Origin: a virus
Direction: 5' to 3' (one strand)
IMG/VR virus record: IMGVR_UViG_3300037587_000590
Location: 1-40,238 of that record
Length of the DNA: 40,238 bases
Position 1 is the stretch's first letter, and every line of letters begins with the position of its first letter. Below are positions 1 through 40,238 of this stretch, piece by piece. The notes below the pieces were generated by a model. The model worked only from the letters and a program-made list of their open reading frames with translations, was not told the DNA's origin and searched no databases. The translations under genes and the position numbers were made by a program.

Positions 1-6
1 GCTTTT

Positions 7-516
7 TCACGACCATAATTTCTTAACCTGTTTCATATCTGCTTGTAAGCCATTGTAATGGGGAAGGGTTTGGGCATCCATATTTCCATCATTAACCACA
101 ACTGTTTCTGGTTGGTCATGTTGCCCCGCAGTAGATATAGCCGCTAAATCAAATTTATGTGTCTCCCAAAATATTGACTTGATTTGTTTTCTAATTGTGT
201 CAAATCTATCTGAAGGAAAGTCTCTAATAATTTCCACAAAACCTCTTATGTCTATGTTACCTGAAGCGGCATTTTCTCTAATTAAGTTGCTATACATTAT
301 TATATCATAATGGTCTGAAATTTTGGTGTTTTCGTGCATCCAATGCATAACATCTTTCAAAATTACCCAATCTTGCTCGAGTTTCTTAGTCTTTTTTATC
401 TCTTCCATCTCCAAAGCTAAAGGTGAGCGGATAAGATGAAAAAGAAAAGATAATAAATACCAAGAAATAATTGGTAAAACACCATAATACAAAAAGAGTT
501 CTAATTCAGCACGCAC
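7..516 (-). CDS. Hypothetical membrane-anchored protein
   Basis: Unrecognised protein of 169 residues, last gene of the left minus-strand operon inside the window. It starts with GTG at 516, five bases after the stop of the upstream gene and behind an AGGGG-type ribosome binding site. Residues about 8-30 (LYYGVLPIISWYLLSFLFHL) are hydrophobic and should span or anchor in the inner membrane. The rest is charged and probably cytoplasmic, with a helical stretch around residues 35-65 and a polar tail rich in Asp, Gln and Asn. No catalytic motif is visible. A superinfection or host-interaction role would fit its place among accessory genes, but that is inference only. Confidence 0.6.
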   Translation of the reverse strand: MRAELELFLYYGVLPIISWYLLSFLFHLIRSPLALEMEEIKKTKKLEQDWVILKDVMHWMHENTKISDHYDIIMYSNLIRENAASGNIDIRGFVEIIRDFPSDRFDTIRKQIKSIFWETHKFDLAAISTAGQHDQPETVVVNDGNMDAQTLPHYNGLQADMKQVKKLWS

Positions 517-521
517 TTGCT

Positions 522-743
522 CTACCCCTTTGAATTCTTGCGCATAGTAACAACACTTGTTTCCGAGTGTCCAGCCCTAGCCTCATCTACCAATTTTGCT
601 GCATGTTTGAGTATAAACAGGATGCTTATTAATAAAAACCCTATCACCCACCCCCACCAAGGAATGTAAGGGAACATCAGGCCACACAATTCAGCCTTAC
701 GGTCTGCCGCCATTGTTACTCCGTCAGTTGCAATTACCGTCAT
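522..743 (-). CDS. Chimeric small membrane protein with peptidase-derived N-terminus
   Basis: 73 residues. Residues 1-17 (MTVIATDGVTMAADRKA) are identical to the start of the HslV-like peptidase at 19796, because 69 bp at 693-761 are a perfect inverted copy of 19778-19846 including the ribosome binding site. From residue 18 on the protein is unrelated to the peptidase. A Trp/Gly-rich segment followed by one strong membrane helix (about residues 28-48, containing WVIGFLLISILFILKH) and a charged tail suggests a small inner-membrane protein. Its ATG overlaps the stop of the HNH-like gene upstream. The original start may have been the internal Met at residue 23, but the borrowed ribosome binding site makes the 743 start the likely one. 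Function unknown. Confidence 0.6.
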   Translation of the reverse strand: MTVIATDGVTMAADRKAELCGLMFPYIPWWGWVIGFLLISILFILKHAAKLVDEARAGHSETSVVTMRKNSKG

Positions 744-761
744 ATTAAATACCTCTTTTTA
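693..761 (-). repeat. 69-bp perfect inverted repeat, left copy
   Basis: The reverse complement of 693-761 is identical to 19778-19846. It covers the ribosome binding site, the start and the first 17 codons of the HslV-like peptidase gene. Here it also encodes the last residues (KKRYLI, then stop) of the HNH-like gene and the start of the membrane protein at 743. The identity ends sharply on both sides. This suggests a recent copy event, with the peptidase gene the likely donor because its N-terminus belongs to the conserved family fold. Confidence 0.95.
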
Positions 762-988
762 TATTTCTCATAATAATATTCAGCGACTTGTTCAAGTTGC
801 ACGCCATAAGCCATTAAAAAATTATCAACATTTCCTATTTTTTTACCGTGATATTTAGTGTGATGCTTGTCACACAGTGGGGCTACATGATAGTGGTCAC
901 GCCTAGCCCCAGGTTTTGCTAAAGTACCATAAATAGGTTTTTTACTAACGTGATGAGCTATAACAGGTGTGTCATAACAGTAAGGCAC
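740..988 (-). CDS. HNH/Ref-like (DUF968-type) nuclease, 5' end interrupted by an amber codon
   Basis: 82 residues from GTG at 988. The pattern is an early Cys, then AHHV, a Gly/Arg-rich turn, HVAPLCDKHHTKYHG and a C-terminal FLMAYGVQLEQVA. It matches the zinc-binding HNH-like fold of phage Ref/DUF968 proteins, which cut DNA during recombination. The same frame continues upstream to an ATG at 1051 through a single TAG at 1001-1003. Reading through it gives an N-terminus with EYHLWVM and a QGCCVPYC segment, the part of the family that carries the first zinc cysteines. The gene is therefore either an amber-mutated copy, a readthrough gene, or restarted at GTG 988 without part of its zinc site. 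It is followed by an ATGA overlap with the next gene. Confidence 0.6.
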   Translation of the reverse strand: MPYCYDTPVIAHHVSKKPIYGTLAKPGARRDHYHVAPLCDKHHTKYHGKKIGNVDNFLMAYGVQLEQVAEYYYEKYKKRYLI

Positions 989-1000
989 ACAACAGCCCTG

Positions 1001-1051
1001 CTACATTACCCATAAATGGTATTCTTTTTCTTTTTCATTCGGTTTGGTCAT
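1001..1051 (-). pseudogene. Detached N-terminal part of the HNH/Ref-like gene
   Basis: ATG at 1051 overlaps the TAA of the upstream gene (TAATGA) and opens 16 codons (MTKPNEKEKEYHLWVM) that end at TAG 1001-1003. This is in the same frame as the HNH-like gene that resumes right after it. The start overlap is typical of real genes in this operon, so this piece is best read as the true beginning of the nuclease gene. TAG is followed by CAG, a base context often discussed for leaky amber codons. Several other genes here stop at TAG, so the genetic code itself is not changed. Confidence 0.55.
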
Positions 1052-1359
1052 TATCTAAAGGGCCCTAGAGCTGAACCTAATTCGCCACGATAAAAGTGGT
1101 GCTGCATTTGCTGTTGCATCTGTCCCAATTGTTGGTGTGGAAATGGTGACAACGGTTGTTGTCGCCGTTGAATAGCCGCAAGCTGTTGTTGTTGGTCTCT
1201 CAGCGTCAGTTCCGATTCAAAGAAACCACTAAAGAAGACGTTTTTATCTGGCTTGCTCAACCAAGCATCAACTTTGGACTGCAATACAGATATGATACTC
1301 GGCTCCTCTGGTTTGAGAAGCCAAGCATCAACCTTTTTCTGTAATTCTTCTCGTATCAC
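1051..1359 (-). CDS. Gln-rich hypothetical protein with repeated VDAWL motifs
   Basis: 102 residues, GTG start at 1359 inside a GTGA overlap with the coiled-coil gene upstream. The N-terminal half has two copies of a KVDAWLxKP motif about 20 residues apart. The C-terminal half is rich in Gln, Pro and His and looks disordered. Two short stretches match late genes exactly. 1167-1191 is the reverse complement of 36793-36817 in the Gln-rich virion protein gene (both encode QQQLAAIQ), and 1133-1153 equals 23178-23198 in the portal gene, antisense to this frame. The gene therefore looks partly assembled from other parts of the genome. Function unknown. Confidence 0.5.
   Translation of the reverse strand: MIREELQKKVDAWLLKPEEPSIISVLQSKVDAWLSKPDKNVFFSGFFESELTLRDQQQQLAAIQRRQQPLSPFPHQQLGQMQQQMQHHFYRGELGSALGPFR
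1167..1191 (-). repeat. 25-bp inverted repeat shared with the Gln-rich virion gene
   Basis: The reverse complement of 1167-1191 is identical to 36793-36817. In both places it is read in the same frame as QQLAAIQ within a Gln-rich stretch, so some match is expected from similar composition. The non-Gln core (GCTTGCGGCTATT) is identical base for base, which suggests common descent rather than convergence. Confidence 0.75.
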
Positions 1360-1694
1360 ACTTCACCCTTTAATTTAACTCCAACATTCGGTAAGCGGTC
1401 TAAAATCTCACTATACATTTTAGTCATGCGCTCTATTTGGTCTTTTAAGTCGGCCTCGACCTTACCTTGGTATTCGTCTTTTACCTTGGCTATTTCCGCG
1501 GCCTGCTCACGGTCTAATTCAAGCATCTTTTTTTCAACCTTAATTTCATTACCTTCCTCAACAATTTTAGCCATGTGTTTAATATCTTCTTCTTCATTTT
1601 TCTTCTGTTGCTTTAAATCAGAAAGCTCGTTTTTCAAAGCTTGCTTTTCATCATTCAACTCATCTATTCTCTTTTTGTCTTTAGTTTTAAACAT
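1356..1694 (-). CDS. Coiled-coil protein
   Basis: 112 residues from ATG 1694, behind a strong AAGGAG site. Nearly the whole chain (about residues 5-98) is Lys/Glu-rich with heptad spacing of Leu, Ile and Met (for example LNDEKQALKNELSDLKQQKK), so it should form a long alpha-helical coiled coil. The last residues (LPNVGVKLKGEV) break the pattern. No enzymatic motif is present. It lies between an HTH gene and a Gln-rich gene with a GTGA overlap downstream. It could be a scaffold or a regulator partner; no specific function can be assigned. Confidence 0.6.
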   Translation of the reverse strand: MFKTKDKKRIDELNDEKQALKNELSDLKQQKKNEEEDIKHMAKIVEEGNEIKVEKKMLELDREQAAEIAKVKDEYQGKVEADLKDQIERMTKMYSEILDRLPNVGVKLKGEV

Positions 1695-1706
1695 AGTTTC
1701 TCTCCT

Positions 1707-2207
1707 TTATGTTTTATCGTTTTCTAATAAATCATGCGGCCTAGCACATCGTGTGGGGCTGCCTTCATAGTTCTCAAACTCATCGTGGTCTTCTTTAAAT
1801 ACTTCCAAATTAGGATCGGGATTGTACTGGTCAATTAATATACCGTCTTGTTTTAATTCCTTAAGTGCCATGCTAACAATTGTTGTTGAAAAACCAAACA
1901 TTTTACTAAGACGTTCTCTATGTGGCCTTCTGCGATATAAAAGTATTTCTCTCATTATCTGACACTTAACTCTAAGCACACTCTCATCAAGATGAGCCTT
2001 AAGCATTCGACAACCATATTCAGGCACAAACCTAGAATCATGTGCTGTTGTGGTAAGTTTATTGTAATCACGTTTTGCCCACCCCGCAACGGTACTTATT
2101 CCAAGCCCCCACTTTCGGGCAAATGCGGGTTTATTCATGTGCAGTAAATTAAGAATATGGCGAAACTGACCACTCGAATAAGCTAATATATCTAGTTTTC
2201 TTGTCAT
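1707..2207 (-). CDS. DNA-binding protein with two helix-turn-helix domains
   Basis: 166 residues. Residues about 22-48 (MNKPAFARKWGLGISTVAGW) have the helix-turn-helix pattern of small phage repressors. Residues about 95-128 (RERLSKMFGFSTTIVSMALK and KQDGILI) look like a second, winged-helix domain. Between them lies a basic segment (YRRRPHRERL). The tail is acidic. The ATG overlaps the stop of the upstream 54-residue gene (ATGA), so the two are translationally coupled. A transcription regulator of this operon or of late genes is the likely role. The two-domain layout also resembles some phage replication or activator proteins. Confidence 0.6.
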   Translation of the reverse strand: MTRKLDILAYSSGQFRHILNLLHMNKPAFARKWGLGISTVAGWAKRDYNKLTTTAHDSRFVPEYGCRMLKAHLDESVLRVKCQIMREILLYRRRPHRERLSKMFGFSTTIVSMALKELKQDGILIDQYNPDPNLEVFKEDHDEFENYEGSPTRCARPHDLLENDKT

Positions 2208-2368
2208 GTTCTTGATAAATCACATACTAATTCGACTAGAACTTCTTTAACCATATCTTCTATGCCTATTTCTGCTTCGTCACGGTGCAACCCTTCACGG
2301 GCGGCATCATAGCCAGTCTGACACGCTCTTATTGCTATAGCTATAACATCCACTTCTCTTATCATCAT
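2204..2368 (-). CDS. Small helical hypothetical protein
   Basis: 54 residues from ATG 2368, the first of two adjacent Met codons, behind AGGAG at a good distance. A longer reading from 2542 would run through the DUF551-like gene in another frame and is not credible. The chain is acidic and helical (IAIAIRACQTGYDAAREG, then an acidic stretch ending MVKEVLVEL). Its stop overlaps the start of the two-HTH gene (ATGA), so it may modulate that gene by coupling. Function unknown. Confidence 0.55.
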   Translation of the reverse strand: MMIREVDVIAIAIRACQTGYDAAREGLHRDEAEIGIEDMVKEVLVELVCDLSRT

Positions 2369-2401
2369 CTTCTCTCTCCTGTCATGTCCATCATTATGAA
2401 T

Positions 2402-2416
2402 GGGCGTTAGTGTTAA
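2402..2416 (-). promoter_or_regulatory. Leader motif TTAACACTAACGCCC, copy 1
   Basis: On the minus strand this reads TTAACACTAACGCCC. It lies just after the stop of the DUF551-like gene and before the ribosome binding site of the 54-residue gene. Near-identical copies precede the genes starting at 2675, 3466 and 17826. Role unknown; it could be a regulator or processing site in the minus-strand accessory mRNAs. Confidence 0.6.
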
Positions 2417-2417
2417 G

Positions 2418-2675
2418 TTAAAGTGCTTCTGGTAAATAGTTCCAACCATCCAATTCAACGCCTGTATTGAATTTATGCCACCGACCATCAATCTTCCCCT
2501 CTGGGGGTATCCAGTAAGTTTCAGTTGTCCAACCATTGGCACATCCTAAAATTCGTGGAGAAACCCAAGTTTGGTATTTATGGATTTTACCTTTTTCTTT
2601 GCCTTGTGTAATGGTTTTTGTTCTATCTTCCATGCCCCCTTTGGGGGCGTGTTTTGCGTCTTGCCATCTACTCAT
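2418..2675 (-). CDS. DUF551-like protein
   Basis: 85 residues. It begins WQDAKHAPKGG and ends with a Trp-rich block (GRWHKFNTGVELDGWNYLPE). This fits the DUF551 pattern of an N-terminal W-x-x-A-x-x-APK motif and a C-terminal tryptophan followed by a PLPE-like ending. DUF551 proteins are common small phage proteins of unknown function. Here the middle is longer than usual, with a Lys/Thr-rich insert. A second DUF551-like protein is encoded at 4474 on the other strand. It starts at ATG 2675 behind GAAAGGA and the leader motif at 2698-2712. Confidence 0.6.
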   Translation of the reverse strand: MSRWQDAKHAPKGGMEDRTKTITQGKEKGKIHKYQTWVSPRILGCANGWTTETYWIPPEGKIDGRWHKFNTGVELDGWNYLPEAL

Positions 2676-2697
2676 TATTCTGTGTCCTTTCGGTTAT

Positions 2698-2712
2698 GGG
2701 CGTTAGTGTTAA
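2698..2712 (-). promoter_or_regulatory. Leader motif TTAACACTAACGCCC, copy 2
   Basis: Identical to copy 1 over 15 bases, between the stop of the small membrane protein gene (2714) and the start of the DUF551-like gene (2675). Confidence 0.6.
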
Positions 2713-2713
2713 T

Positions 2714-2899
2714 CTAATTATTCAACAGGTAAGAACCTATTACCCAACTTGATAATACTGCTACCAACACCCACGGAGAAATCGCTGAGGTGGCAATCTG
2801 GTAAAGTGCGTAAGCTAACGCAAAGAACCAACCACCAACGCATATAGCTATAAGCTCTTCTTCTATCGGTTTGAATAAGGTTTTTATCCACTGAAACAT
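2714..2899 (-). CDS. Small two-helix membrane protein
   Basis: 61 residues. After a short amphipathic N-terminus (MFQWIKTLFKPIEEEL) come two hydrophobic helices (about residues 17-36 and 41-59). They are joined by a short Ser/Pro turn, with almost no soluble tail. It starts at ATG 2899 behind GAAAGGAAG. The size and topology suit a holin-like or superinfection-exclusion protein, but nothing is diagnostic. It sits between the Ala-rich gene and the DUF551-like gene in the accessory operon. Confidence 0.55.
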   Translation of the reverse strand: MFQWIKTLFKPIEEELIAICVGGWFFALAYALYQIATSAISPWVLVAVLSSWVIGSYLLNN

Positions 2900-2923
2900 G
2901 GTGCTTCCTTTCTGGTGTTAAAA

Positions 2924-3466
2924 TTAACAAAAGTATTTCTTAAATAGTTTAATTTGCTCTTCTGTCTCACTAGCAACATGAACAGCACGGGTAGCATGAG
3001 CATTAGAAGCAGCACGAGCTGACCAAGTAGCAGCATCAGCAGCACGGGTAACATAAGAAGCAGACCAAGTAGCAGCACGAGCAGCAGCACGAGCCGCCCG
3101 AGTAACATAAGAAGCACTATAAGCAGCCTCGCTTGCAGCCTTACAAGCATCCTCATCTATTTTACCATTAGCAAAGTCTCTTGCGGCTTGGATAGCCTTA
3201 CGTGGTCTATCATCATCAGGACGTTTTTCTTCAAAGATATGAAGTACTCTTTCCGCAATATCAGCGGCAAACAGCCTGACCTTATTTTCATCCTTATGTG
3301 TTTTTAACGTCCATAGAGCATCTTCAAAACCATTAATTTCTAGAATATGCTTGTAAGATAAACGAACATTATCAGCTTTAGTTTTACCTAAAGAGCTGAG
3401 TAATTTAGTCCAGCCATCTTCGCAAGGCGAAAGTTTTCTGATTTTATTTAATGTTGTATAGTCCAT
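2924..3466 (-). CDS. Ala-rich repeat protein, putative-immunity-like family, copy 1
   Basis: 180 residues. Residues 1-109 form a conserved head (MDYTTLNKIRKLSPCEDGW, then a KTKADN motif, ILEINGFEDALW and RLFAADIAERVLHIFEE). This is the pattern seen in phage proteins often annotated as putative immunity proteins. A tail of degenerate Ala-rich repeats with Tyr, Trp, Arg and Ser at intervals follows, ending ETEEQIKLFKKYFC. The paralogue at 16839-17450 is nearly identical over the head and the last 17 residues, but its Ala-rich middle differs in sequence and is 23 residues longer. The fold is probably all-helical. The target is unknown. Confidence 0.7.
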   Translation of the reverse strand: MDYTTLNKIRKLSPCEDGWTKLLSSLGKTKADNVRLSYKHILEINGFEDALWTLKTHKDENKVRLFAADIAERVLHIFEEKRPDDDRPRKAIQAARDFANGKIDEDACKAASEAAYSASYVTRAARAAARAATWSASYVTRAADAATWSARAASNAHATRAVHVASETEEQIKLFKKYFC

Positions 3467-3481
3467 TCCTTTTGCCCCTCA

Positions 3482-3495
3482 GGTGTTAGTGTTAA
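3482..3495 (-). promoter_or_regulatory. Leader motif TTAACACTAACACC, copy 3
   Basis: Third copy of the minus-strand leader motif, between the stop of the 128-residue gene (3492, with slight overlap) and the start of the first Ala-rich gene at 3466. Confidence 0.55.
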
Positions 3496-3878
3496 GTTAA
3501 AACTACATCGTCTTTATTTAAGGGAAGCGTGACTCTCCAAGAATTGTCATTTATAATAATTCGGTCATGCCCATTACATTTCATATTAGAGATTAATATA
3601 CTGTCCTTTGGATCACTCCTTGCTTCTACATCTTGTAAAGTTAGTACTGTGCCACCAAGGTAATACATGGGGCTTTTGTCAGTCACCTTGCTGTCAAGGT
3701 CATCATCACCCCTTGACCTCGTGATAAACCTAAACCCATACGGCAAAGAATTGTGCCTTTCTTTAATGTCTTTTGTCATTTCTTGGGCTTGTTTTACGTC
3801 CCAACTATCAATCGGCTTTGTGGAAACCTCAGACACTAGAGTGCCAGGTGACATAAATTCTACGAAGTGTTTTTCCAT
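3492..3878 (-). CDS. Hypothetical protein, first gene of left operon
   Basis: 128 residues from ATG 3878 behind AAAGGA. No known domain is recognised with confidence. The middle (AQEMTKDIKERHNSLPYGFR followed by FITRSRGDDD) looks like a compact alpha/beta segment. The C-terminal half is rich in beta-type residues (YYLGGTVLTLQDVEARSD and then ISNMKCNGHDRIIIND). It is the first gene after the divergent promoter region and so the most strongly exposed to its control. Confidence 0.55.
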   Translation of the reverse strand: MEKHFVEFMSPGTLVSEVSTKPIDSWDVKQAQEMTKDIKERHNSLPYGFRFITRSRGDDDLDSKVTDKSPMYYLGGTVLTLQDVEARSDPKDSILISNMKCNGHDRIIINDNSWRVTLPLNKDDVVLT

Positions 3879-3934
3879 CTTTCTTTTCCTTTCTGGCGTT
3901 TAAATATTTCATCTTAATTATTAACTTGACTAAT

Positions 3935-3963
3935 GTTATTGCATTATGTAGTTTATGTGTCAA
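3935..3963 (-). promoter_or_regulatory. Leftward sigma70-type promoter for the left accessory operon
   Basis: On the minus strand TTGACA (3963-3958), a 17-base spacer and AATAAC (3940-3935) precede the gene at 3878 by about 55 bases. The -35 box is perfect and the -10 matches four of six. A rightward TTGACT at 3926-3931 faces it, so TTGAC and GTCAA frame the region symmetrically and the two directions could share an operator. Confidence 0.5.
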
Positions 3964-4011
3964 CTATTAAATTTAAGGGATTGTTCAAAATGAGTATTGA
4001 AAGAGATAAAA

Positions 4012-4164
4012 ATGACTTTAGCAATGACAGTATTAGTATTTTTATTTTTATGGATATGGCTTGAAGATGGGCTTAGTATGGCTATGGAGGTTTTTGTCAC
4101 ACTTGGAGCGTTTGTGGTTTTTATTATAGGTCCTTTATTATTTTGGAGTTGGGTATTAAAATGA
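4012..4164 (+). CDS. Small two-helix membrane protein
   Basis: 50 residues (starts MTLAMTVLVFLFLWIWLEDG). There are two hydrophobic helices, about residues 3-17 and 26-47, with a short acidic loop. ATG at 4012 follows AAAGAGA. Its TGA overlaps the ATG of the repressor-like gene at 4161. A different frame opened by ATG 3990 gives only 24 residues. The strong hydrophobic pattern and the ATGA coupling support this small gene. It may sense or anchor something at the membrane, but the function is unknown. Confidence 0.5.
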   Translation: MTLAMTVLVFLFLWIWLEDGLSMAMEVFVTLGAFVVFIIGPLLFWSWVLK

Positions 4165-4355
4165 TTAAAGCAAGTGATATAAGGGCAGAGCGGGCAAGAC
4201 AGCGCATGACCCAACAAGAATTATCCGACAAATCTGGTGTAGGGTTAACCACAATCATTCGCATGGAGAGCGAAAAGCATGGAACAGGCAAGGCTTACTT
4301 TGCAAATGTAATGGCTGTTGCTAAGGTGTTGGGATTGATTAGGGGTGACAAATGA
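4161..4355 (+). CDS. XRE/Cro-CI family helix-turn-helix regulator
   Basis: 64 residues from ATG 4161, which overlaps the stop of the gene before it; a start at 4143 lacks this coupling. The chain is one HTH domain: RAERARQRMTQQELSDKSGV, then GLTTIIRMES and a third helix region (YFANVMAVAKVLGL). This fits the XRE family, single-domain type, without a cleavage or dimerisation domain. It heads the plus-strand operon 4012-6063 next to a divergent promoter pair and likely controls it. Confidence 0.8.
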   Translation: MIKASDIRAERARQRMTQQELSDKSGVGLTTIIRMESEKHGTGKAYFANVMAVAKVLGLIRGDK

Positions 4356-4477
4356 GTGGTAAAGAAAAACAAATACTTGAGGGTGCAACTTGGATTTTAG
4401 CTGAAAAGGTTTCTTTTTGACGTAAGGTTTCAACAGGTTTGTTTTTATTACTGATACTTTTAGGAATATTCATATGA
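4352..4477 (+). pseudogene. Small membrane protein gene interrupted by in-frame TGA
   Basis: ATG 4352 overlaps the stop of the XRE gene, and the frame reads MSGKEKQILEGATWILAEKV SF to TGA at 4418-4420. The same frame then continues as RKVSTGLFLLLILLGIFI, a clear membrane helix, to a TGA (4475-4477) that overlaps the ATG of the next gene. Coupled overlaps at both ends indicate one gene of 41 codons with a stop in the middle. TGA is followed by C, a known weak-termination context, so readthrough is possible. A TGG-to-TGA nonsense mutation is the simpler reading. Translation without readthrough would give a 22-residue peptide. Confidence 0.5.
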
Positions 4478-4800
4478 GCCAATACGACACAGAAATAAGA
4501 ACATGCAAACATAACCACGTTTATGCAGTTGTTCGTGAGATAGGCGAAGATGGATACCGTGAACAGGGATGTCCGTTTTGTGGCAATTGGCAACCAATAA
4601 AAACAGCACCTAAAGACGGTGACTGCATAATTGTGTATGTGCCTAGAAACAAACACATCTCAGGTTTTGTCACTCAAGCTAGTTGGGATTGCGGGATGTG
4701 GGTTTATCATGATGTACTTGATGGATATCATGAGTGCGACACTGAAATAAACCCAACCCATTGGCAACCATTACCACAACCACCAAAGGAAATATTATGA
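4474..4800 (+). CDS. DUF551 protein with N-terminal Cys/His cluster
   Basis: 108 residues. The DUF551 pattern is clear: WQPIKTAPKDGDCIIVYVP, a central ASWDCGMWVY and the closing THWQPLPQPP. The first 35 residues add a Cys/His cluster (CKHNH and GCPFCG) that could bind zinc. DUF551 proteins are small phage proteins of unknown function, usually in early operons. The gene ends with an AAGGAAATATTATGA junction that encodes KEIL and the stop, and overlaps the next start. Confidence 0.75.
   Translation: MSQYDTEIRTCKHNHVYAVVREIGEDGYREQGCPFCGNWQPIKTAPKDGDCIIVYVPRNKHISGFVTQASWDCGMWVYHDVLDGYHECDTEINPTHWQPLPQPPKEIL
4786..4800 (+). repeat. Stop-start junction repeat AAGGAAATATTATGA, copy 1
   Basis: The same 15 bases occur at 10490-10504 and 11133-11147, and a close variant occurs near 11375. 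Each contains the ribosome binding site and ATG of the downstream gene and encodes KEIL plus stop of the upstream gene. Unrelated proteins therefore share a C-terminus. Confidence 0.8.
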
Positions 4801-4979
4801 AGAGCATGACACAAAAAATAACAGTTATATTTGAATATGATGATGGGGAAATAAACGAAACATCAATGCAACGCAATATGTTAAAACTCGATGAAGAAAT
4901 GTGGGAGTTTTTAAAAACCGCAATGACGGTTGGTGGATTTGGTGGTGTAGATAAATTTTTTAATAACGAGGATAATTAA
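4797..4979 (+). CDS. Small acidic hypothetical protein
   Basis: 60 residues from ATG 4797 at the stop-start overlap; starts further upstream lie inside the DUF551 gene. It begins with a probable beta hairpin (KITVIFEYDDGEINE), then an acidic helix (MLKLDEEMWEFLKTAM) and a Gly-rich loop. No family is recognised. It is part of the tightly packed plus-strand early operon. Confidence 0.5.
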   Translation: MKSMTQKITVIFEYDDGEINETSMQRNMLKLDEEMWEFLKTAMTVGGFGGVDKFFNNEDN

Positions 4980-5189
4980 ATGAGTCAATACAAAGCAACA
5001 TCAGACAATAGATTGATGAAGGCTGTTAAGATTACGCCAGAAATGTTAATGACTATTGAGCAAATAAAAGACAGCATCAAGCACCTTAAAGAAGAGAACG
5101 CTAAAGAAACTTCGTGGGGTGCAGCAGTTGGTGCGAGGTATGAAGAAATTTTAGAACTTGAAGGTAAATTGAGAGGATTACAAAAATGA
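4980..5189 (+). CDS. Small coiled-coil hypothetical protein
   Basis: 69 residues from ATG 4980, which shares a base-for-base junction with the preceding TAA. Helical and charged, with a likely coiled-coil segment (MTIEQIKDSIKHLKEENAKE) and a second helix near the end (YEEILELEGKLRGLQK). No family is recognised. Its stop overlaps the next start (ATGA). Confidence 0.5.
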   Translation: MSQYKATSDNRLMKAVKITPEMLMTIEQIKDSIKHLKEENAKETSWGAAVGARYEEILELEGKLRGLQK

Positions 5190-5233
5190 GCAATTATAAA
5201 AAGAGAGAGAAATTAAAGGGCTTAGATAAATGA
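5186..5233 (+). CDS. 15-codon micro-ORF
   Basis: ATG 5186 overlaps the previous stop, and the frame ends with a TGA overlapping the ATG at 5230. The peptide is MSNYKKREKLKGLDK. It may be a real coupling peptide or the stump of a lost gene. The only support is the two overlaps. Confidence 0.3.
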   Translation: MSNYKKREKLKGLDK

Positions 5234-5388
5234 GTAATTGGCTTGGCTGTATTGTGAATTTTAATAATTGGAGGGTTGGGTGGTCGTCAGGATACTATCC
5301 CCACCAAGACACCACCAAAATATATTGGTTTTTGTTCATTGGATTTATCTGGGGTGACGAACAAGATATAGATGTTTGGAAGAATTAA
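5230..5388 (+). CDS. Small Trp/Tyr-rich hypothetical protein
   Basis: 52 residues, ATG 5230 overlapping the previous stop. It is rich in aromatic residues (NFNNWRVGWSSGYYPHQDTT, then IYWFLFIGFIWGD), with a hydrophobic segment at residues 31-42 that is short for a full membrane span. Unrecognised. It sits in an operon of overlapping genes, which is its main support. Confidence 0.45.
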   Translation: MSNWLGCIVNFNNWRVGWSSGYYPHQDTTKIYWFLFIGFIWGDEQDIDVWKN

Positions 5389-5393
5389 ACAGT

Positions 5394-5546
5394 ATGACAC
5401 AGAAAATAAAAATAGATACTAGAAAGTGGTGGATAAACGAGGCGTTTATAGTATTAAGAAAAAACTTCAAACTTAAGGATCAAAACGAACTCTTAAGAAA
5501 GCGACTTTCCCAACTGACAATTAAAAAGGAAATTGAGCAGGATTAA
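5394..5546 (+). CDS. Small basic helical protein
   Basis: 50 residues from ATG 5394, ending TAA 5544-5546 just ahead of the next start. The sequence is strongly basic (KIKIDTRKWWINEAFIVLRK, then ELLRKRLSQL) and helical. It could bind nucleic acid or another protein. No family is recognised. Confidence 0.4.
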   Translation: MTQKIKIDTRKWWINEAFIVLRKNFKLKDQNELLRKRLSQLTIKKEIEQD

Positions 5547-5550
5547 TATT

Positions 5551-6063
5551 ATGACGAACGGTAATAAAAAAGCAGTAGAAATTCTCTGTAATGAGATTGA
5601 ATTTCCATATACCAATGATTTAGAGCTACCAGAAGTGCTAGTTTCTTTTGTGGTAATATTGGTTGGGCATGTTAGGCGTATGCGTGAAATGCAAGTTGCT
5701 ACTGTAAGAATGACCAAGAAGCCCCCGTCTGCATCTTCAGAAGAGGTGTTGGAATTGGTGGAGCATATGCTCAGTATGGACGATATCGCCCTCATGCGTG
5801 ATAGAGCATCTGAAATAAATACCTCACTATGTTTGGACGAATTAAACTGCGACCACTTGGAAGATATGCTTTCTTCTTGTGTTTCAGCTATTCAGTTTGG
5901 CTTGGAAGAACCGTGTATGTCACGTCATGCGGCTAGTGCGGCTGACTACATTTGGAAAAGAATGTATGGTGTTTCCATGTTTGATAGGCACACATCAAAA
6001 TGGTCTAAAGACTGGACAAGAGTGCAGTTACAAGAAGTTATTGAAAGATTGGAAATTAAATGA
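5551..6063 (+). CDS. Hypothetical helical protein
   Basis: 170 residues from ATG 5551 with AGGA 10 bases upstream; a TTG at 5533 inside the previous gene is less likely. Mostly helical, with a hydrophobic stretch (ELPEVLVSFVVILVGHVRRM) and an acidic central part (MSMDDIALMRDRASE). There is a Cys/His-containing segment around residues 95-128 (LNCDHLEDMLSSC, CMSRHAAS), and the end is basic. It is the last gene of this operon, meeting the minus-strand recombination operon tail to tail with six bases between. Function unknown. Confidence 0.5.
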   Translation: MTNGNKKAVEILCNEIEFPYTNDLELPEVLVSFVVILVGHVRRMREMQVATVRMTKKPPSASSEEVLELVEHMLSMDDIALMRDRASEINTSLCLDELNCDHLEDMLSSCVSAIQFGLEEPCMSRHAASAADYIWKRMYGVSMFDRHTSKWSKDWTRVQLQEVIERLEIK

Positions 6064-6069
6064 GCGTGA

Positions 6070-6507
6070 TTATCTTCTCTGCATATCCTCAGGATAAGTC
6101 AAAGCAATTCCACATTCAATATTGAAAAACCTACTAACCCTATCCATAAATTCAATCATTTCTTTTTTATTAAGCTTGGTTAGGGATTTTCTCTCATCAG
6201 CAGTTGAGCCGTTCATTAAACTATGTTGGATAGACGGTAAAAACTTTTCTTTCATTTCAAACGCCAGGTCATTTTTTTCATAACCAGTCTGGTTCGCCGC
6301 TTCTGTCATCCATTTAAAAAACAATCTGCGTTGCTTATCGGTTATGCTATCCTCTTCTAGTTTTATCTCATATGTTAATGGCTTGGAATAATCAACCTCT
6401 GAAATTCTGCGTAAAGCAAAATCAAGTGATTGTTGGTGTATTATGCGACCTTTAATCATTATTGCTAGTTGAAACCTCTTTTCTTCTTTCCTTTTACTTA
6501 TAAACAT
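6070..6507 (-). CDS. NinB-like recombination protein
   Basis: 145 residues. After a basic N-terminus the pattern KPLTYEIKLEEDSITDKQRR is followed by FFKWMTEAANQTGYEK and a long helical part ending FMDRVSRFFNIECG. It resembles the lambda NinB (Orf) family in order of elements: beta strand with KP, a serine/threonine-Q motif, then helices. NinB binds single-stranded DNA and SSB and helps load the recombinase. Its place at the end of an operon with SSB and a Rad52-type annealase supports this. Similarity is by pattern only. Start ATG 6507 lies behind AAGGAG. Confidence 0.5.
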   Translation of the reverse strand: MFISKRKEEKRFQLAIMIKGRIIHQQSLDFALRRISEVDYSKPLTYEIKLEEDSITDKQRRLFFKWMTEAANQTGYEKNDLAFEMKEKFLPSIQHSLMNGSTADERKSLTKLNKKEMIEFMDRVSRFFNIECGIALTYPEDMQRR

Positions 6508-6519
6508 CTACTCTCTCCT

Positions 6520-6753
6520 TTAAATTAAAACGCCTTGCCTAGGCTGTTCTATCCAATACTCTTTGAAATTAACTCGCTCTCCTAATCTATTTGTTTTTGT
6601 TATAGACCTGTCTTTAATATCATGCCCTTCTGCTCTTAGGTCGCTTATGCATGACGGAGTTTTAAATTTATAGGTTTCATTGTAAATTGATAGACGGCTA
6701 ATAGTTCTGCCACTTTCAAGCTGCTCAAGAATATATTTTTTTAATGACTTCAT
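6520..6753 (-). CDS. Helix-turn-helix (HTH_39-like) protein
   Basis: 77 residues. The N-terminal half (ILEQLESGRTISRLSIYNET, then CISDLRAEGHDI) follows the pattern of small winged-helix domains such as HTH_39. In those a helix-turn-helix is followed by a wing, here about residues 45-65 (DRSITKTNRLGERVNFKEYW). The likely role is DNA binding in the early recombination operon. It starts two bases after the YopX stop. Confidence 0.6.
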   Translation of the reverse strand: MKSLKKYILEQLESGRTISRLSIYNETYKFKTPSCISDLRAEGHDIKDRSITKTNRLGERVNFKEYWIEQPRQGVLI

Positions 6754-6754
6754 T

Positions 6755-7093
6755 TCATCTCTCTAATAGTTCAGGGTTTTCGTATATGTTGCTTACGATT
6801 GACTCTATATCACCTTCAGGATATGCGTGATAAAGCTCTATAAATGGAAATTCGGCTATATAATCCCCATAACCTGCTAAATAGACAACATCACCTTCGT
6901 ATATTTCCACACCGTTTTTATCTTTAAGTCCTGTGAATTGCTCTATTACAATATTATTAAGACTGGCCAAAGATTTCCCGTATCTCCTTTTCAGGGCGTC
7001 AAACACCGTGATTTCTCCGATAATGTGAAACCCTGTGCAAATGTATTTCTGCTCTTGCTTATCCCAAGCTCTAAATTTTTTTTCTATTGTCAT
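6755..7093 (-). CDS. yopX: YopX family protein
   Basis: 112 residues with the family hallmarks in order: KFRAWDKQEQKYIC at the N-terminus, IEQFTGLKDKNGVEIYEGDV in the middle (the QyTGLkDknG-eIyEGD signature) and a C-terminal NIYENPELL. YopX proteins form a beta-rich fold and are common in phage early regions; their function is not known. The start at 7093 follows AAGGGA. It is separated from ssb by a 103-base gap that holds the interleaved inverted repeats at 7113-7182, so its translation may be controlled by RNA structure. Confidence 0.85.
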   Translation of the reverse strand: MTIEKKFRAWDKQEQKYICTGFHIIGEITVFDALKRRYGKSLASLNNIVIEQFTGLKDKNGVEIYEGDVVYLAGYGDYIAEFPFIELYHAYPEGDIESIVSNIYENPELLER

Positions 7094-7112
7094 ATTAAAA
7101 TCCCTTAATTGA

Positions 7113-7182
7113 CCTAGCTCCGTTTAAGAAGGGTGGAGTGCAAGGCGGAGCTAGGCCGTTGGGGGAGAAACACCCTTGCACT
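7113..7182 (-). ncRNA. Candidate RNA pseudoknot in the ssb-yopX gap
   Basis: Read on the minus strand, AGTGCAAGG (7182-7174) can pair with CCTTGCACT (7145-7137), and CCTAGCTCCG (7155-7146) can pair with CGGAGCTAGG (7122-7113). Both stems are perfect (9 and 10 bp) and interleaved, with loops of 18, 0 and 14 bases, the geometry of an H-type pseudoknot with stacked stems. A further 7-bp alternative pairs AAGGGTG (7177-7171) with CACCCTT (7135-7129), so a switch is possible. The ribosome binding site of yopX begins just after it. No T-run follows, so it is not an ordinary terminator. Confidence 0.6.
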
Positions 7183-7196
7183 ATCTCTGCTAAACT

Positions 7197-7592
7197 CTAA
7201 AAAGGTATATCATCATCTAAATCGTCGACTGGTGCTTGATAATCTGGCGACCTCTTAGGCTCAGACTGCTCACGACTATCAAGCATGATAATTTTGCCAT
7301 CATAATTTAACACTATTTCAGTTTTATATTTATCAACGCCTTGTTGGTCTTGCCACTTCCTCGTTTGCATTTGACCTGATAGATAAATCTTAGAACCCTT
7401 TTTAATGTAGGACATAACTATTTCACATAGCTTTTCATTGAACACAACTGCGCTTATCCATTCAGTTCGCTCGCCACCTGACCACTTTTCAGATACAGCT
7501 AGGCTAAAACTAACCACTGGCTTACCATTATTCATTGCTCTTTGTTCGGGGTCTTTGCCCACATTTCCTATAAATTCACACCTATTCAGCAT
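7197..7592 (-). CDS. ssb: Single-stranded DNA-binding protein
   Basis: 131 residues, a typical bacterial/phage SSB. The OB fold begins MLNRCEFIGNVGKDPEQR and continues VVSFSLAVSEKW, then TEWISAVVFNEKL and the IYLSGQMQTRKWQDQQG turn. A disordered acidic linker ends in the DDDIPF tip that recruits partner proteins. It coats single-stranded DNA in replication and recombination and lies directly downstream of the Rad52-like annealase gene (12 bases). A 59-bp piece of this gene (7364-7422) is duplicated in front of the annealase gene. Confidence 0.95.
   Translation of the reverse strand: MLNRCEFIGNVGKDPEQRAMNNGKPVVSFSLAVSEKWSGGERTEWISAVVFNEKLCEIVMSYIKKGSKIYLSGQMQTRKWQDQQGVDKYKTEIVLNYDGKIIMLDSREQSEPKRSPDYQAPVDDLDDDIPF
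7364..7422 (-). repeat. 59-bp direct repeat, copy inside ssb
   Basis: Matches 8324-8382 with three mismatches (56 of 59). In ssb it encodes residues around MSYIKKGSKIYLSGQMQ. It is the donor of the fragment fused to the annealase gene. Confidence 0.95.
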
Positions 7593-7604
7593 TTTCTTTG
7601 TCCC

Positions 7605-8375
7605 TTATGTTAATATTTGCTTTTGTTTTTCGATCTCTTGCTCTAGTCCATCTTGACCGTCATACCCATACCACCATGACATAAAGTACCTATTGGTTTC
7701 TGCCGCCTCCTCGCATGATTTTAATACGCCATCATACTCATCTAGCAACTTAACCAACTGTTCTTTTGTACCACAATCACGCAAACCATCGTGGAATGAC
7801 TTTAGTTCATTGGTTAGTGCTTGCTTTGTGTATCCATTAGGCAAAGCTACTGGCTGCTTTTCGCTGACGTTGTCCTGACCTTTATCATATAGCGCAAGAC
7901 CAAACTTATTGCCAAACGTCATTAATGCTCTTTTCATTGCATCTGTTTCCGCTTCTTTTAAAGCACTTTCGTGTGCGTCACCTGCATTATTAGGCTCACT
8001 AAATCCATGACCAGCACCAAAGCCCTCACGCACAACGTCACCAACCCTAACCCTAACTTTGGCAATATATGACACCTTCCACATGTCCTTATCAGGCTTG
8101 TTATCATATCCCTTTCTTTGGTATCCTGTTTCATGAACACACTTAATCTCAACAGTTTCTCTTGTCCACATATCAAACCCAAAAATACGATTAGCCTCAT
8201 CTATAGCGTGCCAACCCTCTATATAAGAAAGAATGATGTTGCCTAGCTCTCTGCCTTTAACGTGCTTTTTCCAAAGCTTACCTCGGAGCTCTCTTTTTTG
8301 CTGAACGCTAAACATTATATGCTTTTGCATTTGACCTGGTAGATAAATCTTAGAATCCTTTTTAATGTAGGGCAT
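7605..8375 (-). CDS. Rad52/22-type single-strand annealing protein with an SSB-derived N-terminal extension
   Basis: From residue 21 (MFSVQQKRELRGKLWKKHVK) the protein follows the Rad52-type phage annealase family, with SYIEGWHAIDEANRIFGFD, then WTRETVEIKCV, GAGHGFSEPNNAGDAHESA and a KEAETDAMKRAL helix. Such proteins form rings and anneal complementary single strands. The C-terminal part is a helical tail rich in Glu and Lys. Residues 1-19 (MPYIKKDSKIYLPGQMQ and following) derive from ssb through a 59-bp duplication. The canonical family start would be ATG 8315, but it has no ribosome binding site, whereas 8375 follows AAAAAGG and 8330 follows CAGG. A fused product is therefore likely. Total 256 residues. 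Confidence 0.85.
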   Translation of the reverse strand: MPYIKKDSKIYLPGQMQKHIMFSVQQKRELRGKLWKKHVKGRELGNIILSYIEGWHAIDEANRIFGFDMWTRETVEIKCVHETGYQRKGYDNKPDKDMWKVSYIAKVRVRVGDVVREGFGAGHGFSEPNNAGDAHESALKEAETDAMKRALMTFGNKFGLALYDKGQDNVSEKQPVALPNGYTKQALTNELKSFHDGLRDCGTKEQLVKLLDEYDGVLKSCEEAAETNRYFMSWWYGYDGQDGLEQEIEKQKQILT

Positions 8376-8382
8376 AACTATT
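8324..8382 (-). repeat. 59-bp direct repeat, ssb fragment before the annealase gene
   Basis: Near-identical copy of 7364-7422 exactly 960 bases away, in the same orientation and reading frame. It follows a 10-codon frame (MTEEIKKRFE, 8410-8378) coupled to the gene upstream and runs in frame into the annealase. It gives the annealase a new start codon and 19 extra residues. Confidence 0.95.
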
Positions 8383-8406
8383 CAAACCTTTTTTTGATTT
8401 CTTCTG

Positions 8407-8598
8407 TCATTTCAATACATCCAGTTTTTCAAGTTGCAATAAAAGAGCTTCTTGCAATTTATTAATAAACTCAACATCGGGCTTAACGCTACCACGGCTT
8501 ATTGCCGAGTTAATGCACCTGCTAACCGTTCCTATTGCTCTATGAGCTTCGTCTAGGTCTTGGTCTTGTAAGTATTGTGGATTAATTCCATTGTCCAT
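8407..8598 (-). CDS. Small hypothetical protein
   Basis: 63 residues from ATG 8598, which follows AGGAGA at a good distance; an upstream start at 8643 overlaps the preceding gene. It is helical and polar (LQDQDLDEAHRAIGTVSRCI, then FINKLQEALLLQLEKLDVLK), with a C-terminal leucine-rich helix suited to dimerisation. No family is recognised. Early gene of the recombination operon. Confidence 0.5.
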   Translation of the reverse strand: MDNGINPQYLQDQDLDEAHRAIGTVSRCINSAISRGSVKPDVEFINKLQEALLLQLEKLDVLK

Positions 8599-8608
8599 TT
8601 TGCATCTC

Positions 8609-8914
8609 CTATTCAAATGCTTCATGATGCTTACCATCTTCATAAGCTTCTTCTTCTATTAAATCTTCAATAAGCTTATATCTGCTTTCAACTATTTTAA
8701 TAATTCTCTTAGCACTAACACCATCATCAATAGCTTTTTGCACAAGGTTTTCTATTACTGCATCACCCTCCGCATCACAATCACTTTTAATATAAGCATT
8801 AATAAGCCAGTCGTTTTCTAAGGTAATACCCTCAATTTCAGGAGTTCCACCTTCAAACTGACTAACATTTAATGTAGCGTCGCCGTACTTAGATGTATAA
8901 TTAATTTCTACCAT
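8609..8914 (-). CDS. Acidic hypothetical protein, first gene of the recombination operon
   Basis: 101 residues from ATG 8914, which follows GGAAGGGA; a start at 8968 would have no ribosome binding site and would lie in the promoter region. The N-terminal part is beta-rich (VEINYTSKYGDATLNVSQFE) and the C-terminal part helical and acidic (EDLIEEEAYEDGKHHEAFE). Unrecognised. Its position suggests a very early product. Confidence 0.5.
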   Translation of the reverse strand: MVEINYTSKYGDATLNVSQFEGGTPEIEGITLENDWLINAYIKSDCDAEGDAVIENLVQKAIDDGVSAKRIIKIVESRYKLIEDLIEEEAYEDGKHHEAFE

Positions 8915-8937
8915 TTCATCCCTTCCATTTGCTTTCC

Positions 8938-8966
8938 TTGACATAGATAGTTGCAGGTCGTACAAC
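8938..8966 (+). promoter_or_regulatory. Rightward promoter for the Cro-like gene
   Basis: TTGACA at 8938-8943, a 17-base spacer and TACAAC at 8961-8966 precede the TTG start at 9003. The -35 box is perfect and the -10 matches four of six. It lies between the divergently transcribed recombination operon and the Cro-like gene, the usual site of a phage decision switch. Confidence 0.5.
8950..8966. promoter_or_regulatory. Candidate operator, imperfect palindrome
   Basis: GTTGCAGGTCGTACAAC is a 17-bp dyad with six of eight half-site positions matching, and it overlaps the -10 box of the rightward promoter. Size and position fit a repressor site for the small HTH protein at 9003 or the XRE protein at 4161. 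No second copy was found nearby. Confidence 0.35.
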
Positions 8967-9002
8967 ATAAATCAAGCATTAAATTAACAAAAGGAAAAAA
9001 CA

Positions 9003-9254
9003 TTGGATTTACTAGATTATATAAAGCTCCATCATGGAGGTAATCAATCAGACTTTGCAAAGCTCGCCAAGTTAGACAAGGGAACGGTTTCAAGACTGTG
9101 TAAAAAAGAAACCTACCCAAGCCAACACACATCAAATATGGTGTTTAAGGCTACAGCGGGTCAGGTTGGGTTTACTGATTTATATGACCAAAAAGCAGGA
9201 GCAGTTGCACTGAATACAAAACAGGATAAGAAATTAAAGGTGAAATATGATTGA
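9003..9254 (+). CDS. Cro-like helix-turn-helix protein
   Basis: 83 residues from TTG 9003, which follows AAAGGA at eight bases; no ATG lies in frame upstream. The first half is an HTH: LLDYIKLHHGGNQSDFAKLA, then KLDKGTVSRLCKKETYPS, resembling small Cro-type proteins in which the second helix starts QSDFA. The C-terminal tail is basic (KQDKKLKVKYD). It is the first gene of the long rightward early operon next to a divergent promoter and so a likely switch regulator. Confidence 0.7.
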   Translation: MDLLDYIKLHHGGNQSDFAKLAKLDKGTVSRLCKKETYPSQHTSNMVFKATAGQVGFTDLYDQKAGAVALNTKQDKKLKVKYD

Positions 9255-9597
9255 TATAATTAAATTTTGGTTAATTGTAGCTTATAAAACTATAGATAAA
9301 ACACTCAGAGATGTTATTGAGTTTGGCAAGGGCGTGGCGGTGATTTTCTTTTTAGTTCTAGTGGTCTACATATCATTCACCAAAGAAAATGAACGCTCTT
9401 TGGTTGAGAGTAGCCCTGACGAGAAGATTATTTCAATTGGCATTATTATAATTGCCTACGCATCATTTTCCCTTGTTCTTAATTTTCTCAGAGCGCACCT
9501 AAAGCAAAAAATAAAAAGGGGCAATGATAGCCTTGATAGCCTTAAGAAAGATATTATTAATGAACAAATTAAGAAAGATATAGAACGGCGCAAATGA
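9247..9597 (+). CDS. Two-helix membrane protein
   Basis: 116 residues, overlapping the end of the Cro-like gene by eight bases. Two membrane helices (about residues 29-46, containing GVAVIFFLVLVVYISF, and 61-83, containing IISIGIIIIAYASFSLVL) are joined by a short polar loop. A long charged C-terminal helix (LKKDIINEQIKKDIERRK) should face the cytoplasm. Unrecognised. A membrane sensor or exclusion protein is possible. Confidence 0.55.
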   Translation: MIDIIKFWLIVAYKTIDKTLRDVIEFGKGVAVIFFLVLVVYISFTKENERSLVESSPDEKIISIGIIIIAYASFSLVLNFLRAHLKQKIKRGNDSLDSLKKDIINEQIKKDIERRK

Positions 9598-10046
9598 AAG
9601 ATGATCCTGAAATATATTTTACATTAATGAAAGATGCAAAAAAACAAACACGTTATTTTATAGATAAAAACATAAATGCGTGGACTGTTATTAAGTCGAT
9701 GATTAAGCGTGAGCCAAACAATCTAGGTCTTAGCATGTGGAAATTCATTGAGTGTGCGATGATAGGTTGGCAGCTTAGGGAATTAGCCCATAGGGATATG
9801 CCACAGGAAGGCGGGCAGTCTTTAGAGCAAAAAGTAGGGCGGTTTTTGCCGAAAGAAAACGCAACCTTTGTGAATGTTGGACGAACCCCAAAAGGTGGGT
9901 CATATGCTGAATTTAAGGCTCATTCTGGTTATCGAACACTAAATAAGTTGTGGCTAGTTAGGCGAATACAAGCTCGCATTAAACTAGAATTAGACACGAT
10001 AGAAGAAGAAAAAGCATTAAAAGAATTGGAGAGGATAGGCACATGA
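9594..10046 (+). CDS. Hypothetical helical protein
   Basis: 150 residues, ATG 9594 overlapping the previous stop. Helical, with Trp and Arg at intervals (WTVIKSMIKREPNNLGLSMW, then WQLRELAHRDMPQEGG) and a basic C-terminal helix ending LKELERIGT. No family is recognised. It precedes an HNH nuclease gene with another ATGA overlap, so the two may be made together. Confidence 0.5.
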   Translation: MKDDPEIYFTLMKDAKKQTRYFIDKNINAWTVIKSMIKREPNNLGLSMWKFIECAMIGWQLRELAHRDMPQEGGQSLEQKVGRFLPKENATFVNVGRTPKGGSYAEFKAHSGYRTLNKLWLVRRIQARIKLELDTIEEEKALKELERIGT

Positions 10047-10504
10047 GCGGTAAGTTAAAAATACTTATAGAGCAACAAAAAAATATCTGTGCTATTTGCT
10101 TGGAGCCAATGAACCCATATAGCATATTGCCTATAGAAAGAGGTTCGCGAGAAGCACCAACGATTGACCATGTGATACCTTTAAGTAAGGGTGGTTTAGA
10201 TAATAAAACTAACCGCCTAGCGGTACATAAAAAATGCAACCTAAATAAAGCCGATAAAATGCCGAGTTCTGAATATCTTGCCAGAGCTAAAGAATGGGTA
10301 GGGTGTAGAATGTATATTACTGATATTGCATGGGGAATTGTAGTAGGGCATGGCAGGGGTGAAATCATCTTACCTTACTCGTTACGCAGAACACGAAGTG
10401 AAGCCATAAAAGATGAGTGTGAAAGGTATGATGGCATGGATTGGTGGAAGTTAAAAAGACGTGGCCTTCGTTGTATTAAAATTGAACTAAAGGAAATATT
10501 ATGA
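10043..10504 (+). CDS. HNH endonuclease
   Basis: 153 residues. The HNH core is plain: CAICLEP near residue 16, then TIDHVIPLSKGGLDNKTN with the catalytic DHV, and HKKCNLNKADK, so one zinc is held by the two CxxC-type pairs. The C-terminal half (YITDIAWGIVVGHGRGEIIL) is not typical of HNH and may bind DNA or a partner. As it sits among early genes rather than beside the terminase, it may be a free-standing homing-type or early nuclease. It ends in the KEIL junction repeat. Confidence 0.8.
   Translation: MSGKLKILIEQQKNICAICLEPMNPYSILPIERGSREAPTIDHVIPLSKGGLDNKTNRLAVHKKCNLNKADKMPSSEYLARAKEWVGCRMYITDIAWGIVVGHGRGEIILPYSLRRTRSEAIKDECERYDGMDWWKLKRRGLRCIKIELKEIL
10490..10504 (+). repeat. Stop-start junction repeat AAGGAAATATTATGA, copy 2
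   Basis: Identical to 4786-4800 and 11133-11147. It ends the HNH gene with KEIL and starts the 57-residue gene. Confidence 0.8.
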
Positions 10505-10674
10505 GAATAATAGGCAAACAAGTTATTGACTGGTTAGATAGCAACGAAATTGGAAGACTACTGTTGGCTGAAAGCTATGGTGGGGTTTTAGAGAATTCTG
10601 ACGAAGATGACACTTACGATGAATGTATGAAAAAGTCACTAGATGAACTACGTAATATGGAGATTTTTAAATGA
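10501..10674 (+). CDS. Small acidic hypothetical protein
   Basis: 57 residues, with ATGA overlaps at both ends. It begins MRIIGKQVIDWLDSNEIGRL, followed by a very acidic middle (SDEDDTYDEC) and a helical end. DNA mimicry or partner binding would suit such a small acidic early protein, but nothing identifies it. Confidence 0.5.
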   Translation: MRIIGKQVIDWLDSNEIGRLLLAESYGGVLENSDEDDTYDECMKKSLDELRNMEIFK

Positions 10675-11147
10675 GCGATGATGGTAATATCATAGACCCA
10701 CCAATCGTTGCCCAAGAGTATATTTATGGTGTTAATGTGGTTGATTTTGGTGAAGCAAGGGTAACAAGGGGTCTTAGTAAGCGACCACGGTCAAGCTGTA
10801 AGCACCTACATACATTATACGACACACATGAGAGAAGGGTTTGGTGTTCAGATTGTGAAACAACCTTAGACCCCTTTGATATGTTTGAAATAATTCTTGC
10901 CCGATATAATGACAAGATTAAAGAATTAGAAGAGCGAGAAAGAAAAGTAACAGAGGCTGAGAAACATTCATTATACTTAATAGCTAATAAAAATATTGAG
11001 AAAGCCTGGCGAGGAAAAACAATGGCAATTCCATGCCCCCATTGTGATGGGTGGTTGTTGCCAGAGGACTTTAAAAAAATTGGTTCGTGGAAGTCTGGGG
11101 CGATTGAAAGACAAAGCAGAAAGCACGAGAGTAAGGAAATATTATGA
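10671..11147 (+). CDS. Zinc-ribbon coiled-coil hypothetical protein
   Basis: 158 residues. A Cys/His cluster CKHLHTLYDTHERRVWCSDC near residues 43-62 looks like a zinc ribbon and is followed by TTLDPFDMFEIIL. A Lys/Glu-rich coiled coil (IKELEERERKVTEAEK) leads to a second CPHCDGW motif near residue 121. This layout is common in phage early proteins of unknown function and suggests nucleic-acid or protein binding. It ends in the KEIL junction repeat. Confidence 0.6.
   Translation: MSDDGNIIDPPIVAQEYIYGVNVVDFGEARVTRGLSKRPRSSCKHLHTLYDTHERRVWCSDCETTLDPFDMFEIILARYNDKIKELEERERKVTEAEKHSLYLIANKNIEKAWRGKTMAIPCPHCDGWLLPEDFKKIGSWKSGAIERQSRKHESKEIL
11133..11147 (+). repeat. Stop-start junction repeat AAGGAAATATTATGA, copy 3
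   Basis: Third identical copy. It ends the zinc-ribbon gene with KEIL and starts the 80-residue gene. A weaker variant (GAGGAAATATAATGAG) ends that next gene near 11375-11390. Confidence 0.8.
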
Positions 11148-11386
11148 CTAGTAATAAGAACACAATGAGCCATCAATTTGATAGGGTTTTGCTACACAAT
11201 GATGAAGGTGTTCCAATAGCAGCAATTTGGGCAACATTTGGAAGCGGTGAAATAATAACAAGAAACGAAGAGGTATACAAAAAAGCCAAAAGTATCAGGT
11301 TTGGCACAAGAGAATTTCAAGTAAATTCATTCAAGACGGATGGTAAGAAAAACCAATATTTAATTTTTGATGTGGAGGAAATATAA
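11144..11386 (+). CDS. Small beta-rich hypothetical protein
   Basis: 80 residues, start overlapping the previous stop. After a polar N-terminus it alternates short strands (FDRVLLHNDEGVPIAAIWAT, then QYLIFDVEEI), suggesting a small beta barrel or SH3-like fold. No family is recognised. Confidence 0.5.
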   Translation: MTSNKNTMSHQFDRVLLHNDEGVPIAAIWATFGSGEIITRNEEVYKKAKSIRFGTREFQVNSFKTDGKKNQYLIFDVEEI

Positions 11387-11556
11387 TGAGCATCAAACCT
11401 GAAACAAAAGAGCTTGAAAGCGACTTTCATTCTATAATCAGTGATGACTTAAAAATCATGTATCATCACGGTGTTTTTTGGAACAACACTGTTAGCAAGT
11501 TGTTCCGAGCTATAAAAGAAAATGGGTTTGAGTTAACTAAAAGGACGCACAAATGA
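11386..11556 (+). CDS. Small hypothetical protein
   Basis: 56 residues, ATG sharing a base with the previous TAA and the stop overlapping the next ATG. Helical and amphipathic (ELESDFHSIISDDLKIMYHH, then NNTVSKLFRAIKENGFELTK). Supported by the double overlap within a packed operon; function unknown. Confidence 0.5.
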   Translation: MSIKPETKELESDFHSIISDDLKIMYHHGVFWNNTVSKLFRAIKENGFELTKRTHK

Positions 11557-11744
11557 GCAATAAATTAACAATAATTATTAACGGTATACCAGAAGGCAAT
11601 CCATTTAATCACACATTCATGGGGTGTAAAGTTGAAACAATTATTCGTGGTGACGCATCTGATACGCTTGAGTATATTAGAGAAGCTAACGAAGTTCTTA
11701 TGGAAGAAATTGCAGGACTGAAAGAACTGATAGGTCTAGACTAA
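11553..11744 (+). CDS. Small hypothetical protein
   Basis: 63 residues, starting MSNKLTIIINGIPEGNPFNH and ending with an acidic helix (LEYIREANEVLMEEIAGLKE). It has a beta strand plus helix outline. Unrecognised; part of the chain of overlapping early genes. Confidence 0.5.
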   Translation: MSNKLTIIINGIPEGNPFNHTFMGCKVETIIRGDASDTLEYIREANEVLMEEIAGLKELIGLD

Positions 11745-11896
11745 TGAGCAACATTATATCACTAGATCACGAACGATGGAAGCGCACAGGCAATAGTGAG
11801 GCATTAGAACTTGTGGCGACAAAATCTAAAGATATACTTAAATTACTAAAAGAGTTGGAAAAGAAAAAGTTAATTAGGCCATTTAAAAACAGATAG
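11744..11896 (+). CDS. Small helical protein, possibly frameshifted
   Basis: 50 residues, ending in a basic helix (LKLLKELEKKKLIRPFKNR) at TAG 11894-11896. The +1 frame stays open from 11874 to a TGA at 11982-11984 that overlaps the next start. It encodes a coiled-coil-like tail (KTVDLRQELITIRYVMEASS) with no start codon of its own apart from a late GTG/ATG. An A5 run at 11885-11889 lies in the overlap. The simplest reading is one gene with a one-base change near that run. The short product may still be made. Confidence 0.4.
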   Translation: MSNIISLDHERWKRTGNSEALELVATKSKDILKLLKELEKKKLIRPFKNR

Positions 11897-11980
11897 TAAA
11901 TCTAAGACGGTAGACCTTAGACAAGAGCTAATAACAATTAGGTATGTGATGGAAGCATCATCACAACTGGAGCAATTACA

Positions 11981-12169
11981 ATGAGCGTAGATATGAAAAT
12001 GTTTAAACTCACTTTAAATCAAGCATTAGACACGGCGTATGAAAAAGGCTATCAAGCTTGTAACCGAAATATGGTTGATTTATTTAAGTGTGCGGAAATG
12101 GAAGATGCTAAATCTATGTGCGAGGCTTCTTTAATGATAAGAGAAAGTGTGAAAGGTAAATTAAAATGA
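11981..12169 (+). CDS. Small hypothetical protein
   Basis: 62 residues, ATGA overlaps at both ends. Helical (FKLTLNQALDTAYEKGYQAC, then MVDLFKCAEMEDAKSMCEAS), with three spaced cysteines. Unrecognised. Confidence 0.5.
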   Translation: MSVDMKMFKLTLNQALDTAYEKGYQACNRNMVDLFKCAEMEDAKSMCEASLMIRESVKGKLK

Positions 12170-12366
12170 GTATGAAGGTATTTGAATTAAAGAAGTATAT
12201 AGAAAAAATGGACGATATGGCTGATGTAACATTCCATATTGATTTAGGGAACTTAAAGGTGAGTCATACAAGTTTTTGGAAGGACGACCCAAAAAATAAA
12301 TATGCCATACTTAATGCAAAGCCAGAAGAGGCTAGTGATTTTTCCATAACGTTGAAAGGCATTTAA
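12166..12366 (+). CDS. Small hypothetical protein
   Basis: 66 residues. It begins with a helix (KVFELKKYIEKMDDMADVTF), followed by strands (HIDLGNLKVSHTSFWKDD). It ends at TAA, next to a 12-codon frame (MSIDINNIDTAK, 12367-12405) that closes this gene chain. Unrecognised. Confidence 0.5.
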   Translation: MSMKVFELKKYIEKMDDMADVTFHIDLGNLKVSHTSFWKDDPKNKYAILNAKPEEASDFSITLKGI

Positions 12367-12424
12367 ATGAGCATTGATATAAATAACATTGACACAGCTA
12401 AATAACTATGAAACTGTAATAGGG

Positions 12425-12534
12425 CGAGAGGGGCGGTCACTTTATAGTTATCTCCCTTTTCTTCTCACGCCTTGGGTATTACCCCTCTCGTAATTAGGTG
12501 TGAATAACAATTTAAACAGGCGTGAGAACCTAAT
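12425..12534 (+). promoter_or_regulatory. Interleaved inverted repeats, candidate RNA switch before the replication genes
   Basis: CGAGAGGGG (12425-12433) pairs with CCCCTCTCG (12482-12490), and TTCTCACGCCT (12462-12472) pairs with AGGCGTGAGAA (12518-12528). Both are perfect and interleaved. A third pair, ATTAGGT (12493-12499) with ACCTAAT (12528-12534), would cover the ATG at 12533 and competes with the second stem. Together they form a possible pseudoknot or two-state element controlling the start of the 50-residue gene and, through coupling, the replication initiator. A DNA role near the origin is also possible. Confidence 0.5.
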
Positions 12535-12685
12535 GAACAAATTATACACCACAAATAGAACCGTTTTCAGTAAGTGCATTAATGTGCTTATTAAAGATGG
12601 TTTATTACTATTGGCAATCATCAAGTTGGGGGGTGCTTGTGTCTCTAAAACCCTCAAATTAGTAACAAGTGAGCAACATGTCTAA
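12533..12685 (+). CDS. Small hypothetical protein ahead of the replication initiator
   Basis: 50 residues from ATG 12533; a GTG at 12500 lies inside the structured leader. It contains a hydrophobic stretch (VLIKDGLLLLAIIKLGGACV, residues 18-37) that could insert into a membrane or form a protein core. It overlaps the start of the DUF1376 gene by eight bases, so its translation may gate initiator synthesis. Could be a leader peptide. Function unknown. Confidence 0.4.
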   Translation: MNKLYTTNRTVFSKCINVLIKDGLLLLAIIKLGGACVSKTLKLVTSEQHV

Positions 12686-13412
12686 GTTGCCGTTCATGCC
12701 TCTATATGTATCTGATTATGATGCCGCTACCAACTGGTGCGATTTGGAAACTGACGGTCTTTACATGAGAACGTTAAGGCTTTTATGGTCAACTCCCACA
12801 CAATCAATACCTGATGATAAAGCATGGATAATTAGAAAACTTAGAATTACTAATACTCAATATAATATATTTTTAATAATTAAAGATGAATTTCTTGCCA
12901 GTGAAAATAATCGTATTTTTCAAAAAAGATTATTAGAAGAATTTACTAAAGCTGAAAGTCTACACGATGCACGTTCTAAGGCAGGAAAAAGGGGTGGATT
13001 AGCTAAGTCATTGAAAAGTAACAAAAATGACCCTAGCAAGGCTCTAGCAAATGGCAAGCAAGGCTCTAGCAAGGCTCTAGCATCTACACTTACACTTACA
13101 AGTACAGTTATAAGTAAGAAAGAAACCCCTATAGTCCCCTTAAAAAGGGGAAAGCGGAAGTGCAGTTATCCAAATAATTTTATACCTAATGAAGAGCAAG
13201 CAAGAAAGTATTGGAAAACAAAAGATCGGCAAGATTTAGATTATGATGATGAGGCATTTGCTTTTAAAGCCTACTGTCTTGCAAATAACAAAACTTATTC
13301 AGATTGGAATGCGGCTTGGGTAACCAGATATGCAAATGCAGTTAAGTTTAACAAAGCACCAATTAAAAACGCAAAAGTTAATTTATTCTCAGAGGTAAAA
13401 GCAGATGGGTGA
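12678..13412 (+). CDS. DUF1376-type replication initiator
   Basis: 244 residues from ATG 12678 (GTG 12669 is an alternative). Residues 1-95 match the DUF1376 pattern: PFMPLYVSDYDAATNWCDLE, then GLYMRTLRLLWSTPTQSIPD and WIIRKLRITNTQYNIF. This winged-helix domain is found at the front of many phage replication proteins. A low-complexity linker (about 105-155) follows, and a C-terminal part (FIPNEEQARKYWKTKDRQDL, then AYCLANNKTYSDWNAAWVTR) is typical of O-type proteins. The linker DNA carries direct repeats that may be the origin. The downstream loader-like gene overlaps by eight bases. Confidence 0.8.
   Translation: MSKLPFMPLYVSDYDAATNWCDLETDGLYMRTLRLLWSTPTQSIPDDKAWIIRKLRITNTQYNIFLIIKDEFLASENNRIFQKRLLEEFTKAESLHDARSKAGKRGGLAKSLKSNKNDPSKALANGKQGSSKALASTLTLTSTVISKKETPIVPLKRGKRKCSYPNNFIPNEEQARKYWKTKDRQDLDYDDEAFAFKAYCLANNKTYSDWNAAWVTRYANAVKFNKAPIKNAKVNLFSEVKADG
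13036..13150. other. Candidate replication origin inside the initiator gene
   Basis: GCAAGGCTCTAGCA occurs three times at 13036, 13058 and 13069 (spacing 22 and 11). It is followed by 6-bp periodic TACACT-like repeats to about 13115 and a hairpin CCCCTT-AAA-AAGGGG at 13136-13150. Lambda-type origins also lie in the linker of the initiator gene as iterons, an easily melted stretch and a palindrome. The match is by layout only, and linker slippage could also produce such repeats. Confidence 0.4.
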
Positions 13413-13908
13413 TGCGGCAAATATATTTATGATACCATTGGTAGCTAACTTTAAAAGAAAGTTCGGCAAAACAGACGATGATATGAAGTTCCACATAATA
13501 CCAATGTATGTCAAAGCACTGTCAAAATATAGTGATGAAACCTTATCTAAGGCAATTAAGATAGTTTATAGTACAAGCCCTAATTTCCCTGAATTAGAAT
13601 ATATTCATAAAATATGCGAAAGAGTAATAAATACCCAAGAATCAAATGCTGTTTATATACATCAACTAAGCGAGGCCGAAATACTTAAATCAGATGAGGG
13701 CAAAAAAGCTCTTAGTGCAGGTCATGGTAATAATTATCTTATTGCTTGCAGAGATATAAATAAGATTGTTCCTGCCGAGCCAATAATTAAAGCATGTAGT
13801 GATTTGGACTATGGCGATTTAACTGGTAAATATTTAGATATGTTATTAAAGCATGAGGGTGAAATGAAGGTGCGTGAAACTGAGTTAAAAGATAGGTATT
13901 TGATATGA
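13405..13908 (+). CDS. Hypothetical replication protein, possible helicase loader
   Basis: 167 residues, overlapping the initiator gene. The N-terminal part (MIPLVANFKRKFGKTDDDMK, then HIIPMYVKALSKYSDETLSK and AIKIVYSTSPNFPELEYIHK) has the helical outline of phage helicase-loader or replisome-organiser domains that follow DUF1376 genes. There is no Walker motif, so it is not a DnaC-type ATPase. The C-terminus ends DRYLI, like two other junctions here (an AGGTATTTGATATGA stop-start). Role inferred mainly from position. Confidence 0.45.
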   Translation: MGDAANIFMIPLVANFKRKFGKTDDDMKFHIIPMYVKALSKYSDETLSKAIKIVYSTSPNFPELEYIHKICERVINTQESNAVYIHQLSEAEILKSDEGKKALSAGHGNNYLIACRDINKIVPAEPIIKACSDLDYGDLTGKYLDMLLKHEGEMKVRETELKDRYLI

Positions 13909-14951
13909 GTGATGGCATAAATGTATTATCACTATTCGATGGAATGTCATGTGGGCAAATAGCTTTAGAGCGAATATGTGTTTCTATCAATAATTACTAT
14001 GCTTCTGAATTAGACAAATACGCTATTGCCGTAACTCAAGTTAATTACCCAGACACAATACAGTTAGGTGATGTAACTAAATGGCGTGAATGGAACGTAG
14101 ACTGGTCTAGTATAGACCTACTTATAGGAGGTTCGCCCTGCCAGGGCTTTTCGTTCGCAGGAAAGCAACTTGCCTTTGACGATCCACGTTCGGCACTGTT
14201 CTTCGTGTATGTGGATATTTTAAACTACATTCGCAAACACAATCCCGATGTCAATTTCATATTAGAAAATGTTCGCATGAAGCAAGAGTATTTAGATATT
14301 ATTAGCGAACAATTAGGTGTGCAGCCTGTGAAGATTAATAGTGCATTAGTCTCGGCACAGAATAGGGTGAGATGTTATTGGGTTAACTGGGATTTTGGAC
14401 AGCCAGAAGATATAGGTATTGTATTGCGTGACATATTGGAAAGTGGTGTGGTGGATAGGCATAAATCTCATTGCTTGGATGCAAATTATTGGAAGGGTGG
14501 AAATTTAAAGAGTTATTTTGAAAAACATCGTCGACAATTAGTTTTTGAAGCAAAGAACGGAAAGGCTGTTACCATTGAGTATTATCAGATATTCGAACCT
14601 GTAACCTTTTACGAAACTAGAACTAAATTCGGGAAAAAAGAAAAGAAGAGACTAAGCAACCTTTTGGGGAGAGACACGACTCCTAGGTGTAAAAAAAGCA
14701 AGCACTATGTAGTACAAACACACAATAAGTCCAATTGTATAGTTACTGTGGATAGTTTCCTTAATTGGATAATTGACGATGCTTTTTATTGCAGAAAATT
14801 AACACCAATAGAGTGCGAACGCCTCCAAACCGTACCAGACAACTATACAAATCACGTTAGCAACACACAGAGATATAAAATGCTAGGCAATGGCTGGACG
14901 GTTGATGTGGTGGCGCATATTTTCAAATCAATGGAGTCGCACCTAAAATGA
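13905..14951 (+). CDS. C-5 cytosine-specific DNA methyltransferase
   Basis: 348 residues with the family motifs in order: motif I VLSLFDGMSCGQIALE (residues 7-22), motif IV SPCQGFSFAG with catalytic Cys79, motif VI ENV (121-123), motif VIII QNRVR (152-156), and motifs IX-X TPIECERLQTVPDNY and KMLGNGWTVDVVAHI near the end. The region between VIII and IX is the target recognition domain. It methylates cytosine at C5 using S-adenosylmethionine, probably to protect phage DNA from restriction. No cognate restriction enzyme is present. It is followed at once by two methylase stumps. Confidence 0.93.
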   Translation: MSDGINVLSLFDGMSCGQIALERICVSINNYYASELDKYAIAVTQVNYPDTIQLGDVTKWREWNVDWSSIDLLIGGSPCQGFSFAGKQLAFDDPRSALFFVYVDILNYIRKHNPDVNFILENVRMKQEYLDIISEQLGVQPVKINSALVSAQNRVRCYWVNWDFGQPEDIGIVLRDILESGVVDRHKSHCLDANYWKGGNLKSYFEKHRRQLVFEAKNGKAVTIEYYQIFEPVTFYETRTKFGKKEKKRLSNLLGRDTTPRCKKSKHYVVQTHNKSNCIVTVDSFLNWIIDDAFYCRKLTPIECERLQTVPDNYTNHVSNTQRYKMLGNGWTVDVVAHIFKSMESHLK

Positions 14952-15082
14952 CCTATAAGCTTAAAGAAACAATAGGCAATTGTACGCTTTATTTAGGTGA
15001 TGCTCTTGATATCATGCCAACACCATCTGCTTTTCAAAACAGTTTTGACCTCACCCCAATATCGCTAAGAGGTGACACATGA
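14948..15082 (+). pseudogene. Truncated N6/N4-type DNA methyltransferase, N-terminal remnant
   Basis: 44 codons beginning MTYKLKETIGNCTLYLGDAL and DIMPT. This is the standard opening of phage adenine or cytosine-N4 methylases (a strand, then the LYLGDxLDIMP motif before the DPPY catalytic site). The frame then ends after about 20 unrelated residues, with no DPPY, so the catalytic part is lost. ATG 14948 overlaps the stop of the intact cytosine methylase, as expected for a former operon member. Confidence 0.65.
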
Positions 15083-15168
15083 CCTGTAAAATCATCATTG
15101 GGGATGTGTTTGAACAGTTGGCGTTATGGTTAATAAAACAAATAGAGTTGCATTGTTTAGATTTGTAG
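15079..15168 (+). pseudogene. Second truncated DNA methyltransferase remnant
   Basis: 29 codons beginning MTCKIIIGDVFEQLA, the usual opening of another DNA methylase family (KIIxGDVxExL before a TSPPYW motif). The frame stops at TAG 15166-15168 without the catalytic motif. Its ATG overlaps the stop of the previous stump. Two different methylase starts, each cut at about the same depth, suggest deletion of the catalytic portions. Confidence 0.5.
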
Positions 15169-15217
15169 GTTAAGCTTTATATTGTTCATAATAGATGATG
15201 AGTATAGTCGTGCATAG

Positions 15218-15250
15218 AGGCGGATAACGAAAGTTATCCGCCTTTGTTTA
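15218..15250 (+). terminator. Rho-independent terminator after the methylase remnants
   Basis: AGGCGGATAAC (15218-15228), a GAAA loop and GTTATCCGCCT (15233-15243) make a perfect 11-bp stem. It is followed by a moderately T-rich tail (TTGTTTATGTTTG). It would end the replication-methylase transcript before the LexA-like gene. Confidence 0.75.
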
Positions 15251-15327
15251 TGTTTGTCCGCCCGCCATTTTGATAATAAAAAATGCAATTGGTTGTGTTA
15301 CCCCTAACCCACAGACAGGAGATAACT

Positions 15328-15678
15328 ATGACACCTAAACAAAAAGAGTTACTGGACTATTTGAAAAAATACATAGATGATAATGATTATTGCCCGTCTT
15401 TTGACGAGATGAGGGAAGAACTAGGGCTTAAGAGCAAGTCAGGTATTCACAAAATGATAAAGAGACTTGAAGAGCAGGGTCGAATTACTCGGATATTCCA
15501 TAAGGCTAGAGCAATCTATATAGTACCAGAGTTAAATATTAATGATGGCGTTAAGGTAATACTAACCATGAAAGACAAGCAAAACATAACATTCACCACA
15601 ACCATGCACCCTGATACAATAAGATATAAATTCAATCGTTCGCCTTATATTGAGAAGGTGAGATTTAAAAGGTTATAA
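15328..15678 (+). CDS. LexA-like winged-helix DNA-binding protein without protease domain
   Basis: 116 residues from ATG 15328 behind CAGGAGA. Residues 1-65 match the LexA DNA-binding domain: MTPKQKELLDYLKKYIDDND, then YCPSFDEMREELGLKSKSGI and HKMIKRLEEQGRITRI with ARAIYIV at the wing. The self-cleavage (Ser/Lys peptidase) domain of LexA is missing. In its place is a short beta-rich tail (VKVILTMKDKQNITFTTTMH). It could occupy SOS-type operators without being cleaved after DNA damage, or regulate phage genes. Confidence 0.75.
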   Translation: MTPKQKELLDYLKKYIDDNDYCPSFDEMREELGLKSKSGIHKMIKRLEEQGRITRIFHKARAIYIVPELNINDGVKVILTMKDKQNITFTTTMHPDTIRYKFNRSPYIEKVRFKRL

Positions 15679-15707
15679 GAAGAAACACTTTTAAGGGTCG
15701 TTAAGCT

Positions 15708-16064
15708 ATGCAAATAATATTGCCATTTCCATGCTCAGTTAACACAGCCTTTGCTACTGACTTTAAAACGAAGAGAAGGTTTAGGTCAAAGGCATATAAT
15801 AAGTGGCATAAAAGGGCTACAGATTCCCTGTGGGGGCAGAAACTAGATTTTTATGGTGATAGTATAGTAAAGTTAGAAATAGCGTTTAAACGCCCTGACA
15901 AGAGGAGGCGTGACTTATCTAATTTTATAAAAGTTGTTGAGGATTTTTTAGTTGAAATGAAAATTATAGAAGATGATAGCCAAATTCACCACCTAACCGC
16001 TTACTGGTCAGATGATGATTTTAATGGCGCAAGAGTTGGCGTTAACCAGTTATATATTTCATGA
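15708..16064 (+). CDS. rusA: RusA-type Holliday junction resolvase
   Basis: 118 residues. It shows LPFPCSVNTAFATDFKTKRR at the N-terminus (the PxSxN motif), SKAYNKWHKRA, KRPDKRRRDLSN with the acidic cluster that binds metal, IKVVEDFLVEMKIIEDDSQI with the second acidic pair, and a final strand. The length fits RusA. It cuts Holliday junctions and branched DNA before packaging, matching the SSB, annealase and NinB-like set on the other strand. Its 3' end overlaps the convergent XRE gene by 23 bases. Confidence 0.85.
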   Translation: MQIILPFPCSVNTAFATDFKTKRRFRSKAYNKWHKRATDSLWGQKLDFYGDSIVKLEIAFKRPDKRRRDLSNFIKVVEDFLVEMKIIEDDSQIHHLTAYWSDDDFNGARVGVNQLYIS

Positions 16065-16212
16065 GAGTTTTTACAGTCTTAGATATTTTAGTTTTACCTG
16101 TTTCATATTCCCAAATAGATTGACGAGACTTAAGGCCAAGAATCTTAGCGGCCTGAGTCTGGCTTATTCCTAAACTTGACCGCCATTTTATAAATAAATC
16201 TTTATCTTTCAC
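16042..16212 (-). CDS. XRE family helix-turn-helix regulator
   Basis: 56 residues from GTG 16212, within a GTGA overlap with the membrane protein gene upstream and behind AGGGG; a longer reading from 16245 begins at TTG and is less likely. Single HTH domain: FIKWRSSLGISQTQAAKILG, then LKSRQSIWEYETGKTKISKT. It ends a minus-strand operon of accessory genes and could be its repressor. Confidence 0.7.
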   Translation of the reverse strand: MKDKDLFIKWRSSLGISQTQAAKILGLKSRQSIWEYETGKTKISKTVKTLMKYITG

Positions 16213-16343
16213 ACCACAACCCCTAGAAGAAAGAACACACCCCAAAGCGCATAAAGCAATAATAACCCGATAACGGCACCGAATATAATCTCAGCCATTT
16301 CTAGTTTTGAATAAGCTTTCCATATTTTTAAAAATGTATTCAT
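16209..16343 (-). CDS. Small membrane protein
   Basis: 44 residues from ATG 16343, with AAGGGA upstream and its stop overlapping the GTG of the XRE gene. It has an amphipathic N-terminus (MNTFLKIWKAYSKLEMAE), then one long hydrophobic helix or hairpin (FGAVIGLLLLYALWGVFFLL). It resembles the coupled membrane protein plus XRE pair at 4012-4355. Function unknown. Confidence 0.5.
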   Translation of the reverse strand: MNTFLKIWKAYSKLEMAEIIFGAVIGLLLLYALWGVFFLLGVVV

Positions 16344-16378
16344 AGTATTAATCCCTTTTTTTTGGTGTTTTAATTTAA

Positions 16379-16810
16379 CTATAGTTTCTTAAATTTCATG
16401 TAATTGTCACCCACATCTTTGGGTACTAGTGACCACCCAATGCCCTTTTCATTTATAATTGATAACCCAAGAACCTCTGTTGCTCTTCTAATGTCGGCAA
16501 AATGCCTATGTAAAGCTTGCCATGATGGGGGGTCGTTACGAGAATAAACCTGATAAATTCCATAAACCGAGTTTATTAGCATTTCTTTATTAACAAACTT
16601 TCTCCAAAAACGACATAGCACATCAGCGACCTCAGCCTCTTTCATTGAAAGCCTTGCCCACTTTCCTTTATAGATGATTACATTTCGTTGCAAATCTACC
16701 TTAGGAGTATCCTCGTAGGGCAGTTGTTGACGGCAACAAGGACATAATCTTCCTTGTAATTGCTCATATCCATCAGGATTGGCATTTCTGTTTGCGTTAT
16801 GTTTATTCAT
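16379..16810 (-). CDS. Winged-helix regulator with N-terminal CPCC zinc motif
   Basis: 143 residues. Cys23, Cys25 and Cys26 (LCPCCRQQLP) suggest a zinc site. Residues about 45-130 follow the OmpR-type winged-helix outline: VIIYKGKWARLSMKEAEVAD, then FVNKEMLINSVYGIY, HRHFADIRRATEVLGLSIIN and the wing EKGIGWSLV. There is no receiver domain. This layout occurs in phage regulators that use the wing to bind DNA. Likely a transcription factor of the accessory or late region. Confidence 0.6.
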   Translation of the reverse strand: MNKHNANRNANPDGYEQLQGRLCPCCRQQLPYEDTPKVDLQRNVIIYKGKWARLSMKEAEVADVLCRFWRKFVNKEMLINSVYGIYQVYSRNDPPSWQALHRHFADIRRATEVLGLSIINEKGIGWSLVPKDVGDNYMKFKKL

Positions 16811-16838
16811 CTCAATCTCCTATTGTACCTTCTATAAA

Positions 16839-17450
16839 TTAACAAAAGTATTTCTTAAATAGTTTAATTTGCTCTTCTGTCTCATCACTAGCATACCTAG
16901 CGGCAGTGGCAATATCAGCGGCATCAGTGGCGGCATCAGTGGCGGCCACAGTAGCAGAATAAGCAGCAGTATAAGTAGCGGCATAAATAGACCAAGCAGC
17001 ATCAGCAGCAGCACGAGCCACATAAGCATTATCACTAGCATAAACCTCACTAGCAGCAACACTAGCGGCATAAGCAGCATCATAAACCTCACGAACAGCT
17101 TCACGAGCCGCCTTACAGGTATCCTTACAAGCATCCTCATCTATCTTACCATTAGCAAAGTCTCTTGCGGCTTGGATAGCCTTACGTGGTCTATCATCAT
17201 CAGGACGTTTTTCTTCAAAGATATGAAGTACTCTTTCCGCAATATCAGCGGCAAACAGCCTGACCTTATTTTCATCCTTATGTGTTTTTAATGTCCATAG
17301 AGCATCCTCAAAACCATTAATTTCTAGAATATGCTTGTAAGATAAACGAACATTATCAGCTTTAGTTTTACCTAAAGAGCTGAGTAATTTAGTCCAGCCA
17401 TCTTCACATGGTGAATGTTTTCTGATTTTATTTAATGTTGTATAGTCCAT
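16839..17450 (-). CDS. Ala-rich repeat protein, putative-immunity-like family, copy 2
   Basis: 203 residues from ATG 17450, the same start context as copy 1 at 3466 (AAGGAATG); a reading from 17561 has no support. The head (residues 1-109) differs from copy 1 by only a few residues (for example RKHSPCEDGW for RKLSPCEDGW), and the last 17 residues are the same. The middle is a different, longer set of Ala-rich repeats (for example AAREAVREVYDAAYAASVAA). The conserved ends and divergent middle suggest recombination or slippage focused on the repeats. Confidence 0.7.
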   Translation of the reverse strand: MDYTTLNKIRKHSPCEDGWTKLLSSLGKTKADNVRLSYKHILEINGFEDALWTLKTHKDENKVRLFAADIAERVLHIFEEKRPDDDRPRKAIQAARDFANGKIDEDACKDTCKAAREAVREVYDAAYAASVAASEVYASDNAYVARAAADAAWSIYAATYTAAYSATVAATDAATDAADIATAARYASDETEEQIKLFKKYFC

Positions 17451-17520
17451 TCCTTTTCCTTTCGGGCGGTTAAGTGGAATATTCTTAGTAGGTATGTGGT
17501 GGTACGTTCTCCACGGCTTT

Positions 17521-17826
17521 TTATTTAGCAATATATGGAGCTTGTAGTATAAAACTGCCATATTGTTTGGATGTATCAGTAGTACAAAAACCTCTTTGCA
17601 TTTTAGTACCGTACACAGTAACTAAAATATCTCCAGCAAGCATATCTAAGCTCTCTGCGTGGGTATCGTATATTACTCCGTCAAAGAAAACGTCTGACCA
17701 ATCATCTACACTTTCGCCCATGAAATACTGGCGTGGGAACTTATGTTTTACTCCATCAACTATTTGTTTGTTGTAGACATCTCCTAAGCCCTTATTAAGT
17801 TTCTCAGCCTCATTCATATTTCTCAT
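17521..17826 (-). CDS. Hypothetical protein
   Basis: 101 residues from ATG 17826 behind GAGGAGA and the leader motif at 17848-17862. Mixed alpha/beta. It has YFMGESVDDWSDVFFDGVIY and MLAGDILVTVYGTKMQRGFC in the centre and C-terminal half. No family is recognised. Part of the second accessory operon. Confidence 0.5.
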   Translation of the reverse strand: MRNMNEAEKLNKGLGDVYNKQIVDGVKHKFPRQYFMGESVDDWSDVFFDGVIYDTHAESLDMLAGDILVTVYGTKMQRGFCTTDTSKQYGSFILQAPYIAK

Positions 17827-17847
17827 GTCTCTCTCCTCTGCCCTAAT

Positions 17848-17862
17848 GGGTGTTAGTGTTAA
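17848..17862 (-). promoter_or_regulatory. Leader motif TTAACACTAACACCC, copy 4
   Basis: Minus-strand copy of the motif found at 2402, 2698 and 3482, here before the gene at 17826 in the second accessory operon. This links the two operons. Confidence 0.6.
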
Positions 17863-17906
17863 TAGTTAGGCTAGAAGGCTGAAACCTAATCCGTCCTCAG
17901 GTCTAA

Positions 17907-18317
17907 TTACTCACTATCATTAAAAAAGGTTTGTTCTAAATGTTCTAATTGTTTATCTGTGTATATAAAATTAGCATCCGCAATAGCTTTTAAATCATTA
18001 ATTGACCCGGCATCATTGAAGAGCTTCCTATAAGTTTTAAGTCCCTCAAATATACGTGAAAGTTTTTTTACATCAGATAAAGTTAGGTTTATTAATGCTC
18101 TTGGTAATTCAAAAAACTCCATAGCCTCATTATTTAATAACTGTGGGTCATTACCAACTAAAAGATAACCATCACTATCATTTGTAGGGTCATAAAGTAC
18201 ATATTTATATTGTGTGTCAGATATTCTAGCCTTTAGACCATCAACCATACAATTTTTATTAAAGTCAGTTCTGCTACTTATAACATAATTATATTTTTCT
18301 ATTTCAAAATTAGTCAT
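17907..18317 (-). CDS. Hypothetical protein
   Basis: 136 residues from ATG 18317. The N-terminal half is beta-rich (EIEKYNYVISSRTDFNKNCM, then YKYVLYDPTNDSDGYLLVGN). The C-terminal half is helical (LTLSDVKKLSRIFEGLKTYR, then DKQLEHLEQTFF). Unrecognised; it follows the lipoprotein gene by nine bases. Confidence 0.5.
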   Translation of the reverse strand: MTNFEIEKYNYVISSRTDFNKNCMVDGLKARISDTQYKYVLYDPTNDSDGYLLVGNDPQLLNNEAMEFFELPRALINLTLSDVKKLSRIFEGLKTYRKLFNDAGSINDLKAIADANFIYTDKQLEHLEQTFFNDSE

Positions 18318-18326
18318 TATTTTATC

Positions 18327-18677
18327 CTATCTATCTTCTTCAACACACTTCATGTCGAAGCCCAACCGCATGTTATTGTTGAACTCATGCCTAGCCTCAC
18401 CTTTATTAAAAGGGTCTACTGCTAAATCAAATCCGTAGTAAACAGGTAGGACAACTGCGACCAAGGGCATAAGAGTTAATGCGCCAAGAGCCAATCCACC
18501 TGCTACACCTAAATTCACGGCGTTGCTTTTGTTCGTACGGCGGTTAAGCTCTGACTTAGCATCATAAGATGCGTTAACTACTTGATTGCATGTTCTATCC
18601 ATATCAGCTTGACTAGGATATAGTGCAGTAGAGGCACATGCTGTTAATAGTAGTGGTGTTAATATTAAATACTTCAT
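18327..18677 (-). CDS. Lipoprotein
   Basis: 116 residues. A short signal peptide (MKYLILTPLLLTACASTALY) carries a lipobox LTAC, with Cys14 as the lipidated residue after cleavage. A hydrophobic segment follows (NLGVAGGLALGALTLMPLVA and VVLPVYYG, about residues 55-82). Phage lipoproteins of this size often act in superinfection exclusion or lysogenic conversion. It is the first gene of the second accessory operon, with GGAGAA upstream. Confidence 0.7.
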   Translation of the reverse strand: MKYLILTPLLLTACASTALYPSQADMDRTCNQVVNASYDAKSELNRRTNKSNAVNLGVAGGLALGALTLMPLVAVVLPVYYGFDLAVDPFNKGEARHEFNNNMRLGFDMKCVEEDR

Positions 18678-18746
18678 AGTAAGTTCTCCTTTTGATGTTT
18701 TCTAATTGTTAATGTAAGGCGTACTTACACTTAATACAAGCTTTAT

Positions 18747-18775
18747 TTGACAAATAGGGTAAGAAAAGATATAAT
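18747..18775 (+). promoter_or_regulatory. Perfect consensus sigma70 promoter, likely late promoter
   Basis: TTGACA (18747-18752), exactly 17 bases, TATAAT (18770-18775). It points to the terminase and virion genes, with the first well-supported start at 19311, so the transcript would have about 530 leader bases. By analogy with lambda pR-prime this could be the late promoter controlled by an antiterminator. Confidence 0.85.
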
Positions 18776-18917
18776 GTATTGAATTTAAACGAAACTTTTC
18801 TAAGCGTTCCAGTTATTATGAAGGCGTCCTAAAGACAATTCAACATGCGATATACACATACCACACATATACCTTTATATAGAGAGCTATTAGAATTAAC
18901 ACAAAGAGATGTTAATA

Positions 18918-18946
18918 ACGCTTTAGAATAGGTTTAGAATAGCGTG
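18918..18946. repeat. Tandem TTTAGAATAG repeat within a short palindrome
   Basis: TTTAGAATAG occurs at 18922-18931 and 18933-18942, an 11-base period (one helical turn). It is framed by ACGCT (left) and AGCGT (right). A pair of sites on one face of the helix suggests binding of a regulator downstream of the late promoter. Confidence 0.5.
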
Positions 18947-19013
18947 AGGGGGTAATCGTGTCGGTTAGGCACTTACATCTCGAAATCACACACGCACATC
19001 AAATGTGGTTAAC

Positions 19014-19124
19014 ATGAGGAAAAGGCCGAGAGCTGCTTTTATAACCTCACTGGCACTATTTAAAGGAGCGAGCATTGCGTTTTTAGCTAAGTCATTGATA
19101 ACAACCAGTTTTGCAACCGCATAA
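19014..19124 (+). CDS. Possible small hydrophobic peptide
   Basis: 36 codons: a basic start (MRKRPRAAF), then a moderately hydrophobic stretch (ITSLALFKGASIAFLAKSLI). No clear ribosome binding site. It could be a small membrane peptide in the late leader or chance. Confidence 0.25.
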   Translation: MRKRPRAAFITSLALFKGASIAFLAKSLITTSFATA

Positions 19125-19164
19125 TTACTATTATGTTAAATTATGACCTGATATAGGGGTAAAT

Positions 19165-19245
19165 ATGTGGCTGAATATTGGGTTGGGCATGGGTGGTGGG
19201 GGCGTGTTCGTATGCGAGGGGTCCCACCCTGAGGCTTATAATTAA
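19165..19245 (+). CDS. Possible 26-residue Gly-rich peptide
   Basis: ATG 19165 follows AGGGG at seven bases. The peptide starts MWLNIGLGMGGGGVFVCEG and ends at TAA 19243-19245, just before the T tracts. The good ribosome binding site is the only support. Confidence 0.25.
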   Translation: MWLNIGLGMGGGGVFVCEGSHPEAYN

Positions 19246-19248
19246 AAC

Positions 19249-19276
19249 TTTTTTAAATTTTTTTTGAATTTTTTTT
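19249..19276. other. Phased T tracts, predicted intrinsically bent DNA
   Basis: Three runs of 6, 8 and 8 T (19249-19254, 19258-19265, 19269-19276) have centres 10-11 bases apart, in phase with the helix. Such DNA is curved. It lies 35 bases before the terminase small subunit gene, where packaging sites are often found, and could also help a promoter or act as weak terminator. Confidence 0.55.
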
Positions 19277-19310
19277 AGAAAAGGGTTATGGTTAGATAAA
19301 GGAATTAGAT

Positions 19311-19685
19311 ATGTCAGAGGATGATTTAGATGTAAGTGTCGCAGCATTGCGTGGGGAGGGTGCGTTGGTAGAGGCTCCTCTGGTTGGTTATGATGCTCAG
19401 AAGAAGATGACGACCGAGAGTTTATTGTCTGATATAGAGAAGCGTTTGAGTTTGGCGTTACATTTTTTAGATGAGGCGACTTTGCGTGATGCGAGTGTTA
19501 AGCAGTTATCTGATTTAGTTAAGGTTATGTTTGACAGGCGTCAGTTATTGATGGGTGAGCCGACGCAGATTGTTTCTAATGATGATAGGCGTACGATTAA
19601 TAAGTTGTTGCCTATTATTTTGGAGCAGGCTAGGATGCGAGGGATATCGGTTCCTGTGATTGAGGGTGAGATAATTGATGGGTAG
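19311..19685 (+). CDS. Terminase small subunit-like protein
   Basis: 124 residues from ATG 19311 behind AAAGGA. Helical, with LSDIEKRLSLALHFLDEATL, then SVKQLSDLVKVMFDRRQLLM, and a C-terminal NKLLPIILEQARMRG. The size, the helical make-up and the place as first gene of the packaging cluster fit a small terminase subunit, which recognises the phage DNA end. No classical HTH is obvious, so the call rests partly on position. Confidence 0.55.
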   Translation: MSEDDLDVSVAALRGEGALVEAPLVGYDAQKKMTTESLLSDIEKRLSLALHFLDEATLRDASVKQLSDLVKVMFDRRQLLMGEPTQIVSNDDRRTINKLLPIILEQARMRGISVPVIEGEIIDG

Positions 19686-19777
19686 GATTAAACGTCGATG
19701 TGGCATAACCCAAAGACGGATAAGGGCGGCAGTATGTAGAGTATTATATAATAAAAACAATAGTAAATCAGCGAAAT

Positions 19778-19846
19778 TAAAAAGAGGTATTTAATATGAC
19801 GGTAATTGCAACTGACGGAGTAACAATGGCGGCAGACCGTAAGGCT
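19778..19846 (+). repeat. 69-bp perfect inverted repeat, right copy
   Basis: Reverse complement of 693-761 with no mismatch. Contains the ribosome binding site, ATG and first 17 codons of the HslV-like gene, so it is the likely donor copy. Confidence 0.95.
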
Positions 19847-20236
19847 CGGATGTTTGGACAGTCGTTTCCTGTTTGTAAGGTTTTTATAGTTGGTGAATAT
19901 ATTGTAGGAATCGCTGGCGACGTAGATTATGGACAAAGATTAATTGAGTGGTTTAAATTATATGTAAAAAAAGAGGCAACTTTAGATGACAGGCCTGACG
20001 AAAAAGATGTAGGATATGATTTTATGACAATTTCAAAAAAGCATGGCATACAACATCTTTTAAAGCATGATTTTGTAAAAATTAACTTACCTTTTTTCAT
20101 AGGTGGTTCAGGAGGTGATTTCGCTTTATCTGCTATGACATTGGGTAAATCACCAAGAGAGGCTGTAGAATTGGCAATTAAACTTGATAGAAATTGCGGA
20201 CTTGGCGTTGATGTGTTGAGTTTAAACGATGTCTGA
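19796..20236 (+). CDS. HslV/proteasome-like Ntn-hydrolase
   Basis: 146 residues. After Met removal Thr2 would be the N-terminal nucleophile. The start TVIATDGVTMAADRKA matches the first two strands of proteasome beta and HslV subunits, with Asp14 in the conserved AADRK and Lys28 near the place of the catalytic lysine. Later it has YIVGIAGDVDYGQRL, FIGGSGGDFALSAMTLGKSP (the GSGG turn) and REAVELAIKLDRNCG. It is shorter than HslV, which is about 175 residues, and no ATPase partner gene is nearby. It sits between TerS-like and TerL genes and overlaps TerL by eight bases, so a role in head maturation is possible. Confidence 0.75.
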   Translation: MTVIATDGVTMAADRKARMFGQSFPVCKVFIVGEYIVGIAGDVDYGQRLIEWFKLYVKKEATLDDRPDEKDVGYDFMTISKKHGIQHLLKHDFVKINLPFFIGGSGGDFALSAMTLGKSPREAVELAIKLDRNCGLGVDVLSLNDV

Positions 20237-21878
20237 TTTATCTGATTTAACAGGCGAGGCCATAGGAAAGCTCGGAGATTTTGAGTTTGAGGCCTTGTTA
20301 AATCAGGTAGTGGGTCTAGCTGAGGATGATCGCAAGGTAAATCAAATCCAGTATTATAAACCTATTACTGAGCGTCACATGAGAATGCACTCGTCGGATT
20401 GTCATATTATCGGAGCGGGGGGCGGAAATGGCAGTGGTAAGTCTGAAGCTTGCCTTGTGGAGCTTGTAATGTGTGCTACTGGAGTGTTTCCTGATAGCTG
20501 TAAGCACTTATCAGAAAAAAAGTTCCGTGGGCCGATAAACACCCGTATTGTGGTGGAATCGCTAACAACCGTAATGCACCCTATTATGCTTCCTAAGCTA
20601 AAATGGAACCAATGGACGGGTATGGCTCCTATCGGCGGTTCTCAGGGTCATTGGGGGTGGGTTCCAAGGGATTGCTTGATTGATGGCGATTGGAAAAAGT
20701 CTTGGTCTGAGAAGTTGCGTACCTTAACGGTGCTGTGTCGTGACCCTAACGACAGGGAAAAGGTTCTAGGACATTCAAAAATCCAATTTATGTCTCACGA
20801 CAATGATCCCGAAGACTTTGCATCTGGAGATTATCATATTGTAATGCTAGATGAACCGCCTACATACCCTATTTTTACCGAAAATCAAGCCCGTACCATG
20901 CGTGTTAATGGCAAAATCATTTTAGCAATGACGTGGCCTGACGATCCCGCTATTCCTGTTGATTGGATTTATGATGAAATATACGACAAGGCTGCGAGTG
21001 ACCCTGATATAGACTGGTTTGAGCTTTACACTACCGATAACCCCCATCTAGACCAAGATGCCATTGCTAAACAAATGGATAAATGGGATGAAGAAATGAA
21101 ACGAGTGCGTATTTTAGGGCAACCAATACGCTTTTCTAATTTAATTCATCCAGGATTTACCGACCATGAAGAGGTTTGGTCGTTTAAAGCAGGCAAAAAC
21201 GTACTTCCTATGGAGGGATGGATTTGTCCGATAACGGGTTCTGATGATTTAGAAACATATTGCCATGTGCAAGAATTTGATATTAGCCCCTCTTGGCCTG
21301 TAGTGTGGTTATTAGACCCCCATCCTCGTAAACCCCATATGTTTATGTGGGTGGCAATAGACCCTAATGATGATTGTTGGGTGGTGGCTGATGGTGAGTT
21401 TGAAGGACAAACCGAGAATATGAGGGAATATATTAATGAAATTGAGCGTCAATATGGAATACACGCATCTCTAAGATTGGTTGACCCCAATATGGGACGC
21501 TCACCCGCAGGACAAACACGGGGCGATACATGGCAAGAAGAATTTGCTAGATGTGGAATTTATGTAGAACTTGCAGATGATAGCTCAGTGGGACGCTCAT
21601 GGGTAAATGGTATGTTAAAGCCCGACCCACATTTAAGAAAACCACGGCTTCATATTCATAAACGTTGCGAAAATACAATTTATCAGTTAAAAAGATATTC
21701 ATGGGGCGAATATAAAAAAAATCAGGAACGTGACGTAAAACAAACCCCAAGAGAAAAATTTGATGATTACCCTACCATGCTTAAATATTTGGGTAATTAT
21801 AGACCAGACTTTAATATGTTGAAAAACGGCGCACCTATTATTGGTGCAGGAAGAAGGTCAGGGGCTTATGGCTCATAA
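20229..21878 (+). CDS. terL: Terminase large subunit
   Basis: 549 residues. The packaging ATPase has a Walker A-like loop GAGGGNGSGKS at residues 62-72 and Walker B HIVMLDEP at 203-210. A C-terminal nuclease half carries acidic residues in WVAIDPNDDCWVVADGEFEG and LRLVDPNMGRSPAG, consistent with an RNase H-like fold. It pumps DNA into the prohead and cuts concatemers. It starts at ATG 20229 inside the end of the peptidase gene. Confidence 0.93.
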   Translation: MSDLSDLTGEAIGKLGDFEFEALLNQVVGLAEDDRKVNQIQYYKPITERHMRMHSSDCHIIGAGGGNGSGKSEACLVELVMCATGVFPDSCKHLSEKKFRGPINTRIVVESLTTVMHPIMLPKLKWNQWTGMAPIGGSQGHWGWVPRDCLIDGDWKKSWSEKLRTLTVLCRDPNDREKVLGHSKIQFMSHDNDPEDFASGDYHIVMLDEPPTYPIFTENQARTMRVNGKIILAMTWPDDPAIPVDWIYDEIYDKAASDPDIDWFELYTTDNPHLDQDAIAKQMDKWDEEMKRVRILGQPIRFSNLIHPGFTDHEEVWSFKAGKNVLPMEGWICPITGSDDLETYCHVQEFDISPSWPVVWLLDPHPRKPHMFMWVAIDPNDDCWVVADGEFEGQTENMREYINEIERQYGIHASLRLVDPNMGRSPAGQTRGDTWQEEFARCGIYVELADDSSVGRSWVNGMLKPDPHLRKPRLHIHKRCENTIYQLKRYSWGEYKKNQERDVKQTPREKFDDYPTMLKYLGNYRPDFNMLKNGAPIIGAGRRSGAYGS

Positions 21879-22107
21879 ATATATTTGTGATGGTTGTGGC
21901 AAACAAGAGGATACAATGTCCAGTCTAGAGCCTGTAGGACATGTAGTTCCTGCTATTTATTGCCCCGACTGTCTAACCAAAGTTCAAGAATATATGAACG
22001 AACTTGATGTATTGCATTCCCAACTAGCCTTAGGTTTTAGTAAAAAACTTGTTGCACTGAGAAAAAAACACACTAAAAATAACTTCACATTGCCAGATAA
22101 AATATGA
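21868..22107 (+). CDS. Small zinc-finger protein
   Basis: 79 residues from ATG 21868 behind CAGGGG, overlapping the end of TerL by 11 bases; a TTG start at 21841 is less likely. Two CxxC pairs (YICDGCGKQED and YCPDCLTK, about 20 residues apart) form a zinc ribbon, followed by a helix (VQEYMNELDVLHSQLALGFS). Unknown role in the packaging or head cluster. Confidence 0.6.
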   Translation: MAHKYICDGCGKQEDTMSSLEPVGHVVPAIYCPDCLTKVQEYMNELDVLHSQLALGFSKKLVALRKKHTKNNFTLPDKI

Positions 22108-22535
22108 ACGCAAGCGTAAATATGACAGGCTGTTGCGCCCTTTCGGGCAAAGAGGTCTATGAGATTAATGCATCATTTCCAAATAGTCATCCGTTTGAGG
22201 GCAGACCTATGAAAATAGGAAGTCCACTAAAAGAGTGCTATGATGTTTATTTACTGCTGTTAGATGGAAAAATTACCCGCTTAAGCATACACGAAGAAAT
22301 GTTGAGTAAGGTAAATGAAAACATCGGAGTGATTTGGAATAATGTCTTAGCGGCGTTTAAGGACGAGGAGCTGATTGCACAAACTGCGGTGGTGACTAAT
22401 CCTAAGTCAGACGAGCAGTTGGAAATACATCGAAAAAATGTTATAGACTTTGCTAAGAACAAACCGTTGGGAATTTTAGCTATAGAAAGGACTTTAGACC
22501 GTGGCGAAAGAGAAAAAGCAAAAAGAAGTCATTAA
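22104..22535 (+). CDS. Hypothetical protein overlapping the portal gene
   Basis: 143 residues, ATG 22104 overlapping the previous stop and the 3' end overlapping the portal gene by 35 bases. It begins with a Cys pair (MTGCCALSGKEVYEINASFP) and has a helical middle (LSIHEEMLSKVNENIGVIWN). The basic end is TLDRGEREKAKRSH. No family is recognised. Confidence 0.5.
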   Translation: MNASVNMTGCCALSGKEVYEINASFPNSHPFEGRPMKIGSPLKECYDVYLLLLDGKITRLSIHEEMLSKVNENIGVIWNNVLAAFKDEELIAQTAVVTNPKSDEQLEIHRKNVIDFAKNKPLGILAIERTLDRGEREKAKRSH

Positions 22536-24876
22536 TGGAGTGCGCATTAGACGCTCCCGTAAAGATTCCTTTAAGTTCAAAGCTGGTGATATTTATAACC
22601 GTGTGAAAACATTTGCGGATAAATGGGAAAATGATCGCTCTACAGCTAGATTTGAATTAATGCAACGCCACGCTAAGTTTAGACAGTGGACGGAAGGAAA
22701 AAATTGGCCTTGGGCTGATAGCTCCGATATTAAACTCCCAGATATGACGGGTCAATCACTTAGGGTACAAGATACCCTTCATATTGCCGTAATGTCCGCA
22801 CGCCCCCCTGTTACCGCTAGAGCAACCGATAAGGTTTCTAGTGAACGTGCGGAAAAAGTAGACCAAGTTATAGACCATCAATTGTTTGTTGATATGAATG
22901 GTGAAAATTTTATTTCTGAATTAACGGAAACTTTTACTAATGATGGGCATTTTGTTGCCTTCATCCCGTGGGTAAAAGAACGCGCACAAGTAAGTGACGC
23001 GCTAATGTTTCCTCAAATACCCGAAGATGTTAGCCCAGAAGAATATTTTAAAGCCATAATTTCTAAAAATTATCCAACGGCTGTGGAAACAGTGTCTAAG
23101 GGAAAAGAGTTTTGGGATTGGTCAATAACCAACGAAGACACCTCAAAAATGGATGTGTCCTTTTATACCGACGATAATGGTGTGGAAATGGTGACAACAA
23201 AGTTTGCCAATGTTTTTGATGGGCCTGCACCAATGGTTAAGGATTGGGAGTCGGTTTTATTTCCCGTGCGAGCGGCTAATTTACAACCACCGTCACCTTC
23301 TAACCCAAGAGGTGCGCAAGCCGTTATTTTAGTAGATTATCCAACAGTTGATGAAGTTGTACGATTACAGAAAAAGGGTTGGTATGATGGTCTTACAGAC
23401 GAAGACGTTAAGGGACTAACAGCCGTTGCACCTAGCTCAGACCACGATGACACCGATAGAGCCAAAGACACCTTTGATGGGGTGAGTGGAACTGAAACAA
23501 ACCCACAAACAGGGGCAGAAAGCCATAAACAATTAACTCGATACACATGTTTTGACCGCTTTGATATAAATGGCGATGGGCTAGATGAAGATGTTATTTG
23601 GTGGGTTATAAGGGAATTGTCAGGAAAAGTGGCTAAAGCCGTACTAATGACAGAAATGTACCCCTTTCCTAAACCACGCAGACCACTAGCCACAGCAAGT
23701 TTTATTCCCATTAAAGGTCGTGTAGGGGGCATAAGTCAACTAGAACTAACCGAAGGCACACACGATGCCATGAAAATCACCTATGACCAGATGATTGATT
23801 CTACAACTATAACCAATTCCCCATTTTTCTTCTATCGGGCGGCGGGTGGTATGCGTCCTGAAGTTATCCGTTTAGCCCCAGGTGAGGGCTATCCCTTGAT
23901 GGACCCATCAAGGGATGTTCATTTTCCTCAAATGAATAATCAAGCAGGTGTTATGGGCGCAAATACAATCGGATTGTTAAATAATATGCAAGAGCGTCTA
24001 ACGTTAGTGGGCGACCAACAACTTGGCAGGGTTCCCCCCGGCGGTGCTACAGCCCTTAGAACTGTTACAGGCATGGCAATGATGCAAAACAACGCTGAGG
24101 CACGTCCCGAACGCATTTTAAGACGGTTTTATATGGGGTTAAGAGATATTTACTCTATGATACACGAATTAAATCAAATATTTCTTCCTAAAGATAAAAA
24201 AATATTAATAGCCAAAAGTCGCTCAAAAGAGGACGAGCCATATTCTAAGATTGAATCGGTTCAAGAGATAAGGGGTAGTTTTTCTTTCGACTTTGATGCA
24301 AATGCGTTTAATACCTCACGTCAGGCACTTGAGCAGGCCATGACCGTAATGATGGATAGATATATTTCAGATATTAATCTTCAGTTGGGAATTATTGACC
24401 AAGAGGGTATTTATCGCTTGCAACGGGATTGGGGTAAAGTCATGGGGCAAGATCCTGACCAATATCTCAGCCCACCTAGTCCAGATGCAACAATGCGTAA
24501 ATTATTTGTCGAAGATGTGCTGTTATTAGTTGCGCAGGGTCAAAAACCATATGGCGTACCCGCTGAAGGTGCTGCGGCGCATTTGCAAAAATTACAAGAA
24601 TTTATACAAAGCGATGATTTTGGGCATCTCCCTCCGCAACATGTAGCTGAATTGCTAAAACCTTATATGGAACAAGTGGCACAACGGGCGCAACAAGAGC
24701 AAGTGCAGGCGCAACAACAAGCGGCGGCAGGACAGAATAATGCCTCACCTGCGGCGCAATCGCCTGGCGCACCACAAGAAAACCCAATGGCTATGCCAAC
24801 AAATGTTCAAGATGGGCAATTAGTAGACCAAACCTTGCCTGGACTTAATGGAAATGGATCGGGGAACCCACAATGA
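22501..24876 (+). CDS. Portal protein
   Basis: 791 residues from GTG 22501. The N-terminal part (YNRVKTFADKWENDRSTARF, then KNWPWADSSDIKLPDMTGQS and LRVQDTLHIAVMSARPPVTA) is typical of long podovirus-type portals. The middle has VILVDYPTVDEVVRL and GDGLDEDVIWWVI. The later part has ALRTVTGMAMMQNNAEARPE and IRGSFSFDFDANAFNTSRQA. The C-terminus is a Gln/Ala-rich barrel-like helix (QQEQVQAQQQAAAGQ). It forms the ring through which DNA enters, and the length fits P22/T7-like portals. Confidence 0.88.
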   Translation: MAKEKKQKEVINGVRIRRSRKDSFKFKAGDIYNRVKTFADKWENDRSTARFELMQRHAKFRQWTEGKNWPWADSSDIKLPDMTGQSLRVQDTLHIAVMSARPPVTARATDKVSSERAEKVDQVIDHQLFVDMNGENFISELTETFTNDGHFVAFIPWVKERAQVSDALMFPQIPEDVSPEEYFKAIISKNYPTAVETVSKGKEFWDWSITNEDTSKMDVSFYTDDNGVEMVTTKFANVFDGPAPMVKDWESVLFPVRAANLQPPSPSNPRGAQAVILVDYPTVDEVVRLQKKGWYDGLTDEDVKGLTAVAPSSDHDDTDRAKDTFDGVSGTETNPQTGAESHKQLTRYTCFDRFDINGDGLDEDVIWWVIRELSGKVAKAVLMTEMYPFPKPRRPLATASFIPIKGRVGGISQLELTEGTHDAMKITYDQMIDSTTITNSPFFFYRAAGGMRPEVIRLAPGEGYPLMDPSRDVHFPQMNNQAGVMGANTIGLLNNMQERLTLVGDQQLGRVPPGGATALRTVTGMAMMQNNAEARPERILRRFYMGLRDIYSMIHELNQIFLPKDKKILIAKSRSKEDEPYSKIESVQEIRGSFSFDFDANAFNTSRQALEQAMTVMMDRYISDINLQLGIIDQEGIYRLQRDWGKVMGQDPDQYLSPPSPDATMRKLFVEDVLLLVAQGQKPYGVPAEGAAAHLQKLQEFIQSDDFGHLPPQHVAELLKPYMEQVAQRAQQEQVQAQQQAAAGQNNASPAAQSPGAPQENPMAMPTNVQDGQLVDQTLPGLNGNGSGNPQ

Positions 24877-25253
24877 CCATAGATAAAAAGGATTGGCTTG
24901 CATCGCTTCCTGAAAAAAAAGTATCTCCTGAACAGGTAACTGCGGCGAAAACCATTTCACGTCAAGCGGTTAATATGAAGCACCTTACTAACGACCCCAA
25001 TTGGGATATGTTTTTAAGTTTTATTCAGTCTACATTAGATGAGGCCGAGGTTATGATGGCCTACTATACTGAGGCACTACAAAGCGTTAAAACCAAGGAC
25101 GAAGATATGGCTCAGCTTAAAAGGGGGTATTTAGTATCAAATGAAAGATATAATATTTTAACAAATTTAATTGAGTTACCAAAGGCTATTATTGAAGACG
25201 GTGAGACGGCAAAAGATTTATTAGCAAGGTTAGAAGATGGAAGCAAAGATTAA
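24873..25253 (+). CDS. Helical hypothetical head protein
   Basis: 126 residues, ATG 24873 overlapping the portal stop. Helical throughout (EQVTAAKTISRQAVNMKHLT, then SFIQSTLDEAEVMMAYYTEA and YNILTNLIELPKAIIED). Between portal and scaffold; possibly a minor head or chaperone protein. Confidence 0.5.
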   Translation: MTIDKKDWLASLPEKKVSPEQVTAAKTISRQAVNMKHLTNDPNWDMFLSFIQSTLDEAEVMMAYYTEALQSVKTKDEDMAQLKRGYLVSNERYNILTNLIELPKAIIEDGETAKDLLARLEDGSKD

Positions 25254-25401
25254 AGCCGTGGTTGCAAATTGCTTACCTACTGAGATAGTGGAAGCACTTA
25301 TGTTAGCCGCTAAAGTACGAATGACAGGCCATATTACTGTGCATTTTAAAGATGGATTGCCAAGAGTAATTAAAACCGAGAAAGAGACAAGAATTTTTTA
25401 G
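25237..25401 (+). CDS. Small hypothetical protein
   Basis: 54 residues from ATG 25237, overlapping the previous gene by 17 bases. It shows a helix (CLPTEIVEALMLAAKVRMTG) then a strand pair (HITVHFKDGLPRVIKTEKET). Ends at TAG, about 55 bases before a strong terminator. Unknown function. Confidence 0.5.
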   Translation: MEAKIKAVVANCLPTEIVEALMLAAKVRMTGHITVHFKDGLPRVIKTEKETRIF

Positions 25402-25457
25402 GTACTTGCGTTTTGTAAATTTTATAGTATAGTCACGAAAGGGAAACCTAATAACTG

Positions 25458-25490
25458 GCCCCAGAGCTTTCGAGCTTTGGGGCTTTTTTT
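25458..25490 (+). terminator. Strong Rho-independent terminator between portal and scaffold genes
   Basis: GCCCCAGAGCT (25458-25468), a TTCG loop and AGCTTTGGGGC (25473-25483) give an 11-bp stem with one G-U pair. Seven T follow. It would end the packaging transcript, so the scaffold and capsid genes either use antitermination or a promoter in the 25402-25552 gap. Confidence 0.9.
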
Positions 25491-25552
25491 ATTGGTGTAA
25501 TGATCCTCACCAGATCGGGTTCTTGGCCCCTTAGCCATGATTGGAGTATCCA

Positions 25553-26311
25553 ATGACAGACGTAAAATCACAGGAATCTACCGCTTCAGGCGATTCCGAG
25601 AACGCTTCGTCAGGCGATAAAATGATACCTTTTGATCGTTTTAAAAAAGTAAATGATGAGAAAAATTCCTTGCAGGAACAAGTATCAGAACTTTTACAGG
25701 GTAAGAATACATTAGGAGTTGCCTCGAAAGCCAAAGCTGAAGAGGTCGAAAAACCCCAACCTGTTTTTACTCGACAGGAGCTTAATAAATTTTTGGATGA
25801 TGGTAAAATAAGTCAAGAGCAAATGGATAACATTCTCGACAACCAGAATCAAACAAAGATAGATCAGGGCGTAAAAAACGCCGTGGGCAAACAAGCTCAA
25901 GATGAACTAACGAGTACAGGACTAACTCGCTATATGACCGCAAGGCCAGAAGCGATAGTTGAAGGAACAGACGATAGACGCAGAGTAACAGCACAATTCA
26001 ATAAATTAATTGAAGAAGGACAGCCAAATAATAAGGCTACCGAGTTACTAGCGTTGAAAATTGCTTTTGGGCCAATTGAAGCTTTAGAGGCTGCTAGTGT
26101 GGGTTCCCATGATAGGATGACCCATCAAGACGCGGGTGGTGAAGGTGGCGACGATAATGTCACCGATAGTTCACCCAAAGACTTAACATCACGGCAGCGC
26201 AGATTTTATCAATCTAAAATAGATCAGGGAATTTATTCTGATTGGGATGCGGTAAAATCTGAACTGAAGTATCAAGATAAAAACTTAAGCAAGCGTGCGG
26301 CAAATGGCTAA
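25553..26311 (+). CDS. Head scaffolding protein
   Basis: 252 residues from ATG 25553 behind TTGGAG. Acidic and helical, with a Ser/Asp-rich start, MIPFDRFKKVNDEKNSLQEQ (a common scaffold opening), a coiled-coil part, a Gln-rich middle (SQEQMDNILDNQNQTKIDQG) and a basic end (YQDKNLSKRAANG) that may bind capsid subunits. Position two genes before the capsid gene supports it. Confidence 0.75.
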   Translation: MTDVKSQESTASGDSENASSGDKMIPFDRFKKVNDEKNSLQEQVSELLQGKNTLGVASKAKAEEVEKPQPVFTRQELNKFLDDGKISQEQMDNILDNQNQTKIDQGVKNAVGKQAQDELTSTGLTRYMTARPEAIVEGTDDRRRVTAQFNKLIEEGQPNNKATELLALKIAFGPIEALEAASVGSHDRMTHQDAGGEGGDDNVTDSSPKDLTSRQRRFYQSKIDQGIYSDWDAVKSELKYQDKNLSKRAANG

Positions 26312-26588
26312 TATAATCCGTAACCCCAAGTATTGGGAAACAGATGAAGGCAAAATGGTCGCCATGCAGAATAACGGCAGGAGAGCTATTACTACTGCCG
26401 CGAGTTGGGTCACTGATTTGGCTGAACTTAAAAAATGCATTTGTCTGTGCCATCTATGTACTCCAAAGTTCAACCCGAAGGCATATCGTTATGAGCGGCA
26501 AACTAGGCCACCATTAAGAAATGTCGTAGGGGAATGTGATGGGTGTAAAGCAACGAATGAACAATGCGCTGTCTTTATGCCTGAATGA
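26304..26588 (+). CDS. Small Cys-rich zinc-binding protein
   Basis: 94 residues from ATG 26304, overlapping the scaffold stop. Cys-rich centre CICLCHLCTPKFNPKAYRYE and a later GECDGCKATNEQCAVF suggest one or two zinc sites. The N-terminal part is helical (YWETDEGKMVAMQNNGRRAI). Unusual inside a capsid operon; function unknown. Confidence 0.55.
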   Translation: MANIIRNPKYWETDEGKMVAMQNNGRRAITTAASWVTDLAELKKCICLCHLCTPKFNPKAYRYERQTRPPLRNVVGECDGCKATNEQCAVFMPE

Positions 26589-26609
26589 AACTTTAATTGG
26601 AGACTAATC

Positions 26610-27329
26610 ATGGAATGCACCCAAATACTAAACGGTGGCAGTACACGGATTATCAAGTATCCCATTGCGGCGACAACTATTGCCAACATAATGCTGTTAA
26701 AACCAGCGGCAGGCGGTAATGGTTTAGCACAGTCCACAGCAACTAGTTGTGCTGATGCTGTGGGGTTATCACTTGATTCGGGTACTTATGGCACTGCACA
26801 AAACGCCGATGGCTCAAACCCTGAATCTCAGGTTAGTGTTATCGTAAACCCTGATGCGGTATATCGTATTAAATTGTCAGGCGGTAGCTCAAACGGCACT
26901 GCTCTTTCAAAACAAACAGTCACTACAGCTTCAACAACAGGCTTAGCCGTAACTACAGCGGCTGCATGGTCTTCACCAACCTTCGATGAGGGAACTGTGT
27001 GGGGTTATTCAGGAGCTAATGTTGGCCCTGAAGCAATACGAAAGATTACAAGCGTTAGTTCAACTGCGGGTACAGTAAGCGTTGCTTTTGCAAATGATAT
27101 TGCCGTTGGCGATGAATTTTTGAGAGCACCTTTTGCTTTATTTACCGTTAGCCTCACCCTGACAAGTACTCTCGATCAGGTTGATTGCTCTGTGGCATTA
27201 TCAGCTTCAGCGGCTGAACTAATTCCTATTAACAACTTGGGTCTACTTAGAGATGTGGGTTCCGACGGTACAACCAATAGCTTTATTGACTGTATTGCAG
27301 GTGACCATATGTTTAGTGGTCGCCCGTAA
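26610..27329 (+). CDS. Probable head decoration protein
   Basis: 239 residues, rich in Gly, Ser, Thr and Ala, with a repeating strand pattern (VYRIKLSGGSSNGTALSKQT, then GTVSVAFANDIAVGDEFLRA and LFTVSLTLTSTLDQVDCSVA). Such a beta-rich protein directly before the major capsid gene is commonly a head decoration or cement protein. No diagnostic motif. Confidence 0.5.
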   Translation: MECTQILNGGSTRIIKYPIAATTIANIMLLKPAAGGNGLAQSTATSCADAVGLSLDSGTYGTAQNADGSNPESQVSVIVNPDAVYRIKLSGGSSNGTALSKQTVTTASTTGLAVTTAAAWSSPTFDEGTVWGYSGANVGPEAIRKITSVSSTAGTVSVAFANDIAVGDEFLRAPFALFTVSLTLTSTLDQVDCSVALSASAAELIPINNLGLLRDVGSDGTTNSFIDCIAGDHMFSGRP

Positions 27330-27353
27330 TGATGGATGAAAAGGAGATAACCA

Positions 27354-28274
27354 ATGTCTAATCCAGCAACATCGGGTCAATTTGCCGACTTATTAGACCC
27401 ACGTTTTCAAAAAATCTTTGATGACAAATACAAACAACTACCTGATATGCTTCCTGAAATTTATTCTTTCCCTGCTACTAATGGACGGGATAATATGACA
27501 TGGAGTGAAGTTGGCGCTTTCGCTGATTTCTCACAGTTCTCAGGTTCTATCAGCTACGATTCACCAGTACAAGGCTTTGACACGACATCAACACCGCTTG
27601 AGTTTGTTAATGGCTTTAAGGTGGAGCGTAAACTCTTTGATGATGACCAATATCATATTATGGATGGTCGTCCGTCAGGCTTGTCTACTGCGGCACATCG
27701 TACACGTCAAAAACATGGCGCTCGTATATTTAACAATGCTTTTTCAGTTGATAGTTATTTTTCTAATCAATCTGAAGGCGTTGCTTTGTGTTCAAATAGT
27801 CATACTACCAATGCAGGGGGCGTTGATACCTCATCAGGTTTTGACAACCTAGCCTCTTCATCACTTACAGCTACCGCAGTAGCGGCTAATCGCATTCAAA
27901 TGCGTGGCTTCCGTGATGATCGTGGTGGTCGCATGTCTGTAATGCCAGATACAATTATTCACCCGCCAGAGCTTTATGAAGTGGCGTATGAGATTGTTTC
28001 TAGCATGGGTAAGGTAGATACTGCCAACAACAACAAAAACGTCCACGAGGGCGCTTATAAGTTGATTGATTGGGAATACCTAACCGATACAAACAACTGG
28101 TTTATGATGGACAGTTCCGCTCAATCTGAAATGCTTATGTGGATTGACCGCACACCGCTTGAGTTTGCCTATCAGGAAGAGTTTGATACCCTTGTAGCCA
28201 AGTGGCGTGCTTACATGCGCTATTCAAATGCTTGGGTAGACTGGAGATTCATTCTCGGAAATCAAGTTAGTTAA
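27354..28274 (+). CDS. Major capsid protein (Mu gpT-like)
   Basis: 306 residues from ATG 27354 behind AAGGAG. It has the features of the Mu gpT-like HK97-fold group: VNGFKVERKLFDDDQYHIMD (the conserved FE-R-DD-y motif), then AAHRTRQKHGARIFNNAFSV and a later PDTIIHPPELYEVAYEI. The C-terminal strand region is FDTLVAKWRAYMRYSNAWVD. It builds the icosahedral shell. Scaffold upstream and a hairpin downstream delimit a capsid expression unit. Confidence 0.88.
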   Translation: MSNPATSGQFADLLDPRFQKIFDDKYKQLPDMLPEIYSFPATNGRDNMTWSEVGAFADFSQFSGSISYDSPVQGFDTTSTPLEFVNGFKVERKLFDDDQYHIMDGRPSGLSTAAHRTRQKHGARIFNNAFSVDSYFSNQSEGVALCSNSHTTNAGGVDTSSGFDNLASSSLTATAVAANRIQMRGFRDDRGGRMSVMPDTIIHPPELYEVAYEIVSSMGKVDTANNNKNVHEGAYKLIDWEYLTDTNNWFMMDSSAQSEMLMWIDRTPLEFAYQEEFDTLVAKWRAYMRYSNAWVDWRFILGNQVS

Positions 28275-28281
28275 TAGTGGC

Positions 28282-28306
28282 GGGGGGCTAAACGCCCCCC
28301 CCGTTT
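28282..28306 (+). terminator. GC-rich hairpin after the capsid gene
   Basis: GGGGGGC (28282-28288), loop TAAAC and GCCCCCC (28294-28300), followed by CCGTTT. The stem is strong but the T-run is short, so it may be a partial terminator or an mRNA 3'-end stabiliser that raises capsid messenger level. Confidence 0.55.
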
Positions 28307-28324
28307 ACCTAACGAAAGGAGCGT

Positions 28325-28528
28325 ATGATGGCAAAGAAAGATAGTCCCTACGACAAAGTAACGGTTCAACGCCTTGTAACTTTAAAGGTTGTTAGAAAAC
28401 ACGCTGATACAGTGGCAAGTCTATTAGAGGCAAATGTTTATAATTTACATAACCAAATTGCTGATATTGACATAGATATAGACGACCTCATTGCGGCGAA
28501 GAAGGCCAAGAGGGGGAAGGCTTCATGA
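28325..28528 (+). CDS. Small hypothetical protein
   Basis: 67 residues, with two adjacent Met codons behind AAAGGAG (the second, at 28328, has the better spacing). Helical (DKVTVQRLVTLKVVRKHADT) with an Ile/Asp repeat (IADIDIDIDDLIAAKK) and a basic end. Unrecognised; after the capsid gene. Confidence 0.5.
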   Translation: MMAKKDSPYDKVTVQRLVTLKVVRKHADTVASLLEANVYNLHNQIADIDIDIDDLIAAKKAKRGKAS

Positions 28529-28668
28529 CCAATCCTAACTATACAGACATTGATGTGCGGAAAGTTTTGGCAGGCGGTACTATGAAGCCTCCCGTTTTAA
28601 AGCAGCCCGCAAAACAACCAAAATTCAAAGCGCCTGTGGTTCCTAATATCACAAGCGTTAAACTCTAA
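28525..28668 (+). CDS. Small Pro/Lys-rich hypothetical protein
   Basis: 47 residues, ATGA overlap with the gene before. The C-terminal half is proline- and lysine-rich (MKPPVLKQPAKQPKFKAPVV), probably unfolded. Ends 15 bases before the beta-helix gene. Confidence 0.45.
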   Translation: MTNPNYTDIDVRKVLAGGTMKPPVLKQPAKQPKFKAPVVPNITSVKL

Positions 28669-28683
28669 TAGGAGGCATATAAT

Positions 28684-29613
28684 ATGTCATTTTTAACCAA
28701 ATACGGCGTGTTGGCATCAGTTATGCCCTCACTTATGGGTCGCATTCACTGGGTAGCTCCTGGCGCAGGCGGCTATTCATTAAATGGACAAACATTTACA
28801 GCGGCAGATGGTAATGACGGTCAAAGCCCCGAAGTTGCTTTGGCAACAATTGACCAAGCCATTAGCAATGCTACGGCAAGTGCAGGAGAGGTAATTATTT
28901 GTTTGCCAGGAACACATACACCAACAGCATCTTTAGCTATGTCAAAGGCAGGCGTAAAACTATTGTCCCTTGATGCAGTTCTTGGCGGCAATCCATTACG
29001 TCAATCAACTACTATAGGTGCGGTAACGGGCGACCAGAGTATTAACGTAACAGCCGCTGATATTGAAATTGCTGGATTTAACTGTATACCAGTAACGGCA
29101 GATTCATTTTTGGATTTCTCAGCTGCTGCAGATGGGCTTCATGTTCATCACTGTAAATTTGATATGGTCACGCCTGTCGTTAATATTGGGACTAAGGGTG
29201 TTGAAGCTCTTGGTGCGGCAAGTAATGTTTATCTTCATAATAACACATATGAGGTAGATGGCGCACAGGGCGAAGCTATTAATATGACAGCTTGTGTTGA
29301 CAGCCTTGTGGAAGATGAATTAATCAACCTTTCCACAGGCACATGGGCGGCTGCTATTGTTACAGGCGCAGCGACTGACCGTCTTACTATTAGTCGCCTG
29401 CGGTGTCTAACTAGTGCTGGCACAATTACCATTGGTGTCAATGGTACAGCAGCCACAATTGCGGGCGGTGTTCAAGTTGTGGATAGCCGTTTCTCAGATA
29501 GTGTGACTGTGGCTATTGATGGCTTTGGAGCTGGAGAATGTGAAATTGCCGAAAACTATCAACTTGGCGTTGGTGGAACTGATGGTGGCGTATTAATCGT
29601 TGCTATAACTTAA
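28684..29613 (+). CDS. Right-handed beta-helix virion protein
   Basis: 309 residues from ATG 28684 behind GGAGG. The chain is rich in Gly, Ala, Thr and Val, with repeating short turns (AADIEIAGFNCIPVTADSFL, then AADGLHVHHCKFDMVTPVVN and ASNVYLHNNTYEVDGAQGEA). This is the pattern of a pectate-lyase-like parallel beta-helix. In phage such proteins are tail spikes or head fibres. Its place right after the capsid genes favours a capsid fibre or decoration protein. Confidence 0.6.
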   Translation: MSFLTKYGVLASVMPSLMGRIHWVAPGAGGYSLNGQTFTAADGNDGQSPEVALATIDQAISNATASAGEVIICLPGTHTPTASLAMSKAGVKLLSLDAVLGGNPLRQSTTIGAVTGDQSINVTAADIEIAGFNCIPVTADSFLDFSAAADGLHVHHCKFDMVTPVVNIGTKGVEALGAASNVYLHNNTYEVDGAQGEAINMTACVDSLVEDELINLSTGTWAAAIVTGAATDRLTISRLRCLTSAGTITIGVNGTAATIAGGVQVVDSRFSDSVTVAIDGFGAGECEIAENYQLGVGGTDGGVLIVAIT

Positions 29614-29626
29614 CAGGAGAACTTTA

Positions 29627-30460
29627 ATGGAAAATCTTGGTATCATAGATCAACCCGTACCACAAAAAAAGAAGCCGCAATATGCGCCGCTTCTGCGGCC
29701 TCAGCAACGTGTGGAGTTGCAAGAGGAAATTAAGTCAATTGATCGCCAATTAGGAAACCCCGATACTCGTGAAATGGTCGATGTTGGCTCACAAAGTAGG
29801 CAAAAAGCTTCTTTAACTTCCGCCCTCAAAGATCAGTCACCACAGGCTTTTGCAAGCGATGATATGGACAAAGCTGTTAAACTTGAGCTTAAATTGCGAG
29901 ATGCAATAACTAGTGATGGCATGTGTACTCAAGAGGAAATGCGTAAAAACCCTGCTGGTGCTGTTGATAAGCACATGGGTTGGGACAAACGCAACGGTGA
30001 AAACATTGCGGCTTGGAAAAACCTACGCTTACGTTTGGGCGAAAGTGGGCATGACTTTGGCAATGGACTTGATGGTAACGCAAATGAAGTTGCTAATCTC
30101 GAGATGTATCGTCCTGTCGGCGGCGCACAAGAGCTTAACATGTCGAGTGCTCAAATTGAGGGTAAGTCTTTTCATATGTCAGATGATGTGGGGCGAAAAA
30201 CTGTTTTCACACAAGAGGATATTGAGGTTATCAGGAATGAACTTCCTGAAATATATCCCAAACTGGCTCTATTAGACGAAACTCAAAGAGTGGTCATTAA
30301 GCAACAAATTGAGTTTGCTCGTGGGCCTAAGATTGTTGAAAATAAATTTTCCTTTAAACAAAAGTTTCCTTTGCTAGCTAAAAACATTAAAGAGGCAACA
30401 GGAACTTGGCCTAAAAACAAATTAGAGGCCGAGGAGCTGATTGCCGAACATAATCTATAG
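29627..30460 (+). CDS. Hypothetical virion-operon protein
   Basis: 277 residues. Proline-rich start (IDQPVPQKKKPQYAPLLRPQ), then helices (ELQEEIKSIDRQLGNPDTRE) and a mixed C-terminal half (FHMSDDVGRKTVFTQEDIEV). Resembles proteins found after capsid genes in other short-tailed phages, without a known function. Ends TAG, 9 bases before the LamG-like gene. Confidence 0.5.
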   Translation: MENLGIIDQPVPQKKKPQYAPLLRPQQRVELQEEIKSIDRQLGNPDTREMVDVGSQSRQKASLTSALKDQSPQAFASDDMDKAVKLELKLRDAITSDGMCTQEEMRKNPAGAVDKHMGWDKRNGENIAAWKNLRLRLGESGHDFGNGLDGNANEVANLEMYRPVGGAQELNMSSAQIEGKSFHMSDDVGRKTVFTQEDIEVIRNELPEIYPKLALLDETQRVVIKQQIEFARGPKIVENKFSFKQKFPLLAKNIKEATGTWPKNKLEAEELIAEHNL

Positions 30461-30469
30461 GAGAATAGA

Positions 30470-31492
30470 ATGGCCTTCCCCTTTATTTTCGAAAGCAATT
30501 TCGAACAAGGAACTAATGCAGAATGGGATAGTGGAACAGACACAGCTTCACAACTTGACTTTCCCCACTTTACAGAACTTGCTAGAAGCACCGACAAAGA
30601 CCACGTTCCTTTAAATGGGGCTTATGTGGCTCGTTGGACGCTTTCAGGTGGCACAGCTGATGCTATTTTGGTCGAGGGTGATATTGATATATCAGCCGCC
30701 GCCACTGCATATTTCCGCATGGCAATTAATTTCTCAGAAGATTTTGCCGCAACGGCAGATGACACAGTGAACTTGTTTGAGCTTAAAGCAACCGCCACAG
30801 TTGAAGCCGCCCTTGGTTTTAGAGTTGTGGCGGCTACAGGTGTGATTAATCTTGGTGTTGGAGAGCTTACAGCTACAAGTTTTTCTTCAATCGCTCTAAC
30901 CCGTGGAGAATGGTATATTGTTGAATTAAGGGTATTGATAGATGATGGAGCTAGTGACAACGGTTCTATTGGACTATTTATCTCACAACTTGGCGACTCC
31001 GCTAATCCAACAGAAGATGTTACCGTATCATCACTTGACCAAGGTGCTATCACATCTGGAGAGTTAGGCACGACTGTTCATTTAGCAACCACAACTGGCG
31101 AGATATTAATAGACCATTTTGTAATGGATGATGCGCAGTTATTTCGTCCTGCACGTTACGAGCAATCGGTTGAAATAACCAAAGATCGTCATGTTTTTGT
31201 GGGTAGGGGTGATAGTATCTCGGCGGCTTTACTAGATACAGGTGATGCTGATGAAACATTAAAGCTCTACGATACCAACACAGCACAAGATATACCCCAA
31301 AATCTAGTTCTTGAATTAGGCGCACAGACAGCAAGTGACGACGTTTTGCACTTTTCTAAGGGTTGTTATGCGGTGTTGCGCGGAACCACCCCTAGAGCCG
31401 CCGTAACCTTGCCTAGAGGTGTTAATGGGGACGGCGTGGTTAGCCCCACTTTTTACAACAGTTTACTAGTAAAGAAGTTAGGGCGTGGTTAA
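30470..31492 (+). CDS. LamG/concanavalin-like jelly-roll virion protein
   Basis: 340 residues. Residues about 1-215 follow the jelly-roll pattern of LamG-like domains: FIFESNFEQGTNAEWDSGTD, then AYVARWTLSGGTADAILVEG, YFRMAINFSEDF and GEWYIVELRVLIDDGASDNG. A second beta domain follows (SVEITKDRHVFVGRGDSISA). Such domains bind sugars. A head-surface adhesin or decoration role is likely from position. Confidence 0.55.
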   Translation: MAFPFIFESNFEQGTNAEWDSGTDTASQLDFPHFTELARSTDKDHVPLNGAYVARWTLSGGTADAILVEGDIDISAAATAYFRMAINFSEDFAATADDTVNLFELKATATVEAALGFRVVAATGVINLGVGELTATSFSSIALTRGEWYIVELRVLIDDGASDNGSIGLFISQLGDSANPTEDVTVSSLDQGAITSGELGTTVHLATTTGEILIDHFVMDDAQLFRPARYEQSVEITKDRHVFVGRGDSISAALLDTGDADETLKLYDTNTAQDIPQNLVLELGAQTASDDVLHFSKGCYAVLRGTTPRAAVTLPRGVNGDGVVSPTFYNSLLVKKLGRG

Positions 31493-32530
31493 ATGGCAGC
31501 AACTGATGCATCAAGAGCTCCGAAGGACTTTGCCGATTTATATAATGATCTGGTAAACCGTATTCGTGAACAAACAGGCGTTACATCAACTAACCAACAA
31601 GCCCAGCGTTATATAAACATTGCTTTGCTGGATATGCACGTGGGTACGGAATATAAGCTACCTTGGGCGGAAAGCTCTGCTGTTTTAAGAACAAAATCAA
31701 AATACACTACTGGCACAATTGCAGTAACTAAGGGGTCAACTACAGTTACGGGGTCAAGTTCACTTTGGAACACCGCAAATGATTTTAGTGAAAACAACGT
31801 CATTGCAGGGGGCAAGATAACTCTTAATGCTACAGATGAAGTGTACGAAGTTGATGCAATAGCAAGTGATACCTCACTAACATTAACCACTAAATATATC
31901 GGTGATACGGTTGCTAGTGATGGGAGCTATGTGTATTTTGAGGATGATTATGCTTTAGATGCTAGCTTTTTACGGTTTGTTGATACTCGTTCTTTTAATC
32001 CCGAAAGAAACATTCCCATAGTTTCACGAACTGATTTTCGTAGAATGTACCCCTCTAACGATTTAACAGGCTACCCTGAAGTAGCAACCATTGTTAATAA
32101 AGATTTTAGTGGTAGTGCTACTCCTGTGCGTAAAGTTAGACTACATCGTGCGCCTGATAAAGAATATCTAATTCCTTATGATTTCATAACCAATAAACTA
32201 GCTGTTTCAGCGGCAGGCGTAAGACAAGAATCCTTATCAGCAGATACAGATGAGCCAATCGTACCATATCGTTACCGTCATGCAATTACGGCCTTTGCTT
32301 TATATATTTGGTATCGTGATAAAAAAGATGACATGGCAAGAGCGAAATCGGCACAGTCAGATTATGTGGATATTATGATACGTATGACCTCAGACCAAGA
32401 GGTTGGTTCACCACGTCCTAAAATACGCCCAATTCGTTCGCCCTATGTTAGTAGAGCAAATCGACCTTATAGTGGTAGCGGGTCGAGAAATATAAGTTCT
32501 GATGGCTTTGACCAATTGAGAGATAGATAA
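31493..32530 (+). CDS. Head-tail adaptor protein
   Basis: 345 residues. The helical start (DFADLYNDLVNRIREQTGVT, then QQAQRYINIALLDMHVGTEY) and the C-terminal helical part (YRHAITAFALYIWYRDKKDD) match adaptor proteins that sit under the portal. In the centre is an inserted beta domain (TGTIAVTKGSTTVTGSSSLW). It would correspond in place to P22 gp4. ATG follows the previous stop directly, and the stop shares a base with the next ATG. Confidence 0.6.
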   Translation: MAATDASRAPKDFADLYNDLVNRIREQTGVTSTNQQAQRYINIALLDMHVGTEYKLPWAESSAVLRTKSKYTTGTIAVTKGSTTVTGSSSLWNTANDFSENNVIAGGKITLNATDEVYEVDAIASDTSLTLTTKYIGDTVASDGSYVYFEDDYALDASFLRFVDTRSFNPERNIPIVSRTDFRRMYPSNDLTGYPEVATIVNKDFSGSATPVRKVRLHRAPDKEYLIPYDFITNKLAVSAAGVRQESLSADTDEPIVPYRYRHAITAFALYIWYRDKKDDMARAKSAQSDYVDIMIRMTSDQEVGSPRPKIRPIRSPYVSRANRPYSGSGSRNISSDGFDQLRDR

Positions 32531-34131
32531 TGGGTAGACAGTTTGTAAAACATTTATTTGGCGGTGGGTGGGCAACTGATTTTGGCCCCTCGTCTGACGT
32601 TGTTGTGGATAGAGCTAGTCAAATAAATATTCCATTTTTAACAAAGGCTGAAAATGTTATTTATGAACTTGATGGCGGCCCTCACAAAGTTGAAGGCACA
32701 ACTAAACTTAATTCGTCTGCGCTAGAAAGTGGTGCGGCTATCATGGGGTTAGTGGATTATTGGATACAAGGCTCTACGGGTACACCCACTCAACACCGTG
32801 TTATTGCCGTAGGCACAAAGTTTAAAAAAGATGATGCGGATGGAACTTTTAGTGATATTTTTACGGGCAAAGTTTCTGGGGCAATTCCTGATTTCACAAT
32901 TTTTGATGATATTTTAATCATTTCTAATGATGCATCTGCCGACGTTCCTATGTCGTGGGATGGCACTACCGCACAGAATTTAGCAGGTTCACCCCCTAAT
33001 TTTGCTTTTTCAACCACGCATCACAGCCATGTATTTGCGGCAGGTGTTGTTTCGTCACCATCAACTTTGTATTATAGCGTGCCATTTGACCCCGAAGATT
33101 GGACTGGAACTGGCTCAGGAAGCATTCAGATAGACCCTAACGATGGCGATAAGATTACGGCAATTATTTCACATAAAGATACTTTGATAGTGTTTAAAGG
33201 GCCTTACAAGGGTTCTATACATATAATTACAGGTACATCTTCGGCAAATTGGGATAGACAGACGTTTATTGATACAATTGGTGCTGTAAATCAACGTACA
33301 ACTATTCCATTTAAAGATGATGTTTTGTTTATGTGGTCAGATGGAACTGTTCGCTCTCTAACCGCAACACAAGACTTTGGTGATTTTAGAGAAAATACAC
33401 TAAGCGTGGCTATTAATAGGGGTTATTTGAATAAAAGTTTGACATTTAATAAGTTAGAAAAAGCCCAAGCGGTTAATGATGATAATGCAGGTTATGTTTT
33501 AATTACCGTTCCTGCTGACGGCTCAAGCACAAACAATGTTGTTTTGATGATGGATTATCGTTTTATGACAGGTGAGACTCTTCCTAGGTGGGCAAAATGG
33601 AGTGCATACAGCAATGTGGCTTGTATAGTTTCTGTGATTGACCCAACCGATTCAAATAGACGTATTATTATGGGTGGTCACGACGATGGTTTTGTTAGAA
33701 AATGGGGACGTTCAAGCAGAAGCTTAGACGGAACAACGGCTATTAATTATGATATAGCCACCCCATTCTTAAATTACGCAACCCCATCTGAAATGAAAAC
33801 TATTAGTGGTGCGGCAGTTAGTTTGGCGGTTAAAAATGATGGTAACGTAACGTTTGGTTGGACAAGAGATACTATGGCTCAACAAGCGGTTGATATATCA
33901 CAAGGTGGTGTAAGCGATGTTTTGGGTACTGTATCAACCAATCAATTTACATTAGGAACATCGCAATTAGGTGGCGCACTGTTTTCAGAGCAATTTAGTG
34001 CTTTGGGCGAAGAGGGCGGCGAATTTAGATCAATACAATATGAAATCACAAATGCTGTTGTTAATGAAGATGTTGAAATTCATGGTATTGGAGCGTTTTT
34101 AAGTTCAGGCGCAGAAAGTATGGAGAACTAG
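32530..34131 (+). CDS. Beta-propeller tail stabilisation protein (P22 gp10-like)
   Basis: 533 residues with repeated beta blades: KVSGAIPDFTIFDDILIISN, then SHVFAAGVVSSPSTLYYSVP and FDPEDW, KDTLIVFKGPYKGSIHIITG, and RRIIMGGHDDGFVRKWGRSS. The pattern of VIA-GT-x-DG and W/F turns is that of proteins closing the portal channel and holding tail fibres in short-tailed phages. Location after the adaptor supports it. Confidence 0.65.
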   Translation: MGRQFVKHLFGGGWATDFGPSSDVVVDRASQINIPFLTKAENVIYELDGGPHKVEGTTKLNSSALESGAAIMGLVDYWIQGSTGTPTQHRVIAVGTKFKKDDADGTFSDIFTGKVSGAIPDFTIFDDILIISNDASADVPMSWDGTTAQNLAGSPPNFAFSTTHHSHVFAAGVVSSPSTLYYSVPFDPEDWTGTGSGSIQIDPNDGDKITAIISHKDTLIVFKGPYKGSIHIITGTSSANWDRQTFIDTIGAVNQRTTIPFKDDVLFMWSDGTVRSLTATQDFGDFRENTLSVAINRGYLNKSLTFNKLEKAQAVNDDNAGYVLITVPADGSSTNNVVLMMDYRFMTGETLPRWAKWSAYSNVACIVSVIDPTDSNRRIIMGGHDDGFVRKWGRSSRSLDGTTAINYDIATPFLNYATPSEMKTISGAAVSLAVKNDGNVTFGWTRDTMAQQAVDISQGGVSDVLGTVSTNQFTLGTSQLGGALFSEQFSALGEEGGEFRSIQYEITNAVVNEDVEIHGIGAFLSSGAESMEN

Positions 34132-34132
34132 C

Positions 34133-35359
34133 ATGTCTATAAGTCCTTTTAAAACATTTTCTGCGGGAGAAGTGTTGACCGCTTCTGACCTTAACTCGTC
34201 TTTTACCCAAATAACAAATAACGGTGAAGACTTGGGTTGGCCTGCAACCAAAGCAAAGGATTTGAACGGTCAGGAGCTTATTCTTGATGCAGACGGTGAT
34301 ACCTCAATCACTTCGGATACTGACGACCAAATTGATGTAAAAATCGGCGGAAATGACGTTGTGATATTGACTCCTAGCAGAGTCACAACCACAGCGTCTA
34401 TAACATCATCTGGTGCAGGCATACGAGACATTCTTGTAGAAAGCACAATAAACGGAGGTAGGGCAGCCTACCAAATAAAAGCGTTATCATCAACGGGAGC
34501 GGCGAGTGCGTGGGAGTTTGGTGCAAATAGAACCGCAGATGATACACTTGAAGTTTATGATATTACAAATAGCACACTAGCCGCTAGTTATAAAAATGGT
34601 GTTGGATGGGTGTTCCCTACTGATATTGAAATCTCAGGTTCAGTTCGGGGTGACGTTACGTTGAGTGACGGAAAAGTAGAAATTACAGAAACAGTTAATA
34701 ACATTCCTTTAAAGGTAAACGCTAATTTTGCGACACAAACAAACGTTATTTGTCAGATTAATGCGGCTAGAGCCGCCACTGATGCCTTTGAATTTATTAG
34801 GTGTTTTGCCAATAGTGTTGAGAGGTTAAGAATTAACGGTCTTGGTAATGTGCTTAACACAAATAACTCTTATGGTGCTTTATCTGATATAAAAATAAAG
34901 ATAAACCTTCGCCCTGCTAATAGCCAATGGGATGATATTAAATCAACCGCATCTATTATGCAGAATTACCAACTCAAGGCAGAGTATGCCTTAGACCCTA
35001 ACTCAAAATTTCATTTAGGTGTGGTTGCCCAAGACCTGCAATTAATTTCCCCATCCCTTGTTAGTGCTAGTCCTGATAAAGAGGTAATTATTGTTCAAGA
35101 GGCGGTTGCTGAGGTTAAAGATGCTAATGGTATTATTATCACCCAAGCAGTTGAAGAAATTACCGAAACAAGGATTGTGCTAGACGCTGAAGGTAAGGAG
35201 ATTGTTACCCTTGGTGTTAATTATTCTTTGATATATCTAAAAGCAGTTAAAGCTCTTGGCGAAGCAATGGAGCGAATTGAGGTGCTAGAAGCTAAAGATA
35301 AAGAAAAAGATATTTTAATAGCAAATATGATGTCTAGGTTAGAGGCAGGGGGGCTATAA
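34133..35359 (+). CDS. Tail fibre protein with C-terminal S74 chaperone/autoprotease domain
   Basis: 408 residues. The N-terminal part (SPFKTFSAGEVLTASDLNSS) is typical of fibre attachment, followed by beta-rich shaft repeats. The C-terminal 158 residues are an intramolecular chaperone (peptidase S74): SDIKIK at Ser251 with Lys five residues later, FHLGVVAQDLQLISPSLV, and the closing helix YSLIYLKAVKALGEAMERIE. S74 domains help the trimer fold and then cut themselves off. The domain contains an unusual insert (VQEAVAEVKDANGIIITQAV). Confidence 0.8.
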   Translation: MSISPFKTFSAGEVLTASDLNSSFTQITNNGEDLGWPATKAKDLNGQELILDADGDTSITSDTDDQIDVKIGGNDVVILTPSRVTTTASITSSGAGIRDILVESTINGGRAAYQIKALSSTGAASAWEFGANRTADDTLEVYDITNSTLAASYKNGVGWVFPTDIEISGSVRGDVTLSDGKVEITETVNNIPLKVNANFATQTNVICQINAARAATDAFEFIRCFANSVERLRINGLGNVLNTNNSYGALSDIKIKINLRPANSQWDDIKSTASIMQNYQLKAEYALDPNSKFHLGVVAQDLQLISPSLVSASPDKEVIIVQEAVAEVKDANGIIITQAVEEITETRIVLDAEGKEIVTLGVNYSLIYLKAVKALGEAMERIEVLEAKDKEKDILIANMMSRLEAGGL

Positions 35360-35364
35360 CATGA

Positions 35365-35454
35365 TTGATAGAAACAGGTGTTCAACGTAAAATAGATTTA
35401 AACTTTGATATTATTAAAGCGGAAACGGACACCGTATTTTGTCCCAAGGAGTAA
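35365..35454 (+). CDS. Possible 29-codon micro-gene, TTG start
   Basis: Frame TTG 35365 to TAA 35452-35454: IETGVQRKIDLNFDIIKAET and a short tail. ATG 35361 lies in another frame and stops after eight codons, so a small insertion may have broken the start. Weak support. Confidence 0.2.
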   Translation: MIETGVQRKIDLNFDIIKAETDTVFCPKE

Positions 35455-35458
35455 GACT

Positions 35459-35587
35459 ATGGTAGAACTACCAAAAGAAGCAAATGAAAAGGCTAAAAAG
35501 AAGGTGGAAGAAAAAGTTCCGCCGAAAGAGCCAGATGTGAGTATACAATCAGGTGGAACTAGCCCTCCTCCAGAGCCGCCTAAATGA
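35459..35587 (+). CDS. Small Pro/Lys-rich protein
   Basis: 42 residues from ATG 35459, right behind AAGGAG. The Lys/Glu-rich first half is helical (KEANEKAKKKVEEKVPPK), then a Pro/Ser-rich end. Unfolded tail likely. Its stop overlaps the next start. Unknown function. Confidence 0.5.
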   Translation: MVELPKEANEKAKKKVEEKVPPKEPDVSIQSGGTSPPPEPPK

Positions 35588-36060
35588 CAGGGCTACTTGC
35601 ATATATAGGTCTTGATGTGTGGCAAGCCTCTTATGGGCTTGTAAGCCTATTGGCTATCATAATGGCACATTGTTTAGGCGGGTTTAAAAGAAGGGGCGTG
35701 GCCTCGGCTTTATTCTTGTTGTGGGTTTTAAATATTTTTTATACAGAGATGACCCAAAACCTAACGCCTGTGATTTTCTTTGCTATTGGTGATTTGATAA
35801 TAGGCTCTTTTATTTTATGGTCAGCCAAAAACAACTGGCAAAGAGGTATAGGGTCGTGGTTTATAGTTATGATGGTTGCACATATTGCATTTTGGATTCA
35901 AGAACCACAAACAGCTGAAGTAAAATATGCTTATTGGAAGACTTTTACAGCGTTAGGATGGGGACAATTATGTCATGTGGTTATTTGGACTGTTAAAGAT
36001 ATTAGGGCTAGCTTTTTTACTGCTTTGTCTAAGAATTTTAATTTGGGGATGGATGTATAG
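35584..36060 (+). CDS. Multi-span membrane protein, possible holin
   Basis: 158 residues with four or five hydrophobic segments (ASYGLVSLLAIIMAHCLGGF, GVASALFLLWVLNIFYTEMT, LTPVIFFAIGDLIIGSFILW and GSWFIVMMVAHIAFWIQ), and a polar tail. Between fibre and internal virion genes, with a small anchored coiled-coil protein next. A holin role is plausible for this pair; no endolysin lies in the window. Confidence 0.5.
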   Translation: MTGLLAYIGLDVWQASYGLVSLLAIIMAHCLGGFKRRGVASALFLLWVLNIFYTEMTQNLTPVIFFAIGDLIIGSFILWSAKNNWQRGIGSWFIVMMVAHIAFWIQEPQTAEVKYAYWKTFTALGWGQLCHVVIWTVKDIRASFFTALSKNFNLGMDV

Positions 36061-36062
36061 CC

Positions 36063-36281
36063 ATGCAAGAATTAAGCGAAAACACCCCTTTTTTACTTCT
36101 TCTCGCCATGTTTCTAGTAAGAGACATGATAATACCGCTGATAAGAAAAACAGGAAGCACGATTGAACAAGATATAAAAAGTATTGAGGAAGACGTTAAG
36201 GATATTAAAGAAGGTATAGGGGAAATGGGTCTTTCCATTGCTGTTTTACAAACTCAAGCTAAAGAGAGAAAAAAGAAATAA
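36063..36281 (+). CDS. Small membrane-anchored coiled-coil protein
   Basis: 72 residues. One hydrophobic helix (PFLLLLAMFLVRDMIIPLI, residues 9-27) is followed by a charged coiled coil (TIEQDIKSIEEDVKDIKEGI) and a basic end. The shape resembles small lysis or antiholin-type proteins. It pairs with the multi-span gene before it. Stop overlaps the next start. Confidence 0.5.
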   Translation: MQELSENTPFLLLLAMFLVRDMIIPLIRKTGSTIEQDIKSIEEDVKDIKEGIGEMGLSIAVLQTQAKERKKK

Positions 36282-36700
36282 TGGTAAAAAGAGCCAAAAT
36301 AGAAGTTAGAATTGCCAACAATGATGAAGGTAAGTTTATTGCTGACCTATGCAAAAACATGGGGTTTTTGGGCTTGGATGATTTAAACTGGCATAACATT
36401 TATCCTCATTGGTTAGTGGCTGAAATGGAAGGTTCTATTGTGGGTGCTTTAGAGGTTTTGGTTGGTAGGCCGATAGGTAGGGCTGAGTTCTTGTGTGTTT
36501 CACAGGAATTAAACCAAATTGAGAAGGCTAGAATAAGCCAAATGCTTTTAATTAACGCAATGGCTACATTAAAATTAAGCGGTGCGGAAACCATGATGTG
36601 CATCATACCTTTTTCAAACAAACAGTTAAAGCGCATGGTGAAAAATAGAGGCGGCACTGTTTGCGCCTCTGGTAACATGCTGACAAAAAGGATAGCGTAA
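36281..36700 (+). CDS. GNAT-like acetyltransferase-fold protein
   Basis: 139 residues. The order of elements suggests GNAT: VRIANNDEGKFIADLCKNMG, then PHWLVAEMEGSIVGALEVLV (strand pair with Gly turn), AEFLCVSQELNQIEKARISQ, and a helix followed by TMMCIIPFSNKQLKRMVKNR. The usual acetyl-CoA loop RxxGxG is not clear, so it may be inactive or a related fold. GNAT-like genes are often seen among virion genes of short-tailed phages. Confidence 0.45.
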   Translation: MVKRAKIEVRIANNDEGKFIADLCKNMGFLGLDDLNWHNIYPHWLVAEMEGSIVGALEVLVGRPIGRAEFLCVSQELNQIEKARISQMLLINAMATLKLSGAETMMCIIPFSNKQLKRMVKNRGGTVCASGNMLTKRIA

Positions 36701-38214
36701 TGGGTGGCTCAACAAGAGAAACCACAACAGTTAATCTTCCACCGCCTTCTGCGGCTGAATTGGCGTTGCAACAACAACAACTTGAGCTTGGGCAACAACA
36801 GCTTGCGGCTATTCAACAACAACAACAATTTACAACAGAAATGTTTACGAGCTTTATGGGTTCACAGACTGCTGAGCAAGAAGCGCAATCTAAACAATTT
36901 GCCGAGCAGTTCGAATTTTTACAATCAGAATCAGCGTTTAATCGCACTCTATTGAAACAACAAGCCGATCTATTACGTCAAACAGGATTAAGGGCTGAAA
37001 AGTCGTTTGCCATAGATGAAGCTAACTCAGAGCAACTTCGTCAATTACAAGAGTCACAGCTAGCACTTGGTCAGTCACAAGCTGATAGAGCATTGGAGCT
37101 ACGTCCAATTGAAGATCAATTATTGCAGTTGCAACTTCAGAATATGCAAGCCGCTCAACAGCCATCAGAACAAGACCAAATATTGCTTGATATATTAAGG
37201 CAACAATCGTCTGAGCAACAGGCGGGTGCGGCAGGTCGTCAAGAGGTTCAAGACCTTCTACTACAAAATCTTCGTAATGTAGCACAAAGCCCTGAAGCCA
37301 TCAGTCAAGCAATAACGGGTCAAGCTGACTTAGCCATTGAATCAGGGCTAGAAGATATTAATAGTTTGGCTAGGCGTTTGGGTATAACATTACGCACAGA
37401 ACTAGCCCCCGCTAGAGGCTTAAGACCAACCGACACACCTATTTTAGATAGGGGCGGAGAGATACAACGTGCGGGAATAGAGCAGGCGGGACAATTAATA
37501 CGTGGTGTAAGGTCGGCTGAAGCCGCTCAGCAAGCACAATTGCCTTTACAGATACAACAACTTCTAGGACAGTTAGGCGGCGCACAGACGCAAGCAGGGC
37601 AAGCAGGGGCGGGTTTAACAAGTCAATTAGCAGGGGCTAGTGCAGGGCTTGACCTTTCTCGTTTAGGTTTCGGCTCAGAAGTGGCTAGTGGTCAACAACA
37701 ACTTCTTGGTGCTAATCAACAGTTCCAACAACAACTAGCAGATGCAGCAGCGCAAAACCGTCTAGCGTTAACTGGTCAGTTTTTAGGTGGTGTTCAAGGT
37801 GCAGGTGGTTTAGGGTTGGGATTAGCCACTGGAATTAATGCTAATACAGCGGGGGCGTTAGCTAACTTTCAGAACCTTAGATTAGGAAGTTCTTCAAGAA
37901 CAACAGAGACAAGAAGTAGCCCTGGACTAGGAGGCGTGCTTGGTGGATTGGGTGGATTATTTACTGGCTTAGGCTCAGGTGGTTTGGGATTAAGTTTTGC
38001 ATCTGATATTCGCCTCAAAAAAGATATTGTAAAAGTTGGTGAGTTTGAAGATGGTATTAATATCTACGAATTTGCTTATAAATGGGCTAAACAACGCTTT
38101 AGAGGTGTTATGGCTAATGAGGTTGAAAAGATTTATCCAAAAGCCGTTACAACAATTAATGGTTACAAAGCGGTTTATTATGATATGCTTGGTCTGAAAA
38201 TGGAGAGCGTATGA
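36700..38214 (+). CDS. Large Gln-rich virion protein with minimal S74 domain
   Basis: 504 residues. It has a Gln-rich helical start (ELALQQQQLELGQQQLAAIQ), long helical and Gln/Ala-rich middle parts, and a Gly/Leu-rich stretch near residues 375-430. From Ser435 it ends in a short S74-type motif: SDIRLKKDIVKVGEFEDGIN, then YKWAKQRFRGVMANEVEKIY and YYDMLGLKM. This S74 piece is only 70 residues, without the long final helix, so it may serve in assembly rather than as a full autoprotease. Likely an internal or ejection protein. Confidence 0.6.
   Translation: MGGSTRETTTVNLPPPSAAELALQQQQLELGQQQLAAIQQQQQFTTEMFTSFMGSQTAEQEAQSKQFAEQFEFLQSESAFNRTLLKQQADLLRQTGLRAEKSFAIDEANSEQLRQLQESQLALGQSQADRALELRPIEDQLLQLQLQNMQAAQQPSEQDQILLDILRQQSSEQQAGAAGRQEVQDLLLQNLRNVAQSPEAISQAITGQADLAIESGLEDINSLARRLGITLRTELAPARGLRPTDTPILDRGGEIQRAGIEQAGQLIRGVRSAEAAQQAQLPLQIQQLLGQLGGAQTQAGQAGAGLTSQLAGASAGLDLSRLGFGSEVASGQQQLLGANQQFQQQLADAAAQNRLALTGQFLGGVQGAGGLGLGLATGINANTAGALANFQNLRLGSSSRTTETRSSPGLGGVLGGLGGLFTGLGSGGLGLSFASDIRLKKDIVKVGEFEDGINIYEFAYKWAKQRFRGVMANEVEKIYPKAVTTINGYKAVYYDMLGLKMESV
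36793..36817 (+). repeat. 25-bp inverted repeat shared with the left-end Gln-rich gene
   Basis: Reverse complement of 1167-1191. Lies within the QQLAAIQ codons of the Gln-rich virion protein and is the likely donor copy. Confidence 0.75.
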
Positions 38215-40049
38215 TGGCTTTAAATACAAACGTTACCCCAACTTTAGGATTGGCAAATCAATCTCCTTTGGCTCAGCTTCAAGGCGCACCTTCAACCACA
38301 GGTCTGACTAGTAACGCTATTCAGGAAGCGGCAAACCAATCAGGTTTAGGTTTGGCCTCACCTGATGTTCAATTAGCCCCTGAATCATTAGAGCCACTAC
38401 AAGTTGACCCCAATCAACAGATTGCCCCGCCAGTAGAAGAGGCAGCACCAGTAGCAGCGGAACAGTCTGCGGCAGATAGCTTTAAGGATGATCCTTTTGG
38501 CTCATTAGGGTTTTTGTTTTCTTCTATAGCGGCGGGGTTAGAAGGTAGAGAAAGTCCTGTGTCACAACGTCATAAACAAAGAATACAACAACAACAATTA
38601 GAATTGCAAAGTGTTGGCGTGGTTATAGATGCTGTTGAGGGTGGCTTGAAGTTTTTAGACGGTGTACCCGCTGAAAGACGTAATGAAGCTATTCAACAAT
38701 ATATAGGACAGTTTGGCAATTCCCCGGCATTGCAGTTGCGTATAGGCCAACAACTAAACGCCACTGTTAATCTTTTAGACCAACGTGGCATGACCCCCGC
38801 CGAAGGTTCGGAATTTGCACAACGCAACAAACATACCCTTACTTATCTTGCGGGTGCGGGTAGTAAAAACCCTGTTGAACGTATTGAGGACTTGGAAAAA
38901 ACAGAAGGTGGTCGAGAATTTATTCAAGAAATAGAGGATAGTGGTAATTTACAATCTGTTTTACCCAAAATACAATCCGTTGCTGATGTTATAAATCAAG
39001 ACCCACAAATTAAAGAGGGTTTGCGCCAAGGCTTAATAGACAGAAACGGCTTACGTGGTAATATGCCTGTTATTACAGAAGTAGAATTGCAGGGGTTCCC
39101 GTTTTTATTACAAGCGGCGGGTGTTCCGCCTGAAATAGCTACAGCATTTTCAAGGGGTGAATTACAAGCAATAGAAAATATTGGTCAATCTGAGATTGGG
39201 GAATTGTTAAATGCTGTTTATGTGCCAACCGCAGAAAATAGACTTCAACAATCAGCGGGCGCACAAAGGTCAGTGTTTGAGGTTGTTGACGCAAACGGGA
39301 ATAGAACAGGTCAAAATGTAACTCAAGGAACCCCTGAATATGAGGATGTTATAGACTCAGCAGGGCTATCTCTTGCAAGGGTTTCAGCAAGAACGCAGGG
39401 TGCAGGGCCAACAGGTGAGAGAGCCGAAGTTAAAGCGCGGGTTAAGCTTGACGAAGACCTTCGCAAAGAGATATTTGATATATCCAGTCGAATAGCTAGT
39501 AGCGGAGAGGTTTTGCGAGATATTAGGGCTAACCCGAGTTCAGTATCAATGGTTGGCTTTATTGCTGATAACCTTGGAGGTGCAATTGGTTCTGTACTTG
39601 GTGAAAGGGCGCAAGCTGCGTTAGGTACGTTTTTGTCTAATCTAAGTGGTGCAGAAGTCAAATCTGAACCTATTGCTGAAACTCGTACTAGAATAGCGCA
39701 GTTCGTCGCTCAAAACATTACGACAATTACTGGTGAGGAATCAGGTAGGTTTACCGAGGCAGAGCGTGAATTAACCAATCAGGTTATTGCCGCACTAAAA
39801 GCCTTAAGAACGCCAGAGCAAGCCACTACAGCCGTTAGGGTAATAGTTGAGGCCAACCTGTTGCAACGTCATCGTAAAGAGCTTGAGCGTCGCACAGGCA
39901 CACAATCTATGTCCTTTGAAACTGCATCACTACCTGCAACCCTCACTAAATTACAACAACTAGGGTTTAGTGAAAATGAAGGGCTTGATTTTATTAATAG
40001 GGCAAGACGATTTGAATCCCAATTTGATGCTATTCGTAGGAGCAAGTAA
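38211..40049 (+). CDS. Large internal virion protein candidate
   Basis: 612 residues, with two adjacent Met codons at 38211 and 38214 (the second, MALNTN, has better spacing to GGAG). Low-complexity start rich in Pro, Gln and Ala, then helical parts (HKQRIQQQQLELQSVGVVID, EEIATAF-type helices) and a long Arg/Glu-rich C-terminal helix region (VRVIVEANLLQRHRKELERR). Position after the Gln-rich protein and its size fit the ejection-protein set of short-tailed phages. No lytic domain seen. Confidence 0.55.
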   Translation: MMALNTNVTPTLGLANQSPLAQLQGAPSTTGLTSNAIQEAANQSGLGLASPDVQLAPESLEPLQVDPNQQIAPPVEEAAPVAAEQSAADSFKDDPFGSLGFLFSSIAAGLEGRESPVSQRHKQRIQQQQLELQSVGVVIDAVEGGLKFLDGVPAERRNEAIQQYIGQFGNSPALQLRIGQQLNATVNLLDQRGMTPAEGSEFAQRNKHTLTYLAGAGSKNPVERIEDLEKTEGGREFIQEIEDSGNLQSVLPKIQSVADVINQDPQIKEGLRQGLIDRNGLRGNMPVITEVELQGFPFLLQAAGVPPEIATAFSRGELQAIENIGQSEIGELLNAVYVPTAENRLQQSAGAQRSVFEVVDANGNRTGQNVTQGTPEYEDVIDSAGLSLARVSARTQGAGPTGERAEVKARVKLDEDLRKEIFDISSRIASSGEVLRDIRANPSSVSMVGFIADNLGGAIGSVLGERAQAALGTFLSNLSGAEVKSEPIAETRTRIAQFVAQNITTITGEESGRFTEAERELTNQVIAALKALRTPEQATTAVRVIVEANLLQRHRKELERRTGTQSMSFETASLPATLTKLQQLGFSENEGLDFINRARRFESQFDAIRRSK

Positions 40050-40238
40050 TGGCTCTAACTCCTGAAGAAATTGAAGAACGCTTGAAAAAAGCTAGGGAAA
40101 GTGTAACTACCGACCTTGGTGCTACTCAAGATGTGCTTGAGCGTTCAGGTGAAGCCCTAACAACCGCCTCAGACATTGCAGTGATAAAAAGACAAGAACG
40201 TCTAAGTGGTGCAGGTGGGTTAATAGGCCAAGAACTGC
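40049..40238 (+). CDS. Partial virion protein gene, runs off the window
   Basis: ATG 40049 shares a base with the previous TAA. The visible 63 codons start MALTPEEIEERLKKARES and are helical and polar (DLGATQDVLERSGEALTTAS). Probably the next internal or ejection protein. The 3' end is outside the window. Confidence 0.55.
   Translation, partial: MALTPEEIEERLKKARESVTTDLGATQDVLERSGEALTTASDIAVIKRQERLSGAGGLIGQEL

Follow-up and report, generated by a model that had tools for sequence, protein, structure and literature searches.

The locus examined here raises two questions: does the short gap between ssb and yopX in a viral recombination operon encode a structured RNA, and what would such an RNA do? 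The window, that is, the whole stretch of 40,238 nucleotides analyzed from IMG/VR virus record IMGVR_UViG_3300037587_000590, carries the following genes, all on the minus strand: a Rad52-family recombinase gene (PF04098; 7605..8375), at which the conserved operon context starts; ssb (PF00436; 7197..7592); the element; yopX (PF09643; 6755..7093); a small winged-helix-like gene, whose match falls just under the Pfam cut-off; and ninB, for a NinB/Orf-like recombination mediator (PHROG 72; 6070..6507), a downstream context common to the related loci L110 and L209. A sequence-only reading had proposed a likely new RNA pseudoknot in the gap. What stood of that proposal is a structured, covarying element that is absent from Rfam, lies just upstream of a ribosome binding site (RBS) and is no terminator; a link to SSB was not supported, and a switch specific to yopX is unlikely.

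The gap is 103 nt long on the minus strand, to which all element coordinates refer, and GC content over 7100-7199 is 0.51, versus roughly 0.31-0.46 nearby. Stem A consists of nine perfect pairs between A1 (AGTGCAAGG, 7174-7182) and A2 (CCTTGCACT, 7137-7145), and stem B has a perfect 10-bp core formed by B1 (CCTAGCTCCG, 7146-7155) and B2 (CGGAGCTAGG, 7113-7122). The order A1-B1-A2-B2 makes the stems interleaved. These two perfect stems and the direct adjacency of B1 and A2, both described earlier from the sequence, were confirmed, and as RNA stem B is even longer, at 12 bp (7146-7157 with 7111-7122), since one G-U and one G-C pair extend the core. Read as RNA, the parts are A1 (AGUGCAAGG, 7174..7182), which in L110 is paired via different letters; a C-rich loop 1 of 16 nt (GUGUUUCUCCCCCAAC, 7158..7173), its L110 counterpart being likewise C-rich (AGAACCCCUCCC); the 5' strand of stem B (GGCCUAGCUCCG, 7146..7157); A2 (CCUUGCACU, 7137..7145), which adjoins B1 and leaves a loop 2 of 0 nt; loop 3 of 14 nt (CCACCCUUCUUAAA, 7123..7136), with a CCCUUC(U/A)U motif (CCCUUC at 7128-7133) common to all four family members; and the 3' strand of stem B (CGGAGCUAGGUC, 7111..7122). 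The 7-bp alternative for A1 that had been noticed before is also present in the gap (AAGGGTG/CACCCTT; in RNA, AAGGGUG at 7171-7177 and the 3' half, CACCCUU, at 7129..7135). The Shine-Dalgarno-like AAGGGA of yopX follows at 7101..7106 and has possible pairing partners in both long loops, either CCCUU of loop 3 or CCC of loop 1.

Pseudoknots were scored with our own simple stacking and loop-penalty scheme rather than a published pseudoknot program, and the energies are approximate. On this scale the element scored -32.3, versus a shuffled mean near -6, and was the best-scoring pseudoknot of the whole window. None of 2,000 dinucleotide shuffles of the gap reached this score, nor did any of 1,500 in a second run. 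It was likewise reached in none of 120 simulated 40-kb windows (second-order Markov), the best of which gave -26.0. Because perfect 9/9-bp interleaved stems alone are still expected by simulation at about 0.1 per window (both strands summed), the full score is the stronger argument. The nested fold of the gap is only mildly unusual (z about -1.8); the improbable part is the interleaving, not the nested fold.

A second complete pseudoknot was found in L110 (IMG/VR), whose rad52 is the closest relative of the window's, with 64% identity over the matched stretch. There, CCAAGCGGU/GCCGCUUGG is interleaved with GCCUCACUGCU/GGCAGUGAGGC in a gap flanked by the gene that follows rad52 and an HNH-like gene preceding ninB, directly before an RBS and at the operon position corresponding to that of the window element. 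The score of the L110 gap was reached by none of 1,500 shuffles. All 20 comparable base pairs are kept between the window and L110, and 12 of them have changed on both sides (eight of nine pairs in stem A and four of 11 in stem B). This pair count, obtained with loops trimmed by hand, was matched by none of 500 shuffled controls and is destroyed by sliding the partners; six unchanged pairs fix the register of stem B. Both stems thus covary against L110, as had been expected of related phages if the gap held a structured RNA, and we regard the structure in the ssb-yopX gap as very probably real. The L110 structure was also among the best in an H-type pseudoknot scan of 1.8 Mb of fetched loci that was blind to position, a rank that proves little because raw energies are dominated by GC-rich loci. 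When a second scan was restricted largely to non-coding positions, both the L110 structure and that of the window ranked with the most extreme by shuffle z-score, alongside unrelated structures in L011, L074, and L076. Pseudoknot matches in L074 and L180 were read as terminators (T run or long perfect hairpin). In L076, a 123-aa phage gene has, shortly before its start, a strong pseudoknot-like leader of 13+8 bp (676-742, minus strand) that is unrelated in sequence. Strong AT-rich interleaved hairpins lie directly before an RBS and ATG in L011 (694-757); instead of an RNA, they may represent an operator palindrome with a promoter.

Two further relatives, L209 and L211, were reached via NinB and a leader gene of L110, and both have a gap at the corresponding operon place. 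Each has stem B as a hairpin of 10 bp that closes a loop of about 15-20 nt; stem A is missing, and an outer pairing between CCAAG and the Shine-Dalgarno side stands in its place. The loss of one stem from homologous gaps, which the sequence-only reading had named as evidence against a pseudoknot, is therefore seen in L209 and L211, which have stem B only, and not in L110, which has both stems. Between L209 and L211, stem B differs at three pairs, one being C-G against G-C, one U-G against G-U, and the third altered on one side only; all are still paired, in a comparison of two rows for which the shuffle control has little power (115/500). A pseudoknot in L209 via CCAAG:CUUGG in the loop was dropped because it leaves no loop 3 that could bridge the stem.

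In all four elements, CCCUUC(U/A)U stands at most a few bases 5' of B2, and the spacing between the end of B2 and the Shine-Dalgarno sequence varies from a few to roughly a dozen bases. When every fetched locus, more than 2.1 Mb in total, was searched for a hairpin with CCCTTC[AT] and an RBS, the four elements scored between -26 and -20 and the next candidate about -13. Judged from sequence comparison, the element belongs to a small family of phage RNAs, so far unlisted, that lie near the RBS of the next gene; the four members of this family are all from uncultured phages, with L110, L209, and L211 being close kin in this region. The best reading is an unlisted cis-acting RNA made of a conserved hairpin and pyrimidine loop, with a pseudoknot elaboration in two phages.

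Database searches gave no further members. NinB, leader-gene, and recombinase-tail searches returned only L110, L209, and L211, and a leader-gene search of bacterial genomes returned no relative. Rfam 15 gave no match of the element at the gathering threshold, and scores were at chance level. No blastn match of the element was found among 50,697 phage and 72,556 plasmid records; the L110, L209, and L211 elements gave only short chance matches against phages, and a structure-aware exact pattern had no match in GTDB genomes. The exact 17-mer of the B1-A2 junction had seven matches in IMG/VR, which we attribute to chance because none has the partner strands. The SSB relatives L088, L091, L092, and L094 have no comparable gap directly downstream of ssb, and terminase relatives matched neither the element nor SSB. 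Another record, L095 (IMG/VR), is 99.99% identical to window positions 17293-31875 and represents the same phage assembled twice; it does not cover the element.

The genes flanking the element change from phage to phage. Upstream is ssb in the window and L209 and a small Cys-rich gene in L110 and L211; downstream is yopX in the window, an HNH-type gene with a sub-threshold DUF968 match in L209, and in L110 and L211 a gene called HNH-like from a reading of its sequence, with no Pfam match. Neither the L110 nor the L211 record, both possibly incomplete, yielded an SSB gene. yopX lies elsewhere in the L110 record, not after the element, and was not found in the L209 and L211 records. Since the flanking genes and the presence of ssb and yopX vary, the element is tied to operon position and not to a particular neighbor. 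Control specific to yopX, one of the earlier proposals, is unlikely given that none of the three relatives has yopX downstream of the element. The site is a mosaic junction of the recombination module. A C-terminal tail of about 90 aa is conserved on the recombinases of L110 (5454-5723), L209 (3902-4171), and L211 (7407-7676), with 67-70% identity to the L211 copy, and the N-terminal parts differ, being Rad52-like in L110 and of other kinds in L209 and L211; by sequence, this shared tail is that of a mosaic recombination module.

As to function, the element probably modulates translation of the following cistron, a model in which our confidence is middling; the structure is a much firmer claim. 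The gap would act in cis as an RNA element of the leftward recombination mRNA, with the GC-rich hairpin (stem B) presenting a loop that carries the conserved pyrimidine motif CCCUUC(U/A)U. A further pairing of the 5' half of this loop with upstream sequence (stem A) would give an H-type pseudoknot in the window and L110. With a few to about a dozen nucleotides between B2 and the next cistron's Shine-Dalgarno region, the element could set translation initiation of whatever gene follows. It might do so by presenting or occluding the RBS, through the competing pairings that each member has, or by binding a protein that recognizes the pyrimidine loop, for example, a phage protein. The exposed pyrimidine-rich loop suggests protein binding, and ribosomal protein S1 is a candidate binder.

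Predicted folds bear on the first of these routes. The Shine-Dalgarno GG is mostly paired in the predicted nested ensemble of all four members. This is modest evidence only, because 29% of Shine-Dalgarno-preceded open reading frames in these phages are likewise occluded (below 0.10). The occluding partners differ between members. When the pseudoknot stems are occupied, the Shine-Dalgarno sequence is predicted to be freed in L110 and not in the window, so no single switch model fits both. Given this split and how common occlusion is, we do not commit to a switch direction or ligand. A universal pairing between the loop and the Shine-Dalgarno sequence was also considered; it is plausible in the window, L209, and L211, and L110 offers at most about 3 bp by eye, so it is not a family rule. 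A bolder version of the translational model, which we put forward tentatively, is a family of RNA switches in phages, not described before, that follows operon position and not a gene, in which the CCCUUC-loop hairpin would toggle between RBS occlusion and exposure, the pseudoknot stem would be a later elaboration in some phages, and a phage or host protein would read the structure. A second phage family, unrelated in sequence, with strong two-sided covariation, a fixed place in the recombination operon, and changing neighbor genes would offer a new test case for RNA control tied to operon position, and because related phages with and without the pseudoknot stem are at hand, the step from hairpin to pseudoknot is open to direct study.

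The strongest competitor, although we think it rather unlikely, is a role in mRNA processing or stability, in which the stable fold would separate the decay of upstream and downstream operon mRNA as a ribonuclease barrier or landing site and would not control translation directly. A very stable intercistronic fold that keeps its operon position while the flanking genes vary, with no terminator, would suit such a role, which nevertheless does not account for the stronger conservation of the pyrimidine loop motif compared with the stems or for the constant nearness of B2 to the RBS.

A structure acting in DNA, as a module-boundary sequence or as a single-strand structure for recombination or replication, is improbable. 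The element does sit at a mosaic junction of a recombination module, and a single-strand DNA function has also been discussed for STAXI (PMC2864571). G-U pairs, however, occur in the coding-strand RNA reading of all four members and become A-C mismatches on the other strand, and the opposite strand scores poorly as a pseudoknot in L209 and L211. Both observations make an RNA within the operon transcript more likely than a DNA structure or antisense RNA. The STAXI pseudoknots themselves are found close to genes encoding SSB and further DNA-handling proteins (PMC2864571). STAXI (RF01728) consists of two to three tandem pseudoknots, often with UUCG loops, and is listed for Enterobacteriales, whereas the pseudoknot here is single and lacks UUCG. 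The unit was found once in the window, with no tandem repeat, the RF01728 covariance model had no match at E<=10 in the window, L110, L209, or L211, and no Rfam hit in the window reached the gathering level; copy number and model search together exclude STAXI.

An RNA that acts on transcription in the early operon, by antitermination or pausing, appears quite improbable. It would account for a constant place in the early leftward operon whatever the flanking genes, but the element lies mid-operon, not at the promoter-proximal end, and no terminator-like site is nearby in the window. B2 is followed by AATTAAGGGATTTTAAT, and no terminator-like site, with a GC-rich hairpin and then a T run, was found on the minus strand at the element, which bears out the earlier remark that it is not a plain terminator.

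We give equally little credence to an SSB-controlled operator as in phage T4 gene 32, in which SSB would bind the pseudoknot and repress the downstream cistron or operon. By analogy, the element would work most like the T4 gene 32 leader pseudoknot, but it fails the defining location of that family. T4 gp32 recognizes its leader pseudoknot, then UUAAA repeats and the RBS (PMC535899, PMC3014915), and the gene 32 leaders of T4, T2, and RB69 share with the element an H-type pseudoknot in phage mRNA, coaxial stems, a position upstream of an RBS, and a replication/recombination context (PMC535899, PMC3014915). The H-type pseudoknot is present here by computation, ssb is directly upstream in the window and L209, and the window has UUAA at two places on the way from B2 to the start of yopX. 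The T4 operator, however, spans about 28 nt and precedes the ssb gene itself; the element here is larger (9+12 bp in 72 nt) and lies outside the leader of ssb, 3' of that gene and 5' of another, yopX. The proposed tie to SSB level is not supported, since two of the three related records have the element with no SSB detected, and L209 is the only one with ssb upstream. With flanking genes that differ and two records without a detectable ssb, a switch like that of T4 gene 32 is unlikely. The E. coli rpsO (ribosomal protein S15) leader also has a pseudoknot in a translational operator at the RBS (cited in PMC3014915); it serves autogenous ribosomal-protein control in bacteria, the neighbors of the element do not include rpsO, and the likeness is one of general mode only.

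Interleaved pairing by chance and without function is hardly credible: pseudoknots are easily found across a long sequence in single genomes, and weaker 7/7-bp interleaved cases do occur at the expected rate, but the shuffles, the simulated windows, and the four-member motif search are all contrary, and the covariation in L110 already contradicts it.

Elsewhere in the window, two paralogous Imm5-like genes 14 kb apart contain direct copies of 300 nt (3122-3421 and 17106-17405, 97% identity) and of 49 nt (2921-2969 and 16836-16884, 100%), and the Ala-rich repetitive parts between the conserved stretches differ. A 93-nt inverted repeat (669-761 and 19778-19870, 89%), its halves 19 kb apart, makes the start of the open reading frame at 522-743 a copy of the start of that at 19796-20236, a pattern resembling the duplication of a gene start.
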